Origin: Chloroflexota bacterium
GTDB lineage: Bacteria; Chloroflexota; Dehalococcoidia; Tepidiformales; Tepidiformaceae
NCBI GenBank assembly: GCA_026710655.1
Contig: JAPOQN010000001.1
Coordinates: forward strand, 186,001 to 250,000
Direction of reading: 5' to 3'
Length of the DNA stretch: 64,000 nucleotides
The position numbers and the translations under genes are program-made. Shown in pieces: positions 1 to 64,000 of this stretch. Under the pieces are notes generated by a model. That model made no database searches. It was not told where the DNA came from and saw only the letters and a list, made by a program, of their open reading frames with translations. Positions within the stretch are counted from its first letter, which is position 1; the number at the start of each line of letters is the position of its first letter.

Positions 1-1
1 C

Positions 2-793
2 CGCCCCGTCCGCATCATGGGCCTCGAGGACGTCCCCGCTGCGGGCGACGCCATCGAGGTCTTCGAGAGCGAACGTGCCGCCCGCCGCATCGTCGAGCAG
101 GCCCGTCGCGAGGCCGAGAGCGCGTCCGGCGCGCGCCGCGGCCACCTCACCCTCGACACGCTCTTTCACGAGGTCAGCGCCGGCAACGTCAAGGAGCTGC
201 TCCTCATCCTCAAGACCGATGTACGCGGCAGCGCCGAGGCCATCCGCGGCTCCCTCCAGGTGCTCGGCACGGGCGAGGTCAAGGTCAAGGTCATCCACAC
301 CGCTACCGGCCCCGTCAGCGAGTCGGACGTCATGCTCGCCGGCGCTTCCGGCGCGATCATCCTCGCCTTCAACGTGCGCACCGAGCCTTCCGCCGCCAGC
401 CAGGCCGAGATCAACGGCGTCGAAATCCGCACCTACGACGTCATCTACCAGCTCCTCGAGAGCGTCGACCAGGCCCTTGAGGGACTCTACGAGCCCGTCT
501 ACGAACGCGTCGTCGATGGCGTCGCCGAGGTGCGCGCCCTCTTCCGCTCCAGCCGTGTGGGCCAGATCGCCGGCTGCTACGTCACCGAGGGCACCCTCCT
601 CCGTGGCGACCGCGTCCGCCTGCTGCGCAACGGCGATGAGGTCATCGATACGAGTTGCTCCGGCCTGCGCCGTTTCCAGGACGATGTCCGTGAGGTGCAG
701 CAGGGCTTCGAGTGTGGTGTCGTCCTCGAGCGTTACGACGCCTTCGAGGAGGGCGACCTCCTGGAGTTCTACCACCAGCAGCGCGTGAACTAG
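2..793 (+). CDS. infB: Translation initiation factor IF-2, C-terminal part (5' truncated by window)
   Basis: This is the C-terminal half of IF-2, the GTPase that brings initiator tRNA to the 30S subunit. The frame is open from base 2 and reads PVRIMGLEDVPAAGD, the IF-2 domain II motif, so the gene starts upstream of the window and the ATG at 17 is internal. Domain III follows with LLLILKTDVRGSAEAI and GPVSESDVMLA, and domain IV ends with the conserved GYVTEG-like segment (GCYVTEGTLLRGDRVRLLR), which binds fMet-tRNA. The P-loop GTPase domain lies outside the window. The stop TAG is at 791-793. rbfA and truB follow on the same strand, the classical infB-rbfA-truB order, so they are probably cotranscribed. 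Confidence 0.95.
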   Translation, partial: RPVRIMGLEDVPAAGDAIEVFESERAARRIVEQARREAESASGARRGHLTLDTLFHEVSAGNVKELLLILKTDVRGSAEAIRGSLQVLGTGEVKVKVIHTATGPVSESDVMLAGASGAIILAFNVRTEPSAASQAEINGVEIRTYDVIYQLLESVDQALEGLYEPVYERVVDGVAEVRALFRSSRVGQIAGCYVTEGTLLRGDRVRLLRNGDEVIDTSCSGLRRFQDDVREVQQGFECGVVLERYDAFEEGDLLEFYHQQRVN

Positions 794-814
794 CGCCGTC
801 CCGGTGGAATCGCC

Positions 815-1195
815 ATGAGCCGGCGCACGACCCGTGTCAGCGAGTTGCTCCGCGAGGAGATCAGCGAACTCGTCCAGCGCGACCTCAAGGATCCCCGCCT
901 GGAGGGCGCGTTCCTCACCATCACCGAGGTCGAGGTGAGCCCCGACTTCCGCGTGGCCTCCGTCTTCGTGTCCCACCTGGGCAGCGCTGAGGAGCGCGAC
1001 GATGCTCTCGCCGGCTTGCAGAGCGCTTCCGCCTGGCTCGAACGCGAGCTGCGCCGCCGCCTGCGCATGCGTCGCACCCCGTCCCTCACCTTCCAGTTCG
1101 ACCCCTCCATCGAGCGGGGCGCCCGCCTCGCTTCGACCATCGCCGACCTCGCCCGCGACCGCGGGCCCGACCCCGACCCTCCCGTCGAGCCGTGA
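815..1195 (+). CDS. rbfA: 30S ribosome-binding factor RbfA
   Basis: RbfA is a small KH-domain protein that binds the 30S subunit and helps mature the 5' end of 16S rRNA. The 126-residue product has the family start (RVSELLREEISELVQRDLKDPRL), the beta-strand VEVSPDFRVASVFVS and the RMRRTPSLTFQFDPSIE segment near the end, all at normal spacing. The length is usual for the family. Its stop overlaps the truB start by 4 bp (GTGA at 1192-1195), which implies translational coupling. It lies 21 bp after infB. Confidence 0.95.
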   Translation: MSRRTTRVSELLREEISELVQRDLKDPRLEGAFLTITEVEVSPDFRVASVFVSHLGSAEERDDALAGLQSASAWLERELRRRLRMRRTPSLTFQFDPSIERGARLASTIADLARDRGPDPDPPVEP

Positions 1196-2106
1196 GCAGG
1201 CGCCGCAAGGGCGACTCCGGTCTCACGGGCGTGCTCCTCATCGACAAGGAGCCCGGCTGGACCAGCCACGATGTCGTTGCCCGCTCCCGCCGCCTCACCG
1301 GCCAGCGGCGCATCGGTCACACCGGCGCCCTTGATCCGATGGCCACGGGCCTGCTCGTCCTCTGCCTCGGCAGGGCCACGCGGCTCGTCGAGTACATGAT
1401 GGCCAGCGAGAAGGCCTACGAGGGCGAGATCGCCCTCGGCCGGGAGACCGATACCGACGACGCCGAGGGGCAGCCGACCACCACAGGAAAGGTCCCCGAG
1501 GACGACATCGACCTCGACGCCATTGCCCGCCGCTTCACCGGCGAGATCATGCAGACGCCGCCCGCCTACAGCGCCGTCAAGGTCGACGGCCGCCGCGCCT
1601 ATGCCCTCGCCCGCGAGGGCGAGGCGCCCGAGCTCCGTCCCCGGCCCGTGCGCGTCTCCTCCCTGCGCCTCGAACGCATCGCCCCCGACCGCCTCCGCGT
1701 CGATGTGCACTGCGGCCCTGGTATGTACGTGCGCAGCATCGCCCGCGACATCGGGCGCGCCATCGGCTGCGGCGCCCACCTCGCCAGCCTGCGCCGCACC
1801 GGCAGCGGCCCCTTCGACGTTCGCGACGCGGTGCCGGTCGAGGCCATTGGCGCCTTCGCTGGAGCGGGCAAACTCGATGAGGTCGTGCGCCCCGCCGATG
1901 AAGGTATCGCCGAGAGCGCCGCCGCCATCCTCACCACCAGCCACGCCGAGCAGCTCCGCAGCGGCCAGCTCGCCTGGACGCGTGGGGGTTTCCTCCGCCC
2001 CGCCACCCTCGCCCGCATCTACGGCGGCGATGGCTCCTTCGTCGGAGTCGGCGAGGTGGACGAGCCCGGCCGTGTGCGTGCCCTGAAGGTGGTTGCCGGC
2101 GGCTAG
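1192..2106 (+). CDS. truB: tRNA pseudouridine(55) synthase TruB
   Basis: TruB converts U55 to pseudouridine in the T-loop of tRNAs. The 304-residue product has the catalytic motif GHTGALDPMATGLL with Asp48 as the nucleophile, the KAYEGEIALG strand, the TPPAYSAVKVDGRRAYALAR motif and a C-terminal PUA-like region. It starts with GTG inside the rbfA stop (GTGA overlap). Its stop TAG shares the palindromic CTAG with the stop of the convergent phosphatase gene (2103-2106), so no intergenic terminator is possible between them. Confidence 0.95.
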   Translation: MSRRRKGDSGLTGVLLIDKEPGWTSHDVVARSRRLTGQRRIGHTGALDPMATGLLVLCLGRATRLVEYMMASEKAYEGEIALGRETDTDDAEGQPTTTGKVPEDDIDLDAIARRFTGEIMQTPPAYSAVKVDGRRAYALAREGEAPELRPRPVRVSSLRLERIAPDRLRVDVHCGPGMYVRSIARDIGRAIGCGAHLASLRRTGSGPFDVRDAVPVEAIGAFAGAGKLDEVVRPADEGIAESAAAILTTSHAEQLRSGQLAWTRGGFLRPATLARIYGGDGSFVGVGEVDEPGRVRALKVVAGG

Positions 2107-2882
2107 CCCGCCTCGCCCTCTCCGGCCAGGACTTCCAGCAGTTCCTCGTGGATGCGCCCGTTCGTCGCGACCGCGTCCTCCCCGGCCCCGTCGACGCCCG
2201 CCCACGTCGTCAGCCGTCCCCCCGCCTCCTCCACCAGCACCGCGAAGGGGGCGATGTCCCACGGATTCACGACCGGGTCGATCATGGCCTCCGCCCGCCC
2301 GGCCACCACCGCCAGGTACCCGTAGCAATCGCCCCACGAGCGCAACAGCCCCGCCTCCCGCGACAGCAGCACGAGTCCGTTTGGCGATCGCCGCTGGAGG
2401 CTCCCCGGGCCGGTTGTCAGCACGGTCGCTTCGCCCAGCGAGTCCGTCTCGCTGACGCGCGTCCGTTCGCCGTTCAGGTAGGCGCCCCCGCCCCGGCTCG
2501 CCCAGGCCGTCTCCCCTACGGCGTGGCAGGCCACCACCCCGACCACGGGTTCGCCATCACGCTCCAGCGCGACCAGCGTGCCGAACAGGGGCACGTGGTG
2601 TATGAAGCTCTTCGTCCCGTCGATCGGGTCGATCACCCAGCGGTGGCGCCCGTCCCCCGCCGATTCGCCCTGTTCCTCCCCCAGCACCCCGAAGCCCGGC
2701 GTTTCCCGCGCGAACAGTTCGCGCATTGCCTCCTCCGCTCGCCGATCCGCCTCCGTCACCGGCGTGCCGTCCGCCTTCAGCTCGACCGTCAGCTCCTCCT
2801 CATAGAGGGGCATGACGATCTCGCCCGCCATGGCCGCGGCCCTGCGCGCGACGGCGGTCAACTCCTCCAGCTCACGGTCCAT
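2103..2882 (-). CDS. hisN: Inositol monophosphatase family protein, likely histidinol-phosphatase
   Basis: This is a Mg-dependent phosphatase of the IMPase superfamily. The 259-residue product has the metal-binding GEE (around 68-70), the signature IDPIDGTKSF (Asp85, Asp88, Gly89, Thr90) and the C-terminal WDIAPFAVLVEEAGG motif that completes the metal site. The GDCYGYLAVVAGRAEAMID segment resembles HisN-type histidinol-phosphatases. That fits the hisH-hisA-hisF-hisI operon at 21.9-24.5 kb, which has no phosphatase of its own in view. A role on inositol phosphate or another sugar phosphate cannot be excluded, so the substrate is inferred. It is convergent with truB, overlapping by 4 bp. Confidence 0.8.
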   Translation of the reverse strand: MDRELEELTAVARRAAAMAGEIVMPLYEEELTVELKADGTPVTEADRRAEEAMRELFARETPGFGVLGEEQGESAGDGRHRWVIDPIDGTKSFIHHVPLFGTLVALERDGEPVVGVVACHAVGETAWASRGGGAYLNGERTRVSETDSLGEATVLTTGPGSLQRRSPNGLVLLSREAGLLRSWGDCYGYLAVVAGRAEAMIDPVVNPWDIAPFAVLVEEAGGRLTTWAGVDGAGEDAVATNGRIHEELLEVLAGEGEAG

Positions 2883-2994
2883 CGCGCGAGTCTAGCGCCT
2901 GCTCCCCCCAGCGGCCCGCCTCTCGACTCGTAAGCGCGCCGTTACCGTCCGTCGCCTACACTGAATGGCTAGTGGTTTCTATGAAGGTGCAAGC

Positions 2995-4008
2995 GTGAGC
3001 GTGGGCCAGGCCATCCCCACGACCGTGGGAGAGCCGCCCGATGGCGATCTCCAGCAGCAGTTCCTCTACGAGATGCTGCTCATTCGGCGCTTCGAGGAGA
3101 AGTGCGCCGAGATGTACACGCGCGGCAAGATCCGCGGCTTCCTCCACCTCTACAGCGGCGAGGAAGCCTGCGCTGTTGGCGCTATCAATGCCCTCCGCGC
3201 CGACGACAAGATCGTGACCCACTACCGCGACCACGGCCACGCTCTCGCTCGCGGCATCGAACCCAACCGCATCATGGCCGAGCTCTTCGCCCGCACCGGC
3301 GGCACGAACGAGGGCCGCGGCGGCTCCATGCACATCTTCGACGTCGACCGCAATTTCCTCGGCGGCTACGCCATCGTCGCCGGTCACATGCCCATCGCCA
3401 CCGGCCTCGGCCTTGCCGCCAACCTGAGCCACGAGGACTGGGCCACCCTCTGCATCTTCGGGGATGGCGGCGTGGGCGAAGGGGAGTTCCACGAGGCCCT
3501 CAACCTGGCCGCCATCTGGAAGCTGCCCGTCGTCTGGTTCTGCGAGAACAACGGCTACGGCATGGGTGTCCCCTTCGATGACTCCCTCGCCAACGACGTT
3601 TACAAGATTGCCGCCGCCTACCAGATGCCCAGCGTCCGCATCGACGGCATGGACGCGCTCGAGGTCTACTCCGCCACCCAGCTCGCCCTTGCCCACGTTC
3701 GTGAAGGGCACGGCCCCTACTTCATCGAGGCGCTCACCTACCGCTACCGCGGCCACTCCATGGCCGACCCCGAGCTCTACCGCACCAAGGCGGAGATTGA
3801 GGAATACCGCAAGCGCGACGCCATCCAGCGCCTCAAGCGCTCCATGATCGCCGACGGCCTCCTCGACGAGACCACCTACCAGGCGCTCGTCGCCCGCGTC
3901 GATGCCGAGGTCGACGAGGCCGTCGCCTACGCCGACGCGAGCCCCGAGCCCGGCCTCCACACCCTCTACGACCACATTACGAAGGAATACGAGGGGGAGT
4001 CCGGATGA
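2995..4008 (+). CDS. pdhA: Pyruvate dehydrogenase E1 component alpha subunit
   Basis: This is the alpha subunit of thiamine-diphosphate E1, which decarboxylates pyruvate and passes the acetyl group to E2 lipoate. The TPP motif is complete: GDGGVGEGEFHEALNLAAIW followed by ENNGYGMG. The conserved phosphorylation-loop region YRYRGHSMADPE and the RGGSMHIFD segment also place it with PDH/acetoin-type E1-alpha. I prefer GTG at 2995, preceded by AAGGTG, over the in-frame ATG at 2965, which has no ribosome-binding site and sits on the promoter-like TACACTG. The stop overlaps pdhB (ATGA). The locus has E1-alpha, E1-beta and E2 but no E3 (lpd), which must be encoded elsewhere. Confidence 0.9.
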   Translation: MSVGQAIPTTVGEPPDGDLQQQFLYEMLLIRRFEEKCAEMYTRGKIRGFLHLYSGEEACAVGAINALRADDKIVTHYRDHGHALARGIEPNRIMAELFARTGGTNEGRGGSMHIFDVDRNFLGGYAIVAGHMPIATGLGLAANLSHEDWATLCIFGDGGVGEGEFHEALNLAAIWKLPVVWFCENNGYGMGVPFDDSLANDVYKIAAAYQMPSVRIDGMDALEVYSATQLALAHVREGHGPYFIEALTYRYRGHSMADPELYRTKAEIEEYRKRDAIQRLKRSMIADGLLDETTYQALVARVDAEVDEAVAYADASPEPGLHTLYDHITKEYEGESG

Positions 4009-4982
4009 CGGAAATGCGCATGCGCGACGCCATCCGCGAGGCGATGCGGGAGGAGATGCTGCGCGACGAGCGCGTCTTTCTCATGGGCGAGGACATCGGC
4101 GCCTACGGGGGCTCCTACGCCTGCACCCGCGGCCTCCTCGACGAGTTCGGCCCGGAGCGCGTCCGCGACACGCCCATCTCCGAGTCGGGAATCGTTGGCG
4201 CGGGCGTCGGCGCCGCCCTCGCCGGCTTCATCCCGATGGTCGAGATCATGACCATCAACTTCAGCCTCGTCGCCCTCGACCAGATCGTGAACAACGCCTC
4301 GAAGCTCCACTACATGAGCGGTGGCCAGGTGAACGTCCCCCTCGTCCTGCGCATGGCCAGCGGCGGCGGCAGCCAGCTTGGCGCCACCCACAGCCACAGC
4401 CTCGAGGGGATGTTCGCCCACTTCCCGGGGCTCACCGTCGTCTGCCCCTCCTTCCCCGGTGACGCGAAAGGCCTGCTTAAGCGCTCCTTCCGCGAGCCCA
4501 ACCCCGTCGTCTTCATCGAGCACACCGCCCTCTACGGCACCCGCGGCGAGGTTCCCGACGACACCGACCACCTCGTCGAGTTCGGCCAGGCGCGAACCGT
4601 GCGCTCCGGCAAGGACGTGACCCTCGTCGGCTACAGCGGCAGCGTCCACCAGTGCTACCGCGCCGCCGACATGCTCGCCGCCGAGCACGGCCTCACCGCC
4701 GACGTTATCGACCTCCGCACCATCCGCCCCCTCGACATGTCGTCGGTCATCCGCTCCGTGCAGCGCACCAACCGTGCCGTCGTCGTCGAGGACGACTGGA
4801 AGTTCGGCGGGTTCGCGGGCGAGATCGCCGCCCAGATCATGGAGCGCGCCTTCGACTGGCTCGATGCCCCCGTAGCCCGGGTCGCGGGCAAGGACGTGCC
4901 CATGCCCTACAACCGCAACCTCGAATACGCCGCCCTGCCCTCCGAAGAGGATGTGGTCGAGGCGGTCCTGGCGATGCTTTAG
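4005..4982 (+). CDS. pdhB: Pyruvate dehydrogenase E1 component beta subunit
   Basis: This is the beta subunit of E1, contributing the pyrimidine-binding half of the TPP site. The 325-residue product has the family landmarks VFLMGEDIGAYGGSYACTRG, DTPISESGIVGAGVGAA and GGSQLGATHSHSLEGMF, plus a C-terminal transketolase-type domain with DLRTIRPLDM and VEDDWKFGGFAGEIAAQI. It overlaps pdhA by 4 bp and is followed 9 bp later by pdhC with an AGGAGG-type ribosome-binding site (TTTAGGAGGCGCGCATG), so the three are one operon. Confidence 0.92.
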   Translation: MTEMRMRDAIREAMREEMLRDERVFLMGEDIGAYGGSYACTRGLLDEFGPERVRDTPISESGIVGAGVGAALAGFIPMVEIMTINFSLVALDQIVNNASKLHYMSGGQVNVPLVLRMASGGGSQLGATHSHSLEGMFAHFPGLTVVCPSFPGDAKGLLKRSFREPNPVVFIEHTALYGTRGEVPDDTDHLVEFGQARTVRSGKDVTLVGYSGSVHQCYRAADMLAAEHGLTADVIDLRTIRPLDMSSVIRSVQRTNRAVVVEDDWKFGGFAGEIAAQIMERAFDWLDAPVARVAGKDVPMPYNRNLEYAALPSEEDVVEAVLAML

Positions 4983-4991
4983 GAGGCGCGC

Positions 4992-6212
4992 ATGGCTCTC
5001 GAAGTAGTGATGCCGCAGATGGGCGCCGACATGACGGAAGGCACCCTCGTGCGCTGGCTCAAGACCCCCGGAGACACCGTGGAACGCGGCGACATCATCG
5101 CCGAGATCGAGACGGACAAGGCCACGGTCGAACTTGAGGCCTTCGAGGCCGGCGTGCTCCGCCAGGTCGTGGCCCAGGAAGGCGACGTTGTACCTGTCGG
5201 CGAGGTCATCGCCCTCCTTGGCGATGCCGATGAAGCCATGCCCGAGATCGAGCGCCGCGCTCCCACCGAGAAGCCCAACCCCCGCACCGTGACCGCCCCC
5301 ACCGCCGACGGCACCGGGGGCGACCTTGATGCGCGCCGCGTGCGCGTCTCCCCCGTCGCCCGCCGCATCGCCGACGACGCCGGCATCGATATCGGCGAAG
5401 TTGCCGGCTCAGGCCCCGACGGCCGCATCCTCCGTCGCGACGTGGAGGCGGCCATCGCCGCGCGCGACAACCACGCCCCAGCCGGTGTGCCCACGGTCGA
5501 GCCCGAGCGCCCGCCCCCGCCTCCACCCCCCGCCCGCATCGAGCCGCTCTCGCGCATGCGCACCGCCATCGCGCGCAACATGACCGACGCCAAGCAGCAG
5601 CAGCCCCACTACTACCTCACCGTCGACGTTGACATGACCGAGGCGATGGCCTTCCGCCGCCATATCAACCTCGTCCTGGACGAGGGCCAGCGCGTGAGCG
5701 TGAACGATGTCCTCGTGCGCGCCTGCGCCGTCGCACTCGCGAGCCACCCCAAGTTCAACGCCTCCCTCAGCGAGGAAGGCATCCAGTACCACGAGCAGGT
5801 CGACATCAACATCGGCGTCGCCCTGGACGAAGGGCTGATCGCCCCGGCGCTCCTCGACGTGGCCGTCAAGCCTCTCCCCCAGATCGCGGAGGAGTCAAAG
5901 GCGCTCGTCGAGCGCGCTCGCGCTGGCCGCCTCCGCGCCGAGGAGTACTCCAGCGGCACCTTCACGATCACCAACCTCGGCGCCTACGGCATCGACGTGC
6001 TCGTCGGGATCATCAACGCCGGTCAGGCCGCCATCCTCGGCGCCGGCTCTGTCACGGAGCGCCCCGCTGTCGTCGATGGCGAGGTCGCCGTCCGCCAGCT
6101 GATGACCCTCGCCCTCAGCGGCGACCATCGCGTCACGGACGGCGCCGAAGGCGCCCGTTTCCTCAAGGAGATCCAGACGATCCTGGAGAACCCGACGCGC
6201 CTGGCGGTCTAG
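4992..6212 (+). CDS. pdhC: Dihydrolipoamide acetyltransferase (E2) of pyruvate dehydrogenase complex
   Basis: E2 forms the core of the complex and transfers acetyl groups from lipoate to CoA. The domains are in order: one N-terminal lipoyl domain with the lipoylation motif EIETDKATVE (Lys43); a Pro/Ala-rich linker; the peripheral subunit-binding domain at about 113-150 (VSPVARRIADDAGIDIGEVAGSGPDGRI in outline); a second proline-rich linker; and the catalytic acyltransferase domain ending in LSGDHRVTDG with the catalytic His near 379. At 406 residues it is a single-lipoyl E2. Its TAG stop shares CTAG (6209-6212) with the stop of the opposite-strand GNAT gene. Confidence 0.92.
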   Translation: MALEVVMPQMGADMTEGTLVRWLKTPGDTVERGDIIAEIETDKATVELEAFEAGVLRQVVAQEGDVVPVGEVIALLGDADEAMPEIERRAPTEKPNPRTVTAPTADGTGGDLDARRVRVSPVARRIADDAGIDIGEVAGSGPDGRILRRDVEAAIAARDNHAPAGVPTVEPERPPPPPPPARIEPLSRMRTAIARNMTDAKQQQPHYYLTVDVDMTEAMAFRRHINLVLDEGQRVSVNDVLVRACAVALASHPKFNASLSEEGIQYHEQVDINIGVALDEGLIAPALLDVAVKPLPQIAEESKALVERARAGRLRAEEYSSGTFTITNLGAYGIDVLVGIINAGQAAILGAGSVTERPAVVDGEVAVRQLMTLALSGDHRVTDGAEGARFLKEIQTILENPTRLAV

Positions 6213-6766
6213 CCCTCCAGCATCTTCCCCATCACGTAGAAGGGCGCGCCCCCCGGCGTGAACGCCATCTCCGCGATGATCTCGAACCCCAACCGGCCGT
6301 ACAGCTCGTGCGCGCGACTGTCCGTCCGCGTGCTGAGCACGCACGTGGATTCCGGACGCCCTTCGAGCAGGTTGTTCACGAGCAGCGCGCCGATGCCCCG
6401 GCTCTGGAAGTCCGGGTGTACAGCGATCTCGACCAGTTCGTAGGCGCTGCCGAGCCAGCGCTTCCGCCTCTTCCGGTCCAGCTCGCGAGCCACCGCGTCG
6501 CGCCACCACTGGCCGCGCATGCTGCGGTACCCATAGGTCATCCCTACCACGCCGTGCCCGGGGATGACCGGCTCGTCCGCCTCACCCACCGCGATGAACC
6601 CGCGAAAGCCCTCCCGGTCGCGGTGCAGCCGGCGCAGGCGGTAGCGAATTTCCTCGCCCCGATCCGGATCGCTGTACGGCGGTGGCGCAAACGCCGCCGC
6701 GTAGACGGCGATGGCCCCCTCGAACAGGGGGCCACCTTCAGGAAACGGTTCGATGCGCCAGCTCAT
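6209..6766 (-). CDS. GNAT-family N-acetyltransferase
   Basis: The 185-residue product has the GNAT acetyl-CoA-binding motif A at about 113-131 (VEIAVHPDFQSRGIGALL, the R/Q-x-x-G-x-G/A type), preceded by strand VVGMTYGYRS and followed by the C-terminal segment LYGRLGFEIIAEM typical of motif B. The substrate cannot be read from sequence. The start codon overlaps the stop of the upstream AAA ATPase gene (ATGA at 6763-6766), so the two are cotranscribed and translationally coupled. The stop is shared tail-to-tail with pdhC. Confidence 0.8.
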   Translation of the reverse strand: MSWRIEPFPEGGPLFEGAIAVYAAAFAPPPYSDPDRGEEIRYRLRRLHRDREGFRGFIAVGEADEPVIPGHGVVGMTYGYRSMRGQWWRDAVARELDRKRRKRWLGSAYELVEIAVHPDFQSRGIGALLVNNLLEGRPESTCVLSTRTDSRAHELYGRLGFEIIAEMAFTPGGAPFYVMGKMLEG

Positions 6767-8160
6767 CCCCGATACTGGATCTTCGCCCCGACGCGGTCCT
6801 TGTTCAGCCGCTTGTTCAGGTGCAACCCTTCGAGGATGAACTCGGTGCCGGCCGCTATCTCGCCGGGCGAGTCGGCCTCCACCACGCCCAGCGCCTCGGC
6901 CAGCCCCTCGATACTGTCGACGAGGCCCTTGTAGTCGTCGCTTGCCGTCATCTCCCCCACCTCGACGGAGATGCCCGACTTGAAGCGCGCCACGATCGGC
7001 TCCAGGTCGCTCAGGTTGTAGAGGCGGTTGAACACCGCCACCACGGCTCCCTGGATCAGCTTCTCGATGATCTGCTCCTCGCGCCCGTCCTCGATCGTTT
7101 CCAGCTCCACCTTGCCACTGAGCGTGGGGACCACGAAAGGCAGGTCGCTCGCCCTCGGGACGGCCTCCTCTTCGCCGTTCATGATCGCCCGCCGCAGCGA
7201 GTTCGCGAGCATGCTCTCGTAGTTCGCGATGCTCGCCCGGACGCTCACACCCGAGCGCTGGTTCACGTCGGGGCTGCGCCGCGCCAGCCGCGTGATTTCG
7301 GCGATGATCTCCTTCATGTAGTCGGGAACCGACACGCTGAAGTCGGCCGGCACGGGGTGGTGCTCCGCCTCCACGATGTCGATCTCGTGCTCGATCCGCT
7401 GCGGGTAGTGCGTCCGCACCTGTGCCCCGTAGCGGTCCTTCAGCGGCGTGATGATGCGGCCCCGGTTGGTGTAGTCCTCGGGGTTCGCGCTCGCCACCAC
7501 GAACACGTCCAGGGGCAGCCGCACGCGGTAGCCGCGGATCTGGACGTCGCGCTCCTCCATGATGTTCAGGAGACCGACCTGGATGCGTTCCGCGAGGTCG
7601 GGCAGCTCGTTGATGCAGAAGATGCCGTGGTTCGTGCGCGGCACCAGCCCGTAGTGGATGGTGAGCTCGTCCGAGAGGTAGCGCCCTTCCGCCACCTTGA
7701 TCGGGTCCACCTCGCCGATCAGGTCGGCGATCGTGATGTCCGGCGTCGCCAGCTTTTCGCCGTAGCGCTGGTCCCGGTCGAGCCAGACGAGCGGGGCGGC
7801 GTCGCCCTGCTCCTCGGTGATCTGGCGCCCCTGGGTGGTGATCGGGTCGAACGGATCCTCCGGGATCTCGCAGCCCGCCAGCACCGGATAGGCGTCGTCC
7901 AGCAGCGTCGTGAGCGACCGGATGAGGCGCGACTTCGCCTGCCCCCGCTCGCCCAGGAAGATGATGTCCTGGCCGGCCAGGATCGCGTTCACGATGTGCG
8001 GAATAACGGTCTCGTCGTAGCCGTACACCCCGGGGAACAGCTCCTCCCCTGAGCGGATGCGCGCGATCAGGTTCTTGCGCATCTCTTCGCGTACGGGCAG
8101 GGGCTGATAGCCCGACTCCCGCAACTCACCGACGGTCCTGGGACGTTCCACTGTGCTCAC
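6763..8160 (-). CDS. MoxR/magnesium-chelatase-type AAA+ ATPase
   Basis: The 465-residue AAA+ protein has a Walker A GERGQAKS at about 70-77, a sensor-like FCINELPDLAERIQVGLLNI segment containing the Walker B acidic residues, and the insertion typical of the MoxR/Mg-chelatase clade (helix-2 insert, RLPLDVFVVASANPEDYTNR). Such ATPases usually work with a von Willebrand factor A protein as a chaperone or chelatase pair. No vWA gene is adjacent here; the next gene in the operon is a GNAT. A magnesium chelatase role is unlikely because no tetrapyrrole gene is nearby. The target is unknown. Confidence 0.8.
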   Translation of the reverse strand: MSTVERPRTVGELRESGYQPLPVREEMRKNLIARIRSGEELFPGVYGYDETVIPHIVNAILAGQDIIFLGERGQAKSRLIRSLTTLLDDAYPVLAGCEIPEDPFDPITTQGRQITEEQGDAAPLVWLDRDQRYGEKLATPDITIADLIGEVDPIKVAEGRYLSDELTIHYGLVPRTNHGIFCINELPDLAERIQVGLLNIMEERDVQIRGYRVRLPLDVFVVASANPEDYTNRGRIITPLKDRYGAQVRTHYPQRIEHEIDIVEAEHHPVPADFSVSVPDYMKEIIAEITRLARRSPDVNQRSGVSVRASIANYESMLANSLRRAIMNGEEEAVPRASDLPFVVPTLSGKVELETIEDGREEQIIEKLIQGAVVAVFNRLYNLSDLEPIVARFKSGISVEVGEMTASDDYKGLVDSIEGLAEALGVVEADSPGEIAAGTEFILEGLHLNKRLNKDRVGAKIQYRG

Positions 8161-8349
8161 TCGCTGGCGCTCCTCTTCCGGGCAGCGGGCTCAAGCTCCA
8201 TCACGACAACGACGAAAGGAAGCCGCCGCGCCGCCCGGGTCGGCCGCTTGCTGCGGCGTTCAAACTCACCCGGAACGGTTTCCCTACCCTGAGCGCCACA
8301 TGATAGGCGGTTGCTCGCCTGTCAACCACGGGCCGCGCGCCGGCGGTCT

Positions 8350-9063
8350 TTACGCTCCCGTAAACAGCTCCAGCTGGTCTCCCGTCTCCTCCGTCAACTC
8401 CTCGATGAGCTCGGGACCGTCGTTGCGAACGCTGTTTACCCGCTGCGAGACCAGTCGCACCGCGAGGTAGTCCTCGGGAGCAGGCCCCAGCAGCGACTTC
8501 AGTTCGTCCGGCTCGCGCTCGCCCCCGAAGATCCACTCGTCGATCGCGTCTTCCAGCAGGATGACCGGCATGCGGTCGTGGATGCGGGCCGCGAGGTCGT
8601 TCGGCGGGCACGTCAGGATGGTGAACGTCGCCTCCCAGCTCTCCGGGTCCGGACGCCACCACTCATACAGCCCCGCGAACGCCAGCAGCTTCCCGTTCGG
8701 CCGGTGGAACCAGAACGGCTGACGGTTCTCCTTCGTCCCCACCCATTCGTAGTAACCGTCGGCAGGCACCACGCATCGACGCTTCCGGAACGCCTCGCGA
8801 TACAACGGGCGCGTCTCCACGCCCTCCAACCGCGCATTGATCCCCCGCGCCGCCTGTTTGCGGTCCTTCGACCCGTACTTGACCAGGCCCCAGCGCGCCG
8901 GCAGCAGTTCCCGGTCCTCCCGGCGCATCCGCACGACGAAGTGCTCGTCCGTCGGCGCGATGTTGAACCGCGCCTGCGTCGCCGGCAGCTCTCCGCTGGC
9001 CACCCCGAACGCCTCCGCCACCGCCCCAACGTCGTCCACCGTCATCGTGAACCGTCCGCACAT
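8350..9063 (-). CDS. SOS response-associated peptidase (SRAP/HMCES-like)
   Basis: SRAP proteins protect abasic sites in single-stranded DNA by forming a thiazolidine DNA-protein crosslink through Cys2. I set the start at the ATG ending at 9063 because it yields the N-terminus MCGRF, which places the essential cysteine at position 2 after Met removal. The longer open frame upstream is not credible. Family motifs present are RFNIAPTD, ARWGLV, NARLEGV, RCVVPADGYYEW and FAGLYEWW, and the catalytic His is probably in AARIHDRMPVIL. The length of 237 residues is normal. It is transcribed away from vapBC and has no operon partner. Confidence 0.92.
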   Translation of the reverse strand: MCGRFTMTVDDVGAVAEAFGVASGELPATQARFNIAPTDEHFVVRMRREDRELLPARWGLVKYGSKDRKQAARGINARLEGVETRPLYREAFRKRRCVVPADGYYEWVGTKENRQPFWFHRPNGKLLAFAGLYEWWRPDPESWEATFTILTCPPNDLAARIHDRMPVILLEDAIDEWIFGGEREPDELKSLLGPAPEDYLAVRLVSQRVNSVRNDGPELIEELTEETGDQLELFTGA

Positions 9064-9106
9064 ACCCCAAGCATAGGGGAAGGCCCCCGTGGAACGCGGG
9101 ACAGGT

Positions 9107-9160
9107 TTGAGAAGGAAAGAAGAGTGGGATAGGGTAGAAAGTGCATGAGGGTTTCTACCC
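9107..9160 (+). promoter_or_regulatory. Probable vapBC promoter and operator palindrome
   Basis: A perfect 9-bp inverted repeat, GGGTAGAAA (9132-9140) and TTTCTACCC (9152-9160), with an 11-bp spacer, ends 12 bp before the vapB start. It overlaps a promoter-like pair, TTGAGA (9107-9112) and TAGGGT (9130-9135), 17 bp apart. This fits VapB/VapBC autorepression. The palindrome is seen directly; the promoter boxes are inference. Confidence 0.6.
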
Positions 9161-9172
9161 TTGGGGATTTTG

Positions 9173-9448
9173 GTGAGCCTCAACATCAAAAACGAAGAGA
9201 CCTGCCGCCTTGCCGAAGAGCTTGCCGAGTTGACGGGAGAGACCAAGACGGGCGCAATCACGGTTGCTCTCCGGGAGCGCATCGGGCGCGAGCGTACCGA
9301 ACGAGCGCGCGAAGAACACAGTGTTGAAGAGCTCGCCCGGGAATTGCTTGAGATCGGGAAGGAGAGCGCGGAGCTGTTCCGGGAGAGCGGCCTGACCTCC
9401 ACGAACCTCGGAGACCTCTTGTACGACGAGCGCGGGCTTCCCACTTGA
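9173..9448 (+). CDS. vapB: Type II antitoxin, VapB family (PSK-type transcription factor)
   Basis: This is a small antitoxin that would neutralise the adjacent VapC and repress the operon. The N-terminus VSLNIKNEETCRLAEELAEL followed by TGETKTGAITVALRERI is the Rv0623/PSK-type VapB ribbon-helix-helix pattern, with a charged alpha-helical tail suited to toxin binding. I chose GTG at 9173, with GGGGA about 6 bp upstream, over the in-frame TTG at 9161 which lies just after the operator palindrome. The product is 91 residues. The stop overlaps the vapC start (TTGA at 9445-9448). Confidence 0.85.
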   Translation: MSLNIKNEETCRLAEELAELTGETKTGAITVALRERIGRERTERAREEHSVEELARELLEIGKESAELFRESGLTSTNLGDLLYDERGLPT

Positions 9449-9831
9449 TAGTTGACTCTTCGGCCATCATGGCGATTCTGCTGGACGAGCCCGACGCGCC
9501 CCGGTACGCCCACGCCATGTCAACGGCGACACCCCCGCGTATGTCTACCGCCACCTTCCTGGAGACTACGATCGTTGCTGAGGGCGGCGGTGGCGTTGCT
9601 GCCCGTCGCCTGCTGGATCGCCTCTTCCAGAGGATCCGCATCGAGCTCGTACCGGTAACGGTCGAACAGGCCCAACACGCTCGTGAGGCCTGGCGGCGCT
9701 TCGGCAGGGGCAACCCCCCCGCCGCTCTCAACTTCGGGGACTGCTTCTCCTACGCCCTCGCCACAACGACCGGCGAGCCCCTCCTCTACAAGGGCAACGA
9801 CTTCGCCCTCACCGACATTGAGTCGGCCTGA
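9445..9831 (+). CDS. vapC: PIN-domain ribonuclease toxin VapC
   Basis: The 128-residue PIN domain has the acidic active-site set in place: Asp4 in IVDSSAI, Glu40 in TATFLETTIV, Asp99 in NFGDCFSYALA and Asp119 in YKGNDFALTD. Such toxins cleave tRNA or rRNA. It begins with TTG inside the vapB stop, so it is coupled to antitoxin translation. All catalytic residues are present, so the toxin should be active. Confidence 0.88.
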   Translation: MIVDSSAIMAILLDEPDAPRYAHAMSTATPPRMSTATFLETTIVAEGGGGVAARRLLDRLFQRIRIELVPVTVEQAQHAREAWRRFGRGNPPAALNFGDCFSYALATTTGEPLLYKGNDFALTDIESA

Positions 9832-9895
9832 TCCACAGCCGACAGCCCCCTGCACCCCACCCTGCTAGCATGGATTCGGAAGGATCCATGCCGAC

Positions 9896-10927
9896 ATGAC
9901 CGCCAGCCAGACCCGCGTTCCGCGCTCCAGCGAGATGCTGCACGACTACCTCCTCAGCGAGGAGCAGTTGGAGAGCATGTACCGCTACATGCTCCTCTCG
10001 CGCCGCCTCGAGGAACGCATGATGACCCTCAACCGCCAGGGTCGCGCCGACTTCGTCATTGCGGGGGCCGGGCAGGAGGCTGCGCAGGTCGGCGCCGGGA
10101 TGGCCCTCAAGGCGGGTGTCGACTACGCCGCGCCTTACTACCGCGACCTCGGCGTCATGCTCGTGCTCGGCATGACCGCCCGGGAGGCCATGCTCAACAC
10201 CCTCGGCAAGCTCGACGATCCCAACTCCTTCGGACGCCAGATGACCTCGCACTGGGGCAGCGTCGATCGGCGCGTGATCACCCAGTCGAGCGTCGTTGCC
10301 ACCCAGCTCGTACACGCCGTCGGGGTGGCGCTCGCCGCGAAGATGCGAAACGACCCGATCGTCGTCTTCGCCAGCTGCGGCGAGGGCAGCACCAGCCGTG
10401 GCGACTTCCACGAGGCGCTCAACTTCGCCGCCATCCACAAGCTGCCCGTCATCTTCTTCGTGGAGAACAACGGCTACGCCATCTCTGTGCGCACCGAGAA
10501 GGAGATGCCCGTTCCCCACGTTGCCGACCGCGCTTCCGCCTACGGCATCCAGAGCGCCGTCGTCGACGGGCTCGACGCCATCGCCGTCTACCAGACTGTG
10601 CGCCCCGCCGTCGATCAGTCCCGGCGCGGCGGCGGGCCGTTCCTCATCGAGGCCAAGTGCTTCCGCATGTGGGCGCACTCGAGCGACGACGACCACCGCC
10701 GCTATCGCCCCCGCGAGGAGCTGGAGAACTGGGCCAGCCGGGACCCCATCGCCCTCTTCCGCTCGCGGGTCGAGGAGGACTGCCTCTTCCCGCCCGAGGA
10801 TCTCGATGCCATCGAGTCCGGCGTTGACGTGGAGGTCCGCGCGGCCGAGAAGTGGGCGTTCGACCAGCCCGACCCGGTCGGCGAGGACGCCCTCGGCTTC
10901 GTGTACAAGGACGCCGACGATGTCTGA
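9896..10927 (+). CDS. bkdA: 2-oxoacid dehydrogenase E1 alpha, branched-chain type
   Basis: This is a second E1-alpha, distinct from pdhA. The 343-residue protein has the TPP motif GEGSTSRGDFHEALNFAAIH and ENNGYAIS. The segments ARTxE-type GAGQEAAQVGAGMAL and MTSHWGSV resemble branched-chain 2-oxoacid (2-oxoisovalerate) dehydrogenase E1-alpha more than pyruvate dehydrogenase. The ATG at 9896 is preceded by GGAAGGATCC. It overlaps the following beta-subunit gene by 8 bp. The predicted substrates (2-oxo acids from Val, Leu, Ile) are inferred from family resemblance. Confidence 0.85.
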   Translation: MTASQTRVPRSSEMLHDYLLSEEQLESMYRYMLLSRRLEERMMTLNRQGRADFVIAGAGQEAAQVGAGMALKAGVDYAAPYYRDLGVMLVLGMTAREAMLNTLGKLDDPNSFGRQMTSHWGSVDRRVITQSSVVATQLVHAVGVALAAKMRNDPIVVFASCGEGSTSRGDFHEALNFAAIHKLPVIFFVENNGYAISVRTEKEMPVPHVADRASAYGIQSAVVDGLDAIAVYQTVRPAVDQSRRGGGPFLIEAKCFRMWAHSSDDDHRRYRPREELENWASRDPIALFRSRVEEDCLFPPEDLDAIESGVDVEVRAAEKWAFDQPDPVGEDALGFVYKDADDV

Positions 10928-11897
10928 GGTCAGCGTTCTCGAAGCCGTCCGCGAAACCCTCGACGAGGCGCTCGGCGCCGACGACCGCGTCTTCCTGCTC
11001 GGCGAGGACCTTGAGACCGGTGGTGTCTTCCGCGCCACTGATGGCTTGGCCGAGAAGTACCCCGGGCGCGTGCTCGACACGCCCCTCGCCGAGTCCTCCA
11101 TCGTCGGTATCACCATCGGGGCGGCCCACTATGGCCAGCGCCCCATCGCCGAAATCCAGTTCGCCGACTTTATCCATGCCGGCTTCGATCAGCTCTGCAG
11201 CGAGGCCTCCCGCTGGTCCTGGCGCACCCGTGGCGAGCAGTACCTGCCCATGGTCGTGCGCACCCCCTGGGGCGGGGGCGTCCACGGCGGCCAGCACCAC
11301 TCCCAGAGCATCGAGGCGTACTACGCCCACATGCCCGGCATCAAGGTCGTCGCCCCCTCCTTCCCCGCCGACTACCGCTCGCTGCTGAAGGCCGCCATCG
11401 CCGACCCCAACCCCGTGCTCTTCCTTGAGCACAAGCGCACGTACCGCCTCATCCGCCAGGAAGTCGACGGCGCCCCCGCCGAGGACCGTATCGGCCACTC
11501 GCGCATCACCCGTACGGGCGACGACCTGACGGTGTTCGCCTATGGACTCATGCTGCACGAGTCGCTCGCCGCCGCCGAGGAGCTTGCCGGCGACGGTATC
11601 GAGTGCACCGTCGTCGACCTGCTCACGCTCAACCCGCTCGACCAGGAAACAATCCTCGAAGCAGCCCGCGCCACCGGAAAAGTGCTCATCGTCCACGAGG
11701 ACACGCTCACCGGCGGGCTCGGCGGCGAGATCGCGGCCATCATCGCCGAGCAAGCCTTCGAGGACCTGGACGCCCCCATCCGCCGCGTTGCCGGTCCCGA
11801 CATCCCACCCATGCCCTTCCACGAAGCGATGGAGTCGTTCTTCATGCCCGACCGCGCGAAGATCGCCGCCGCCGCTCGGGATCTGGCGGCCTACTGA
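10920..11897 (+). CDS. bkdB: 2-oxoacid dehydrogenase E1 beta, branched-chain type
   Basis: The 325-residue beta subunit has the motifs VFLLGEDLETGGVFRATDGL, DTPLAESSIVGITIGAA, GGGVHGGQHHSQSIEAYY and the C-terminal LLTLNPLDQETI plus VHEDTLTGGLGGEIAAII. The true start is the ATG at 10920, which lies inside the end of the alpha-subunit gene; the open frame runs further upstream but that part is a shadow. The stop TGA overlaps the next ATG by one base (TGATG). Confidence 0.88.
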   Translation: MSEVSVLEAVRETLDEALGADDRVFLLGEDLETGGVFRATDGLAEKYPGRVLDTPLAESSIVGITIGAAHYGQRPIAEIQFADFIHAGFDQLCSEASRWSWRTRGEQYLPMVVRTPWGGGVHGGQHHSQSIEAYYAHMPGIKVVAPSFPADYRSLLKAAIADPNPVLFLEHKRTYRLIRQEVDGAPAEDRIGHSRITRTGDDLTVFAYGLMLHESLAAAEELAGDGIECTVVDLLTLNPLDQETILEAARATGKVLIVHEDTLTGGLGGEIAAIIAEQAFEDLDAPIRRVAGPDIPPMPFHEAMESFFMPDRAKIAAAARDLAAY

Positions 11898-13141
11898 TGG
11901 CTACCGTCACCATGCCCCAGCTCGGCGAGAGCGTGACGGAGGGCACCGTCCTCCAGTGGTTCAAGCAGCCCGGCGACGGCGTCGCCCTCGACGAGTCGCT
12001 CTGCGAGATCGAGACGGAAAAGGTCGCGGCCGAGCTCCCATCCCCCTTCGAGGGCACCCTCGGCGAGATATTCGTGCCTGAGGGGGAGACCATCCCCGTC
12101 GATGCGCCCCTCTGCACGATTATCGAGGTCGCCGGTTCCGCGCCCGAAGAGGAGATGGCGCCCGTTGCTGCCGCAGCCGTAGACGGAGCCGCGGCCGAAG
12201 CACCTGCCCCAACCGCCGACCATAGCCGCGCCGGCGTTTATTCCCCCGTTGTCCAGCGACTGGCTACCAGGCACGACATCGACCTGGCCGCCATCGCCGG
12301 GAGCGGTCGCGGCGGACGTGTCACCCGCAAGGATGTGCAGGCCATCATCGACGAGCGTGAGCGCGAGGCGGCCGCCGCCGATGGCATCCCGCCCGCCGCC
12401 GCCCCCCTGCCCCTCCCCGACGGGGAGGTCGTCCCCACCCCCGGGGTCGCCACCGTCGCCCCCTCGGACGCCTACGACGTCGTCCCCCTTTCCGCCACGC
12501 GTCGCAAGATCGCCGAAAACATGGCGCGCTCCACGGCCGAGGCGCCCCAGGCCTGGATGATGCTCGAGGTCGACGTCACCGGCCTCGTCGCCCTGCGGAC
12601 GCGCGAACGTGAACGCTTCGTCGGCGTCGACCTCACCTACCTGCCCTACTTCGCCTCCACCGTCGCCCACACCCTCACGGACTTCCCCGAGATGAACGCC
12701 CGCTGGCACGGCGACGAGCTTCACCGCTACCGCCGCGTCAACCTCGGCATCGCCATCGCCACCGAGCGGGGCCTCGTTGTGCCCGTCGTCCCCAACGCCC
12801 GCGACCTCAGCGTGGCCGGCCTTGCCCGGCGCATCGACGACCTCGTGGCGCGCGCGCACGCCGGCAAGCTGCGCATCGAGGACATGGAGGCCGGCACCTT
12901 CACCGTGAACAACACCGGCGCCTTCGGTTCCATCGCCTCGAACCCGATCGTGAACCACCCCCAGATCGGCATCGTCACCATGGAGCGCGTCGTCCGCCGC
13001 CCCGTTGTTGTCGATGACGACGCCATCGCCATCCGCTCGATGATGAACGTCGCCCTCAGCTTCGACCACCGCGCCCTCGACGGGGCCGAAGCCGGCGCCT
13101 TCCTCGCCGCCCTCAAGGAGCGGCTGGAAGCGCTTGGCTAG
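11897..13141 (+). CDS. bkdC: 2-oxoacid dehydrogenase E2 (dihydrolipoamide acyltransferase)
   Basis: This is the E2 core of the second complex. It has an N-terminal lipoyl domain with EIETEKVAAEL (Lys42), a hydrophobic/acidic linker, a peripheral subunit-binding domain at about 115-152 (YSPVVQRLATRHDIDLAAIA, then GRGGRVTRKDVQAII), a long proline-rich linker and an acyltransferase domain ending with LSFDHRALDG, catalytic His near 391. The product is 414 residues. It starts at the ATG overlapping the E1-beta stop. As at the pdh locus, no E3 gene is present, so both complexes probably share one lipoamide dehydrogenase encoded elsewhere. Confidence 0.9.
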   Translation: MATVTMPQLGESVTEGTVLQWFKQPGDGVALDESLCEIETEKVAAELPSPFEGTLGEIFVPEGETIPVDAPLCTIIEVAGSAPEEEMAPVAAAAVDGAAAEAPAPTADHSRAGVYSPVVQRLATRHDIDLAAIAGSGRGGRVTRKDVQAIIDEREREAAAADGIPPAAAPLPLPDGEVVPTPGVATVAPSDAYDVVPLSATRRKIAENMARSTAEAPQAWMMLEVDVTGLVALRTRERERFVGVDLTYLPYFASTVAHTLTDFPEMNARWHGDELHRYRRVNLGIAIATERGLVVPVVPNARDLSVAGLARRIDDLVARAHAGKLRIEDMEAGTFTVNNTGAFGSIASNPIVNHPQIGIVTMERVVRRPVVVDDDAIAIRSMMNVALSFDHRALDGAEAGAFLAALKERLEALG

Positions 13142-13144
13142 CGC

Positions 13145-14014
13145 CTAGTCCAGCCAGCGGTGGGGTCGCGAGCGCAACTCGCCCAGCCCCAGCTCCTCGC
13201 AGAGTGCCAGCCACGGCTCCCGTGGCACCCCGAGCCACTCCAGGTCGGCGAATTCCTGCTCGATGGGCGCATCCCGCCGCAGCGTTGCCAGTTCCTTAAA
13301 GAGCGCCGCCTCCTCCTGGCCCTCCCGCAGCGACCTCGCCAGCCGGCCTGCCCCGCGCGGCTGCACAGCCCAGTCGCCGTGCGCCTCCGGGATCGCCTCC
13401 AGGTGGACGTAGCGCGCCAGCACCGTCGCCGTCGACTTCGCCCCCCACCCCGGCAGCCCCGGGAACCCGTCCGCTGCGTCCCCCACCAGCGCCAGGTAGT
13501 CCGGAATCGACTCCGGTCCCACCCCGAACTTCTCCCGGACCCCTTCCGCGTTCGTCGTGATCTCCCGGCGCCGGTCGAGCATGACGACGTGGTCGCCGTC
13601 GACGCACTGTGCGAGGTCCTTGTCTGGCGAGGCGAGGATGACCTGTTCCGCCTCGTCGGCAAAGCGCGCCACCCCCGAAGCCATCCCGTCGTCCGCCTCG
13701 AACTCCCGCATCCGCCAGACCGTCACGCCCAGCGCCTCCAGCGCGTCCTCCGCCAGGGGGAACTGGTCGAGCAGATCCGCGGGCACGCCCGAGTCGGTCT
13801 TGTAGCCCTCGTACAGCTCGTTCCGGAACGAGTGCACGACCGTGTCGGTCGCCGCTGCGATGGCCAGCGGCTCCTGCTCCCGCAGCAGCGCCAGCGTGCT
13901 CGCTGCGATGCCCGCGACCGCCCCCACCTGCCGCCCGTCCGGCGCCGTCCGCGGGGGCGCGCCGAAGTACGAGCGGAACAGTTCGTAGGTTGCGTCGAGC
14001 AGGACGAGCCGCAT
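13145..14014 (-). CDS. 5'-3' exonuclease / FEN-like nuclease
   Basis: The 289-residue protein resembles the stand-alone 5'-3' exonuclease domain of DNA polymerase I. Visible motifs are the N-terminal LVLLDATYELFRSYFG, the acidic cluster EFEADDGMAS (Glu106, Asp108, Asp109), ILASPDKDLAQCV (Asp131, Asp133), and the helix-hairpin-helix with its preceding acid, GDAADGFPGLPGWGAKSTATVL in outline. These residues coordinate the catalytic metals and bind DNA ends. The expected roles are Okazaki primer removal and repair. It ends 4 bp from the convergent bkdC stop. Confidence 0.85.
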   Translation of the reverse strand: MRLVLLDATYELFRSYFGAPPRTAPDGRQVGAVAGIAASTLALLREQEPLAIAAATDTVVHSFRNELYEGYKTDSGVPADLLDQFPLAEDALEALGVTVWRMREFEADDGMASGVARFADEAEQVILASPDKDLAQCVDGDHVVMLDRRREITTNAEGVREKFGVGPESIPDYLALVGDAADGFPGLPGWGAKSTATVLARYVHLEAIPEAHGDWAVQPRGAGRLARSLREGQEEAALFKELATLRRDAPIEQEFADLEWLGVPREPWLALCEELGLGELRSRPHRWLD

Positions 14015-14026
14015 GGCTCGCGCCTC

Positions 14027-14542
14027 CTACCGCTGGTAGACGATGTCGTCCGTCGAGTGCTGCCCCTGTGTGAAGGCAGGCGCTCCCGGCCACGTCTCCG
14101 TTACCGGGTCGAAGCGCGTGTAGTCGTGCACCACCGTCCGGCGCAGGATGCGCCACTCCCCGTCGCGCCGCTCGAAGCGATCGACGTAGCGCCCGCCCCA
14201 GAGGAAGTCCGTATCGACCTTGCCCTCGTCGCCGGGGATGCGATGCCGCGCCAGGCAGTACGACTCGCACCAGGCGAAGTCGCCCTCGACGTCGATGATC
14301 ACGTTCCCCACGCGGTGCTGCGTGAAGCGGTAGGAGCCGAGTCCGTTCGGCGCGCTCTCGGCGAACGCCGCCGGCGTCGTCTCGTCGCCGTAGCGCAGGA
14401 CCGCATCCGGGTGGAAGCAGCTCTTCAGGAGCTCGGCGTCGATGCGATCGATGGCGCGCGCGTACAGCATCAGCACGCGCGTGATGTCGCGCTCCGCGAT
14501 GAGCGTGTCGAGGGTGGTTGGGCTGGCAGTTTCGATGGCCAT
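14027..14542 (-). CDS. NTF2/SnoaL-like family protein
   Basis: The 171-residue product has the cone-shaped NTF2/SnoaL-like pattern: an N-terminal helix pair (IAERDITRVLMLYARAIDRI), the segment LLKSCFHPDAVLRYG, strand-rich VIIDVEGDFAWCESYCLARH and RYVDRFERRDGEWRILRRTV. The D-R/D-x-D type start resembles SnoaL_4 proteins, which include ring-hydroxylating dioxygenase small subunits and dehydratases. No catalytic assignment is possible. It lies 12 bp upstream of the exonuclease gene on the same strand and may be cotranscribed with it. Confidence 0.7.
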   Translation of the reverse strand: MAIETASPTTLDTLIAERDITRVLMLYARAIDRIDAELLKSCFHPDAVLRYGDETTPAAFAESAPNGLGSYRFTQHRVGNVIIDVEGDFAWCESYCLARHRIPGDEGKVDTDFLWGGRYVDRFERRDGEWRILRRTVVHDYTRFDPVTETWPGAPAFTQGQHSTDDIVYQR

Positions 14543-14597
14543 GGGGCGCCTCCCGCCGCGAGGGTGGCGTGATTCTAGCGCCCGACCGCCGGCGCCG

Positions 14598-15926
14598 TTA
14601 CGCCAACCGCTCCTGGAAGGTCAGGCGCCGCACGAGCGGCCAGCGTTTGTACCAGATCGGCCCCGTGGGACGGTTGGGCGGTCCCGCTATCGCGAAGAAG
14701 ATGGTCCCCAGCCCTGCGATTACCGCCAGCACGGTGAAGCCCCGCTCGTAGTCGCCGAACGCGTCCGCCATGGCTCCCGCGATGATCGGCCCCGACATCA
14801 TCCCGAACATCACGATCAGGGACGAGAATCCCATGATCTTGCCGAAGTCGCGGCGGCCAAAGTAGTCCGCCCGCAGGGCCTGCTGCATCGGCCCCCGCGT
14901 CCCCCACGCAATGCCGTTCACGATGGCGAAGAGCGCGATCATCCAGAAGCCGACCGCGTAGGTGACCAGCAGCAAGGCGACGACGTGCCCGACCATGCAG
15001 AACGCCAGCATCACGCGTTTGTTCAGCCGGTCCCCGAGAAACCCCCCGCCTATCTGCCCCACCAGCTGGAAGGCCGTCATCATCAGCACGATCAGGCTCG
15101 AGGTGAAGGCGGAGTACCCCAGGTTCTCGAGGTGCAACACGAGGTGGACCATGAACGCCCCGATGATGAGGACGGCCGCCCCGTGCCCGATCGAGATGAA
15201 CCAGAAGGTCGGACTGCGCAGCGCTTCGCCCGTCGAGAAGTCCTCGCTGGCCGGGATTACAACAGGACCGCTCCCCAGCCCCTGCCTCGGCGGCGCCTCC
15301 GGCACGGGCTCCCCGTCGATCGTCTCGCCCCGGTCCTCGGGTCGGTGGTGGATGAAGGTCGCGACGATCTGTCCCACGACGAAGATCACCACGCCTGCCA
15401 CGAGGGAAGTGGCCCGCCAGCCGTATTGGTCCATGGCGAGCACGACCAGGAAGACGAGCAGGCCTCCGACCGAGAAGCCCGCCGACATCAGCCCCAACGC
15501 CAGCGACCGCTTCCGCTCGAACCAGTTCACGACAGCCACGACCAGCGTCACGAATCCGGCCATGCTCGCGCCTATGGCGATCAGGAAGTACGTCAGGAAG
15601 AACGTCGTCACCGAGTCGACAAAGCTGAAGAGCACGAACCCGATCCCGGTGGACGCGATCCCGAGGCGGATCATGATCCGCGGCCCGAAGCGGTCGATCG
15701 CCCACCCCTGGATCGGTCCCAGCACCCCGCTCTCGATGCGCGTCATCGCGAACGCAAGCGAAAATGTGGTCTTGCTCCAGTTGAACTCCTCTTCCAGGCG
15801 CTCGACATAAAAACCGAACGCGTGGAACATGAACAGCCCGAGGACTGTCTGGATGAAGAAGCCGCCGGCGACCATCCACCAGCCGTAGAAGACCTTGCGT
15901 TGAGGAAAGGGGAACTCCGGGCGCAC
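14598..15926 (-). CDS. MFS transporter (monocarboxylate/oxalate-formate antiporter-like)
   Basis: The 442-residue integral membrane protein has about twelve hydrophobic segments in two halves, separated by a hydrophilic loop near 200-235. The start VRPEFPFPQRKVFYGWWMVAG is typical of the OFA/monocarboxylate-porter branch (FYGWxxV). MFS loop motifs are seen at DRFGPRIMIRLG and GDRLNKRVML. The GTG ending at 15926 is preceded by GGGGAA; the much longer upstream open frame is antisense to the substrate-binding protein gene and was discarded. Substrate unknown. It is divergent from the lipoprotein gene at 16069. Confidence 0.82.
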   Translation of the reverse strand: MRPEFPFPQRKVFYGWWMVAGGFFIQTVLGLFMFHAFGFYVERLEEEFNWSKTTFSLAFAMTRIESGVLGPIQGWAIDRFGPRIMIRLGIASTGIGFVLFSFVDSVTTFFLTYFLIAIGASMAGFVTLVVAVVNWFERKRSLALGLMSAGFSVGGLLVFLVVLAMDQYGWRATSLVAGVVIFVVGQIVATFIHHRPEDRGETIDGEPVPEAPPRQGLGSGPVVIPASEDFSTGEALRSPTFWFISIGHGAAVLIIGAFMVHLVLHLENLGYSAFTSSLIVLMMTAFQLVGQIGGGFLGDRLNKRVMLAFCMVGHVVALLLVTYAVGFWMIALFAIVNGIAWGTRGPMQQALRADYFGRRDFGKIMGFSSLIVMFGMMSGPIIAGAMADAFGDYERGFTVLAVIAGLGTIFFAIAGPPNRPTGPIWYKRWPLVRRLTFQERLA

Positions 15927-16068
15927 CGTTCCCCAAGATAAGCGCTGCGCGCCCTTGCCGCCGGACGGACCGGGTGTGCGGTCCATCCCGGCAGGTGTGA
16001 GCGGCGCAACGGCGAGGCGCCGGGGCTCGTGGCAGAATCCCGCCAACTTCCTCGACAAGGGGCACCAC

Positions 16069-17448
16069 ATGTCTCGGTACTTGAAGCCTTCCTGGCTTCT
16101 GACTTCCCTTGTCCTGCTTGCCGTGCTGCTGGTCGCAGCCTGCGGCGATGACTCCGACTCTCCCGACCCGACCCCGGAGCCAACCCCCGAAGCTACGGCG
16201 GCCCCCGACCCCACCGACCCTCCCCCCACTCCCACGCCCGAGCCCACCGAGCCGCCCCCCACCGAAGCCGCTGCCACGCCAGAACCCACCCCTGAACCCA
16301 CCCCGCCGCCTACCGAGGCCCCGCCCGAGCGCGTCGCCCTGCACATCGGCATCCTCGTCCCCGAGACGGGCGCTGTCGGTCCCCTCAGCGCCCCTGCTGT
16401 CGAGGCGATGAAGCTCGCCGTCGACGACATCAACGCCGCCGGCGGGAACATCACCACGACCATCGCCGACACCGCCACCAATCCGGCCACGGGGCGCGAG
16501 GGTGCCGCGCGGTTGTTGGGCGAGGGCGCCGACGTCATCATCGGCCCCGCCACCTCCGCCGTGACCCAGGCCGTCATCCAGACCTTCTTCGATGAGCGCG
16601 TGCCCCAGTGCACCCCCTCCGCCCAATCCCCCGCCCTCAGCACGCAGGAGAACGCGACCTACTTCTTCCGCACGGTGCCCCCCGCCCACGCCGTGGCCCC
16701 TATCATGGCCCGGGTCGTAGCCGAGGACGGCGGCGCGCGTGTCGCCATCGTCGGGCGCGCCGACGACTACGGCATCGCCATCAGCGGCCTTGTCGGCCAG
16801 ATTCTGACTGAGTTCGGCGCCGAAGCCGAGGTCATCCTCTACGACCCCGGCTCCGCCACCTTCGATGCACCGGTAGCGGCCGTCGCCGACTATGCCCCCG
16901 ACGCCATCGTCAACGTCGGCTTCTTCTTCGATGGCACCAGCATCGTCCACGGCCTCATCGAGGCGGGCTTCGGGCCGGAGATCCAGTACGGCGGCGACGC
17001 CCTCTTCCACCCCTTCCTTTGGCAACTCATTGACCCCAACGACCCCACCGTCCTCGACGGCATGAAATTCATCGGCGTCGCCGGAAGTGACGAGTTCAAC
17101 ACGCGCATCTCCGACGTCACCGACGGCAACGTGAATTTCGCCGCCCAGTCCTACGACTGCGTCGTCCTCATGGCGCTCGCCGCCGAGATTGCCGGTGGTA
17201 CCGATGGCGACGCGATGATGGCCGCCATCGCCGGCCTCACCCACGAGGGAACGGAGTGCTTTTCCTACGAGCAGTGCGTCGCCCTCATCGATGCCGGCGA
17301 GGACATCGACTACGTCGGTGTCAGCGGCCCCATCAACCTCACGCCCAACGGCGACCCGACCACCGGCTCCTACGCCGTCTTCCAGTTCCAGGGGGGGCGA
17401 ATCACCGTTCTTGAGGCCTACGAGATCGACCTGACCCAGGCCCAGTAG
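16069..17448 (+). CDS. ABC-type branched-chain amino-acid-like substrate-binding lipoprotein
   Basis: The ATG at 16069 gives a signal peptide with a lipobox (LLAVLLVAAC, Cys about 25), so the mature protein is probably lipid-anchored. A long low-complexity linker of Pro-Thr-Glu-Pro repeats (about residues 30-85) follows. The rest is a type 1 periplasmic-binding fold: IGILVPETGAVGPLSAPAVEAMKLA, VDDINAAGG, VIIGPATSAVTQAV, and the FFRTVP segment match the LivJ/LivK family. The length is 459 residues, with the excess over the family in the linker. No permease or ATPase genes are adjacent, so it is an orphan in this window. AAGGGG lies 7 bp before the start. Confidence 0.87.
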   Translation: MSRYLKPSWLLTSLVLLAVLLVAACGDDSDSPDPTPEPTPEATAAPDPTDPPPTPTPEPTEPPPTEAAATPEPTPEPTPPPTEAPPERVALHIGILVPETGAVGPLSAPAVEAMKLAVDDINAAGGNITTTIADTATNPATGREGAARLLGEGADVIIGPATSAVTQAVIQTFFDERVPQCTPSAQSPALSTQENATYFFRTVPPAHAVAPIMARVVAEDGGARVAIVGRADDYGIAISGLVGQILTEFGAEAEVILYDPGSATFDAPVAAVADYAPDAIVNVGFFFDGTSIVHGLIEAGFGPEIQYGGDALFHPFLWQLIDPNDPTVLDGMKFIGVAGSDEFNTRISDVTDGNVNFAAQSYDCVVLMALAAEIAGGTDGDAMMAAIAGLTHEGTECFSYEQCVALIDAGEDIDYVGVSGPINLTPNGDPTTGSYAVFQFQGGRITVLEAYEIDLTQAQ

Positions 17449-17495
17449 CGCCCTGCGGCGATCGGTCGATGGGGCGCTGCTAGAATCGAAGCTGC

Positions 17496-20453
17496 ATGCC
17501 CCTCGACCACATCGCCGTGCGCGGCGCCCGCGAGCACAACCTCAAGAACATCGACGTCGAGATCCCGCGCGACAAGCTCGTCGTGATCACGGGCCTCTCC
17601 GGCTCGGGCAAGTCCTCCCTCGCCTTCGACACCATCTACGCCGAAGGCCAGCGCCGCTACGTCGAGTCCCTCTCCGCCTACGCCCGCCAGTTCCTGGGCC
17701 TCATGGAAAAGCCCGACGTCGACCACATCGACGGCCTCTCGCCCGCCATCTCCATCGACCAGAAGGCCGCCTCCAACAACCCCCGCTCCACCGTCGGAAC
17801 CGTTACCGAGATCTACGACTACATGCGCCTCCTCTGGGCACGCGTCGGACGGCCCCACTGCCCCACCTGCGGCCGCCCCATCGAGCGCCAGACAGTCCAG
17901 CAGGTCGTCGATGCAACGCTCGCCTACCCGCCCGGCTCGCGCCTGCTCCTCCTGGCGCCTCTCACCCGCGCGAGGAAGGGCGAGCACGTCCGCCTCCTTG
18001 AGGAAGCCCGCCGCCAGGGCTTTGTGCGCGTCCGCATCAACGGCGAGGTGCGCGACCTCGACGAGGCAATCGACCTCGACAAGAACAAGCGCCACGACAT
18101 CGATGTCGTCGTCGACCGCGTAGTCGTCCCCGAGCCCGGGTCCGAGGGCGCCAGTCTGCGCCTCGCCGAGTCTGTCGAGACCGCGCTCACCGCCGGCCAG
18201 GGCGTCATGCACGTCGCTACCGCTACCCGCGCCGGGGAGGAGGACGTCCCCGAGCGCATTTTCAGCGAGCACTTCGCCTGCCCCTACGACGGCTTCTCGT
18301 TCGGCGAGATCGAGCCGCGCACCTTCAGCTTCAACAGTCCCCATGGCGCCTGCTCGCGCTGCACCGGGCTCGGCGTCGAGATGCAGGTCGACCCCGCCCT
18401 CGTCATCCCCGACCGCACGAAGTCTGTCGCCGAGGGCGCCGTCGAGCCGCTCGCCAAGTCGCGCGGCGGCCAGACCTGGTACCAGCGCCTCCTCGATGCG
18501 GTCGCCGAGGAGTACGGCTTCGGCACGGATACCCCTATCCGGGAGCTCACCGAGGACCAGCTCAACGTCATCCTCTACGGCAGCGGCGAGGAGAAGCTGC
18601 GCTTGCGGTTCACCAACGACTACGGCCGCACGCGCTACTACGACGCCCGCTTCGAAGGCGTCATCAACAACCTCCAGCGCCGCCACAAGGAGACCGATTC
18701 CGACTACGTCCGCAGCGACATCGAGCGCTACATGGGCGCCGTTCCCTGCCCCGGCTGCGACGGCCAGCGCCTCCGGCCCGAGGCCCTCGGCGTCCGTATC
18801 GACGGCCGCACGGTCGTCGAGGTCACGGACGGGAGCATCAGCGAGACCCTGCACTGGTTCGACGCCCTCGATGGTCCCGAGACCCCGCTGAGCGAACGCG
18901 AGCAGACCATCGCCCGCCAGATACTGAAGGAGATCCGCTCACGCCTGCAGTTCCTTATCGACGTGGGGCTGGAGTACCTGACCCTCAATCGCGCCTCCGG
19001 CACCCTCTCCGGAGGCGAATCCCAGCGCATCCGCCTCGCCACCCAGATCGGGTCCGCCCTCATGGGCGTCCTCTACATCTGCGACGAGCCCTCCATCGGC
19101 CTCCATCCCGTTGACGGCGATCGCCTCATCCGCACGCTCGAACGCCTCCGCGACCTCGGCAACACCGTCATGGTCGTGGAGCACGACGAAGCGACCATGC
19201 GCGCCGCCGATCACGTCATCGACCTCGGCCCCGAGGCGGGCCGCGACGGCGGCAACGTGGTCGCGGAGGGCCCCCTCTCCGCCATCCTCGACTGTGAGGA
19301 GAGCATCACCGGCGCCTACCTCTCCGGCCGCCGCGCCATCCCCACCCCCGAGTCGCGCCGCCCCGGCAACGGCGAGGAGCTGGTCATCCGCGGCGCCCGC
19401 GAGAACAACCTCAAGAACCTCGACGTTGCCGTCCCGCTCGGGAAGTTCGTCGTCGTCACGGGCGTCTCCGGCTCTGGCAAGTCCTCGCTCATCACCGAGA
19501 TCCTCGTGAAGCGCGCCGTCAACGTCCTCCAGAACGGCCGCCAGCGGCCCGGCGCCCACGACGCCATCGAGGGCTTCGAGCACCTCGACAAGGTCGTCGA
19601 CATCGACCAGTCGCCCATCGGCCGCACCCCCCGCTCCAACCCCGCTACCTACACCGGCGTTTTCACCGTCATCCGCGAGCTCTTTGCCTCCGTCCCCGAA
19701 GCCCGTGCCCGCGGCTACAAGCCCGGCCGCTTCAGCTTCAACGTGAAGGGCGGCCGCTGCGAGGAATGCTCGGGCGACGGCTACAAACTCGTCGAGATGC
19801 AGTTCCTCCCCGACGTGACCGTCCCCTGCGAGGTCTGCCACGGCCAGCGCTACAACCGCGAGGCGCTTGAGATCCACTTCCGTGGCAAGAACATCGCCGA
19901 GGTCCTCGCCATGACCGTCTCGGAGGCGCTCGAGCTCTTCGACCGCTTCCCGCGCGTGAAGCGCATCCTCGGCACCCTTGAGGACACCGGCCTCGGGTAC
20001 ATCCGCCTCGGCCAGCCCGCCACCACCCTCTCCGGCGGCGAGGCCCAGCGCATCAAGCTCGCCAGCGAGCTCGCCCGCCGCTCCACGGGCAAGACCCTTT
20101 ACGTCCTCGACGAGCCCACCACCGGCCTCAGCTTCCAGGACGTGCACCACCTCCTCGACGTGCTCCAGCGCCTGGCTGACGGCGGCAACACCGTTGTCGT
20201 GATTGAGCACCACCTCGACGTCATCAAGTCCGCCGACCACGTCATCGACCTCGGTCCCTACGGCGGCGAACGCGGCGGCAAGCTCCTCGCCGAAGGCACC
20301 CCCGAGGACATCGCCCGCAACCCCGACAGCGCCACCGGCCGCTACCTCCACCCCCTCCTCGAAGCCGCCGGCACCCTCCCCAAGCCAAAGGCGAAGCGCA
20401 ACCGCACGCGGAAGCCCCGCGAGGCGGAAGCCGAAACCGCCGTCGCGGGCTAA
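17496..20453 (+). CDS. uvrA: Excinuclease ABC subunit UvrA
   Basis: UvrA recognises helix-distorting DNA lesions and loads UvrB in nucleotide excision repair. The 985-residue protein has two ABC ATPase modules. Walker A motifs are [12 protein letters not shown] near 29-42 and [12 protein letters not shown] near 656. Signatures are [12 protein letters not shown] and [12 protein letters not shown]. Zinc-finger cysteines occur in CPTCGRP, CPYDGF...CSRC and CEECSGDGY...CEVC. The UvrB-binding region, [20 protein letters not shown], is present. It ends with a basic tail. It stands alone, 47 bp after the lipoprotein gene. Confidence 0.97.
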
Positions 20454-20484
20454 CGGGGCCTGCCACGGGACTTACTAAGGTAAC

Positions 20485-20501
20485 GTATATGTTCCTATAC
20501 T
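20485..20501 (+). promoter_or_regulatory. Candidate promoter/operator of toxin-antitoxin operon
   Basis: TATACT (20496-20501) is a good -10 candidate 17 bp before the toxin GTG. It overlaps the inverted repeat GTATA (20485-20489) / TATAC (20496-20500). An autorepressing HigA-type antitoxin would be expected to bind such a site. No convincing -35 box is seen. Confidence 0.35.
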
Positions 20502-20518
20502 GACGAAGGCAATGAGCT

Positions 20519-20856
20519 GTGCCTGACGTGATTGAAATCAAGGAGTTGATGGATGAGCGCGGTCACAGCTACTTCGCCAGATGGTTCGACGACCTTGACG
20601 CTATCGCAGCGGCAAAGGTCACAACAGTCCTCGGGAGGATGGAACTAGGCAACCTCGGCGATACGAAGTCGATCGGTGGAGGCGTACTTGAACGCCGGAT
20701 TGTTTTGGCCCCGGCTACCGTATCTACTTCGGTCGTGACGGAGACACGCTCATTATCCTCCTCGGAGGGGGGACGAAGCGACGGCAAGCGAGAGACATCG
20801 AAGTGGCGCAGGCGCTCTGGGATGAGTACAGGGCGCGACATAGGAGCGGGGTGTAG
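20519..20856 (+). pseudogene. RelE/HigB-like addiction-module toxin, frameshifted
   Basis: The first part reads VPDVIEIKELMDERGHSYFA through GGVLERRI, the N-terminal half of the phage-derived Gp49-like/HigB toxin family. The second half, GPGYRIYFGRDGDTLIILLG then GTKRRQARDIEVAQAL, continues in a different frame from about 20704 to the TAG at 20854-20856. One missing base near 20702-20706 (ATT G-T TTT GGC instead of ATT GAT TTT GGC) would restore the family motif RIDFGPGYRIYFG. So the toxin is probably inactivated by a 1-bp deletion next to a TTTT run. A sequencing or assembly error is an alternative. The GTG start at 20519 has GAAGG 9 bp upstream. Confidence 0.8.
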
Positions 20857-20860
20857 AACG

Positions 20861-21199
20861 ATGGTATTGACGCGAAGTTTCAAGGAAACGATTAAGGCTC
20901 GGGCCGAGCGCGACCCTGAGTTCCGAGCGGCACTCCTGCGGGAGAGCGTGGAGCTCATGCTCAGCGGCGACGTCGAGACGGGAAGGGCGCTCGTGCGCGA
21001 CTACATCAACGCGACCATCGGCTTCGAGGAGCTCGGGGGACTTGTCCACAAGTCCCCCAAGAGCCTCATGCGCATGTTCGGACCGGCCGGAAACCCGCAG
21101 GCTCGCAACCTCTTCGACGTCATCAGGTGTCTGCAGGAGCGCGAGGCGATCCGCCTCGAAGTCCATGTGGCCAGCCGCAAGCCAGTAGCTGCCGGCTAG
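20861..21199 (+). CDS. Addiction-module antidote protein, HigA-like
   Basis: The 112-residue protein starts MVLTRSFKETIKARAERDPE and contains RDYINATIGFEELGG and KSPKSLMRMFGPAGNPQARNL, the helix-turn-helix pattern of the HigA-type antidote that follows a HigB-like toxin. The ATG at 20861 lies 4 bp after the restored toxin stop, so the order is toxin then antitoxin. Because of the upstream frameshift this start is in frame with the first part of the toxin, giving a misleading long open frame of 226 codons. The antitoxin looks intact. It shares CTAG (21196-21199) with the convergent reductase gene. Confidence 0.85.
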   Translation: MVLTRSFKETIKARAERDPEFRAALLRESVELMLSGDVETGRALVRDYINATIGFEELGGLVHKSPKSLMRMFGPAGNPQARNLFDVIRCLQEREAIRLEVHVASRKPVAAG

Positions 21200-21945
21200 C
21201 GGCGCACCCGGTACCGCAGGTAGACCTCGTCCGTGTCCGGGTTGGGGTGCGCCGACAGCAGTTCGAGGCGCTTTGCCTCATCCCGTGTGAAGGCGCGCTC
21301 CCCCGCGACCGCCGTGAGCGTGTCCGCCCCGCCCACGACCACTGGCCCCAGCGTCACGAACGCTTCATCGATCGCGTCGAGCGCGTACAGCGCTGCGTAG
21401 ACCGTCGGGCCGCCCTCGACCAGTAGTACGTCCGCACCGAGTTCGTGCCGCATGTGGTGCAGCATCTCCGGGAACTCGCTCCCGCCAGGGAGCGTGACCA
21501 CCGGCCGTCCGGTCGCGGCGATCGCCGCGCGGCGCTCCTCCGGCGCCTGCTCCGACAGGTAAACCACCGCGGGGAAGTCCCGCGCCGTGAAGAACGGGCG
21601 CTCCAGCGGCAGGTCCCCGCTGCGGCTCAGCACCGCCGCGACCGGCGTGCGTGGCTTCCCTCGTGCGATGCGGATCGCCTCCAGCGCCTCGTCCCCCAGC
21701 CGCGACGATGTGCCGCTCGCCCGCAGCGTCCCCGCCCCGTTCAGGACCACGTCGGCGTTCACCCGCAGCTCGCGCATGAGCCGCTGGTCCACCTCCGAGC
21801 CGATCCCCTGCTCCGTGCCTTCGATGACGCTCTTGCCATCCGCCGACATCACCGTGTTCGCGATCACGTACGGACGGTCGGGGGGCGGCGCTGGCAGGTC
21901 GAGCGCCGTGTAGTCGGGTTTGCCTGTCGCCCAGGCGTCGCTCAC
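21196..21945 (-). CDS. RibD C-terminal-domain reductase (DHFR-like fold)
   Basis: The roughly 249-residue protein matches the reductase half of RibD: RPYVIANTVMSADGKSVIEG, LMRELRVNADVVLNGAGTLRA, and the C-terminal LLVEGGPTVYAALYALDAIDE with ELLSAHPNPDTDEVYLRY. This domain reduces pyrimidine or dihydrofolate-like substrates using NADPH. No deaminase half is present. I place the start at the GTG ending at 21945, which overlaps the hisI stop (GTGA); the longer frame upstream runs through hisI. A role in riboflavin biosynthesis is possible, but the gene is embedded at the end of a histidine operon, so its substrate is uncertain. Confidence 0.8.
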   Translation of the reverse strand: MSDAWATGKPDYTALDLPAPPPDRPYVIANTVMSADGKSVIEGTEQGIGSEVDQRLMRELRVNADVVLNGAGTLRASGTSSRLGDEALEAIRIARGKPRTPVAAVLSRSGDLPLERPFFTARDFPAVVYLSEQAPEERRAAIAATGRPVVTLPGGSEFPEMLHHMRHELGADVLLVEGGPTVYAALYALDAIDEAFVTLGPVVVGGADTLTAVAGERAFTRDEAKRLELLSAHPNPDTDEVYLRYRVRR

Positions 21946-22268
21946 GGCAGGTCGTGTTCGCGGTCGACCTCGCGGTAGTAGCAGGTGACGTTGTTCGTGT
22001 GGCAGGTGGGGCCGACGGGCCGGGCCATCACGAGCAGCGAGTTGTCCTCGCAGTTCTTGTGCAGGCTCACGAAGTTCAGGAAGTTCCCGCTCGTCGAGCC
22101 CTTCTCCCACAGCTCGTCCCGGCTGCGGCTCCAGAAGGTCACGTGCCCGGTCGCGAAGGTGTGGTCCAGCGACTGCTGGTTCATCCAGCCCAGCATCAGG
22201 ACCTGGTTCGTCTCAACGTCCTGGACAATGGCGGGAATGCGGTCGTGATCGTCGAACGAGAGGGGCAT
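21942..22268 (-). CDS. hisI: Phosphoribosyl-AMP cyclohydrolase
   Basis: HisI opens the adenine ring of PR-AMP in histidine biosynthesis. The 108-residue product has the expected motifs: QDVETNQVLMLGWMN, TGHVTFWSRSRDELW, the SGNFLNFVSLHKNCEDNSLL segment, and the metal-binding PVGPTCHTNNVTCYYRE, with cysteines of the zinc site conserved. It is the stand-alone cyclohydrolase without the HisE domain. It sits 78 bp downstream of hisF in the minus-strand his operon and is coupled to the reductase gene by a 4-bp overlap. Confidence 0.93.
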   Translation of the reverse strand: MPLSFDDHDRIPAIVQDVETNQVLMLGWMNQQSLDHTFATGHVTFWSRSRDELWEKGSTSGNFLNFVSLHKNCEDNSLLVMARPVGPTCHTNNVTCYYREVDREHDLP

Positions 22269-22346
22269 GGGCGCGCTCCGGATACTCGGGTGTTCTGTGC
22301 CTTCGAGGATACCGGAGGGAACCGCTGTGCTCGCCCCCCGGGGACG

Positions 22347-23114
22347 CTACCGGTCGCCCACCGGGCGCATCGCGATCCCCTGTTCGGAGAGCGCAGCCTT
22401 CACTTCCCGGATCGAGTATGTCCCGAAGTGGAAGATGCTCGCTGCCAGCACGGCGTCCGCCTTCCCTGCGGTGAGTGCCTCCGCCATGTGGTCGGGACCG
22501 CCAGCGCCACCCGAGGCGATGACCGGCACATTCACGGCCTCGCTCATCGCCGCCAGCATGGGGATGTCGTAGCCTCGCTGGTGGCCGTCGGTGTCCATGC
22601 TCGTCACGAGCAGCTCGCCCGCGCCCCGCTCCACCACCTCCCGCGCCCACGCGATCGCGTCGATGCCCGTGGGCGTGCGACCCCCGTGCGTGTACACCTC
22701 CCAGCCCTCGCCCGTCCCCTTTGCGTCGATCGCCACCACGATGCACTGGCTCCCGAAACGATAGGCGCCCTCGTTCACGAGGTCCGGGTCGTTCACGGCG
22801 GCGGTGTTGATGCTGACCTTGTCCGCCCCCAGTTCCAACATCGTCTTCATGTCCGAGGTCGTGCGGATGCCGCCGCCGACCGTGAAGGGGATGAACACCT
22901 GGTCGGCCGTCGCCGACACCATGTCGTACACGGTCGCGCGGTTGTCCGAGGAAGCCGTGATGTCGAGGAACACGAGCTCGTCCGCGCCTTCCGCGTCGTA
23001 GAGCTTGGCCAGCTCGACCGGGTCGCCCGCGTCGCGCAGCTCGATGAAGGAGACGCCCTTCACCACCCGCCCGCGGTCCACGTCGAAGCAAGGGATGATC
23101 CGTTTCGTCAGCAC
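22347..23114 (-). CDS. hisF: Imidazole glycerol phosphate synthase subunit HisF
   Basis: HisF is the cyclase half of IGP synthase and works with HisH. The 255-residue (beta-alpha)8 barrel starts [20 protein letters not shown] (catalytic Asp in CFDVD) and has [52 protein letters not shown] (second catalytic Asp) and VIASGGAGG. The GTG start at 23114 overlaps the hisA stop by 7 bp. Confidence 0.95.
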
Positions 23115-23833
23115 GCCGCCACCGCCTCCAGCGCCTCGGCCAGCGTGAAGCGCCGCTCGTAGAGCGCTTTCCCCACGATCGCGCCTTCGCAGCCTGTCTC
23201 CGCCAGGGCCCGCAGGTCGTCCGCCGTCGTCACCCCGCCCGAGGCGACGACCGGCACCGTTAGCGCCGTCGCGAACTCCGCCGCCAGGGCCACGTTCGGC
23301 CCTTCCAGCGCGCCGTCGCGCCCGATGTCCGTCACCATGATGCGCGGCGCTCCCCGCTTCACCATCTCCTTCGCGAGCGTGAGCCCGTCCGTCCCCGACC
23401 CCTCGCGCCACCCCTCCGTCAGCGCCTCCCCCGCCCGCGTGTCGATTGCCACCACGATCATCCCCGGAAAGCGCGCGACCGCGGCGTTCACGAGGTCGGG
23501 ATTCCGCACCGCCGTGCTCCCCAGCTGGATGCGCCCCGCCCCCAGCCCCGCCGCTGCCTCGACATCCTCGATCGTGCGCAGTCCCCCCGAAACCTCGACC
23601 GGGATCGCGACCGCCTCGCAGATGGCTGCCACCTCCCCCCGGTTCACCGGGCGCCCCTCGCGCGCCCCGTCGAGGTCGACGACGTGTAGGCGGGGCGCGC
23701 CCTGCGTCTCCCACTCCCGCGCCATCGCCGCCGGGTCGTCGTCGTAGACGGTCTCCTGGTCGTAGTCGCCGTAGGTGAGGCGCACGCAACGCCCCCCGCG
23801 GATGTCGATAGCCGGGATCACCTCGAAACTCAC
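23108..23833 (-). CDS. hisA: ProFAR isomerase HisA
   Basis: HisA isomerises ProFAR to PRFAR by an Amadori rearrangement. The 241-residue barrel has [20 protein letters not shown] (catalytic Asp in IDIRGG), [50 protein letters not shown] (second catalytic Asp) and VVASGGVTT. It resembles HisF, as expected for these paralogous barrels. The GTG start at 23833 overlaps the hisH stop (GTGA), so hisH-hisA-hisF are translationally coupled. Confidence 0.95.
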
Positions 23834-24459
23834 GCCTCGCGTACCCACTTCGCGAAGTTCGCATAGATCGCCAGTCCCGCGTCGCCGCTCTTCTCGGGGT
23901 GGAACTGCGTTGCCACCACGTTGTCTCGCGCCAGCACGCTGGGGAAGGTCAATCCGTACGTCGTCTCCCCCAGCGCCAGGCCGGAGTCGTCCGGCGCGGG
24001 GTAGAAGCTGTGCACGAAGTAGAAGTACGTGCCGCTGGGGATGTCCTCGGTGATGCGGTGCTCTCGCACCCACTCCACCTGGTTCCAGCCCATGTGCGGC
24101 ACCTTCAGGTGGTCAAAGCCGAAGTGGCGCACGGTGCCGGGAAGCACGCCCAGGCATTCCTGCCCGCCGCCTTCGTCCGAGTGGTCGAGCAACGCCTGCA
24201 GGCCCATGCAGATCCCGAGGAACGGCCGGCCCGAGGCGACGTACTCGCGTAGCGGCTCCGTTAGCTCCCTCTCCCCCAGCTTCGCCATCGTGTCCGAGGC
24301 CGCCCCCACCCCCGGCAGGATGACCCCGTCCGCGCGGGCGAGGTCCGCCCAGTCCGCCGAAATGCTGGCGTCTACGCCCACGTGCGCGAGTGCCCGCTCG
24401 ACGCTGCGCAGGTTGCCTGCGTCGTAGTCCACCACCACCAGGAAGGGGTCGGCGCCCAT
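23830..24459 (-). CDS. hisH: Imidazole glycerol phosphate synthase glutamine amidotransferase subunit HisH
   Basis: HisH supplies ammonia to HisF from glutamine. The 209-residue class I glutamine amidotransferase has the start [17 protein letters not shown], the oxyanion strand LPGVGAASD, the nucleophile elbow [12 protein letters not shown] with catalytic Cys, the segment [19 protein letters not shown], and the catalytic His/Glu in [14 protein letters not shown]. It is the first gene of the visible his operon on the minus strand and is divergent from ligA. Confidence 0.95.
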
Positions 24460-24543
24460 GAGGCCAGTGTGCGGCCTCCCCTCGCTATCGTCACGGGCTA
24501 AGGGACGGTCGAGCGCTGGCCTTCAGCGCGATAAAATTGATGA

Positions 24544-26859
<2,316 letters not shown>

Positions 26860-26893
26860 CGCAAAGCCCTCGCCCCTTCACAATGGCGCGACC

Positions 26894-27706
26894 ATGAGCG
26901 ACTCCCCCCGGAAGGACACCTACACGCACGGCCACCACGCCTCCGTGGTCGCCCAGCACAGCCGCCGCACGGCCGAGGAGGCGGCTGCCTTCCTCATCCC
27001 GCGCCTGCGCCCCGGGATGCGCCTGCTCGACGCCGGCTGCGGCCCCGGCTCGATTACGGCGGGACTGGTGAAGTACGTGGACCCCGGCGAGGTCGTCGGC
27101 GTCGATGCCGAGCCCGGTGTCCTCGGGACCGCCCGCGAGTTGGCTGGCGGCGTCCCCAATCTCAGCTTCGAGGAGGGCAGCGTCTACGCCCTCCCCTACG
27201 AGGATGACGCCTTCGACGTCGCCTACGCCCACCAGCTCATGCAGCACCTTGCCGATCCCGCCGCCGCCCTGCGCGAGATGGGCCGCGTGGTTCGCCCCGG
27301 CGGCTTCGTCGCCGCCCGTGATTCCGACTACCAGACCATGATCTGCCACCCCCGCACGGAGGCGATCGAGGAGTGGCGCGCCCTCTATACCGAAGTCGTG
27401 CGCCGCAACGGCGCCGATGCCAACGCCGGCCGCCGCATCCCTTCGTGGATGGCTCGCGCCGGCCTCGAGCAGGTCGAGGTCTCCACCACCGTCGCGATGA
27501 TGCGCGACCCCGCCGAAGTGCTGAACTGGGGCGACTCCTGGGCCGAACGCGTCACCAGCTCCGCCCTTGCCGAGCAGGCGCTCGCCTACAAGCTCGCCGC
27601 TCGCGAGGACCTGGAACGCATCGCCGCGGGCTGGCGCGCCTGGGCGCGCGACCCGGAAGCCCTTTTCCTCTTCGTTCACGTCGAGGGCCTCGCCACCGTT
27701 TCCTGA
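26894..27706 (+). CDS. Class I SAM-dependent methyltransferase
   Basis: The 270-residue protein is a UbiE/MenG-like class I methyltransferase. Motif I is LLDAGCGPGSITAGL near 50-63; the acidic end of beta-2 is VVGVDAEPGVL; motif post-I is EGSVYALPYEDDAFDVAYAHQLMQH; motif III is REMGRVVRPGGFVAARD. The substrate is not evident. A similar protein is used for small molecules in many bacteria. It starts 34 bp after ligA and is followed by a perfect hairpin before mreB. Confidence 0.8.
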   Translation: MSDSPRKDTYTHGHHASVVAQHSRRTAEEAAAFLIPRLRPGMRLLDAGCGPGSITAGLVKYVDPGEVVGVDAEPGVLGTARELAGGVPNLSFEEGSVYALPYEDDAFDVAYAHQLMQHLADPAAALREMGRVVRPGGFVAARDSDYQTMICHPRTEAIEEWRALYTEVVRRNGADANAGRRIPSWMARAGLEQVEVSTTVAMMRDPAEVLNWGDSWAERVTSSALAEQALAYKLAAREDLERIAAGWRAWARDPEALFLFVHVEGLATVS

Positions 27707-27718
27707 CCCGCGCGACGG

Positions 27719-27737
27719 GCCGGTCCGCTGGACCGGC
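27719..27737 (+). terminator. Hairpin between methyltransferase gene and mreB
   Basis: A perfect 8-bp stem (GCCGGTCC / GGACCGGC) with a GCT loop lies 12 bp after the methyltransferase stop. No T-run follows, so classic intrinsic termination is doubtful. TATACT at 27743-27748 just downstream could be the -10 of an mreB promoter. Confidence 0.4.
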
Positions 27738-27803
27738 TGCCCTATACTGAGTCGAAGCGCTTACTCGTACCCGCAGGCCAGGCCTGCGACAGGACCGGTT
27801 CCC

Positions 27804-28865
27804 GTGGCACGCCTCGGCCCTCTCTCGCGCCTCTTCGGCTTCCTGTCCCACGACATCGCCATCGATCTGGGGACGGCGAACACGCTCGTCATGGTCCGGG
27901 GCCGCGGCATCGTCATCATCGAACCCTCCATCGTGGCCATCGACCGTACCTCCAAGCGCATCCTCTCCATCGGCGAGGAAGCCCAGCGCATGGTCGGCCG
28001 CACGCCCGCCAACATTGTCGCCGTGCGCCCCCTCCGCGATGGCGTTATCTCAGACTTTGAGGTCACGGAGCGGATGCTCAGCTACTTCATCCGCGCTGTG
28101 CAGGACCGCTCCTTCCTCGCCCAGCCCCGCGTCGTCGTGGGCATCCCCAGTGGCGTGACCGAGGTGGAGAAGCGCGCCGTTCACGACGCTGCCCTCAGCG
28201 CCGGGGCGCGCTCGTGCTTCCTGATCGAGGAGCCTCTCGCCGCCGCCATCGGCTCCGGCCTGCCCGTTATGGAGGCCTCCGGCTGCATGGTCGTCGATAT
28301 CGGCGGCGGCACGACCGAGGTCGCCGTCATCTCCCTCGGCGGCATGGTCGTCAGCCGCTCCATCCGCGTCGCCGGCGACGAGATGGACCGAAGCATCGTC
28401 GCCTATGCCCGCCAGGTGCATAACCTCCTCATCGGGGAGCGTACCGCGGAGGAGGTGAAGAAGGCGGCGGGCTCCGCCTCGCCCCTCGATACCGAGGAGT
28501 CCGTCACGCTGCGGGGCCGCGACCAGGCGACGGGACTGCCCAAGGCCGTCGAGGTCAGCACTATCGAGCTGCGAGACGCCCTCGCCGGCTCCGTCGGCCA
28601 GATCGTCGAAGCCGTCCGCTCTTCTATCGAGATCACGCCTCCCGAGCTCGTCAGCGACCTCATGGCTCACGGTATCGCCCTTGCCGGCGGCGGAGCCCTG
28701 CTGCGCGGCCTCGACCGCCGCATCAGCCAGGAGACGCGCTTCCCCGTCTACGTCTCCGAGGACCCCCTGCTGTGCGTGGTCCGTGGCGCCGGGGCCATCT
28801 TCGACGAGATTGCAGCCAGCAGTACCGTCGAGCAGCAGTTCGACTCGGGAAGGGCGCGGCGGTAG
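27804..28865 (+). CDS. mreB: Rod shape-determining protein MreB
   Basis: MreB is the bacterial actin that guides lateral cell-wall synthesis. The GTG start at 27804 gives a 353-residue protein with the ATPase phosphate-1 motif IAIDLGTANTLV, the EPSIVAID strand, VVGIPSGVTEVEKRAV, phosphate-2 CMVVDIGGGTTEVAVI, and the adenosine motif GIALAGGGALLRGL. A short N-terminal extension, VARLGPLSRLFGFLSHD, may serve as an amphipathic membrane anchor. It opens the mreB-mreC-mreD-mrdA-rodA operon. The longer open frame upstream overlaps the hairpin and the methyltransferase gene and was rejected. Confidence 0.95.
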   Translation: MARLGPLSRLFGFLSHDIAIDLGTANTLVMVRGRGIVIIEPSIVAIDRTSKRILSIGEEAQRMVGRTPANIVAVRPLRDGVISDFEVTERMLSYFIRAVQDRSFLAQPRVVVGIPSGVTEVEKRAVHDAALSAGARSCFLIEEPLAAAIGSGLPVMEASGCMVVDIGGGTTEVAVISLGGMVVSRSIRVAGDEMDRSIVAYARQVHNLLIGERTAEEVKKAAGSASPLDTEESVTLRGRDQATGLPKAVEVSTIELRDALAGSVGQIVEAVRSSIEITPPELVSDLMAHGIALAGGGALLRGLDRRISQETRFPVYVSEDPLLCVVRGAGAIFDEIAASSTVEQQFDSGRARR

Positions 28866-28882
28866 CCTCGAACGGTCGCCGC

Positions 28883-29707
28883 ATGCTGATTTTCAGTCGC
28901 TACACGTACTGGGCCGGGGCCATGGTCGCGCTCGCCGTGCTGCTGGCCGTCGTGGGCCGGGCCGGACTCCTCGATCCCGTCCAGGATGTCTTCCTGCGAG
29001 CCACCGGTCCCCTGGAGGAGGGCGTCTCGTCGGCCTTCCGCCCCGTCGCCAACTTCTTCAGCAACGTTCGCGATCTCGACCGTCTGGAGCAGGAGAACCG
29101 CCGGCTCCTCAGCGAGAACGAAAGCCTTCGGAACGAGAACGCCGCCCTTCGTGGCGATAGCGAGCGGCTCAGGGAGATCGAGGAGGCCCTTGGGTACGTC
29201 GGTGCCGACCCCACGACCGAGCAGCTTGCCGCCGGTGTGCTCAGCCGCATCCAGGGCCCGCTCACCCGCGAGCTCCGCATCGATCGGGGCACCGACCACG
29301 GCGTTTCCGAAGGCAACCCCGTCCTCTCCGTGCGCGGAACCCTCATCGGCACGGTCATCGAGGCGCTGCCCGGCAGCTCCTTCGTCCGCCTGCTGACCGA
29401 TAGCCGCAGCAGCGTCGCCGCCCAGGTCCGGGGCAGTCCCGCCGATGGCATCGCCAAGGGCGACGGAGGCGCCCTCAGCTTCGCACTCGTGGAGGGCGAC
29501 GTGAACATCGGCGATACCGTCGTGACCTCCGGCCTCGGCGGCACCTATCCGCCCGACGTTCGCATCGGCGAAGTGACCGCGGTCCTCGGCGACTCGCAGG
29601 ATCCATTCCCCACGGTGCGTCTTCAGACCACCGTCCGCATATCCACTACCCGCACCGTTCTTGTGATGATCAGCTTCACGCCCGCTCGCTTCGAGGTGGA
29701 GGACTAA
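28883..29707 (+). CDS. mreC: Rod shape-determining protein MreC
   Basis: MreC links MreB to the periplasmic wall synthases. The 274-residue product has one N-terminal membrane segment (about 10-28, AGAMVALAVLLAVVGRAGLL), a coiled coil at about 60-95 (LEQENRRLLSENESLRNEN), and a two-lobed beta domain with LRIDRGTDHGVSEGNPVLS and VRLLTDSRSSVAAQV, the family hallmarks. The true start is the ATG at 28883; the open frame upstream overlaps mreB. The stop overlaps mreD (TAATG). Confidence 0.93.
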   Translation: MLIFSRYTYWAGAMVALAVLLAVVGRAGLLDPVQDVFLRATGPLEEGVSSAFRPVANFFSNVRDLDRLEQENRRLLSENESLRNENAALRGDSERLREIEEALGYVGADPTTEQLAAGVLSRIQGPLTRELRIDRGTDHGVSEGNPVLSVRGTLIGTVIEALPGSSFVRLLTDSRSSVAAQVRGSPADGIAKGDGGALSFALVEGDVNIGDTVVTSGLGGTYPPDVRIGEVTAVLGDSQDPFPTVRLQTTVRISTTRTVLVMISFTPARFEVED

Positions 29708-30228
29708 TGCGGGCGCTGCTGCTGGTGCTCCTCGCGCTCGCGACTGCTGTCGCGCAGGTCGCCGTGGCGCCCTTCTTCCCCGTCCTCGGCGCTGTCGCTG
29801 AGTTTCCCGTGGTGGCGCTGATGCTGCTCGCCATCTTCGCCGGCCCGCACGCGGTCATGATCGCCTTTCCGATCCTCGTCCTCTTCCTTGGCTTCTCCAC
29901 CAACGTGGAGTTTGAGTGGCTCGTGCTCGCCTACCTGCCGCTCCTCCCCTGCGCCGCCTGGATCCAGCGCCAGCGCGCCATCCCCCAGAGCCCGTACGCG
30001 CTCGTGCTCGTCATGGGCGTCGCCGCCGGGGTCTGGGCGCGAGGCGCCCTTTCGGTTGTGGCGGTCGCGTCCGGCGCCAGCCCCACCTTCGGCGCCGTCA
30101 TCACGGACATCCTCCTCCCCGGAATGGCTTTCGACGCCGTCGTGCTCTCGGTGCTCTACGCGATCTGCTGGTACATCGGCTGGCCGGTGCGTTCCCTGGA
30201 GCTTGAGGACGCGGGATACGGGCCATGA
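29707..30228 (+). CDS. mreD: Rod shape-determining protein MreD
   Basis: The 173-residue, strongly hydrophobic protein has about five membrane spans (for example LLLVLLALATAVAQVAVAPF and VVALMLLAIFAGPHAVM). Sequence conservation in MreD is low. The call rests on size, topology and position exactly between mreC and the PBP2 gene, with 1-bp and 4-bp overlaps to them. Confidence 0.85.
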   Translation: MRALLLVLLALATAVAQVAVAPFFPVLGAVAEFPVVALMLLAIFAGPHAVMIAFPILVLFLGFSTNVEFEWLVLAYLPLLPCAAWIQRQRAIPQSPYALVLVMGVAAGVWARGALSVVAVASGASPTFGAVITDILLPGMAFDAVVLSVLYAICWYIGWPVRSLELEDAGYGP

Positions 30229-32132
30229 GCGTCATCGACGATCGCCGCGTCGACCCCGGCCTCAGCCGCAACCGGCCCCACGGCAACGTGGGCGTCCTCC
30301 GAATCGCCGTCGTCGTCCTCTTCGTCGTTCTCGGCGCTCGCCTTGTGCAGATGCAACTCGTCGACGGCGCCGAGTACGCGGAGCGCTCCGAGCTCAACCG
30401 CATCATCGTCGACAGCGTGCGCCCCACCCGTGGTGTCATCTTCGACCGCAAAGGCCAGCCTCTGGTCGAGAACAGCGGCTCCTTTACCGCCCTTGTAACC
30501 CCCGCCTTCCTGCCCGACGACTCCCGCGACCGCTACCGCCTCTACCTCTACCTGGAAGATCTGCTCGGCATCCCCGCCCTCCAGATCGAGGAGGCCGTGA
30601 CCGCCGCCGAGGAGCGCGGCCAGGGCGACCTCCCCCTCGCTATCGCCCGCGCCCTCGACCGCGACGTCGCCCTCATGCTCGAGCAGGTCGCCGCCGATCT
30701 CCCCGGCGTGTCCCTCTCGGTCGAGCCGCGGCGCCGCTACCCGGGCGGCCCCGAGTTCAGCCACATCCTCGGCTACGTTGGCGCACAGTCGCCGGAGGAG
30801 TGGCGCGTCCTGCAGGAGGATGGCTACGCCTTCAACGAGGTGGTCGGCAAAGTTGGCGTCGAGTCCCGCTATGAGGCCGTCCTGCGGGGAACGCCGGGCA
30901 CGGCCATCACCGAGGTCGACGCCCAGGGCGATCTCATCACCACGATTGAGCGCACCGACCCGGAGGGAGGCCAGAGCGTCCTCCTCTCCATCGACTCCGA
31001 CCTGCAGCGCTACGTCTACGAGCTGCTCTCCAACACCATGGGCGAGGCCAACACCGCCGCGGCCGTCGTGATGAGCCCCGTCACGGGTGAGATCTACGCC
31101 ATCGTCTCCGTGCCCACCTACGACAACAACATCTTCTCCCTCCCGGACCCCGGCGAGGAGTACCAGCGCCTCCTCGACGACCCCCGCATCCCCCTCCTCC
31201 ACCAGGCCCTCAGCCCCGTCGCTCCCGGCTCGACCTTCAAGATCATCACCGCCGCCGCCGCCCTCCAGGAGGGCAATATCACCCGCAATACCCGGCGCAA
31301 CGTCGATAGCAGCGTGCTCGAGTTCATCGGTGAAGATGGCCAGCCCTACTACTTCTACGACTGGCGCGTCCATGGCGAGATCGACCTCGTCGGGGCGATC
31401 TCGTGGTCCTCGAACATCTACTTCTACATGGCCTCCTGCGGCATCCCCCAGGAAGGCATCGCCGGACTCGGCGGAAACACCGAGCAGTCCGCTGTCGTCC
31501 TCGGCTACTACGCCCGCAGCTTCGGCCTCGGCCAGGTAACGGGCCTCGACATCGCCAGCACGGAGTCCCCCGGCGTCATCCCCAGCCCCGAGTGGAAGCG
31601 CCGTGTTCGCAGCGGTCCCCTCTTCAACCCCGAGGACCGGGGCTGGTACCTCGCCGACACCTGCTTCATGGGCATCGGCCAGGGCGACGTCACCGCCACA
31701 CCCCTCCAGATCGCCATTGCCACCGCTGCCATTGCCAACGGCGGCTACCTGCTCGAGCCCTACGTGGCCAGGCAGATCCTCGCCGCCGACGGCTCCCTCG
31801 TCTCTACCACGGAGCCGTCGCGGGAACGCGTACCCGTCGACGAGGAGCACCTCGCTGTCATCCGGCAGGGTATGCGCCAGTCCGTCATCGATGGCGCCGC
31901 CCGGCTGGCGACGCTCCCGGACACGCTCGTCGCCGGCAAGACCGGTACCGCCGAATTCATCGATCCTGAAGACGGGCTCACCAAGGATCGCGCCTGGTTC
32001 ACCGGCTTCGCCCCCTACAACAACCCCCAGGTCGTCGTGACGGTCTTCTACGACCTCGGCGTTGGCGGCACCAAGGCCGCCCCCATCGCCGCCGAGATCA
32101 TCGCCTACTTCCTGGAGAACGTTGAACCATGA
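30225..32132 (+). CDS. mrdA: Penicillin-binding protein 2 (elongasome transpeptidase)
   Basis: This monofunctional class B PBP crosslinks peptidoglycan during elongation. The 635-residue protein has one N-terminal membrane segment (VLRIAVVVLFVVLGARLVQM), a pedestal domain with SVRPTRGVIFDRKGQPLVEN, and a transpeptidase domain with the serine motif APGSTFKIITA, the SxN motif SWSSNIYFY and KTG in VAGKTGTAEF. MGIGQGDVTATPLQIA is the standard PBP2/3 motif. It overlaps mreD and rodA by 4 bp each (ATGA). Confidence 0.95.
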   Translation: MSVIDDRRVDPGLSRNRPHGNVGVLRIAVVVLFVVLGARLVQMQLVDGAEYAERSELNRIIVDSVRPTRGVIFDRKGQPLVENSGSFTALVTPAFLPDDSRDRYRLYLYLEDLLGIPALQIEEAVTAAEERGQGDLPLAIARALDRDVALMLEQVAADLPGVSLSVEPRRRYPGGPEFSHILGYVGAQSPEEWRVLQEDGYAFNEVVGKVGVESRYEAVLRGTPGTAITEVDAQGDLITTIERTDPEGGQSVLLSIDSDLQRYVYELLSNTMGEANTAAAVVMSPVTGEIYAIVSVPTYDNNIFSLPDPGEEYQRLLDDPRIPLLHQALSPVAPGSTFKIITAAAALQEGNITRNTRRNVDSSVLEFIGEDGQPYYFYDWRVHGEIDLVGAISWSSNIYFYMASCGIPQEGIAGLGGNTEQSAVVLGYYARSFGLGQVTGLDIASTESPGVIPSPEWKRRVRSGPLFNPEDRGWYLADTCFMGIGQGDVTATPLQIAIATAAIANGGYLLEPYVARQILAADGSLVSTTEPSRERVPVDEEHLAVIRQGMRQSVIDGAARLATLPDTLVAGKTGTAEFIDPEDGLTKDRAWFTGFAPYNNPQVVVTVFYDLGVGGTKAAPIAAEIIAYFLENVEP

Positions 32133-33265
32133 GCCGTTTCGGGGTCCAGGGTTCCCTCCGCGCCTGGGACCGCTTCGATGCGATCCTCGCCCTCACCGCG
32201 CTCGCCCTGGTCGGCTACGGGCTCGTCCTCATCTACAGCGGCAGCCTCGGCTCGTACGACGGCCCCACCGCCAGCATCGAGAACCCGGTCGTTCGCCAGG
32301 GCCTCTTCGCCTTCATCGCCGTCGGCGCGATGTTCATCATCTCCCGCCTCGATTACCACGTGCTCCTGCACTACGCCTGGTGGCTCTACGGGGCCTCCAT
32401 CCTCCTCCTGCTCGTCCTCATCCCCATCGGCCAGACCGAGTTCGGCTCGACCCGCTGGTTCGACCTCGGCCCCATCCAGTTCCAGCCCTCCGAGTTCGCC
32501 AAGATCGCGACCATCCTCTTGCTCGCCCGCTTCCTGAGCGAACAGGGCGGCGACGCCCGCGATCTGCGCGTGCTCGGCGGCTCCCTCGCCATCACCGCGC
32601 CCGTCCTCCTCCTTGTCTTCATCCAGCCCGACCTCGGCACGACCATCATCTTCGCCGCCATCTGGCTGGGCATGGTCGTCGTGGCCGGCATCCATCGCCG
32701 CCACCTGCTCTTCCTCGGCGCCATCTTCATCGCCATCCTGCCCTTCGCCTGGACGTTCACGGTGGCCGACTACCAGATCGAACGCATCTCCGTGCTACTC
32801 GACGCCGAAGAGGACCCCCTCGACGCCGGCTACAACCCCATCCAGTCGCAGATCGCCGTGGGCTCCGGCCAGCTCCTCGGCAAGGGGCTCACCAACGGCG
32901 AGCAGACCCAGCTCGACTTCCTCAAGGTGAAGACCAAGGACTTCATCTTCAGCGTCCTCGGCGAGGAGCTGGGCTTCGTGGGCGCCATGGCCCTCTTTGC
33001 CCTCTTCATCCTCTTATTGATGCGAGGGATCCGCGCCGCCCAGATCGCGGGCGACATCCCCGGACAGCTCATCGCCGCGGGGATCGTCATCACGATCCTC
33101 ATGCAGGCCTACATCAACATCGCCGTGAATCTCAGCATCTTCCCCGTCACCGGCCTGCCCCTCCCCTTCGTGAGCCAGGGGGGAAGCTCCCTCGTGACCC
33201 TCTTCCTCGGCCTCGGCATCATCCAGAGCATCGTCATGCGCCACCGCGCCTACCGCCAATTCTGA
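32129..33265 (+). CDS. rodA: Rod shape-determining protein RodA (SEDS glycosyltransferase)
   Basis: RodA polymerises lipid II and pairs with PBP2. The 378-residue polytopic protein has about ten membrane spans and SEDS landmarks: RWFDLGPIQFQPSEFAKIA, FIQPDLGTTIIF, the extracellular-loop region YNPIQSQIAVGSGQLLGKG with its following QTQLDFLKVKTKDFIFSVLGEELGF pattern, and the C-terminal GLPLPFVSQGGSSLV. It is the last gene of the shape operon; 119 bp separate it from the next gene. Confidence 0.95.
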   Translation: MSRFGVQGSLRAWDRFDAILALTALALVGYGLVLIYSGSLGSYDGPTASIENPVVRQGLFAFIAVGAMFIISRLDYHVLLHYAWWLYGASILLLLVLIPIGQTEFGSTRWFDLGPIQFQPSEFAKIATILLLARFLSEQGGDARDLRVLGGSLAITAPVLLLVFIQPDLGTTIIFAAIWLGMVVVAGIHRRHLLFLGAIFIAILPFAWTFTVADYQIERISVLLDAEEDPLDAGYNPIQSQIAVGSGQLLGKGLTNGEQTQLDFLKVKTKDFIFSVLGEELGFVGAMALFALFILLLMRGIRAAQIAGDIPGQLIAAGIVITILMQAYINIAVNLSIFPVTGLPLPFVSQGGSSLVTLFLGLGIIQSIVMRHRAYRQF

Positions 33266-33384
33266 GATCGGCTGCGAGGGTGCCTTCGGACCGGTTCCCG
33301 CCGCGAAGGGGGAAGGTGTGCGCTACCTGGCGCCCCGCGCAGCGCGTACCCTCTGCGCCGCGAGCCTGCCCAGGGAGTGCCAGC

Positions 33385-34320
33385 ATGTCGACCTTGGAGA
33401 ATCCCCCCACCCAGTCCGAGGTCCTCGGCTATTTCGACTCGCTCTCCAACTGGGGCCGCTGGGGCCCCGACGACCAGCTTGGCGCGCTTAACTACATCAC
33501 TCCGGAGAAGCGCCGCTCCGCCGCCGCGCTCGTCCAGGAGGGCATCTCCGTTTCCTGCGCCTGGGACATCGAGACGACCCCCCGCGCGGACCACATGTTC
33601 GGCGTGCCCCAGCGCTACATGGTCGCCACCGGCCGCGAGCCGCTCGAGTACGGCCGCGGGGGCGCCGCCCTCGAGGTCATGAGCCTCGCCTTCCACGGCG
33701 TCACCGTCACCCACCTCGACGGGCTCAGCCACATCTTCTGGGACGGGAAGATGTACAACGGCAAGCCCGCCGATCTCGTAACCGCCCAGAAGGGCGCTCA
33801 GCACCACGCCGTTACCGCCCTCGGTGACGGCATCGTTACGCGCGGCGTGCTCATGGACATCCCCGCCCTCGACGGCCGTCCCTGGCTCGACCCCGGCGAG
33901 GGCGTTTTTCCCGAGCACCTTGAGGCGGCCGAGGAGCGCCAGGGCGTGCGCGTCTCCACCGGTGATGTCGTCCTCCTCCGCACCGGCAAGGGCCGCCGTC
34001 TGCGCGAGGAAACCGATCCACCAGGCTCCTCCGGTGGCTGGCACGTCGGCTCGCTGCCCTGGCTGCACGAGCGTGAGGTTGCGGTCATCGGCGCCGACAC
34101 CGCCCAGGAGGCCGGCTCACCCGGCTACGAAGCCGTCTCCGTCCCTGTCCACATGATCGCCATCGTCGCCATGGGACTCCACCTCATCGACAACTGCGAT
34201 CTGGAAGCCCTCGCCGAGACCTGCGAACGCCTCAACCGCTGGGAGTTCTTCCTCAGCATCCAGCCCCTCCGCCTCGAAGGCGGCACCGGCAGCGCCGTCA
34301 ACCCGATCGCCGTCTTCTGA
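33385..34320 (+). CDS. Cyclase-family metal-dependent hydrolase
   Basis: The 311-residue protein belongs to the cyclase/kynurenine-formamidase-like family, as shown by VTVTHLDGLSHIFWDGKMYN, the family's H-x-D-x-x-x-H metal-binding segment, and by later motifs GDVVLLRTG and GADTAQEA. Members hydrolyse amides, lactones or related bonds, and many sit beside short-chain dehydrogenases, as here. I set the start at the ATG at 33385 with AGGGAG 8 bp upstream; the open frame reaches back into rodA but is a shadow there. Substrate unknown. Confidence 0.82.
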   Translation: MSTLENPPTQSEVLGYFDSLSNWGRWGPDDQLGALNYITPEKRRSAAALVQEGISVSCAWDIETTPRADHMFGVPQRYMVATGREPLEYGRGGAALEVMSLAFHGVTVTHLDGLSHIFWDGKMYNGKPADLVTAQKGAQHHAVTALGDGIVTRGVLMDIPALDGRPWLDPGEGVFPEHLEAAEERQGVRVSTGDVVLLRTGKGRRLREETDPPGSSGGWHVGSLPWLHEREVAVIGADTAQEAGSPGYEAVSVPVHMIAIVAMGLHLIDNCDLEALAETCERLNRWEFFLSIQPLRLEGGTGSAVNPIAVF

Positions 34321-34434
34321 GACCACTGCCACCGGCGCTACCGAGGCCGGCAGCAGGCGAGTCACCGACCCTGTGAGCCCGGGCCCGGTCCTGCAGTTCG
34401 TGGGCGGAAGGGTTGATCCCGTAGGATGCGCGCC

Positions 34435-35217
34435 GTGGGCGTTCTCGACCAGTTCAGGCTCGACGGACATGTGGCCGTCGTTACCGGCGGGGGCCGCGGC
34501 ATTGGCCGCGGGATCGCCCTCGCCTTTGCCGAGGCCGGCGCCGACGTGGCCGTTGCCGCTCGCCGCGCGCACGAGGTCGAGGCCGTGGCCGATGAGGTCC
34601 GGCAGCTCGGCCGCCGGGCCTTCGCCATGGGCATGGATGTGCTCGACTTCCCCGCCAACGATCGCCTGGCCGAGGCCACCGTCGCTGAGTTGGGGAAGCT
34701 CACGATCTGGGTCAACAACGCGGGCGGCAATCTCGACCGCACCCAGCGCACCCTAGTCGATACCCCCGAGGATGTCTGGGACACGCTCGTCGACCTCAAC
34801 CTGAAGTCTGCCTGGTGGGGAGCGAAGGCCGCCGTCGAGCAGATGGCCGACGGTGGGAACATCATCAACATCGCGTCCGTCGCCGCCTGGGGCCCGTCGC
34901 CGACTGCCGGTCCCTACGCCGCCACGAAGTCCGCCATGATCAACATGACCAAGACCCTCGCCATGGAGCTGGCCCCGCAGAAGATCAGGGTCAACTGCAT
35001 CGCCCCTGGTCTCGTCCCGACCGAGATGTTCTTCGAGACGATGAAGGTCGACGAAGCCGCGGTCGAGGAGATGGGTGGGCAGCTTCCTGCCGGGCGCGCG
35101 GGCAAACCCGAGGACCTCGGGGCCGCAGCCGTCTATTTCTGCTCGCCCGCAGCCGAGTGGATTACGGGCCAGACGTTGGCCGTCAGCGGCGGGCCGACGG
35201 GAACGAGGGAAATGTGA
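34435..35217 (+). CDS. Short-chain dehydrogenase/reductase (SDR), first of a pair
   Basis: This is a classical SDR with NAD(P)-binding VTGGGRGIGRGIALAFAEAG, the NNAG motif (VNNAGG), catalytic Ser in NIASVAAWG, and YxxxK in YAATKSAMI. The start GTG at 34435 has AGGA 8 bp upstream and gives an N-terminus (VGVLDQFRLDG) parallel to the next SDR; ATG at 34426 is the alternative. The arginine/charged end of beta-2 (AARRAHEVEAV) suggests NADP(H). It is about 260 residues. It overlaps the following SDR by 4 bp, and the pair probably arose by tandem duplication. Substrate unknown. Confidence 0.87.
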   Translation: MGVLDQFRLDGHVAVVTGGGRGIGRGIALAFAEAGADVAVAARRAHEVEAVADEVRQLGRRAFAMGMDVLDFPANDRLAEATVAELGKLTIWVNNAGGNLDRTQRTLVDTPEDVWDTLVDLNLKSAWWGAKAAVEQMADGGNIINIASVAAWGPSPTAGPYAATKSAMINMTKTLAMELAPQKIRVNCIAPGLVPTEMFFETMKVDEAAVEEMGGQLPAGRAGKPEDLGAAAVYFCSPAAEWITGQTLAVSGGPTGTREM

Positions 35218-35981
35218 GCATCCTCGATCGGTTCCGACTCGATGGGCAGGTGGCGGTAGTCACCGGCTCCGGGCGGGGCATCGGCGAAGGAATCGCCGTG
35301 GGCCTCGCCGAGGCGGGCGCGGCCGTTGTCGTAGCCGCGCGCCGCACGCATGAGGTCGAAGCGGTCGCAGAGAAGATCCGCGCGGCCGGCGGGCAGGCCC
35401 TGGCCTCGACAACGGACTTCCTCGAAGTCGACCAGATCGAGGCGCTCGCAGACGCCACTGTCGCGGAGTTCGGGAAGCTCACCATCTGGGTGAACAACGT
35501 CGGTGGCGCCCAGGACCGCACCGCCCGCACGATCCTCGGCACTCCCGAGGAGGCCTGGGACAACCAGATCGACCTCAACCTCAAGTCCGTCTGGGCCGGG
35601 GCGAGGGCTGCCAACCGCGCCATGGGCGAAGAGGGCGGGGTGGTTGTGAACATCTCCTCCGCCGCAGCCAGGCAGCCTTCGCCAATGAACGGCCCCTACG
35701 CTGCCGCCAAGTTTGGTGTGAACAGCCTCACCATGACGCTGGCGGCAGAGCTGGCGCCGCGCGTGCGCGTCGTGGGCGTCTCACCCGGACCCGTCCCCAC
35801 CGAAGTGATGATCGAGTACACCGGCATGAGCGAGGAACAGCTCCGACAGGGGCTCGGGTCCATGCTGCCGCTCAAGCGCATCGGCGAGCCGGAGGACGTT
35901 GCCGCGGCCGTCGTCTACCTCGCCTCTCCCGCGGCCTCCTGGGTCACCGGCGCTACCCTCTCCGTCACCGGCGGCAGCTAG
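35214..35981 (+). CDS. Short-chain dehydrogenase/reductase (SDR), second of a pair
   Basis: This is a paralogue of the preceding gene with the same layout: VTGSGRGIGEGIAVGLAEAG, VNNVGGAQDR, catalytic Ser in VNISSAAARQ, YAAAKFGVN, and the C-terminal WVTGATLSVTGG. The two proteins share VNN, AARRTHEVEAV and TVAEFGKLTIWVNN-type stretches almost residue for residue. The GTG start at 35214 lies inside the stop of the first SDR. The product is 255 residues. Both could act on related substrates or as a heteromer; this is inference. Confidence 0.87.
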   Translation: MSILDRFRLDGQVAVVTGSGRGIGEGIAVGLAEAGAAVVVAARRTHEVEAVAEKIRAAGGQALASTTDFLEVDQIEALADATVAEFGKLTIWVNNVGGAQDRTARTILGTPEEAWDNQIDLNLKSVWAGARAANRAMGEEGGVVVNISSAAARQPSPMNGPYAAAKFGVNSLTMTLAAELAPRVRVVGVSPGPVPTEVMIEYTGMSEEQLRQGLGSMLPLKRIGEPEDVAAAVVYLASPAASWVTGATLSVTGGS

Positions 35982-36092
35982 ACCCTCGCAGCAGCCTCAC
36001 GACGACGGGCCCACGATGATGGCGAGCGGAACGGATCAGGGACTGGGACCCAGTTCCACCGGCATCGTTCCGTCGCTCAAAGGGGCGATGCC

Positions 36093-36770
36093 GTGACCCA
36101 CAGTTCCGACTCGGTGCTGGCCTGGCTGCGGGAGAACGCCTCGGAAGAAGCCCGGGCGGGGATGCAGCGCTACGCGATCCCCAACGACCGTGCCTTCGGG
36201 CTCGCAATGCGCGACATGAAGAAGTACGCGAAGGAGATTGGCAAGGATCATGACCTGGCGCTCACGCTGTGGGAGTCAGGCTGGTACGAGGCTCGAACGG
36301 TCGCCGTGTTCATCGCCGAACCCTCGGCGATGACGAGCGCGCAGATGGATGCCTGGGCCGCCGACTTCGACAACTGGGCGATTTGCGACACGGCGTGCTT
36401 CCACCTGTTTGATCGCACCCGTCACGCCTGGGGCAAGGTGCCGAAGTGGGCCAGGGCGCGGAGCGAGTTCAAGAAGCGCGCAGCCTTCGCCTTGCTCTGG
36501 GGCCTCAGCTTCCACGACAAGGAAGCGGACGACGAACGGTTTGTGGAGGCACTGGCGTGGATCGAGCAGGGCGCCCAGGACGACCGGCTCTACGTGAAGA
36601 AGTCAGTTGATATGGCCCTGCGAGCGATCGGGAAACGATCCCGCACGCTGAACACAGTGGCACGTAACGTCGCCGCCCGGCTGGCAGCCGACCCGGCGCG
36701 GGCGCCGAGTTGGGTCGGCCGCCATGCCCTCCGCGAGCTGGAGTCGGTGCGCGTCCAGGAGCGGCTCTGA
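36093..36770 (+). CDS. DNA alkylation repair enzyme, AlkD-like HEAT repeat protein
   Basis: The 225-residue all-helical product resembles the AlkD family (base excision of alkylated purines, HEAT-like repeats): GMQRYAIPNDRAFGLAMRDM, WESGWYEARTVAVFIAEP, the segment MDAWAADFDNWAICDTACFH, and SFHDKEADDERFVEALAWIE with VKKSVDMALRAIGKRS. The family's Trp and Asp residues near the DNA lesion are matched by W-D-N-W-x-x-C-D. The GTG start at 36093 was used; no better start is visible. Confidence 0.82.
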   Translation: MTHSSDSVLAWLRENASEEARAGMQRYAIPNDRAFGLAMRDMKKYAKEIGKDHDLALTLWESGWYEARTVAVFIAEPSAMTSAQMDAWAADFDNWAICDTACFHLFDRTRHAWGKVPKWARARSEFKKRAAFALLWGLSFHDKEADDERFVEALAWIEQGAQDDRLYVKKSVDMALRAIGKRSRTLNTVARNVAARLAADPARAPSWVGRHALRELESVRVQERL

Positions 36771-36822
36771 GGGAAACACGCAGATGAAGCGCAGTGACAT
36801 AACGCCCACCCACCTACGAGGT

Positions 36823-36854
36823 GGCTGGCCAGAGGCGACGTACTGCGAACTTTC
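36823..36854 (+). repeat. Short dispersed repeat, copy 1
   Basis: GGCTGGCCAGAGGCGAC followed by GTACTGCGAACTTTC. It is 32 bp and matches copy 2 at 42442-42474 except for one inserted T. Looser similarity continues about 25 bp further right. It is located between the AlkD-like gene and the end of narK. Confidence 0.8.
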
Positions 36855-36915
36855 CGCTGGGAGGTGGCGTTGTAATCGCGTGAGACCCGTCACGCGACCA
36901 TCGGTGGCGTAAGCC

Positions 36916-38298
36916 CTACTTCCCGCCGGCACTTCCTTCGATAGCGGCTTCAGGGAGCGCTCCCGCACTGGGAGGCGCGCCCGCGAGAACCTCACGGAGC
37001 CGTCGCCGTTCGAGCGCCTCAACCCGCGGGGTGAATCGCACGAAGAGGACCAGGCTCGACGCCGCCACGACTGCAATGCCCATGTAGAGGAAGGCGTCTT
37101 GATACGCGAGGCTCTCCATGCGGAAGAGGAACCCTGCCGCCACCGCCCCCGCGTTGCCCCCGGCCCCGACGATGCCCGCAACCGTGCCGAGCGCCTTGCG
37201 ATTGATGAAGGGGACCACGGAAAAGGTCGCCCCCTCCGACATTTGCACGAGAACGCTGAAGACCAGCATTGCCGGAATCGCCAGCAGCAGCGCGTCCATG
37301 CGGGAGAAGAACATCAGCGCCAGGCCCTCCATCAGGAGAACCCCGCCGAGAAAGAGCACGCGGCCCCGCAGACCGAAGCGGATGCCCGCACGGTCGCCGA
37401 AGAAGCCGCCCATCGTCCGCGCGAAGATGTTCATGAGCCCGAAGAGTCCCGCGATCACGCCCGCGAGCCCAATGCCTATGGCGAAGCGGTCGTGGAAATA
37501 GAGGGCGGCCACGTTGTTGATCGTCAGCTCGATGCCGAAGCAGGCGCCGTAGATCAGGAACAGCGCCCAGACGCGGTGGTCTCGCGCCGCCGACCAGAAC
37601 GACCCCTTCGACTCATCCGAAGGAGGCAGCATCCCCCTGGCCCGCAACTCGCGGAAGTCGCCGTCAGGGGCGTCCCGGGTGACGCGGTAGTACGCGATGC
37701 CGGTCAGGAAGAGCGCGATGCCGGGCACGATCATCGCCACCCGCCAGCCCAGTGCCTCCCCTACCCCAAGGGCAATGGCCACCGTGAGCACGAGGGGCAT
37801 CACCATCTGGGTGACGCCCCCTCCAAGGTTCCCCCAGCCCGCGGTGGTGGCATTCGCCGTACCGACGATATTGGGGCCGAACATGACGGACGTGTGGTAC
37901 TGCGTGATGACGAACGAAGCGCCAATCACGCCGATGCCCAGGCGGAACAGCAGGAAGGTCTCGTAGCTCTGCGCGAGCCCGATACCCATCACCGGGAGGG
38001 AGCCCAGAATCAAGAGCCCCGTGTAGGTGCGTCGCGGGCCGTAGCGGTCGCTCAGGTACCCAATGACAAGCCGGGCGATGATCGTGATCGCGACGGACGC
38101 GATGATCGTGTTGCCCACCTCGGCTTTGGAGAGGTCGAGGTCCTCGCGCACGATGGCCATGAGCGGCGCGATGCCGAACCAGCCGAAGAAGGCAAGAAAG
38201 AAGGCCGCCCACGTCATGTGGAACGTCCGCATCTGCATGCTCTTCAGGCTGAACAAGTCGATCCGCGACGCCTTGTTCCGGATTTGGGCTGTGTCCAA
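36916..38298 (-). CDS. narK: Nitrate/nitrite transporter, NarK/NasA-type MFS
   Basis: The 460-residue MFS protein has twelve predicted membrane spans. The nitrate/nitrite-porter signature GWGNLGGGVTQMVMPLV, preceded by NIVGTANATTA, is present, with conserved Arg in ITIIARLVIGYLSDRYGPRR. It is followed, in transcription terms, by nothing; it is the last gene of the nirA-narB-narK unit or has its own promoter in the 179-bp gap upstream. The context with assimilatory nitrate and nitrite reductases indicates nitrate import for assimilation. Confidence 0.9.
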   Translation of the reverse strand: MDTAQIRNKASRIDLFSLKSMQMRTFHMTWAAFFLAFFGWFGIAPLMAIVREDLDLSKAEVGNTIIASVAITIIARLVIGYLSDRYGPRRTYTGLLILGSLPVMGIGLAQSYETFLLFRLGIGVIGASFVITQYHTSVMFGPNIVGTANATTAGWGNLGGGVTQMVMPLVLTVAIALGVGEALGWRVAMIVPGIALFLTGIAYYRVTRDAPDGDFRELRARGMLPPSDESKGSFWSAARDHRVWALFLIYGACFGIELTINNVAALYFHDRFAIGIGLAGVIAGLFGLMNIFARTMGGFFGDRAGIRFGLRGRVLFLGGVLLMEGLALMFFSRMDALLLAIPAMLVFSVLVQMSEGATFSVVPFINRKALGTVAGIVGAGGNAGAVAAGFLFRMESLAYQDAFLYMGIAVVAASSLVLFVRFTPRVEALERRRLREVLAGAPPSAGALPEAAIEGSAGGK

Positions 38299-38412
38299 TG
38301 GATGCCTCCAACTGAAACCTGTCTCGGTCGTGGGAAGACAGTAGGAGCCCCGCGTTTAAGGCTGTTTGCAACCAGGTGAACTCCGCGAGAACACCGTGCT
38401 TCAGGGACGTTT

Positions 38413-38425
38413 CATGCCAGGCATG
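38413..38425. promoter_or_regulatory. Palindrome upstream of narK
   Basis: CATGCCAGGCATG is a perfect 6+1+6 palindrome in the gap between the narB stop and the narK start, 115 bp before the narK ATG. It could be an operator for a nitrogen regulator. Only the symmetry is seen; the binding protein is unknown. Confidence 0.3.
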
Positions 38426-38477
38426 TTTCGTGCGGGCGCGCCACCAGCCTGCCGGTACCGCCCAGGGGAAGCTGCGG

Positions 38478-40598
38478 TTAGAGCGGTTCCACTCGGACGG
38501 CGGCGAACTTCAACTCGGGCTGCTTCGAGCGCGGGTCGAATGCCTCATTGGTGGCCGCGTTCACCGGCCCTCCCACATGACGCAGGGCGCCCCAGTGGAA
38601 CGGCGCCCAGACCGTGCCCGGACGCACCGCTCGGTCGACCCGCGCACGGGCCTGGAAACTGCCTCGCCGAGAGCTGACGCGGAGGGGCCTGCCGGTGCGG
38701 ACTCCCAGGGGACGGGCGTCGACGGGATGTATCTCCACGACGGGCTCGACCTCGCTCTTATTGAGCTTGGGCACGTTCCCCGTGCGGGTCATCGTGTGCC
38801 ACTGGTCCTTCACCCGTCCGGTCACGAGGGACAGGGGATAGCGCTCGGTCAGGGCGTCGTCCGGCGCCCGATGGGCGGGAACGTGGAAGCGCGCGCGCCC
38901 GTCCGGCGTAGCGAACGGTGTGTCCGCGAAGAGCCGCGGGTGTTCGCGACCTCCCTCGGGGAGGGGCCACTGCACGCCTTTCGAGGAGGCTCGCAGCAGC
39001 TCATAGCTGACGCCTGTGATGTCGAGGTCGCGGCCCTGCGTGAGCTCCCGGTACTCGTTGAATATCTCCTCGACATCGCCGTACGAGAACGCCTCTGCGT
39101 ATCCGAGGGCGGCAGCCACACGGCTGATGATCTGCCAGTCGGGAAGCGCCTCCCCGGGAGCCTCGCCGATCTGCTCGAGCAAGCCGATACGGCGCTCGCT
39201 GTTCGTCATGGTGCCAGCACGCTCCGACCACTGCGCCGCCGGAAGGAGGACATCGGCCAGCTCGCTCGTTTCCGTGGGGTGGTAGGCATCCTGCACGACG
39301 ACGAGCTCGGCCTTCGCGAAGGCCGCACGCACGCGTTCGCTGTTGGGCAGCGAAGCCACCGGGTTCGTGGCTACGACCCACACGACCTTCACCTCACCCC
39401 GCTCAAGCGCCTCCACCATCTCTGAACCAGTCACACCGGGACGAGAGGTGATGGACCCTGGGGGCAGGCCCCAGGCCGCCTCCACCTCGGCACGGTCCTC
39501 GGGGTTTGCGACGAGGCGGTGGCCGGGAAGGGTGGGAGCCAGGCCGCCGGCCTCCCGCCCCCCCATCGCGTTCGGCTGTCCCGTCAGCGAGAAAGGACCG
39601 GCGCCGGGTCGGCCGATGTTCCCGGTCGCGAGCGAGAGATTGATCAGCGCGAGGTTCTTGTCGACGCCCGACGTGCTCTGGCTCGCGCCCATCGTCCACA
39701 GCGTGAGCATGGGGCCGTTCGAAGCGATCATCCGTGCGGCGTCGACGATCTCCTGGGCGGCGAGACCGGTGATGTCGGCCGCCCGCCCTGCGGACCAGCC
39801 CGCAAGCGAGGCCTCCACTTCGCCCCAGCCGCTCGTGCGCTCGGCGATGAACGCCTCGTCCAGGCCCCCCGCGAGCCGTACCTCGAAGAGCAGGGATTGC
39901 AGGAGGGCGACGTCGGTCCCCGGCCGCACCGGCAGATAGAGGTCGGCGATTTCGGCCGTTCGCGTCCGGCGCGGGTCCACGACGATGACCTTCACATCGT
40001 CGCCCCGGCGTTTTCGCGCCTTGATGCGATCGAACAGGATGGGGTGGCAGGCTTCGATGTTGGCGCCGAGGATGAGGAACGTGTTCGCCTGCTCGATGTC
40101 GGCGTAGGAAGCAGGGGGCGAGTCGGTGCCGAAGGCGAGGTTGTAGGCGGCCACCGTGCTTGCCATGCACAGCCGCGAGTTCGTGTCCTGGTTATTCGTC
40201 CCGACGAACCCCTTGGCGAGCTTGCCGAAGAGGTAGTAGTCCTCGGTGGGAAGCTGGCCCGAGCCGTAGAACATGACGGAATGGGGGCCGTACCGCTCGA
40301 CCGCTGAGCGGATACCCTCGGCCACACGCTCGATCGCGCCCTCCCAGGAGGCAGGGGCCAGCGCGCCTCCCTTGCTCGCCCGGATGGCCGGCCTCAGGAG
40401 GCGATCATCGGACTCGAAGATAGCTGGCAGCAGGGCCCCCTTCGCGCACAGACGGCCCTTGTTCACGGGATGGTCGGGATCGCCCTTGACCTTCGTCACG
40501 ACGCCATCCCTGGCCTGCGCCAGAACCCCGCAGCCCGTTCCGCAGTAGCAGCAGATTGAGCGGAGCCAGTCCTTGCCGCTGCGTCCCCCTCCTGGCAC
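38478..40598 (-). CDS. narB: Assimilatory nitrate reductase catalytic subunit (molybdopterin)
   Basis: This is a molybdopterin oxidoreductase reducing nitrate to nitrite. An N-terminal [4Fe-4S] motif, Cys16, Cys19, Cys23 and Cys51 (CCYCGTGCG ... GRLCAKGAL), is followed by the Mo-MGD domains with GANIEACHPILFDRI, Mo-ligand Cys144 in NSRLCMAS, TMGASQSTSGVDKN, and LATGNIGRPGAGPFSLTGQP. The C-terminal dinucleotide domain has YPLSLVTGRVKDQWHTMTRT. At 706 residues it is like cyanobacterial NarB/NasA and lacks the extra C-terminal [2Fe-2S] domain. It is 6 bp downstream of nirA. Confidence 0.92.
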   Translation of the reverse strand: MPGGGRSGKDWLRSICCYCGTGCGVLAQARDGVVTKVKGDPDHPVNKGRLCAKGALLPAIFESDDRLLRPAIRASKGGALAPASWEGAIERVAEGIRSAVERYGPHSVMFYGSGQLPTEDYYLFGKLAKGFVGTNNQDTNSRLCMASTVAAYNLAFGTDSPPASYADIEQANTFLILGANIEACHPILFDRIKARKRRGDDVKVIVVDPRRTRTAEIADLYLPVRPGTDVALLQSLLFEVRLAGGLDEAFIAERTSGWGEVEASLAGWSAGRAADITGLAAQEIVDAARMIASNGPMLTLWTMGASQSTSGVDKNLALINLSLATGNIGRPGAGPFSLTGQPNAMGGREAGGLAPTLPGHRLVANPEDRAEVEAAWGLPPGSITSRPGVTGSEMVEALERGEVKVVWVVATNPVASLPNSERVRAAFAKAELVVVQDAYHPTETSELADVLLPAAQWSERAGTMTNSERRIGLLEQIGEAPGEALPDWQIISRVAAALGYAEAFSYGDVEEIFNEYRELTQGRDLDITGVSYELLRASSKGVQWPLPEGGREHPRLFADTPFATPDGRARFHVPAHRAPDDALTERYPLSLVTGRVKDQWHTMTRTGNVPKLNKSEVEPVVEIHPVDARPLGVRTGRPLRVSSRRGSFQARARVDRAVRPGTVWAPFHWGALRHVGGPVNAATNEAFDPRSKQPELKFAAVRVEPL

Positions 40599-40604
40599 CG
40601 GCGG

Positions 40605-42134
40605 CTAGCCCGCGGCCTCGGGGGCGGAGTCACGGTCGCGCACTGCCTGACCACCGCGAAGCGCCCTCAGCGACTCGGCTACCGTTCCTGGCAGATCGTC
40701 TAAGAGGACTCCCGTGCGAACCCGCTCGCCGAGGGTGGCATCCTCGCCGAGGCTGCCGCCCACGAAGAGGTCGGCCGCGTCCACGATCGTCTCCCCGCGG
40801 CGCACGCGGCTGCCCAGCAGGCCCACCTCGCCGGCGCGATGCTGGCCACATGCGTGCGGACAACCCGACATCTGCAGCCGCACCGGCGCATCGATCTCGT
40901 ATCGCTCGTCGAGAGCACGGGCGAGCTTGAGCGCTTCGCCCTTGGTGTCGATCAGGCTGAAGTGGCAGTACTCCGTCCCCGTGCAGGTAACGACCGACCG
41001 TATCCAAGGCGAGGGGTCAGGGCTGAACGTCTCGAGGAGAGGCTCTTCCAGCAGGGTGCCGAGTCGGGTCTCGTTGACATGGGGAATGAGCACGTTCTGC
41101 TGTACCGTCAGTCGGAGTTCTCCCTCGCCGTACTTGCTGGCGAGCCGGCCGAACTCGATCAGCTGATCCCCGGTGATTCTCCCGACCGGCACCAGGCAGC
41201 CGACAACGCTCTGCCCCGCTTGTGCCTGCCCTGTCACGCCGATGTGGTCGCCGCCGTCGTGCCCGGTCGCCGGCTCGCCCGCCCACGCCAGGGGCCGCCC
41301 GAAGCGCTCGACGACCGCCTTGCGAAAGCGCTCCATCCCCCACTCCTTCAGAAGCACCTTCAGGCGTGAGGCGCGCCGGGACTCGCGCGGGCCGTGGTCT
41401 CGAAAGACTTCGAGGATGGCAGTCGCAAGGGGAACCACATCCCTGGCCTCGACGAAGACATCCAGTGGCTGGGCGTACGCGGGCTCGCGGCCTCCCATCG
41501 CCCCACCGACCAGAACATTGAAGCCGGCGGTTTGTTGATCGCCGATGAGGGCGGGCACAAAGGAGAGATCGTGCGTCCGGGCGTGAATGCAGTCGTCCCG
41601 GCAACCGGTGATAGCCAGGTTGAACTTGCGGGGCAGATTGCTGAAGGCCCGGTGCCCGATGATCGCCTGCTGGAGCCGCACTGCGACTGCGCGGCTGTCG
41701 ATCAGCTCGTCCGGATCGAGGCCGGCCACAGGGCAACCGACCACGTTGCGAACGTTGTCCATGCCGCTCTGCTGGGACGTAAGACCCGCCGCGGACAGCC
41801 GCTGGAAGATCCATGGAACGTCCTCCACCTCGATCCAGCGAAGCTGGATGTTCTGCCGCGTGGTGATGTCTGCCTGTCCCCGCCCGCAGCGATTCGCGAT
41901 CTCGCCGACCGCCGCAATCTGCTCACTTGTCAGAACCCCGTTCGGGATCCGCAGTCGCAGCATGAAGTAGCCAGGGGTCGCCTTGCGGTGGAAGAGCCCG
42001 TACCACTTCAGCCGTTCGAAGTCGTCGGGGTCAATCGCGTCGTACCCTTCGCGCGCATAGCGAAGGAGGTCGGGATACACGTCCAGCCCGTCCTTCGCCT
42101 GCTTCAGTACCTCGATCTTGTTCACCATCGACAC
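40605..42134 (-). CDS. nirA: Ferredoxin-nitrite reductase
   Basis: NirA reduces nitrite to ammonia with six electrons from ferredoxin. The 509-residue protein shows the duplicated ferrodoxin-like halves (FMLRLRIPNGVLTSEQI and VVGCLVPVGRITGDQLI), siroheme contacts in DITTRQNIQLRW, and the [4Fe-4S]-siroheme cysteines in VTCTGTEYCHFSL and MSGCPHACGQHR. It is the first gene of the minus-strand nirA-narB-narK assimilation cluster. A sulfite reductase assignment is less likely given the linked nitrate reductase. Confidence 0.92.
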   Translation of the reverse strand: MSMVNKIEVLKQAKDGLDVYPDLLRYAREGYDAIDPDDFERLKWYGLFHRKATPGYFMLRLRIPNGVLTSEQIAAVGEIANRCGRGQADITTRQNIQLRWIEVEDVPWIFQRLSAAGLTSQQSGMDNVRNVVGCPVAGLDPDELIDSRAVAVRLQQAIIGHRAFSNLPRKFNLAITGCRDDCIHARTHDLSFVPALIGDQQTAGFNVLVGGAMGGREPAYAQPLDVFVEARDVVPLATAILEVFRDHGPRESRRASRLKVLLKEWGMERFRKAVVERFGRPLAWAGEPATGHDGGDHIGVTGQAQAGQSVVGCLVPVGRITGDQLIEFGRLASKYGEGELRLTVQQNVLIPHVNETRLGTLLEEPLLETFSPDPSPWIRSVVTCTGTEYCHFSLIDTKGEALKLARALDERYEIDAPVRLQMSGCPHACGQHRAGEVGLLGSRVRRGETIVDAADLFVGGSLGEDATLGERVRTGVLLDDLPGTVAESLRALRGGQAVRDRDSAPEAAG

Positions 42135-42410
42135 TGTGCCTCGCCCCTAACGTCGGCGATGGGTGTTGCGACGAGGTCACAGCCCGGTGAACGTTGCATG
42201 AAACCGATGGCGTCGCGGAGCCACCGGACCGGAACTCGGTCAGGAGGAAGAAGCGCTCGTCAGCGCGACCCCTGGCCTGCTGGGATGGGCTCACCGGGAT
42301 GTGTATCGATGACTCAACGAGCGACCCTCGACTCGCCGACACGCGGTGATGTCTCGGGCTGGCACTGTTTGGCTGGCTGGCGCACCCGGTATCGAGTCCG
42401 GGGGCCTAAC

Positions 42411-42470
42411 GTTCGCAGTACAGTCCACGTTGCCCCAAATTGGCTGGCCAGAGGCGACTGTACTGCGAAC
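42411..42470. repeat. 15-bp perfect inverted repeat around repeat copy 2
   Basis: GTTCGCAGTACAGTC (42411-42425) and GACTGTACTGCGAAC (42456-42470) are exact reverse complements with a 30-bp spacer. The right arm is part of the dispersed repeat at 42442-42474, so this looks like two head-to-head repeat copies, the left one shortened. Confidence 0.8.
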
Positions 42471-42474
42471 TTTC
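42442..42474 (+). repeat. Short dispersed repeat, copy 2
   Basis: This is the same sequence as copy 1 at 36823-36854 with one extra T before GTACTGCGAAC. Same orientation, so the two copies bracket the 5.2-kb nitrate assimilation cluster as direct repeats. Confidence 0.8.
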
Positions 42475-42721
42475 GAACTGGCGGTTGGCCTGTAGGGCCT
42501 TGCTGGGAGAGTTCCGGGTTTCGCCCGCCTCACTCGGAAGGGTCGACCTACCGGGCGGGGGAGGCGTCGAGAACTCTGACTCTACCTGTACGCCTGCGAC
42601 CCTGGGCGAGTACATAACGCAGGCAGGCACGCCTTCGAGGCAGCCCTCGCTCAGCAATGGTGCATGGCCTGGCAGCCGTAGCTAGTCGGGATACCGTGGA
42701 CTGCGGCTGGTGCTCCTCGTT

Positions 42722-45475
42722 CTAGGTGACGGGCACGGTCCTCGTCGACGGGGAACTACCGTCGGCTGGTTCGTACTCAGCCAGGACCCTGTCTACCCGC
42801 GAGGCGATGTCCCGGGACCGCTCATTGTGTGCCTGGCTCCAAGCGGACATGTCATCATCGATGATGCTCTCTCTTGCGTGTTGCAGCGCGCGCCGGAGCA
42901 GATCGCGGCGTTGGCTCTCGGTGATCATGAGTCGGCCAGTCATGGCCTTGCCAAGCAGGCTCTCGCTTAGGACTTGATGGGCCCGGTCGTGATTCGGTCG
43001 AAGGCTCAAGGCCGTCTCGGCGCGTGCTACCGCTCGGTCGTATTGCCGGTCGAAGTAGTAGACGAGGGCAAGATCCGTGTACGTCTCAGCGGACTCATGG
43101 CCCGCGGCGATTGACCTTTCGAGCAGTCGCCGGGCCTCGGCTCGATTGTGATCGCGGAAGTGCAAGTAGCCAAGCGCAGCCAAGATCCGGCGGTCGTCGC
43201 CCCATCGCTCGCGACCACGCTGCAGTTCCTCGATTCCGGCCGACCAACCCAAATCTCGGGCCGTCCCTTGAGCCTCGCGAATGACCTGCTCGATGGCAAT
43301 GGCCACATTCTCAGACTCGGACTCCGCTGGACCTACTCTTGCTTCCTGCCTAACCCTAGAAACGGTCTCGGAAGCAAGACCCTCCGGTGCGCGCTTCAGC
43401 AGATACTCCCGAAGCTGTGGAGTGCTCAATCTGAAGAGAACCCGCTTGCCGTTTTGTGTCCGTTCCACAAACGACAGCTGTCCAAGCCGTTGGATAGCAT
43501 CGTCCAAATCGGTTTCACTAGGGAACAAGAAGAGCATCTCTTGCCGGCGCGTAGGGCTTCGCTTAAGTGACAAGAAATACGCGAGGGCTAGAGCCGGGTC
43601 GGAGAGCGCCAATACCGAGCTATCGAATGCGAAGTCCAAGAAACGGAGAAATTCATCTCCCCGAAGGCGATCAAGTGCCTCACTTGGTGTGCACCCCAAA
43701 GCGATGACATTTGCGCAGTAAATTAGGAGCAGTGGTACCCCACCAGTCGCCCGAGCGATCGCGGACAAGGTCGCTTCATCTCCCGAAGGGAGCTCGAGAC
43801 CCTGAACTTCAAGTCTTTTGCGAAGCAGCTCTATGGAGTCGCCCTCCGGAAGACCGCGAAGTTCGAGCTTCCTCCCTATTCGGCGGCTATCACGGGTGGT
43901 AACCAGAGCCTTGCTCGGTCGAGGTAACTCGTCAAGAAAAGTTCCGATCGCTTCGAGTTCTATGTCATCCAAAGACTCCAAGTTGTCAAGAGCGAACAGT
44001 ATCGGTTCGTTCTGGCACATGCTTAGGAGCCTGTCACGAATCTCCTCGGGTTCTTCGCCTTGAGGCATCACATCAAGAAATGACAAAGTCACTTCTTGAA
44101 CACGTCCTAGGGTGCTGAAGCGAAGCGATGGCGGTGCCTGTTCCATGCCACTTTGCCAGTTATCCTTCGCAGTGAGAAAAACTACAATCTCTGGGTTAGG
44201 ATCCTCAGTATGCTTGCATGGCGCAGATAGAATTTCGTAAAGAAACTCTTCTAAGAGGGCGGTCTTGCCGACCCCGCCCGGTCCAACAATAGAAACTACC
44301 CGAGAGAACTCATCCGTCCAAAAGGCATGAAGGTCCCGTAGCTCCGCTTCTCGTCCGATGACCATGGGATTCGTGAGTTCCGCCAAATTGGTCATTGTGC
44401 GACCGAACACAGTCTCGGCATCTTCTCGCTCGGAGGCGTTCGTTATCGTTTCCGTGTATATGGTGTCGATGGCCGAGGCGGTCGCTGGGTGGTAGCAGGC
44501 TGCGATACGGACCATCGCGGCTAGGCCAGCAACCTGTTCTGTCAGGAAAAGCGAACGATCCCCTGCATGCATTCCTGGCGTGCGAATCCCTATGACGTGG
44601 CTGAATTGCTTCTCAAGGAATTGCTTTTCTTCGAAGATGGCCGAGAAGGCGGGCCACGACCTACTTGCGACAATAACTTGCAGGAGTTCGCCGATGTGGG
44701 CATAGCCGAGCAACGTCTCTGGGCTAGCTGTCTCACGGTTGTCGGCTCTGCCCTTCAGAGTGTTAAGGAGGCCCTTCCCGCACCCACGTTCGAGCCACTG
44801 CTCTCCGTGATATGAGGTGAGCCGATCCCTGACAAGTGCGACAAGGCTCCTCTCGAATAGGGTGACGGCCTGCTGAACTTCACTGACATCGTCGTCGGGA
44901 GAATCCCAATCGAAGAACTCGAAGGGAAGGGGCGCTTGGGTGACTGGCTGCGGTGTCGCCCGTGCAACGGGCACAGCCGTTGCTTCCTCTGGCAGGGGTG
45001 GGCTGGCATCCAGACCGGACTTGGTCTCGGATTCTGGTTCCGGCGGCAGGGCGACCGTCTTGCTGCTCTTGGTGTCCACTGTCGCGGTGGTCGGGTAGGG
45101 CAGTGCTTTGCCCACCCCGGCGGGGATCACAGACAGGGAATCCGCTTCGACAAGGACGGCGATAGCCTTTCGGGTGTCGTCATCGATTCGACTGTCATCA
45201 ATCGCGGCGTGGAGACGACTCTCACGAGGCCCGTTGGCGACGCCGAGATCATCAAGAAAGAGCTCAACCAGCTCGTTGAGCCGGTCAGGATCGAGCGCGA
45301 ACGCTGACGCGTGATTGACGAAACTTGTGTGCGTGAGCCCCTCAGGCCGAAAACCTCGGTAGATTTTCGACCAAGACTTGTGGTGGCGCAGTCCCCTTCG
45401 GAGGGCTCCTACACTTGTCGACACTAGCAGACGGTGGGCAAGTTCCGCTCGCGTGACCGTCGCTTTGTCGTCCAT
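42722..45475 (-). CDS. HEPN(Swt1-like)-NB-ARC-TPR STAND NTPase
   Basis: The 917-residue protein has a modular STAND layout. Residues 1-110 are an unrecognised helical region. After a Pro/Glu-rich linker (about 120-190), residues 202-330 resemble the Swt1-type HEPN domain (LVALVRDRLTSYHGEQWLER ... LLQVIVASRSWPAFSAIF) with an R-x4-H motif, Arg298-His303 (RTPGMH), the ribonuclease site of HEPN domains. Residues 370-590 are an NB-ARC ATPase: Walker A GPGGVGKT (398-405), Walker B ILFALDN (about 492-498), sensor ALVTTRDS, and GGVPLLLI. The C-terminal third has TPR-like helices (AALGYLHFRDHNRAEARRLL, AETALSLRPNHDRAHQVL). Such proteins sense a phage trigger and activate the effector; here RNA cleavage is inferred. 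Divergent from hsdM. Confidence 0.8.
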   Translation of the reverse strand: MDDKATVTRAELAHRLLVSTSVGALRRGLRHHKSWSKIYRGFRPEGLTHTSFVNHASAFALDPDRLNELVELFLDDLGVANGPRESRLHAAIDDSRIDDDTRKAIAVLVEADSLSVIPAGVGKALPYPTTATVDTKSSKTVALPPEPESETKSGLDASPPLPEEATAVPVARATPQPVTQAPLPFEFFDWDSPDDDVSEVQQAVTLFERSLVALVRDRLTSYHGEQWLERGCGKGLLNTLKGRADNRETASPETLLGYAHIGELLQVIVASRSWPAFSAIFEEKQFLEKQFSHVIGIRTPGMHAGDRSLFLTEQVAGLAAMVRIAACYHPATASAIDTIYTETITNASEREDAETVFGRTMTNLAELTNPMVIGREAELRDLHAFWTDEFSRVVSIVGPGGVGKTALLEEFLYEILSAPCKHTEDPNPEIVVFLTAKDNWQSGMEQAPPSLRFSTLGRVQEVTLSFLDVMPQGEEPEEIRDRLLSMCQNEPILFALDNLESLDDIELEAIGTFLDELPRPSKALVTTRDSRRIGRKLELRGLPEGDSIELLRKRLEVQGLELPSGDEATLSAIARATGGVPLLLIYCANVIALGCTPSEALDRLRGDEFLRFLDFAFDSSVLALSDPALALAYFLSLKRSPTRRQEMLFLFPSETDLDDAIQRLGQLSFVERTQNGKRVLFRLSTPQLREYLLKRAPEGLASETVSRVRQEARVGPAESESENVAIAIEQVIREAQGTARDLGWSAGIEELQRGRERWGDDRRILAALGYLHFRDHNRAEARRLLERSIAAGHESAETYTDLALVYYFDRQYDRAVARAETALSLRPNHDRAHQVLSESLLGKAMTGRLMITESQRRDLLRRALQHARESIIDDDMSAWSQAHNERSRDIASRVDRVLAEYEPADGSSPSTRTVPVT

Positions 45476-46156
45476 CCAACCTGCTCTTGTCGTTGTACCC
45501 GGATTCGCTAGCGCAAGTCACTCGCAGTTTCGGTTCAACGTTGGCCTTGCCGCCACTGCTGGTTGCCGGACGCCCGAGATCACTGAGTCTCTTGACGCTG
45601 ACCAATCATACCCCCGTTCCGACCGACAATTGCCACGGGGATCAGTGGGCTTGCCGCCCCACCCAAGAGCCGAAGTCATGGGGTGCCCCTGCAATGCCCT
45701 CGGGCTCAATGCTGGACAAGCAGCCTAACCTCTACCAGTGAAGCAGAGGCCGCTAGTCGCTGGTATCGATAGAAACGCCTGGTCCGGAAGTCCAAGACGT
45801 GCCCTGCCCTGTGTCGTCAGGTGACCGAGTTACACGTGTGGGTCGGTTCACCTAACTTCGAGCCACTCTTGTCAGACGATGCAGATCGTCGACGCAGGTG
45901 CTCCCGAACGTTCATCTGCGCGAGTATCCGCAGCCCCGCCTCGAGCGTCTCGCGCTGTTCCGGCGTGTACGTGTTCTGTGTTGCGTCGTCCATGCTTCTG
46001 CACCCCGGTTTGGGCTTGCCAGTGTTCCCGCGCATCGGAGGACGCGTAAGGTCCCGGGGGGTCCCGGATGAACCCCGTGGCGGTAGACCCCGCCAGCGGC
46101 CACAATGTGGCCTCCGTCACCCTCAGGTGGCGGAACGCATACGAGACTGGAATTAC
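45476..46156. other. 681-bp divergent intergenic region between STAND gene and hsdM
   Basis: It should hold promoters for both the STAND gene and the hsdM operon, but no clear -35/-10 pair was found by eye. One small minus-strand open frame at 45817-45993 may be real. An open frame continuous with hsdM reaches back to 45821 but is not protein-like there. Confidence 0.5.
45817..45993 (-). CDS. Small hypothetical protein
   Basis: The 58-residue product begins MDDATQNTYTPEQRETLEAG and continues LRILAQMNVREHLRRRSA, a charged amphipathic helix with a basic tail. Many accessory regions carry short proteins of this kind near recombinases or defence genes, but no family can be assigned. The upstream in-frame ATG at 46035 would give 72 residues. 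It is kept because the composition is plausible for a helical protein; it could equally be a chance frame. Confidence 0.3.
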   Translation of the reverse strand: MDDATQNTYTPEQRETLEAGLRILAQMNVREHLRRRSASSDKSGSKLGEPTHTCNSVT

Positions 46157-48259
46157 ATGAACCCACGGACGCACGCCGAGCTCGCGAACTTCATCTGGGC
46201 CATCTGCAACCTGCTGCGGGGGCCGTACAAGCGGAACGAGTACCGCAAAGTCATCCTCCCGCTGACGGTCCTGCGGCGCTTCGACTGCGTGCTCGCTGAG
46301 ACGAAGGATGCAGTGCTCGAGGCGGATGCCGCCTATGCAAACGCGAACGAGCAGGTGCGCGCGAGCCGGCTTCTGCAGGCGTCCGGCCGAGCTTTCTACA
46401 ACACGTCGCGGTTCGACTTCGGGCGGCTGCTTGACGACCCCAACCAGCTCGCACAGAGCCTCAACACCTACATCCGCGACTTCTCCCCCAACGTCCGCGA
46501 GATCATGGAGCGCTTCTCCTTCAGCGAGCAGGTGGCGCGGATGGAGGAGAAGAACCTGCTGTTCCAGGTCGTGCAGGCGTTCGCTGGCGTCGACCTCTCG
46601 CCCGAGCGTGTCGACAACATCCAGATGGGCTACGTCTTCGAGGAGCTCATCCGCATCGGCGCCGAGCAGGCCAACGAGGAGGCCGGAGAACACTTCACGC
46701 CGCGCGAGGTCATCCGCCTGATGGTCAGCCTGCTCCTCTCGCCGGAGGAGGACCTCGGGCGCAGCCACGTCGTCAAGACCATCTATGACCCTGCCTGCGG
46801 AACGGGCGGCATGCTCTCCGAGGCTGACAGGTACCTCCGCCAGCACAACAGCGACGCCAATCCGTTCCTGTATGGGCAGGACCACAACGACGAGTCGTGG
46901 GCAGTCTGCAAGTCCGACATGCTCTTGAAGGGCGACGACGCCGACAACATCATCCTCGGAGACACGTTCACCCACGACGGGTACACGCGACGCCCCGATG
47001 GCCGCAGGCACAGCTTCGACTACATGCTTGCCAATCCGCCCTTTGGCGTGGAGTGGAAGCAGCAGCAATACGACATCGACTACGAGGCGCGCACGCTCGG
47101 CTACGACGGACGCTTCGGTGCCGGGCTGCCCAGGATCAACGATGGCTCGCTGCTGTTCCTGCAGCACATGCTCTCGAAGATGCAGCCCGTCGAGGAAGGC
47201 GGCAGCCGCATCGCCATCGTCTTCAACGGCTCGCCGCTGTTCACGGGCCACGCCGGCAGCGGCGAGAGCAACATCCGCCAGTGGATCATCGAGAACGACT
47301 GGCTTGAGGCCATCGTCGCGCTCCCCGACCAGCTCTTCTACAACACCGGCATCTCCACCTATATCTGGGTGCTCACAAACCGCAAGGAGTCGCACCGCAA
47401 GGGCAAGGTCCAGCTCGTCGACGGGCGCCAGTTCTTCGTGAAGATGCGCAAGAGCCTTGGCAACAAGCGGAACGAGCTGTCGCCAGAGCAGATCGACGAC
47501 CTCACGCGCATCCACGGGAACTTCGAGGATGGCGAGACCCGCCCTGTCACCGACCAGGACCCGGTCACGGACGAGCCGCGCACGCGGCCGCGCGTCGTGA
47601 GCAAGGTGTTCGCGAACGAGGACTTCGTCTACCGAAAGGTCACCGTGGAGCGCCCCCTGCGCCTCAACTTCGCCGCCACGCCGGAGCGCATTGCACGCAT
47701 CGAGGACGAGCGCGCGTTCCAGAATCTCGCCAAGAGCAAGAAGCGCCCCGGTCCCGCGCACGACGCCGAGGTGGCGGAAGGTCAGGCCCGGCAGGAGGCG
47801 ATCCGCGCCCTGCTCGGGTCGCTCGCTGAGGAGACCGGCGGGGGGGGGGTGCGCGACCGCGAGACGTTCGTCGAGAGGCTGAACGCCGCGGCCAGGGACG
47901 CCGGGCTGCGACTCTCCGCGCCCGAGCGGAAGGTCATCTTGGCCGCGCTCGGAGAGCGCGACCCCGGGGCCGCCATTTGCCGCGACCGCAAGGGCAACCC
48001 CGAACCCGACACCGAGCTTCGTGACACCGAGACCGTGCCCCTTCGCGAGGATGTGGGCGAGTACATCGCGCGCGAGGTCCTCCCGCACGTGCCCGACGCC
48101 TGGGTCGACGAGAGCAAGACCAGGGTCGGCTACGAGATCCCGCTGAACCGTCACTTCTACGTGTACGAGCCGCCGCGTCCGCTCGAGGAGATCGAGTCCG
48201 ATCTACAGGCATTGGAGCGGGAAATCGCCGGTCTGCTCTCGGACGTCGTGAGAAGCTGA
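46157..48259 (+). CDS. hsdM: Type I restriction-modification system methyltransferase subunit HsdM
   Basis: HsdM methylates adenine N6 and, with HsdS, forms the core of the type I enzyme. The 700-residue protein starts MNPRTHAELANFIWAICNLL (HsdM N-terminal helical domain), then SAM-binding motif I DPACGTGGML near 211 and catalytic motif IV NPPFG near 293, DGSLLFLQHM and the target-proximal segment YNTGISTYIWVLTNRK. The C-terminal part, about 560 onward, is extended and ends with coiled-coil-like helices. A run of ten G (47840-47849) encodes Gly562-564 in a linker. The start ATG at 46157 was chosen because homology begins there. It is the first gene of the hsdM-KAP-hsdS series. Confidence 0.95.
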   Translation: MNPRTHAELANFIWAICNLLRGPYKRNEYRKVILPLTVLRRFDCVLAETKDAVLEADAAYANANEQVRASRLLQASGRAFYNTSRFDFGRLLDDPNQLAQSLNTYIRDFSPNVREIMERFSFSEQVARMEEKNLLFQVVQAFAGVDLSPERVDNIQMGYVFEELIRIGAEQANEEAGEHFTPREVIRLMVSLLLSPEEDLGRSHVVKTIYDPACGTGGMLSEADRYLRQHNSDANPFLYGQDHNDESWAVCKSDMLLKGDDADNIILGDTFTHDGYTRRPDGRRHSFDYMLANPPFGVEWKQQQYDIDYEARTLGYDGRFGAGLPRINDGSLLFLQHMLSKMQPVEEGGSRIAIVFNGSPLFTGHAGSGESNIRQWIIENDWLEAIVALPDQLFYNTGISTYIWVLTNRKESHRKGKVQLVDGRQFFVKMRKSLGNKRNELSPEQIDDLTRIHGNFEDGETRPVTDQDPVTDEPRTRPRVVSKVFANEDFVYRKVTVERPLRLNFAATPERIARIEDERAFQNLAKSKKRPGPAHDAEVAEGQARQEAIRALLGSLAEETGGGGVRDRETFVERLNAAARDAGLRLSAPERKVILAALGERDPGAAICRDRKGNPEPDTELRDTETVPLREDVGEYIAREVLPHVPDAWVDESKTRVGYEIPLNRHFYVYEPPRPLEEIESDLQALEREIAGLLSDVVRS
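47840..47849 (+). repeat. Poly-G tract (10 G) inside hsdM
   Basis: Ten consecutive G lie in frame in hsdM. Tracts of this length are prone to slipped-strand mispairing. The present length keeps the reading frame open; a gain or loss of one G would truncate HsdM soon after residue 565. Confidence 0.9.
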
Positions 48260-48262
48260 CGC

Positions 48263-49666
48263 ATGACCCAGGACTCAGAATCCGTTGAGACGCGCCCGGC
48301 ACCGCCGCCCCTCAAGGTGGTCGAACAAGAGCCCGATCCCGAGAACCCCTGGGCCGACGACGTGCTCGAACGCAAGCAAGTCGCCGAACGCCTGACCAGG
48401 ATCATTGAGGGTCAGGAGGTGCCGTTCGTCATCAGCGTCGATGGGCAGTGGGGGACGGGGAAGACGTTCCTGCTCAAGCGCTGGCGACAGGACCTGGAGA
48501 ACCATGAATGGCAGGCCATCTACTTCAATGCGTGGAAGGACGACTTCTCGGATGATCCACTGCTCGCGATCATCGGCCAGCTCTCTGACTACTTCGACGA
48601 CGGTGCCCTGAAGCAGCTGGCGCTGGCGGTGGCTGGCGCGGCTCTGGCCGTCCTTACAAAACACCTCACAGGGACTCCGGTGACGCTTGAGGATCTGAAG
48701 CCTGAAGGGCTGTTAGCGGGCTACCGCGAACAGCACAAGACGAAGGACCTCCTGAAGGATGAGCTAGCTAGCCTGGCCAGTGCGGTCAAGGATGAGACGG
48801 GCCAGCCCGTCGTGTTCATCATCGACGAGCTCGACCGGTGCCGCCCAACCTTCGCGATCGAGCTCCTTGAGCGTGTCAAGCACATCTTTGACGTGCCCAA
48901 CGTCGTGTTTGTCTTCGGCATCAATCGGAGCGAGCTCGTGGAGTCGCTCCAATCGGTCTACGGGGAGATCGACGCGGGTATCTATCTGCGGCGGTTCTTC
49001 GACATGGAGTTAGTCCTTCCCGAGGCAGATATAGAAAAGTTTTGCATGTGGCTGTTCGACGTATTTGGGATAAAGGTCTTTCTGGATGAGATGTCTCGAT
49101 ATGCAGGGAACAGAGTTCATAGTGATGAATTCCACGAGATGACTCTGCACGCACCACCATTGTTTCGAGCCCTTAGTCTGTCGCTCCGTGACATTGACCA
49201 GATTGTGAGGTTAATTGCACTTCTTGGGAAGACACTTGAACCGCAATACTACATCTACCCTCCACTATTAGCTTCGCTCTTATCTCTCAAGATCATCGAT
49301 CGCGAGCTCTACAAACAATTCATCCATAGAGAGTGTAGCGCAGGGGCAGTGATGGATTGCTTTGAGCAGAAATATCCCGCACTATCAGCCCGTGTCAAAG
49401 CAGAAGAGAATGTGTTGAAGCGCATAGAACTCAGCCTGTACTGCGTGGAGGCAGGACCTGCATGGGAGTACCTTACTGACCCTTCCATTCGTGGGGAGCC
49501 TGATTCCGTGCCCGAGAACGCGTTCTCGCGAAGAACCCAGGCGGATAGGGGACGGCTCAACGAGTTACTCAAGGATGCTGTTGGCTTCTTCGGAACCAAG
49601 AGGATGAACAGAACGAGCCTCGCCCATATCGCCAAGATGATCGATCTCTACCAGGCCGGCGCATGA
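48263..49666 (+). CDS. KAP-family P-loop NTPase embedded in type I RM operon
   Basis: The 467-residue protein is a KAP NTPase: Walker A VDGQWGTGKTFLLKRW (Gly61-Thr68), the family motif IYFNAWKDDFSDDPL, an inserted hydrophobic helix ALKQLALAVAGAALAVLTKHL that may touch the membrane, and Walker B with the KAP signature VVFIIDELDRCRP near 184-196, followed by VFVFGINRSELVESL. It starts 3 bp after hsdM and its stop overlaps the hsdS start (ATGA), so it is translated as part of the RM operon. The 3' half (about 49020-49460) is visibly AT-richer than the 5' half. KAP proteins are known in phage-exclusion systems (PifA-type), so an accessory defence role is likely. Confidence 0.87.
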   Translation: MTQDSESVETRPAPPPLKVVEQEPDPENPWADDVLERKQVAERLTRIIEGQEVPFVISVDGQWGTGKTFLLKRWRQDLENHEWQAIYFNAWKDDFSDDPLLAIIGQLSDYFDDGALKQLALAVAGAALAVLTKHLTGTPVTLEDLKPEGLLAGYREQHKTKDLLKDELASLASAVKDETGQPVVFIIDELDRCRPTFAIELLERVKHIFDVPNVVFVFGINRSELVESLQSVYGEIDAGIYLRRFFDMELVLPEADIEKFCMWLFDVFGIKVFLDEMSRYAGNRVHSDEFHEMTLHAPPLFRALSLSLRDIDQIVRLIALLGKTLEPQYYIYPPLLASLLSLKIIDRELYKQFIHRECSAGAVMDCFEQKYPALSARVKAEENVLKRIELSLYCVEAGPAWEYLTDPSIRGEPDSVPENAFSRRTQADRGRLNELLKDAVGFFGTKRMNRTSLAHIAKMIDLYQAGA

Positions 49667-50967
49667 ACACCTCTCCTTACCCCACCTACCGCCCCTCCGG
49701 TGTCGAGTGGCTCGGAGATGTGCCGAAGCACTGGAAGGTGAGGCGGCTGCACTACGTCTGCCGGTTTGCATACGGGGATTCCCTCCCATCGGAGGCCCGC
49801 GAAGATGGCGAAACGCCGGTCTTCGGCTCCAACGGACCGGTCGGAACGCATGATGAGCCCAACACCTCCGCGCCGGTCATCGTGGTAGGCCGCAAGGGCT
49901 CGCACGGCGAGGTCAATTACAGCAAGGATGCGGTGTTCGCGATCGACACAACCTACTTTGTTGACGGGAGATACACCGACTCTGCGCTTCGCTGGGTCTA
50001 CTACGCGCTGCTCTGCGCGGACCTCGGAGATGTGTCGAAGGACTCGGCCGTTCCTGGGCTTTCTCGAGAAGATGCCTACGGGAAGCGCCTCCCCCTCCCG
50101 CCACTCGACGAGCAGCGCGCCATCGCCGTGTTCCTCGACCGGGAAACGGAGCGCATCGACGCACTCGTCGCGAAGAAGCGACAGCTCATCGAGCGGCTGC
50201 AGGAGTACCGGATCGCGCTCATCACCCGCACCGTGACCCGCGGCCTCCCGCCCGACGCCGCCCGCGCCGCCGGCCTCGCCCCGTCACCCCGCCTCAAGCC
50301 CTCGGGCGTCGAGTGGCTCGGCGATGTGCCGGAGCACTGGGAGGTGAAACGGCTCAAATGGTCGAGTCCAAGATCGATCAATGGCGTCTGGGGCGACGAG
50401 CCGGACGGCGAGAACGACATGGTGTGCGTTCGGGTTGCGGACTTCGATCGGCGCCAGTTCCGAGTCATCCTTGACGACCCAACGGAGCGAGCGATCACTG
50501 GGGCCCAGCGTTCTGGACGTGAGCTTGAAGTAGGAGACCTCCTGCTCGAGAAGTCAGGCGGAGGTGAGAAGCAGATGGTGGGCTGCGTCGTGCATTACGA
50601 CCACGACGAAGCAGCTGTATGCTCAAACTTCATTGCCCGCCTCGCCGTGGCACCCCGGCAACACCCTCTCTTCTGGACGTATGCGCACGCCGCTCTATAT
50701 GCCGGCAAGCTGAACTACCCTGCCATCAAACAGACAACCGGGATACAGAACCTTGACTCTGGTGCGTACTTCGACACCCCCGTGGCCTTCCCGCCACAAG
50801 CTGAGCAGGTGGCCATAGCGAGCTTCCTGGACCAAGAGACGGGGGCCGTCGATAACCTCACGAGTCGGGTAGAAGCTGCGATGGAGCGCCTCCAAGAGCA
50901 TCGCACTGCGCTCATCACCGCGGCCGTCACTGGCAAGGTCGATGTGCGAACACGACCGCCGACCTAA
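49663..50967 (+). CDS. hsdS: Type I restriction-modification specificity subunit HsdS
   Basis: HsdS sets the bipartite DNA target. The 434-residue protein has two target-recognition domains, each introduced by the same box: SGVEWLGDVPKHWKVRRL (about 8-25) and SGVEWLGDVPEHWEVKRL (about 210-228). Each domain is followed by a conserved helical spacer: PPLDEQRAIAVFLDRETERI with RLQEYRIALIT, and PPQAEQVAIASFLDQETGAV with RLQEHRTALIT. This internal pseudo-symmetry is typical of a full-length HsdS. The start overlaps the KAP stop by 4 bp. Confidence 0.94.
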   Translation: MNTSPYPTYRPSGVEWLGDVPKHWKVRRLHYVCRFAYGDSLPSEAREDGETPVFGSNGPVGTHDEPNTSAPVIVVGRKGSHGEVNYSKDAVFAIDTTYFVDGRYTDSALRWVYYALLCADLGDVSKDSAVPGLSREDAYGKRLPLPPLDEQRAIAVFLDRETERIDALVAKKRQLIERLQEYRIALITRTVTRGLPPDAARAAGLAPSPRLKPSGVEWLGDVPEHWEVKRLKWSSPRSINGVWGDEPDGENDMVCVRVADFDRRQFRVILDDPTERAITGAQRSGRELEVGDLLLEKSGGGEKQMVGCVVHYDHDEAAVCSNFIARLAVAPRQHPLFWTYAHAALYAGKLNYPAIKQTTGIQNLDSGAYFDTPVAFPPQAEQVAIASFLDQETGAVDNLTSRVEAAMERLQEHRTALITAAVTGKVDVRTRPPT

Positions 50968-51020
50968 ACCCGCGTCAGCAGGGGGGAGGCCGCGCTGCCT
51001 CAATCACCAAGGAGCAAGAC

Positions 51021-51740
51021 ATGGCCGACGTTCGGAAATATCACGAAGACTTGGACAAGCTCATCGCGCTTGGGAACGATGTGGGGAAGTCGCTTGATGC
51101 AATCCGCACCAGCCTGACTGGCATTCCCGATACCACAAGGTCTTATCAGAAGTGGTATACGGAGTCGTCCAGATTTATTGGGCAGGTGCTTCCTGAACGC
51201 TCCGAAGAGTTCAAGGAAATGTATTCAGGAGGAAGCGGTGGGACAATCCCATACTACCTAAGTTGCATCGAAGAGGGAGAAAGTCTTTCAAAAATCTATT
51301 CCCAATCCGTGTCAAACCGGTTTAGAACGCAATTGCATATTTTGGAGTCCGCCAAGTCAGTATTTACAAGCTCACTCTTCGACATTAGGGCCCTCGCTCA
51401 AGCTAACCTCTTCGACTCAGAGCTTGATGCCGCAAATGAGCTGTGCCGAAACGGTTTTCTCCGGGCCGCAGGGGTCGTTGCAGCGGTGGTGTTGGAGCGG
51501 CACCTAGGGCAGGTGACTGAGAATCACAACCTTCCGGTGAGCAAGCAGAGTCCAACGCTCGGTGACTTCAATGAACTCCTGAAGAAGGAGGGCGTGGTGG
51601 ATGTCCCGGCCTGGCGACAGATCCAGCGGCTGGGCGACCTCCGTAACCTGTGCGCCCACAACAAGGAACGGGAGCCTACGAAGGAAGAGGTCGACGAGCT
51701 CATCGAAGGGGCGGACAAGTACACGAAGACTCTGTTCTGA
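51021..51740 (+). CDS. HEPN-like protein within type I RM operon
   Basis: The 239-residue protein has an N-terminal helical half (YHEDLDKLIALGNDVGKSLD) and a C-terminal HEPN-like half: LDAANELCRNGFLRAAGVVA, VVLERHLGQVTE, then LGDLRNLCAHNKEREPTKEE with the R-x4-H motif Arg208-His213 (RNLCAH), followed by a long helix. This resembles DUF4145/abortive-infection HEPN proteins, many of which are metal-independent RNases. It lies 53 bp after hsdS on the same strand. Its DNA between about 51120 and 51420 is AT-richer than hsdS or hsdR, suggesting separate acquisition. RNase activity is inferred; a structural or antitoxin-like HEPN role is also possible. Confidence 0.65.
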   Translation: MADVRKYHEDLDKLIALGNDVGKSLDAIRTSLTGIPDTTRSYQKWYTESSRFIGQVLPERSEEFKEMYSGGSGGTIPYYLSCIEEGESLSKIYSQSVSNRFRTQLHILESAKSVFTSSLFDIRALAQANLFDSELDAANELCRNGFLRAAGVVAAVVLERHLGQVTENHNLPVSKQSPTLGDFNELLKKEGVVDVPAWRQIQRLGDLRNLCAHNKEREPTKEEVDELIEGADKYTKTLF

Positions 51741-51775
51741 AAGAACCATCGCCAAGGTCGATGTGCGGGACGCGG

Positions 51776-52156
51776 CTACTGCTGCGGCCGGTCCTGCCGA
51801 ATAGCGGCCTTGACTTCCTGGGGTGTCAGCGGCGAGTCGAGTGCCCCTTGCCGGATCCGCGCGAGGAGCTGCGAGCCAAGCGGCTCTCGCATCGTGTAGG
51901 TCCGGTTCTCAACTCCCCGGCGGAGCCATTCCAGGCTGGTAAGGGACGAGTGCCGGTAGGAGATGCACGAGTCACGCCGAGGGTATGGATGCTCTCCCGG
52001 CGGCACCACCACGCACATCTCGCCGCACCTGCGGATCTCCGGGTCATGGGTCGTGAAATTTGCAACGGCGACATCCCCGTTAGGGGTTTCGGCGGTCAGC
52101 ACCATCGAGAGGTGGCCACCTGCGTCCAGCCCGAAGAACGTATCTCCGGGATTCAC
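51776..52156 (-). CDS. Putative SH3-barrel (MazF/PemK-like) toxin paired with Panacea protein
   Basis: The 126-residue protein begins MNPGDTFFGLDAGGHLSMVL and continues NGDVAVANFTTHDPEIRRCG, CVVVPPGEHPYPRRDSCISY, a strand-rich pattern like small SH3-barrel nucleases of the MazF/PemK type (P-G-D start, G-H-x-x-V-V-L, NFTTH). The GTG start overlaps the stop of the upstream Panacea gene by 4 bp (52153-52156), the usual arrangement of a toxin-antitoxin pair. It lies on the minus strand between the HEPN gene and hsdR. Family assignment is by eye and uncertain. Confidence 0.5.
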   Translation of the reverse strand: MNPGDTFFGLDAGGHLSMVLTAETPNGDVAVANFTTHDPEIRRCGEMCVVVPPGEHPYPRRDSCISYRHSSLTSLEWLRRGVENRTYTMREPLGSQLLARIRQGALDSPLTPQEVKAAIRQDRPQQ

Positions 52157-52704
52157 CGGGCCGCGGCCGCGTGTGTCCGCAGCTTGTAGGTTGTCGCGGC
52201 CTGGGCCGCGGCCGTCGCGACTTCCTCATCGCTGAACCCCGCGAAGCGAAGGATGTCCTCGGGCTCGATCTGGGTGGCGCTCGCGCCCGGGTCGGTCCAC
52301 TCCGGCAGGGCGTGGGTGCGAGTCACGACATCGGGCCACTTCTCGTGGCCACAGGAGTCGAAGATGCTCCGCAGCACGTCTTCGTCGTACTCGGAGAGAT
52401 GGTCGGACGTGGGGGAGCCAACAAGCACGGCGTCGTAGCCCTCGCGCGCGATGTAGCTGTGCCAGACGGAATCCTCGGCCGGGTTGGGTTCCTTGACCAG
52501 ATCGAGCACACGACTGAGCACGGGGCCGTACTTCATGGAGACGAAGCGGTCGCCCGTGATTGGCAGACCGGTTTCGATGAGGGCCTCGCGGTCGGCAAGG
52601 TAGAGCAGCTTGATCAGCTTGATGTAGGGCATGCGCCGGTCATGCCGGTCGAGCAGGAGAGACGCGGCCTGCGCCGCCTTGCGCTCATCGAAGAAGAATT
52701 CCAT
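52153..52704 (-). CDS. Panacea-domain (SocA/DUF4065-like) antitoxin
   Basis: The 183-residue protein matches the Panacea domain: AQAASLLLDRHDRRMPYIKL followed by IKLLYLADREALIETGLPIT, the segment GDRFVSMKYGPVLSRVLDLV, and LSEYDEDVLRSIFDSCGHEK. Panacea proteins are versatile antitoxins that neutralise many toxin folds when encoded next to them, which is the case here with the overlapping downstream gene. It is divergent from hsdR with a 213-bp gap that should hold promoters for both. Alternative roles as a SocA-type proteolytic adaptor are possible. Confidence 0.82.
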   Translation of the reverse strand: MEFFFDERKAAQAASLLLDRHDRRMPYIKLIKLLYLADREALIETGLPITGDRFVSMKYGPVLSRVLDLVKEPNPAEDSVWHSYIAREGYDAVLVGSPTSDHLSEYDEDVLRSIFDSCGHEKWPDVVTRTHALPEWTDPGASATQIEPEDILRFAGFSDEEVATAAAQAATTYKLRTHAAAAR

Positions 52705-52917
52705 GGCAGTACCCTACCCCCGCTCCCTGCCAGTGTGGCACCGAAAACGCCGTGCGCCAACGGTCCGCGCCACTCAGCCTGTGGGGCTACAGAAGTCGGA
52801 AGCGCTATGCTGAGCCCTCTGCAGGTAGAGCCTGGAGCCCGTATGGGGCCTAGCACGACCGATAGGGAGTAGACGTGGCATTCGCGCAGGCAGGCGCCTG
52901 GCGGCCACCGACCAACC

Positions 52918-55900
52918 ATGACGAGCCAGACGAACGAGGCAGCCTTCGAATCCACCGTTGAGTCGATGCTGCTTGGCGGTGGATGGCGCCAGGGCGACCG
53001 TTCGGAGTGGGATGTCGACACCGCCATCTTCCCTGCCGACGCCCTCGCGTTCATCCGCGACACGCAATCGGAACTCTGGGCCGACATGGTCGCCCTCCAC
53101 GGCGCGAACCTCGACTCCGCCATCACCCAGACGCTGGTCAAGGAGCTCGACCTCAAGGGCTCGCTGCACGTCCTCCGCCACGGCTTCCGCTTCTCCGGCA
53201 AGACCTTCCGGCTCGCCTACTTCAAGCCCGCCTCTGGCCTAAACCCCGACGCGCTCGCGCGCTTCGAGCGCAACGATCTGACGGTCACACGGCAGGCACG
53301 GTGCCACCCGGGCGCAGGCGACGAGGTCGACCTCCTCTTCGCGCTCAACGGCGTGCCTGTCGCCACCTGCGAGCTGAAGAACCCGATGACCGGCCAGACG
53401 TGGCGCAATGCGGTCCGCCAGTACCAGCAAGATCGCGACCCGAACGCGCCCCTCTTCCGCTTCCAGAAGCGAGCCCTCGTCCACTTCGCCGCCGACCCGG
53501 AAGAGGTCCACATGACCACGCGGCTCGCCGGCGAGGCGACGCGCTTCCTCCCCTTCAACCGCGGCAGCAATCCCGGCGCCGTCCAGTGTGGGAAGGGCAA
53601 TCCGCAGCATCCCTCGGGCTACCGCACCGGCTACTTCTGGCAGGAGGTGCTTAAGCGGGAGCGTTTCCTCGATATCCTCGGCTCCTACGTCTTCCTCGAG
53701 ACCCGCGAGGAGAAGGTCGATGACGCGAAGGGCGCACGGACAGAGAAGCGCGAGTCGGTCATCTTCCCGCGCTACCACCAGCTCGACGCCGTCAGCAGCC
53801 TCGTCGCCACTGCCGCCGAGGACGGCCCCGGACGCAACTACCTCATCCAGCATTCCGCCGGCAGCGGCAAGACGAACAGCATCTCCTGGCTCTCCCACAG
53901 GCTCGCGAGCCTGCACACCGCCGCCGACGAGAAGGTCTACGACTGCGTCATCGTCATCACCGACCGTCGCGTGCTCGACCAGCAGCTCCAGGACGCCATC
54001 TACCAGATCGAGCACGCCCAGGGCGTTGTGAAGGCCATCGACGAGGACTCGCAGCAGCTCGCCAGGGCACTCGTGGACGGCACGAAGATCGTCATCACGA
54101 CGCTGCAGAAGTTCCCGTTCGTCCTGAAGGGACTCCTGACCATCGCCGGGGCATCCCCGTCCGAGAGTCCTACGGAGGCCGAGCGATCCCAGGCGGTCGA
54201 GTGGCGCCGCGAAATCGCGGGTCGCCGCTATGCCGTCATCGTCGACGAGGCGCACTCCAGCCAGACGGGCGAGACCGCACGCGAGATGAAGGCCATCCTG
54301 GGGTCGCGAGCCCAGACGGACGAAGAGCCGGAGGACTGGCAGGACGGCCTCACTGCGATGGTCGAGTCACGCGGTCCGCAGCCCAACCTCTCGTTCTTCG
54401 CCTTCACGGCCACTCCCAAGGGCAAGACCGTCGAACTCTTCGGCCGCCCTGGTCCGAGCGGCAAGCCGGAGCCCTTCCACGTCTACAGCATGCGCCAGGC
54501 GATCGAGGAAAACTTCATCCTCGACGTGCTCCAAAACTACACGGACTACAACACCTACTACCGCATCGCGAAGCAGGCTGCGGACGACCCCGACGTCCCC
54601 AAGCGCCGCACGGCCGTCGCGCTGGCCAAATTCATGACCCTCCACCCCCACAACATCAGCCAGAAGACCGAGGTCATAGTCGAGCACTTCCGCGAGCACG
54701 TGCGACACCGGATCGGCGGCCGGGCGAAGGCGATGGTGGTCACAGGGTCACGGCTCCATGCCGTCCGGTACATGCAGGCCTTCGAGCGCTACATCGAGGA
54801 GCATTCATACGACGACATCCGGCCGCTCGTCGCCTTCAGCGGGACCGTCACCGACCCCGACACCGGCCTCGATTTCACCGAGCCCGGCATGAACACAGAC
54901 ATCGTGACGGGGAAGCCAATAAGCGAGGCCCGGCTCCCAGCCCGCTTCGCGTCGCCCGACTACCAGATCCTGCTCGTGGCGGAGAAGTACCAGACCGGAT
55001 TCGACCAGCCACTGCTGCAGGCCATGTATGTCGACAAGCGGCTGGACGGTGTGCAGGCCGTGCAGACGCTGTCGCGCCTCAACCGGGTCGAGCCCGGCAA
55101 GGAGGCGCCCTTCGTCCTCGACTTTGTGAACGACCCCGAGGACATCAGCACCGCCTTCGCCCCCTACTACGACCGCACGCAGCTGCTGGAGGCGTCGGAC
55201 CCGTACCAGCTTGAGCAACTGAAGCACGAGCTCGACGGTTTGCAGGTCTATCACGTGAGTGAGGTGGAGACGTTCGCCAGGGTCTTCTACGTGCCCCTGT
55301 CGCGACAGCAGCCGGGCGACCACGCCCGCATCGAGGAGTGCCTACAGCCCGCTCGTGACCGCTTCCACACCCTTGACGAGGACGGCCAGAACGAGTTTCG
55401 CGACCGGCTCAGCGCGTTCGTGAATCTCTACTCGTTCCTCAGCCAGATCATCCCGTACGGGGACAGCGAGCTGGAGCGCCTCGCCTCATTCGGGCGCCTC
55501 CTCCTCCCTTCCCTCCAGCCAGCCCGGGATGGCCCCGTCGACCTCGGTGACGACGTGACTCTTGAGTACTACCGCCTGGAGCACGTGCAGACCTATGCTG
55601 CCTTCTTCGAGGATCAGGAGGTCTACGTCACAAGCCCGCGTGCCGTGGGCACCGGCAGCCCGGAGGAAGAGAAGGCGCCGCTCTCGGAGATCATCGACCA
55701 GCTCAACGAGCGGTTCGGCACCAACTTCACCGACGAGGACCGCCTCTTCTTCGAGCAGGTCAAGGAGCGCGCCCTCCGCGACGAAGACGTGCGCCAGATC
55801 GCCGTTGCCAACCCCTTCGACAAGTTCAGCCTCGGCATCCGTGAACGGGTGGGCCAGATGATGGTCGAGCGCATGGGCGAAAACGACGCGCTCGTCACCC

Positions 55901-55989
55901 GCTACCTGAGCGACACCGACTTCCAGGAGATCGCCTTCGCCGTCCTCGCCCGCGAGATATTCCAGGCGGTCGAGGCGGCCGGCCGCTAA
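52918..55989 (+). CDS. hsdR: Type I restriction endonuclease subunit HsdR
   Basis: HsdR translocates and cuts unmodified DNA. The 1023-residue protein starts MTSQTNEAAFESTVESMLLG, then a RecB-type nuclease domain with DEVDLLFALNGVPVATCELKN (Asp and Glu-x-Lys near 137-154), SF2 helicase motif I HSAGSGKTNS near 312-320, motif II VDEAHSS near 441, motif III FFAFTATPKGKT, and helicase domain 2 with VVTGSRLHAVRYM and ILLVAEKYQTGFDQP. It ends with a helical domain. All catalytic motifs are intact. It is separated from hsdM-hsdS by the HEPN gene and the opposite-strand toxin-antitoxin pair. Confidence 0.95.
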   Translation: MTSQTNEAAFESTVESMLLGGGWRQGDRSEWDVDTAIFPADALAFIRDTQSELWADMVALHGANLDSAITQTLVKELDLKGSLHVLRHGFRFSGKTFRLAYFKPASGLNPDALARFERNDLTVTRQARCHPGAGDEVDLLFALNGVPVATCELKNPMTGQTWRNAVRQYQQDRDPNAPLFRFQKRALVHFAADPEEVHMTTRLAGEATRFLPFNRGSNPGAVQCGKGNPQHPSGYRTGYFWQEVLKRERFLDILGSYVFLETREEKVDDAKGARTEKRESVIFPRYHQLDAVSSLVATAAEDGPGRNYLIQHSAGSGKTNSISWLSHRLASLHTAADEKVYDCVIVITDRRVLDQQLQDAIYQIEHAQGVVKAIDEDSQQLARALVDGTKIVITTLQKFPFVLKGLLTIAGASPSESPTEAERSQAVEWRREIAGRRYAVIVDEAHSSQTGETAREMKAILGSRAQTDEEPEDWQDGLTAMVESRGPQPNLSFFAFTATPKGKTVELFGRPGPSGKPEPFHVYSMRQAIEENFILDVLQNYTDYNTYYRIAKQAADDPDVPKRRTAVALAKFMTLHPHNISQKTEVIVEHFREHVRHRIGGRAKAMVVTGSRLHAVRYMQAFERYIEEHSYDDIRPLVAFSGTVTDPDTGLDFTEPGMNTDIVTGKPISEARLPARFASPDYQILLVAEKYQTGFDQPLLQAMYVDKRLDGVQAVQTLSRLNRVEPGKEAPFVLDFVNDPEDISTAFAPYYDRTQLLEASDPYQLEQLKHELDGLQVYHVSEVETFARVFYVPLSRQQPGDHARIEECLQPARDRFHTLDEDGQNEFRDRLSAFVNLYSFLSQIIPYGDSELERLASFGRLLLPSLQPARDGPVDLGDDVTLEYYRLEHVQTYAAFFEDQEVYVTSPRAVGTGSPEEEKAPLSEIIDQLNERFGTNFTDEDRLFFEQVKERALRDEDVRQIAVANPFDKFSLGIRERVGQMMVERMGENDALVTRYLSDTDFQEIAFAVLAREIFQAVEAAGR

Positions 55990-56198
55990 TAGCCGACGAG
56001 CGTGTCGCTGCGTGGTGCTCTCGAACCAGCGGCGACCCTTCAAAGATGTGAACTCACCATCGTCGTGTCTTAGCCCCATGAGCACAGTTCTGCGACGATG
56101 AAGTCTCCGGTTCGGGGGAAACGTGGGGCCTGCGAGTGCCGCTGGTTGGTCACGCTTCGCTGCCTAGAGCCCCAAACTAAGCACTGAGGAGCCGAGAA

Positions 56199-56934
56199 GT
56201 GTCCGATCTAATCGCGTGCCTTCAGTCTTTCAATCTGAAGGAAGAGGTTCATGTTGTTACGCGCCGCCCTCGGCGGGGGGGACATTCTGACTTGAGGCGA
56301 GGTTTTTCGGGAAGGCCTCGGCGTCGTCATCGGCGTAGACGTGCCGAGAGATGCGTTCGTAGCGATGGACTACCACCTCGACTGGCTTCAGTTGGCGTTA
56401 TTCCTCACCCGGACGCCCGAGCCGCCACAGTTCATCCCGAAGGGCGATGTGCTTGGCGAAGGTCAGGAAGACTTCAAAGCGAACCAGATGGATATCGACC
56501 TTCTCTTGGTGTTCAACAAAGGTGGCACTCCCCACCTTGTGTTGCTTGAGGCGAAGATGGAAACCGGCTGGTCGAACCTCCAGATGTGGAAAGAGGCGAA
56601 GCGGCTACGCCAAATCTTCGGGGAACAGCCAGATCTTGATGTCGTCCGACCGTACTTCATGCTGCTGTCGTGGACTCGGCCGCGACGCCTTGAGGCAGAT
56701 GAGTGGACCGCCTGGATGACGCGGGATGGGAAGCCAGTGTGGATGGAATTGCCGTGGCCCCATGGCCTCTCCAATGTCACCCGATGCGGCGATGACGGGC
56801 GAGGATCGATAGATGGCGGCTTCCTGCGAGTAGACCACCTAGCGGGGTCGACGCTGCGACCGTCGGATGGTAGGAGGCGTTCAGGGGTAGCGAGGAACGC
56901 CTCTGGGCAGGGAACTGTGGGTAGTCCGTTCTAG
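56199..56934 (+). pseudogene. Decayed PD-(D/E)XK nuclease-like gene
   Basis: The intact 3' part (frame from 56341) reads VAMDYHLDWLQLALFLTRTP, then MDIDLLLVFNKGGTPHLVLL and EAKMETGWSNLQMWKEAKRL, a D...E-x-K pattern of a PD-(D/E)XK-type fold, and a C-terminal MELPWPHGLSNVTRC region. The 5' end is broken: VSDLIACLQSFNLKE (from 56199) continues in another frame as RFMLLRAALGGG. An apparent 1-bp insertion lies near 56241-56247, and an in-frame TGA follows at 56293-56295 before EVFREGLGVVIGVDVP. So at least two lesions separate the start from the nuclease-like core. It could be residual defence DNA or an error-prone stretch. Confidence 0.6.
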
Positions 56935-57081
56935 TCGTCAGGCGAAGGCCCCAGCTTCGTAAGGCGAATGGCTCCGTGAGGAGTGTGCAGGGACCGTATC
57001 GTGCGACCGCATCATCTTGTCGCTGCCCTCGTTGGTAGATCCCGTCAAACACATCTCCCAGGGCCTAGATTCCATCCGCTG

Positions 57082-57516
57082 CTACTGGTTACGTACTCGC
57101 TGCGGGCCAGAACGACTTCGCACCGCCTCCTCGATTCGCTCGGCGACTCGGTCCACGTTCGAAAGAACCTCGTGCCCCCAAACCCGTAGGACAACCCAGC
57201 CGTCCCTTCGGAGCCGGGCAAAGTTCCGACGGTCTCGACGACGATTCTCTTCGATCTTGTTGATCCAGTAGGGAGAGAGCTTGTGCCTCCATGTTGGGAA
57301 TCTCCATCCATGCCAGAAGTCCCCATCGACGAACACCACAACCCGTGCGCCAGCGAAGACGATGTCAGGAGTGCCGGGAAGGCCTCGCGCATTCTTCCTG
57401 TAGCGGAGGCCTCGCGCGAACAGAGCCCGGCGCACCGCTATCTCGATCCCCGTGTCTTTGCTGCGGACACGAGACATTAGGCGACTGCGCTGGTGGGGGG
57501 TTAGCGAGTCTGTCAC
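57082..57516 (-). CDS. vsr: Very short patch repair endonuclease (Vsr)
   Basis: Vsr nicks 5' of T:G mismatches made by deamination of 5-methylcytosine. The 144-residue protein has the family start TPHQRSRLMSRVRSKDTGIE with the catalytic Asp in SKDT, RYRKNARGLPGTPDIVF, the core VVFVDGDFWHGWRFP, and a C-terminal VVLRVWGHEVLSNVDRVAER helix. It starts with GTG one base after the stop of the upstream dcm gene, so they are cotranscribed; pairing with a C5 methyltransferase is the classical setting. In Vsr-like restriction systems the enzyme can also act as the restriction nuclease. Confidence 0.93.
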   Translation of the reverse strand: MTDSLTPHQRSRLMSRVRSKDTGIEIAVRRALFARGLRYRKNARGLPGTPDIVFAGARVVVFVDGDFWHGWRFPTWRHKLSPYWINKIEENRRRDRRNFARLRRDGWVVLRVWGHEVLSNVDRVAERIEEAVRSRSGPQRVRNQ

Positions 57517-57517
57517 G

Positions 57518-58696
57518 TCACCGAGTTTGCGTCGCTAACTCGGCGTTGTCGACGTACTGCCGAAGCGATTGGAGGAAGCCTTCCTCGAAGCGCAAAGAAC
57601 TCGCGCTCGCACGTTTGAGAAACCCTGCTGCCGCCCGCTGCGAGAGTGGTGTTCCATCTTCACGCAAGAAGTGGCTGAGCAGTCGGTACTTGCGTTTCAG
57701 AGGCCAAGCGGAGACGGGCACCGAGAACCGCTGACCCTCTCCACCTCTAGCTGCAACTGGCCACTTGGAGCCGTTCGGCAGGTGGGCTTCACCTGCTGGC
57801 CGAAACACTCCAGGGTGTCGGATCCTCCGCCCGAGCCACTCCGCAACGGGAACGCTGACCGCATTACCGACGAGCTTCCAGCGCGCCCCTTCCGACTTGG
57901 CTGCCGCCGTCCAGCCTCGGCGGAAGCCTTGGAGTGCTTCCGCGTCGCGAATGTTGGGAGTGAAGAATCTTGGTCGGTCTCCATCGCCCTCACGAAGCCA
58001 GACTGCCGGCGGTGAGGCAAGACCGAGCCCTGAGCCGCTCTTTAGTGGTGGCACACCCTCGTCAGTCCACCCGACGCCGCGGTTTCCCTCGGTCCAATAG
58101 AAGCCCGCCATCCCTTCGCTTCTGCTCTCGGTTGGTAGTCCACGGTCGTCTGCCAGCAGTACGCGGGCAGGGTCGACCGTGCGGGATGCGAAAAGAAAGA
58201 CCCGACGTCGGCGTTGGGGTAGACCAAACGACCGGGTGTCGACGATGCGATAGGCCCACCGGAAACCTAGACCCTCGATGCGTTCGATTATTGTTGTCAT
58301 TGCCTTGCCGTGATCGAGCGACAGCATGAAGGGAACGTTCTCAAGGATCACGTCCATCGACGGGTCGGAAGTGTGCAGCAGACGAAAAACCTGGTCGATG
58401 AGTCCGGACTGAGGCCCAACGATTCCTTTAGTCCGCCCGGCCTGGCTGAGATCCGCGCAGGGAAAGCCGGCAGCGAGTAGGTCCGTCGGCGGTAGCGCCT
58501 CAAGGTCGTGGACGTCGCCGACCAGTCGAGCCTCGGGGAATTTGAGCGCTAGTACCGAACGAGCTTCCGAATCTGTCTCGCACAGCATGGCAGCATGGAA
58601 TCCGGCGCGCCTGAACCCGACTTCAAACCCCCCAATGCCCGCGAACAGGCCTATCGCGGTCTGAGGCTTGGAGTCGAACACTCTATTCCCCATCAT
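57518..58696 (-). CDS. dcm: DNA C5-cytosine methyltransferase
   Basis: The 392-residue protein transfers methyl groups to C5 of cytosine. Motif I is AIGLFAGIGGFEVGFRRAGF, motif IV is AAGFPCADLSQAG with catalytic Cys80, motif VI ENVPFML near 119, motif VIII GLPQRRRRVFLFA, and motif X KLVGNAVSVPVAEWLG. The variable target-recognition region lies between VIII and X. A basic C-terminal tail of about 90 residues follows motif X and is unusual in length. The start is the ATG ending at 58696; an upstream in-frame ATG at 58735 gives 13 more residues without a ribosome-binding site. Confidence 0.93.
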   Translation of the reverse strand: MMGNRVFDSKPQTAIGLFAGIGGFEVGFRRAGFHAAMLCETDSEARSVLALKFPEARLVGDVHDLEALPPTDLLAAGFPCADLSQAGRTKGIVGPQSGLIDQVFRLLHTSDPSMDVILENVPFMLSLDHGKAMTTIIERIEGLGFRWAYRIVDTRSFGLPQRRRRVFLFASRTVDPARVLLADDRGLPTESRSEGMAGFYWTEGNRGVGWTDEGVPPLKSGSGLGLASPPAVWLREGDGDRPRFFTPNIRDAEALQGFRRGWTAAAKSEGARWKLVGNAVSVPVAEWLGRRIRHPGVFRPAGEAHLPNGSKWPVAARGGEGQRFSVPVSAWPLKRKYRLLSHFLREDGTPLSQRAAAGFLKRASASSLRFEEGFLQSLRQYVDNAELATQTR

Positions 58697-58844
58697 TTGC
58701 CCAACCGCTCGAGCATATGAACAGTAAACTAGCATGTGGAGGTGGCTAACGGCGAGCCGCCAGGCGGGCCAGCCAGCAGCCGCTGTAGGGTTGTCGGCGG
58801 AGGCAAGGAGGGTCAGAAGCTCCGACCAGGGGAGGTTGACAGCA

Positions 58845-58927
58845 CACTGCAATCCTTGCCGTTGCGATCAGGGAGCCGCGGCCGCCGGGCTCTGCCCGGA
58901 GTGGTCTCACTGGAAAGGATTGCAGTG
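58845..58927. repeat. Long inverted repeat between the sensor-like genes and dcm
   Basis: CACTGCAATCCTT (58845-58857) and AAGGATTGCAGTG (58915-58927) are exact reverse complements, 57 bp apart. The loop holds a second perfect stem, CCGGGC-TCT-GCCCGG (58885-58899). The right arm is also the end of the upstream coding region (codons for HCNPF). It could fold as a terminator or attenuator separating the kinase-like module from dcm-vsr. Confidence 0.65.
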
Positions 58928-59548
58928 TAGTTCTTTCATATCCTGCTTTAGCGACGGATAAGCATTACCCACAATCTTCACCAGCTCATCCAAGCCGTAG
59001 ATACTGATGTACGCCGCCAAAATGCAGTGAATCCCCCCGGATTTCCCATCCAGCGGGAAGGACGGCTGGGTTGTTGGGATCCAATTTGGTGCCTCAGGAA
59101 GGGGAACCCTCTTTCCGTCGAAGCTAGTAAAGGAGGTTACGTGTTGACAATGCAGCATTTTATGCGAACCGCGCCCATATTCGAATCGGTATCCAATCGA
59201 TTCCCCCTCCTTCCCCTTATGGAAGAGCGCAACTTGCACCTTCACTGAGGAACTTCTCTTAGTGACCTTAGCATCGACAGCCATAAGTGGCAGTATGTGC
59301 TGTTCTCTTCGAGGAGACCGCAAATATAGGTACTGTCCGTCTCGAACCATAGACAGGTTCACTGTGTCCTTACGAACACTGATCCTGTCCTCGAAGTAAT
59401 CATCCTGAGCAACGCTGAATGGAAATGCTAACCTCTGAACGAGGGATTCGATGTTCTGTAACTCTGTATCGTCTGGCCGAATGGCGGACGTCAGCTGTAT
59501 GGCACTCAAGAGGTCCCTCAGGGCTGTCCGCTCGTCACTAGTGCCCAC
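58907..59548 (-). CDS. Protein of unknown function, third gene of kinase/receiver/Dcm cluster
   Basis: The 213-residue protein begins with GTG (MGTSDERTALRDLLSAIQLT) directly after the stop of the receiver-like gene. Helical N-terminus (about 1-50), then a strand-rich part (DDYFEDRISVRKDTVNLSMV, GQYLYLRSPRREQHILPLMA, VKVQVALFHKGKEGESIGYR), and a C-terminal helical part, SGGIHCILAAYISIYGLDEL. No catalytic motif or known family is recognised. There are two cysteine-containing segments (LHCQHV, GIHCIL, ELHCNPF) but no clear metal-binding spacing. Its position suggests it is an effector or adaptor of the upstream signal pair. Confidence 0.7.
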   Translation of the reverse strand: MGTSDERTALRDLLSAIQLTSAIRPDDTELQNIESLVQRLAFPFSVAQDDYFEDRISVRKDTVNLSMVRDGQYLYLRSPRREQHILPLMAVDAKVTKRSSSVKVQVALFHKGKEGESIGYRFEYGRGSHKMLHCQHVTSFTSFDGKRVPLPEAPNWIPTTQPSFPLDGKSGGIHCILAAYISIYGLDELVKIVGNAYPSLKQDMKELHCNPFQ

Positions 59549-60736
59549 TTAGTCTAGCCTAGAAGCAGGGGTGTACTCAACGTTCTTATCGGGCTGCTCT
59601 ACGTAACGTAATCTGAAAGGGCTGTCTGTGGCGGGGACAAAGCGCCTACTATCCCCAGGCAGCGTGAAGCGTGAGCTGTCCTCTGCGAACGTCCAATCCA
59701 ACTCCCTTCGCGACCAGGGGCTATCAACCTCCTCGATGCTAGAGTCTGCAGAGAGGCTGTGCCAAGACCAGCAGTGCCGACCGACCCACTCCCATCCGGT
59801 GAAGTGGTGATTGGTAATCCGGCGATTGCGAATTCCCAGCCGTTGGATGTGGCCTGCTAGGGACGCTGTGCGGTTCCAAGACTCAAGCGCATCAGGATCG
59901 GTCAATAGGCTCGGAAAACGCGATACCAGGTGTGGCGCGTCGACCAATGTGTCTTGGCGGGGCAATACGACATTGGTGAGCCACTTCGTAACTCTGGCGA
60001 CCGCTATGCGGGCGGCCCACAAGTCGTCCGGGACTTTGTCGGAGGCGGCCAAGCCAATCGGGCTTTCTTCGACAACTTGCCGAAATGTGATCGTGCCGGC
60101 TTCCCCGCGCCCACCCAAGTAGCGAGCCACCTGGTCGGAGAATCTCGATGCCGCGCTCTCATCAAAACCAAGGTATTGCAGAACGTTCTTATCGAGCTGT
60201 TTAGCAACTGCTCGGACTAGCCGCTTCCGGGTTTGTACCGCCTCCGGGACAACCGGCCAGGCCCAAGGTCGGTATTCAGGGAAAGAGTGTGACCACAGCC
60301 CGGCGTTACCGACCTGGTAGCTTCCGATGTCCAAGTCAGCGAACGAGTCGAGGCGCCCCGACAAGTTGAGGTCAAACCTATTCGTCCCGAATTGATTCAT
60401 GACCATGATGAAGGACACCGAGGAGTAACAACGGGCCAAGTACGCCAACCTGGCGCCGGTGGTGTCCCCATGGTCTCCAAAGTCGAGGAGGTCGAAGTCG
60501 ACAACCAGGACGTCGGCGCCATCCAAAGGGAACTGGCCGGTCGGCCACTCTGTCCCCTCACGCGCCGCCTGCCGCCGACGATGCAGCATGGTGACGATAC
60601 CGGAGAGTTCGTCGTCGTCCTTCAAGATGACGTGGATATTAGGTGTATCTAGCCCTCCATCAACGAAGCCCTTGACGATCTGACTCTCCCATCGGCTCGC
60701 CTGTTCCGGCTTGTCGTCCAACAGGATGACTTTCAC
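59549..60736 (-). CDS. Receiver-like protein with unknown C-terminal domain
   Basis: The 395-residue protein starts VKVILLDDKPEQASRWESQI, a receiver-domain beginning with the acidic pair Asp7-Asp8. After an unusual helical insertion (about 40-70) comes VLVVDFDLLDFGD, where Asp80 is at the phosphoacceptor position, then YSSVSFIMVMNQFG where receivers have their Thr/Ser strand; the conserved Lys is not evident. Residues about 150-395 (QVGNAGLWSHSFPEYRPWAW, HHFTGWEWVGRHCWSWHS) match no family I know and are rich in Trp and His. GTG at 60736 with GGAGGG 6 bp upstream was chosen over the earlier GTG at 60760. It starts 2 bp after the stop of the histidine-kinase-like gene. Confidence 0.7.
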   Translation of the reverse strand: MKVILLDDKPEQASRWESQIVKGFVDGGLDTPNIHVILKDDDELSGIVTMLHRRRQAAREGTEWPTGQFPLDGADVLVVDFDLLDFGDHGDTTGARLAYLARCYSSVSFIMVMNQFGTNRFDLNLSGRLDSFADLDIGSYQVGNAGLWSHSFPEYRPWAWPVVPEAVQTRKRLVRAVAKQLDKNVLQYLGFDESAASRFSDQVARYLGGRGEAGTITFRQVVEESPIGLAASDKVPDDLWAARIAVARVTKWLTNVVLPRQDTLVDAPHLVSRFPSLLTDPDALESWNRTASLAGHIQRLGIRNRRITNHHFTGWEWVGRHCWSWHSLSADSSIEEVDSPWSRRELDWTFAEDSSRFTLPGDSRRFVPATDSPFRLRYVEQPDKNVEYTPASRLD

Positions 60737-60738
60737 AG

Positions 60739-62913
60739 CTATCCCTCCTGTTCGTCCCATGCGATCTCACATGTCGTGCTGAAGCCTTCGCGGGGCGGGA
60801 TGAACCGGACACTGGTTGACGCGCTCTCGCAAATGATCTTCACAATAGTTAGGCCGAGGCCCATCCCTCCAAGCCCAAGCTGCCGTCTGTCGCGGGAGAT
60901 TTCAAGGCGCCGCTGAAAGGGCTCGAACAGTTCCTCTGCCTCCTCCAAGTCAACGCCCACTCCGGTATCGCTGACCAGCAGGGAGACTCGAGGTCCTTTC
61001 TCAGTCGAGGCTATCTGAAGGTGCTTCACACGATTGTCGAGCATCGCGTTTGAAGCGTTCATCAGCAGATTCTGGAAGACAGAAGACCACGCGGCGTAGC
61101 TGGCAGCAGGCATCACTAAGTCATCGTTCAACCACTCTAGGTCTAATCGAACTCCTCTCAGCAGGTCCCCGAGGCGAACTTGAAGATCGAGGAGCAGAGG
61201 CTTGAGCACAAACCGGCGCTGCTCGGTACGGTCCACTTCTTCCCGCAGCGGGGCGAAAATGGCTAGGAGGTCGCGTGTATTGCTTACCCAAGCGGCTAGG
61301 TCAGAGGCGGGTTGACGCATGCGGTCGCTGATGTGGCTGAGCTCTCCCAGGTCGTCAGACAAGGCTTCAAGGGTGTTGAACTGGTGCCGCATCTCGTGGT
61401 CGATGGCTAAGGCCGATATACCGGCAGTAGCGAGCGATGCAAGGAGTGCTGACTCACCTCGCTGTTGCGCTGCGGTGTTCTTGACAAAGTTGATCGCCTT
61501 CGTCAGTTCCGACTCGACTTCTTGCCTGGCTCGCTCGGGAATCGAGGCACTGTACTTGTCGAGGAGAGCGGCAATTCGTTCCCCGAAGTCCGCAGGCGTG
61601 ACTGGAGCGCGGCGCAGTGTCGTTTGTAGCTGGTTCCAAGCCGTTCGGTGGGCGTAAAAGTCAAGCGCCCAGCGGACCGCATAACGAAGTTGTTCAAGGG
61701 CTTTGTTGTCAACGAGGCGATCGCGCGAGATCTGGATTTCCAGCCGATCCTCAAGTTCGGGGGGCCGGTCGCTGGCTACTCGGCGCTCCGTTGCTGTGTC
61801 GATGTTCACGACTCCCCAGAGACGGCTATTCGTTGGAAGGAAGTTGAGGCCGTTGGCAACGTTGAGGTTAGGAGGGAGGAGCCGAGAACGCGACAGGCGG
61901 TGGGCGTGATCGAACTCCAGCCGGAGCCAGTCCGACTCTGGGCCGCCGAGGGGAATCCGGAATCCCGCATCGTAGATGTGAGCCCCCCCGTACTCCCGGA
62001 AGTATTCCCGGGCCTCCCCGACCTTGATTCCGTAAGCCTGCTTCCCCTCAAGCTTGAATATCCTGAGCTCGAAATCGAGCTCGCCAATGAGGCAACGCTC
62101 TATCGTGTAGGAGGTTGACTCTTGGCTTCCATCTCGATGCTCAAGGGTAAGAGAGACAGTCGCTTCGTAGTCATTGGACTCGTCACCAGGGTCAGTGATT
62201 GCGCCGATTAGGCGGGCATCCCACAGTTCTAAGGCCCGCGTCAGCTGCCCCTCAAATGCCGCAGTTATGGAGGTGTCTGAACTCCGAAGGTTGATCTGGA
62301 AACGGGACGACGGATCCGAAGCCAGCGTAGAACGGAAGGGGGGTTGGAGAGACCACACTTCCCGGGCCAGTTGCTCGAAGTCACGAGGGGACCACTCGTG
62401 ACGCAGGCCGACCAGAGTGACAGACGTTCCCGAGGCGGCCCCTCCGGCGAATGACATGGTTGGCTCGACTTCGTTGTAGCGCGCCATCGCATGCGTCAAC
62501 TCGCCTGCGCTCGCGGCCTCGGACCAATCCACCTCAACCTGAAGGGCTGAGTGCGCCCGGTCGCCGGCATAGGTGGTCACTTCAAGCTGTTCTGCCAGGA
62601 GTTGGGTAGCCAGCCGTCCGACGCCCTTGGAACCGGTCAAGGGTCGGTGAAGCGTCGGCGACTCGCGTTCCGCTTCCTTGTGTGGGGATCCGATTCTCAT
62701 CCACCTGTCGCGGAACTCCGCAAGTGTCATGCCGACCCCGTCGTCCGAAACAACGATGCAGTCACCCGTGAAGTCAACATTGACCAAGTTTGCGTCAGCG
62801 TCGTAACTGTTCTTGATCAACTCCGCCAGAGCGACGTACGGCTTCCCGACGAGCCTCTCTCCCAGCTCGCGAATGAGGCGGGAGTCAACGGTGAAGTGGA
62901 TTTCAGCGCTCAA
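60739..62913 (-). CDS. Dual-GHKL protein: Hsp90/MutL-like ATPase plus histidine kinase
   Basis: The 724-residue protein combines two GHKL ATPase modules. The N-terminal one is Hsp90/MutL-like: ALAELIKNSYDADA (Asn35), VSDDGVGMTLAEF (Asp58) and TGSKGVGRLATQLLA (94-105). The C-terminal one is a histidine kinase: H-box-like IDHEMRHQFNTLEA (His506), N-box FQNLLMNASNAM (Asn615, Asn619), G1 DTGVGV near 649, and G2 GGMGLGLTI near 682. The middle (about 170-490) is a strand-rich Hsp90-like second domain then helices. No membrane segment is seen, so it is cytoplasmic. It starts with TTG and lacks a strong ribosome-binding site. MutL/Hsp90-type ATPases linked to Dcm and Vsr are known from the restriction-linked families described by Iyer and Aravind; the added kinase and receiver make this one distinctive. 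Confidence 0.82.
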   Translation of the reverse strand: MSAEIHFTVDSRLIRELGERLVGKPYVALAELIKNSYDADANLVNVDFTGDCIVVSDDGVGMTLAEFRDRWMRIGSPHKEAERESPTLHRPLTGSKGVGRLATQLLAEQLEVTTYAGDRAHSALQVEVDWSEAASAGELTHAMARYNEVEPTMSFAGGAASGTSVTLVGLRHEWSPRDFEQLAREVWSLQPPFRSTLASDPSSRFQINLRSSDTSITAAFEGQLTRALELWDARLIGAITDPGDESNDYEATVSLTLEHRDGSQESTSYTIERCLIGELDFELRIFKLEGKQAYGIKVGEAREYFREYGGAHIYDAGFRIPLGGPESDWLRLEFDHAHRLSRSRLLPPNLNVANGLNFLPTNSRLWGVVNIDTATERRVASDRPPELEDRLEIQISRDRLVDNKALEQLRYAVRWALDFYAHRTAWNQLQTTLRRAPVTPADFGERIAALLDKYSASIPERARQEVESELTKAINFVKNTAAQQRGESALLASLATAGISALAIDHEMRHQFNTLEALSDDLGELSHISDRMRQPASDLAAWVSNTRDLLAIFAPLREEVDRTEQRRFVLKPLLLDLQVRLGDLLRGVRLDLEWLNDDLVMPAASYAAWSSVFQNLLMNASNAMLDNRVKHLQIASTEKGPRVSLLVSDTGVGVDLEEAEELFEPFQRRLEISRDRRQLGLGGMGLGLTIVKIICESASTSVRFIPPREGFSTTCEIAWDEQEG

Positions 62914-64000
62914 CTCAGAACGTGCTCCGTGGCCAGTATGAGCACCGGGGGATGCTCATACGCCTAGGCCCTAGGGGCCCCCTGTTAGCCGTTGCTTGAC
63001 GAAGTGCAGGCAACCAATCGGCGGTCAATGGGCGTGACGCTGACTCCAGAGAGACCAGGTCAGTCATCATCGGTGTTGGGGTGCTCACGGTCGGGCATTC
63101 CTTTGTGGACCATACCCCGCCCCTCTCAAGTCCCTGGGCTCTGGTGGACGACGAACCCCTGACACCAAATGGCCGGGCGATCCTCGGTGGTTCTGATTAT
63201 AGGGCCGCAGTGCCCTCTCGATGTGTCAACCCGTGGCCTCAGCTCCGCTGCGACCGAGACTCCGAGGGTCACCGGCTCTGCCTGAGGCATCTGTGAACGC
63301 CCGTCCTCTGAAGTCCTCGCAAGCAGGCCCGCTCTCGCGGTCCTCGAACAGGCGAAGTCCTGCCAAAGGGCTGCGACGCCGCCTGAGGGGCAAGACCAGG
63401 CCTCTCCGTGCCTGCGTTGAGTGTAGGTCCGTGCAGAGGCCATCCTGCGCTTCCGTGGCCACCGCCATCCAGGGCTCCAGGGGCCTGCACACTTGCGCTT
63501 CAGGGGTGCAATGTCGCGTCTTGCGCGTGGAACCTGCCCGTCTGTAGAGAAGTTGGCGCGTCCAAAGAGGACCCGTTTGGCAGCAACCATGCATCTCGCG
63601 GAGACCATAGCTTCCCTCGCGTGCCAGGGCGGCAAAGTTGCACGGACCGAGCCCCTGCGGGCTCCCCGGCACCCCCAGCCGACGGTCAGGACTGACGGAC
63701 TCCCGGCAATATCTCAGGCGCGCGAGTTGATGGACTCTCCTCCCGGCATCGCCTGCTCGTTCCAGCAGGCCCCGTCCGTGTTCCTCCCGCACCGCCCCAG
63801 GACAGAGCCCGCTTCGCGATTGCCAAAGGTCAATTTCCGCCCAGGCACTTTGTCCACTTCGCGTGGAAGGAGCCCCGGAACCGAATTGCTTACTGCCTAC
63901 GTCCGGTAGGGGCCGTTTCCCCTTGTACCGACTGGCTCTTTCGACCATTCGGCGTTTTGCCACCTACCTCGTTTCTCTGTACGCGCCTACGACATGCCAT
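62914..64000. other. 1.1-kb region without credible gene, rich in hairpins
   Basis: Two overlapping open frames on the minus strand (63126-63635 and 63226-63963) and one on the plus strand (63493-63909) have no domain and no coding-like codon use. Perfect hairpins are seen at 63399-63441 (GGCCTCT / AGAGGCC), 63649-63664 (GAGCCC-CTGC-GGGCTC) and 63751-63770 (GCCTGCT-CGTTCC-AGCAGGC), and a bulged stem lies near 63905-63933. The region may hold a structured RNA or mobile-element remnant. The window ends here. Confidence 0.5.

What the first reader, a model, noticed from the sequence alone, without database searches (positions are those of the whole stretch)
57082..62913. Candidate new system: dual-GHKL histidine kinase, receiver-like protein, unknown protein, Dcm and Vsr
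Seen: five minus-strand genes in a row, the first three spaced 0-2 bp apart. The first encodes an Hsp90/MutL-like ATPase and a complete histidine-kinase core in one soluble protein; the second has a receiver-like start (DD pair, Asp80) and a novel C-terminal domain; the third is unknown; the last two are a C5 methyltransferase and a Vsr nuclease. Established: MutL/Hsp90-type GHKL ATPases occur in restriction-linked operons with Dcm and Vsr, and some bacteria use two-component-like relays in defence. Inference: the kinase-receiver pair gates an effector or the Vsr nuclease when unmodified or mismatched DNA is sensed.
Basis: partly seen in the sequence, partly recalled or inferred. Interest (0 to 1): 0.82.

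Follow-up and report, generated by a model that had tools for sequence, protein, structure and literature searches.

The report
Kinase-relay trio riding with DNA methylases
Five neighbouring bacterial genes encode a DNA methylase, a Vsr-type nuclease and a kinase-receiver-third-protein trio that recurs as one unit in unrelated bacteria, and the trio is predicted to be a phosphate-relay switch that would act against foreign DNA.

Summary
In detail: KIN (724 aa), REC (395 aa), X3 (213 aa), a C5 methyltransferase (Dcm) and Vsr, all on the minus strand. In 18 REC-seeded genome loci KIN adjoins REC in 18, X3 is found in 16 with a profile chosen by sequence alone, Dcm in 16, Vsr in 9. Distances for KIN, REC and X3 track each other (r 0.80-0.89) but follow Dcm weakly (0.19-0.30) and Vsr not at all (the contrast is smaller with genome loci only). 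Distant relatives sit beside adenine-type methylases without Vsr. Relatives ride on tailed-phage contigs and plasmids. The kinase His and receiver Asp are conserved, and REC models as a receiver.

A related pair, HEF_HK/Response_reg_2, was published in 2021 (PMC8011034). The window proteins match neither Pfam model; a second locus in the same genome matches both. So this is a separate class of a known kind, with an extra partner, X3, whose confident model matched no solved fold.

Best reading: a methylase-linked defence module in which the kinase likely phosphorylates REC to switch X3. Function is untested. Vsr is probably a companion of Dcm, not the effector.

The parts
60739..62913 (-). KIN: soluble dual-GHKL kinase, 724 aa (TTG start)
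   Evidence: HATPase_c_3 E 4.5e-25 and HATPase_c E 7e-16; 2158 relatives scored at E <= 0.001
62491..62835 (-). KIN N-terminal MutL/Hsp90-type ATPase (residues 27-141)
   Evidence: PF13589; E31, N35, D57, G59, G61, G94 28 of 28; best NCBIfam neighbour BbrUII/HgiDII restriction enzyme, 92.6 bits, far under its cut-off of 550
61396..61398 (-). His506, predicted phospho-acceptor of the kinase
   Evidence: 28 of 28 in A2; also present in 6 of 6 divergent or plasmid relatives aligned
60772..61083 (-). KIN C-terminal histidine-kinase catalytic domain (residues 611-714)
   Evidence: PF02518; N615, N619, D649, G651, G653, G683, G685 28 of 28
59549..60736 (-). REC: receiver-like protein, 395 aa from the GTG start (longest open frame to 60760)
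   Evidence: 95-row alignment A5; model pLDDT 95.0, pTM 0.94
60200..60736 (-). REC receiver-fold part
60497..60499 (-).
   Evidence: 94 of 95
58907..59548 (-). X3: third member of the trio, 213 aa, unnamed family
   Evidence: profile A3 finds it next to KIN-REC in 16 of 18 loci; model pLDDT 87.6
59144..59188 (-). X3 conserved residues R121, E123, H129, H133, Q135
   Evidence: of 27 rows: R121 25, E123 24 (Asp in the other 3), H129 24, H133 27, Q135 26
57518..58696 (-). Dcm-type C5 methyltransferase (about 392 aa from the first ATG pair; longest frame to 58852)
   Evidence: PF00145 E 1.9e-43, TIGR00675 144.5 bits against a cut-off of 100.65
57082..57516 (-). Vsr endonuclease, 144 aa
   Evidence: TIGR00632 130.5 against 97.85 bits; aligned to E. 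coli Vsr 1cw0, E 2.3e-18

Best explanation
KIN, REC and X3 recur as one three-gene unit beside exchangeable DNA methyltransferases, and the unit is predicted to be a phosphorelay-controlled defence module in which KIN would sense unmodified or invading DNA, phosphorylate REC on Asp88, and so switch X3 on. Shown by calls: the gene set, its recurrence, the joint divergence of KIN, REC and X3, the weak link to Dcm and none to Vsr, the conserved His and Asp, and the predicted receiver fold of REC. Inferred: that phosphotransfer happens; that the signal is DNA and is read by the N-terminal MutL-like ATPase, perhaps with the methyltransferase as the part that recognises sequence; that X3 is the output (its conserved R-x-E and H-x-Q residues on neighbouring strands look like an active site); that the outcome is defence. 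Vsr most likely repairs deaminated 5-methylcytosine made by Dcm, its textbook role.
For: KIN adjoins REC in 18 of 18 REC-seeded loci, X3 in 16 (profile A3, chosen by sequence), Dcm in 16. Order KIN-REC-X3 held in all 24 loci where the three were located (in L012 with an insert before X3), while Dcm lay upstream, downstream, same strand or opposite. Distances: KIN-REC 0.89, KIN-X3 0.80, REC-X3 0.82 against KIN-Dcm 0.30, X3-Dcm 0.19, KIN-Vsr 0.06. Adenine-type methylases replace Dcm in L036 and L057-L059 by Pfam, and in L037 by likeness to L036. His506 28 of 28, Asp88 94 of 95, His in 6 of 6 divergent or plasmid kinases. Receiver fold. Five phage contigs carry KIN, REC, X3 and Dcm, with tail, endolysin or repressor genes beside them. 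The window locus lies between type I R-M genes and, just past the window, McrBC. Mechanistic precedent: VapK-VapS-VapC, a GHKL kinase, its substrate and a nuclease in one operon (PMC13373217, passages).
Against: No experiment exists. REC lacks the canonical receiver Thr and Lys: position 122 after strand 4 is Asn in 93 of 95, and no column from 138 to 157 holds Lys in more than 10 of 95, so phosphorylation may be weak or unused. X3 matched no family or fold, so calling it an effector is a guess. Part of the X3 count is circular: profile A4 was built from genes picked by position, so L011, L034, L036 and L037 rest on position and residue pattern. In L058 the third gene is not recognisably X3 and in L059 it is unrelated. 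With genome loci only, the contrast shrinks (KIN-X3 0.67, REC-X3 0.61 against REC-Dcm 0.42, KIN-Dcm 0.34). Distances of loci are not independent. Sampling the phylum found the system only in this genome (1 of 400).
Confidence: 0.5

Rival explanations
1. The pair is a regulator: KIN and REC sense a cell signal and tune expression or activity of the neighbouring R-M genes, as the 2021 authors speculated.
For: Same architecture as HEF_HK/Response_reg_2, for which control of R-M systems was proposed (PMC8011034); soluble kinase.
Against: The part of REC after the receiver has no match to a DNA-binding family, and the trio travels with different methylases and diverges almost independently of them.
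Confidence: 0.2
2. Guard or addiction module: the trio watches the methyltransferase and kills or stalls the cell when methylation is lost or blocked, for example by a phage inhibitor.
For: A methylase is nearly always beside the trio but its kind varies, which fits a guard that does not read sequence.
Against: Nothing tested here shows toxicity of X3 or REC; overlaps with the best explanation.
Confidence: 0.15
3. No relay: KIN works as a MORC/MutL-type DNA clamp, REC is a scaffold with a receiver-like fold, and REC plus X3 do the cutting.
For: REC lacks the canonical Thr and Lys; paraMORC ATPases act with nucleases in R-M contexts (PMC2292703); VcSduA couples a GHKL domain to a nuclease (PMC12137116, passages).
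Against: A complete second kinase domain with its His and the acidic triad of the receiver are kept even at 17-18% identity.
Confidence: 0.1
4. One reading: the relay gates the Vsr nuclease.
For: Vsr is present in the window and in 9 of 18 loci.
Against: Vsr was not found in five adenine-type loci, nor in L010 and L015 although both have more than 6 kb on each side; its distances do not follow KIN, REC or X3. The Vsr-Dcm correlation is 0.37 overall but 0.07 in genome loci only.
Confidence: 0.05

Closest known systems
HEF_HK (PF19191) / Response_reg_2 (PF19192) two-component-like pair, Bellieny-Rabelo et al. 2021 (PMC8011034)
   Same: HATPase_c_3 plus His-box plus HATPase_c kinase, adjacent receiver-like protein, C5 methylase, often Vsr, soluble proteins.
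   Different: Window KIN and REC match neither Pfam model, while the pair on contig C23 of the same genome matches both. REC is about 400 aa against 551 in C23 and a 600-aa query in the paper, lacks the Thr and Lys that the paper reports, shows no profile similarity to the C23 receiver, and is followed by X3. In the one informative relative of the C23 type (L060) the receiver is followed by Vsr with no X3 hit.
paraMORC/MORC ATPases of R-M systems, Iyer et al. 2008 (PMC2292703)
   Same: N-terminal GHKL ATPase in operons with Dcm and Vsr.
   Different: The passages read (parts 1-2 of 4, and a term search) mention no receiver or histidine-kinase core; no helicase is part of the trio.
VapKSC and CapK-CapS (PMC13373217, passages)
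   Same: GHKL kinase, its substrate and a separate output in one operon; DNA-derived signal.
   Different: Those use STAS-domain substrates phosphorylated on Ser; no STAS match in KIN or REC. Here a His-box and a receiver are predicted.
Detocs (recalled, not seen in a call beyond a listing)
   Same: A two-component relay used for phage defence.
   Different: From memory, its output is a nucleosidase fused to a receiver; nothing like it was found here.
Type II R-M with Dcm and Vsr
   Same: C5 methylase and Vsr.
   Different: No recognisable restriction endonuclease in the window locus; the ATPase/kinase trio is extra.

Membership tests
HEF_HK/Response_reg_2 pair | kinase matches PF19191 | tested here: not met
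   no match at E <= 1 for window KIN; positive control P0248 from the same genome E 7.9e-29
HEF_HK/Response_reg_2 pair | receiver matches PF19192 | tested here: not met
   no match at E <= 1 for window REC; 0 of 95 members of A5 at E <= 0.1; positive control P0247 E 2.8e-32
HEF_HK/Response_reg_2 pair | HATPase_c_3 + His-box + HATPase_c architecture, receiver gene adjacent, C5 methylase near | tested here: met
   the KIN profile also aligns to the His-box region of P0248
two-component system | conserved phospho-acceptor His with intact N, G1 and G2 boxes | tested here: met
   28 of 28 in A2; 6 of 6 further kinases keep the His, but L059 has D649N and G653A
two-component system | receiver fold with acidic pair and phospho-acceptor Asp | tested here: met
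   predicted fold and residues; Foldseek alone had no hit at E <= 0.001, best NarL 3.3e-3
two-component system | receiver Thr/Ser after strand 4 and Lys after strand 5 | tested here: not met
   Asn122 in 93 of 95; no conserved Lys in columns 138-157
two-component system | PF00072 over its cut-off | tested here: not met
   1 of 95 members of A5 at E 0.0078; L036 and L058 receivers 16.8 and 16.2 bits against 30.2
paraMORC | N-terminal GHKL ATPase motifs | tested here: met
   PF13589, residues 28 of 28
paraMORC | S5 domain after the GHKL domain | not tested
   no structure was predicted for KIN
Vsr endonuclease | TIGR00632 over its cut-off | tested here: met
   130.5 against 97.85 bits
Type II R-M | cognate restriction endonuclease | tested here: inconclusive
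   X3 and the C-terminal part of REC matched no family and X3 no solved fold
VapKSC/CapKS | STAS-domain substrate | tested here: not met
   no STAS match in KIN, REC or X3
phosphorelay | His-to-Asp phosphotransfer | not testable with these tools
   needs biochemistry

The most novel reading that the evidence does not exclude
A methylase-agnostic restriction system run by a phosphorelay: one kinase-receiver-X3 core plugs into C5 or adenine methyltransferases, and X3 is a new kind of effector enzyme, with a fold not seen among solved structures, that is released or activated by phospho-REC when foreign DNA is sensed.
Probability: 0.3. Interest if true: 0.85.

Novelty: new variant of a known kind. 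Interest (0 to 1): 0.6.

Why it matters
It would make a two-component phosphorelay the control core of a restriction-type defence, with the methyltransferase as an exchangeable part. That makes an open question testable, namely what the MutL/MORC-like ATPases in R-M operons are for, and it adds a partner protein (X3) of unknown fold to a pair that has stood as a sequence-only prediction since 2021.

Tried and rejected

Literature: PMC8011034 read in parts 1-5 of 7; its supplement was not available, and it lists uncharacterised neighbour groups (OG_20, OG_16, OG_24, OG_8, OG_294), one of which could be X3-like. PMC2292703 parts 1-2 of 4; PMC12137116, PMC13092281 (one figure legend naming HATPase and REC in predicted systems), PMC13373217, PMC12839542 and PMC8895600 as passages. 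Searches for prior description; word searches cannot find an unnamed protein.
Full report
The locus. Five minus-strand genes lie at 57082-62913. KIN carries an N-terminal MutL/Hsp90-type ATPase (HATPase_c_3) and a C-terminal histidine-kinase catalytic domain. The best NCBIfam neighbour of its N-terminus is the BbrUII/HgiDII restriction enzyme model, far under cut-off. REC and X3 match no Pfam, PADLOC or NCBIfam family at the limits used. Dcm and Vsr are ordinary by family score. Vsr has FVDGDFWH where E. coli Vsr has FTHGCFWH; window and L008 share this, while most of the other Vsr copies printed keep GCFWH.

Recurrence. A scan of 84,980 species genomes with REC alignment A1 gave 18 loci, from Chloroflexota, Acidobacteriota, Poribacteria, Latescibacterota and Pseudomonadota by their record titles (phylum names from general knowledge). 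KIN is next to REC in 18 of 18. X3 is found with profile A3, made from proteins picked by sequence, in 16 of 18; L011 has a short gene in the right place and L024 ends inside REC. A C5 methylase is within about 5.5 kb in 16 of 18 and Vsr in 9 of 18. In two loci Vsr and Dcm are one protein (L007, confirmed by Pfam; L019 by profile only). Missing Vsr is firm only in L010 and L015, with more than 6 kb on both sides; in the other seven misses one flank is about 2 kb or less.

A unit of three. In one search KIN, REC and X3 kept the same order in the 24 loci where the three could be placed, while Dcm stood upstream, downstream, on the same or the opposite strand. Tree distances were compared by Mantel test over up to 25 loci: KIN-REC 0.89, KIN-X3 0.80, REC-X3 0.82 (each p 0.0005); KIN-Dcm 0.30, REC-Dcm 0.24, X3-Dcm 0.19; KIN-Vsr 0.06, REC-Vsr 0.05, X3-Vsr -0.01; Dcm-Vsr 0.37. 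With genome loci only: 0.84, 0.67, 0.61 for the trio; 0.34, 0.42, 0.30 with Dcm; 0.01 KIN-Vsr; 0.07 Dcm-Vsr. X3 is as divergent as Dcm (median distance about 3.1-3.2 each), so saturation alone does not explain the low Dcm values. Shared host history would act on Dcm too.

Distant relatives. A KIN scan of viral contigs gave 25 loci. L030-L034 carry KIN, REC and Dcm in 5 of 5 and Vsr in 3 of 5. X3 is found by profile A3 in L030-L032, by a later profile in L033, and by position and residue pattern in L034. Phage genes beside them are tail tape measure, tail protein, endolysin or repressor; I take them as P2-like from memory. L036 and L037 hold a more divergent kinase, a 340-aa receiver and a third gene, with an N6-type methylase (Pfam for L036) and an origin-nicking protein beside L036. 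Plasmid searches gave REC in 2 of 72,556 records and KIN in 5. Of these, Mycolicibacterium and Ornithinimicrobium have trio and Dcm (the Ornithinimicrobium kinase gene is broken); Paraburkholderia has trio and an Eco57I-type methylase; the archaeon Halomicrobium has kinase, receiver, a third gene not recognisable as X3, and an N6 methylase; Clavibacter has kinase, receiver, an unrelated third gene and an Eco57I-like methylase just under cut-off. No Vsr was found in L036, L037, L057, L058 or L059.

Relation to the published pair. [quoted passage not shown] The window genome holds such a pair on contig C23, beside a Dcm and helicases, and it passes both Pfam models. The window's own pair passes neither, nor does any of 95 REC relatives pass PF19192 at E 0.1. 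The kinases are related over their N-terminal halves (hhalign probability 99.0, 371 columns) and weakly at the His box; the receivers show no sequence relation. So: same kind, different class. In a sample of 400 genomes of the phylum, each class was found in this genome only; the first look scored at most four candidates in the rows shown.

Mechanism. Shown: the unit, its residues and its company. Inferred: KIN reads a DNA state through its MutL-like ATPase; the methyltransferase marks self and may supply sequence recognition, which would explain why the trio need not co-diverge with it; KIN phosphorylates REC; REC switches X3. VapK-VapS-VapC gives a worked precedent for kinase, substrate and effector in one operon (PMC13373217, passages). 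Surroundings support defence: type I R-M genes and a Panacea antitoxin on one side, McrBC and a helicase-nuclease on the other. Nothing has been tested at the bench.

Verdict. A new variant of a known kind, with one truly unknown part (X3) and a clear set of tests.

Noticed in passing
L027 (contig C23, G000:C23:18000-30135): The same genome carries a second, published-type system: HEF_HK kinase (989 aa), Response_reg_2 receiver (551 aa), Dcm and helicase genes.
   Followed up: yes
window 58847-58925: An 11-bp inverted repeat spans the X3 stop codon and the gap before dcm (fold -38.2 kcal/mol, z -2.57); it could be a regulatory hairpin or a scar at the join between trio and methylase.
   Followed up: partly
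window 57082-57516: Vsr has FVDGDFWH in place of the E. coli-type FTHGCFWH, so its metal site and mismatch chemistry may differ.
   Followed up: partly
window 45821-55989: Type I R-M genes: HsdM, HsdS and an HsdR-like protein, with a KAP NTPase (48263-49666) between HsdM and HsdS and a Panacea antitoxin-like gene (52153-52704, minus) before HsdR.
   Followed up: partly
window 42722-45475: Minus-strand STAND-type ATPase (AAA_16/NB-ARC, with a TPR match just under its cut-off) of 917 aa.
   Followed up: no
L029:6234-9877, just past the window end: McrC with an AAA_5 McrB-like partner, a 5-methylcytosine restriction pair, lies close to a Dcm-bearing system; the two must tolerate each other's marks.
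   Followed up: no
L029:13399-17865: Helicase fused to a REase_MTES_1575 nuclease domain, 1488 aa.
   Followed up: no
L059:9532-10113: On a Clavibacter plasmid the X3 slot holds an unrelated 193-aa protein that looks PIN-like by eye; no library confirmed it.
   Followed up: partly
L012:11239-12771: A 510-aa minus-strand gene is inserted between REC and X3.
   Followed up: no
L007:5923-7638 and L019:6127-7845: Vsr and Dcm fused in one protein.
   Followed up: partly
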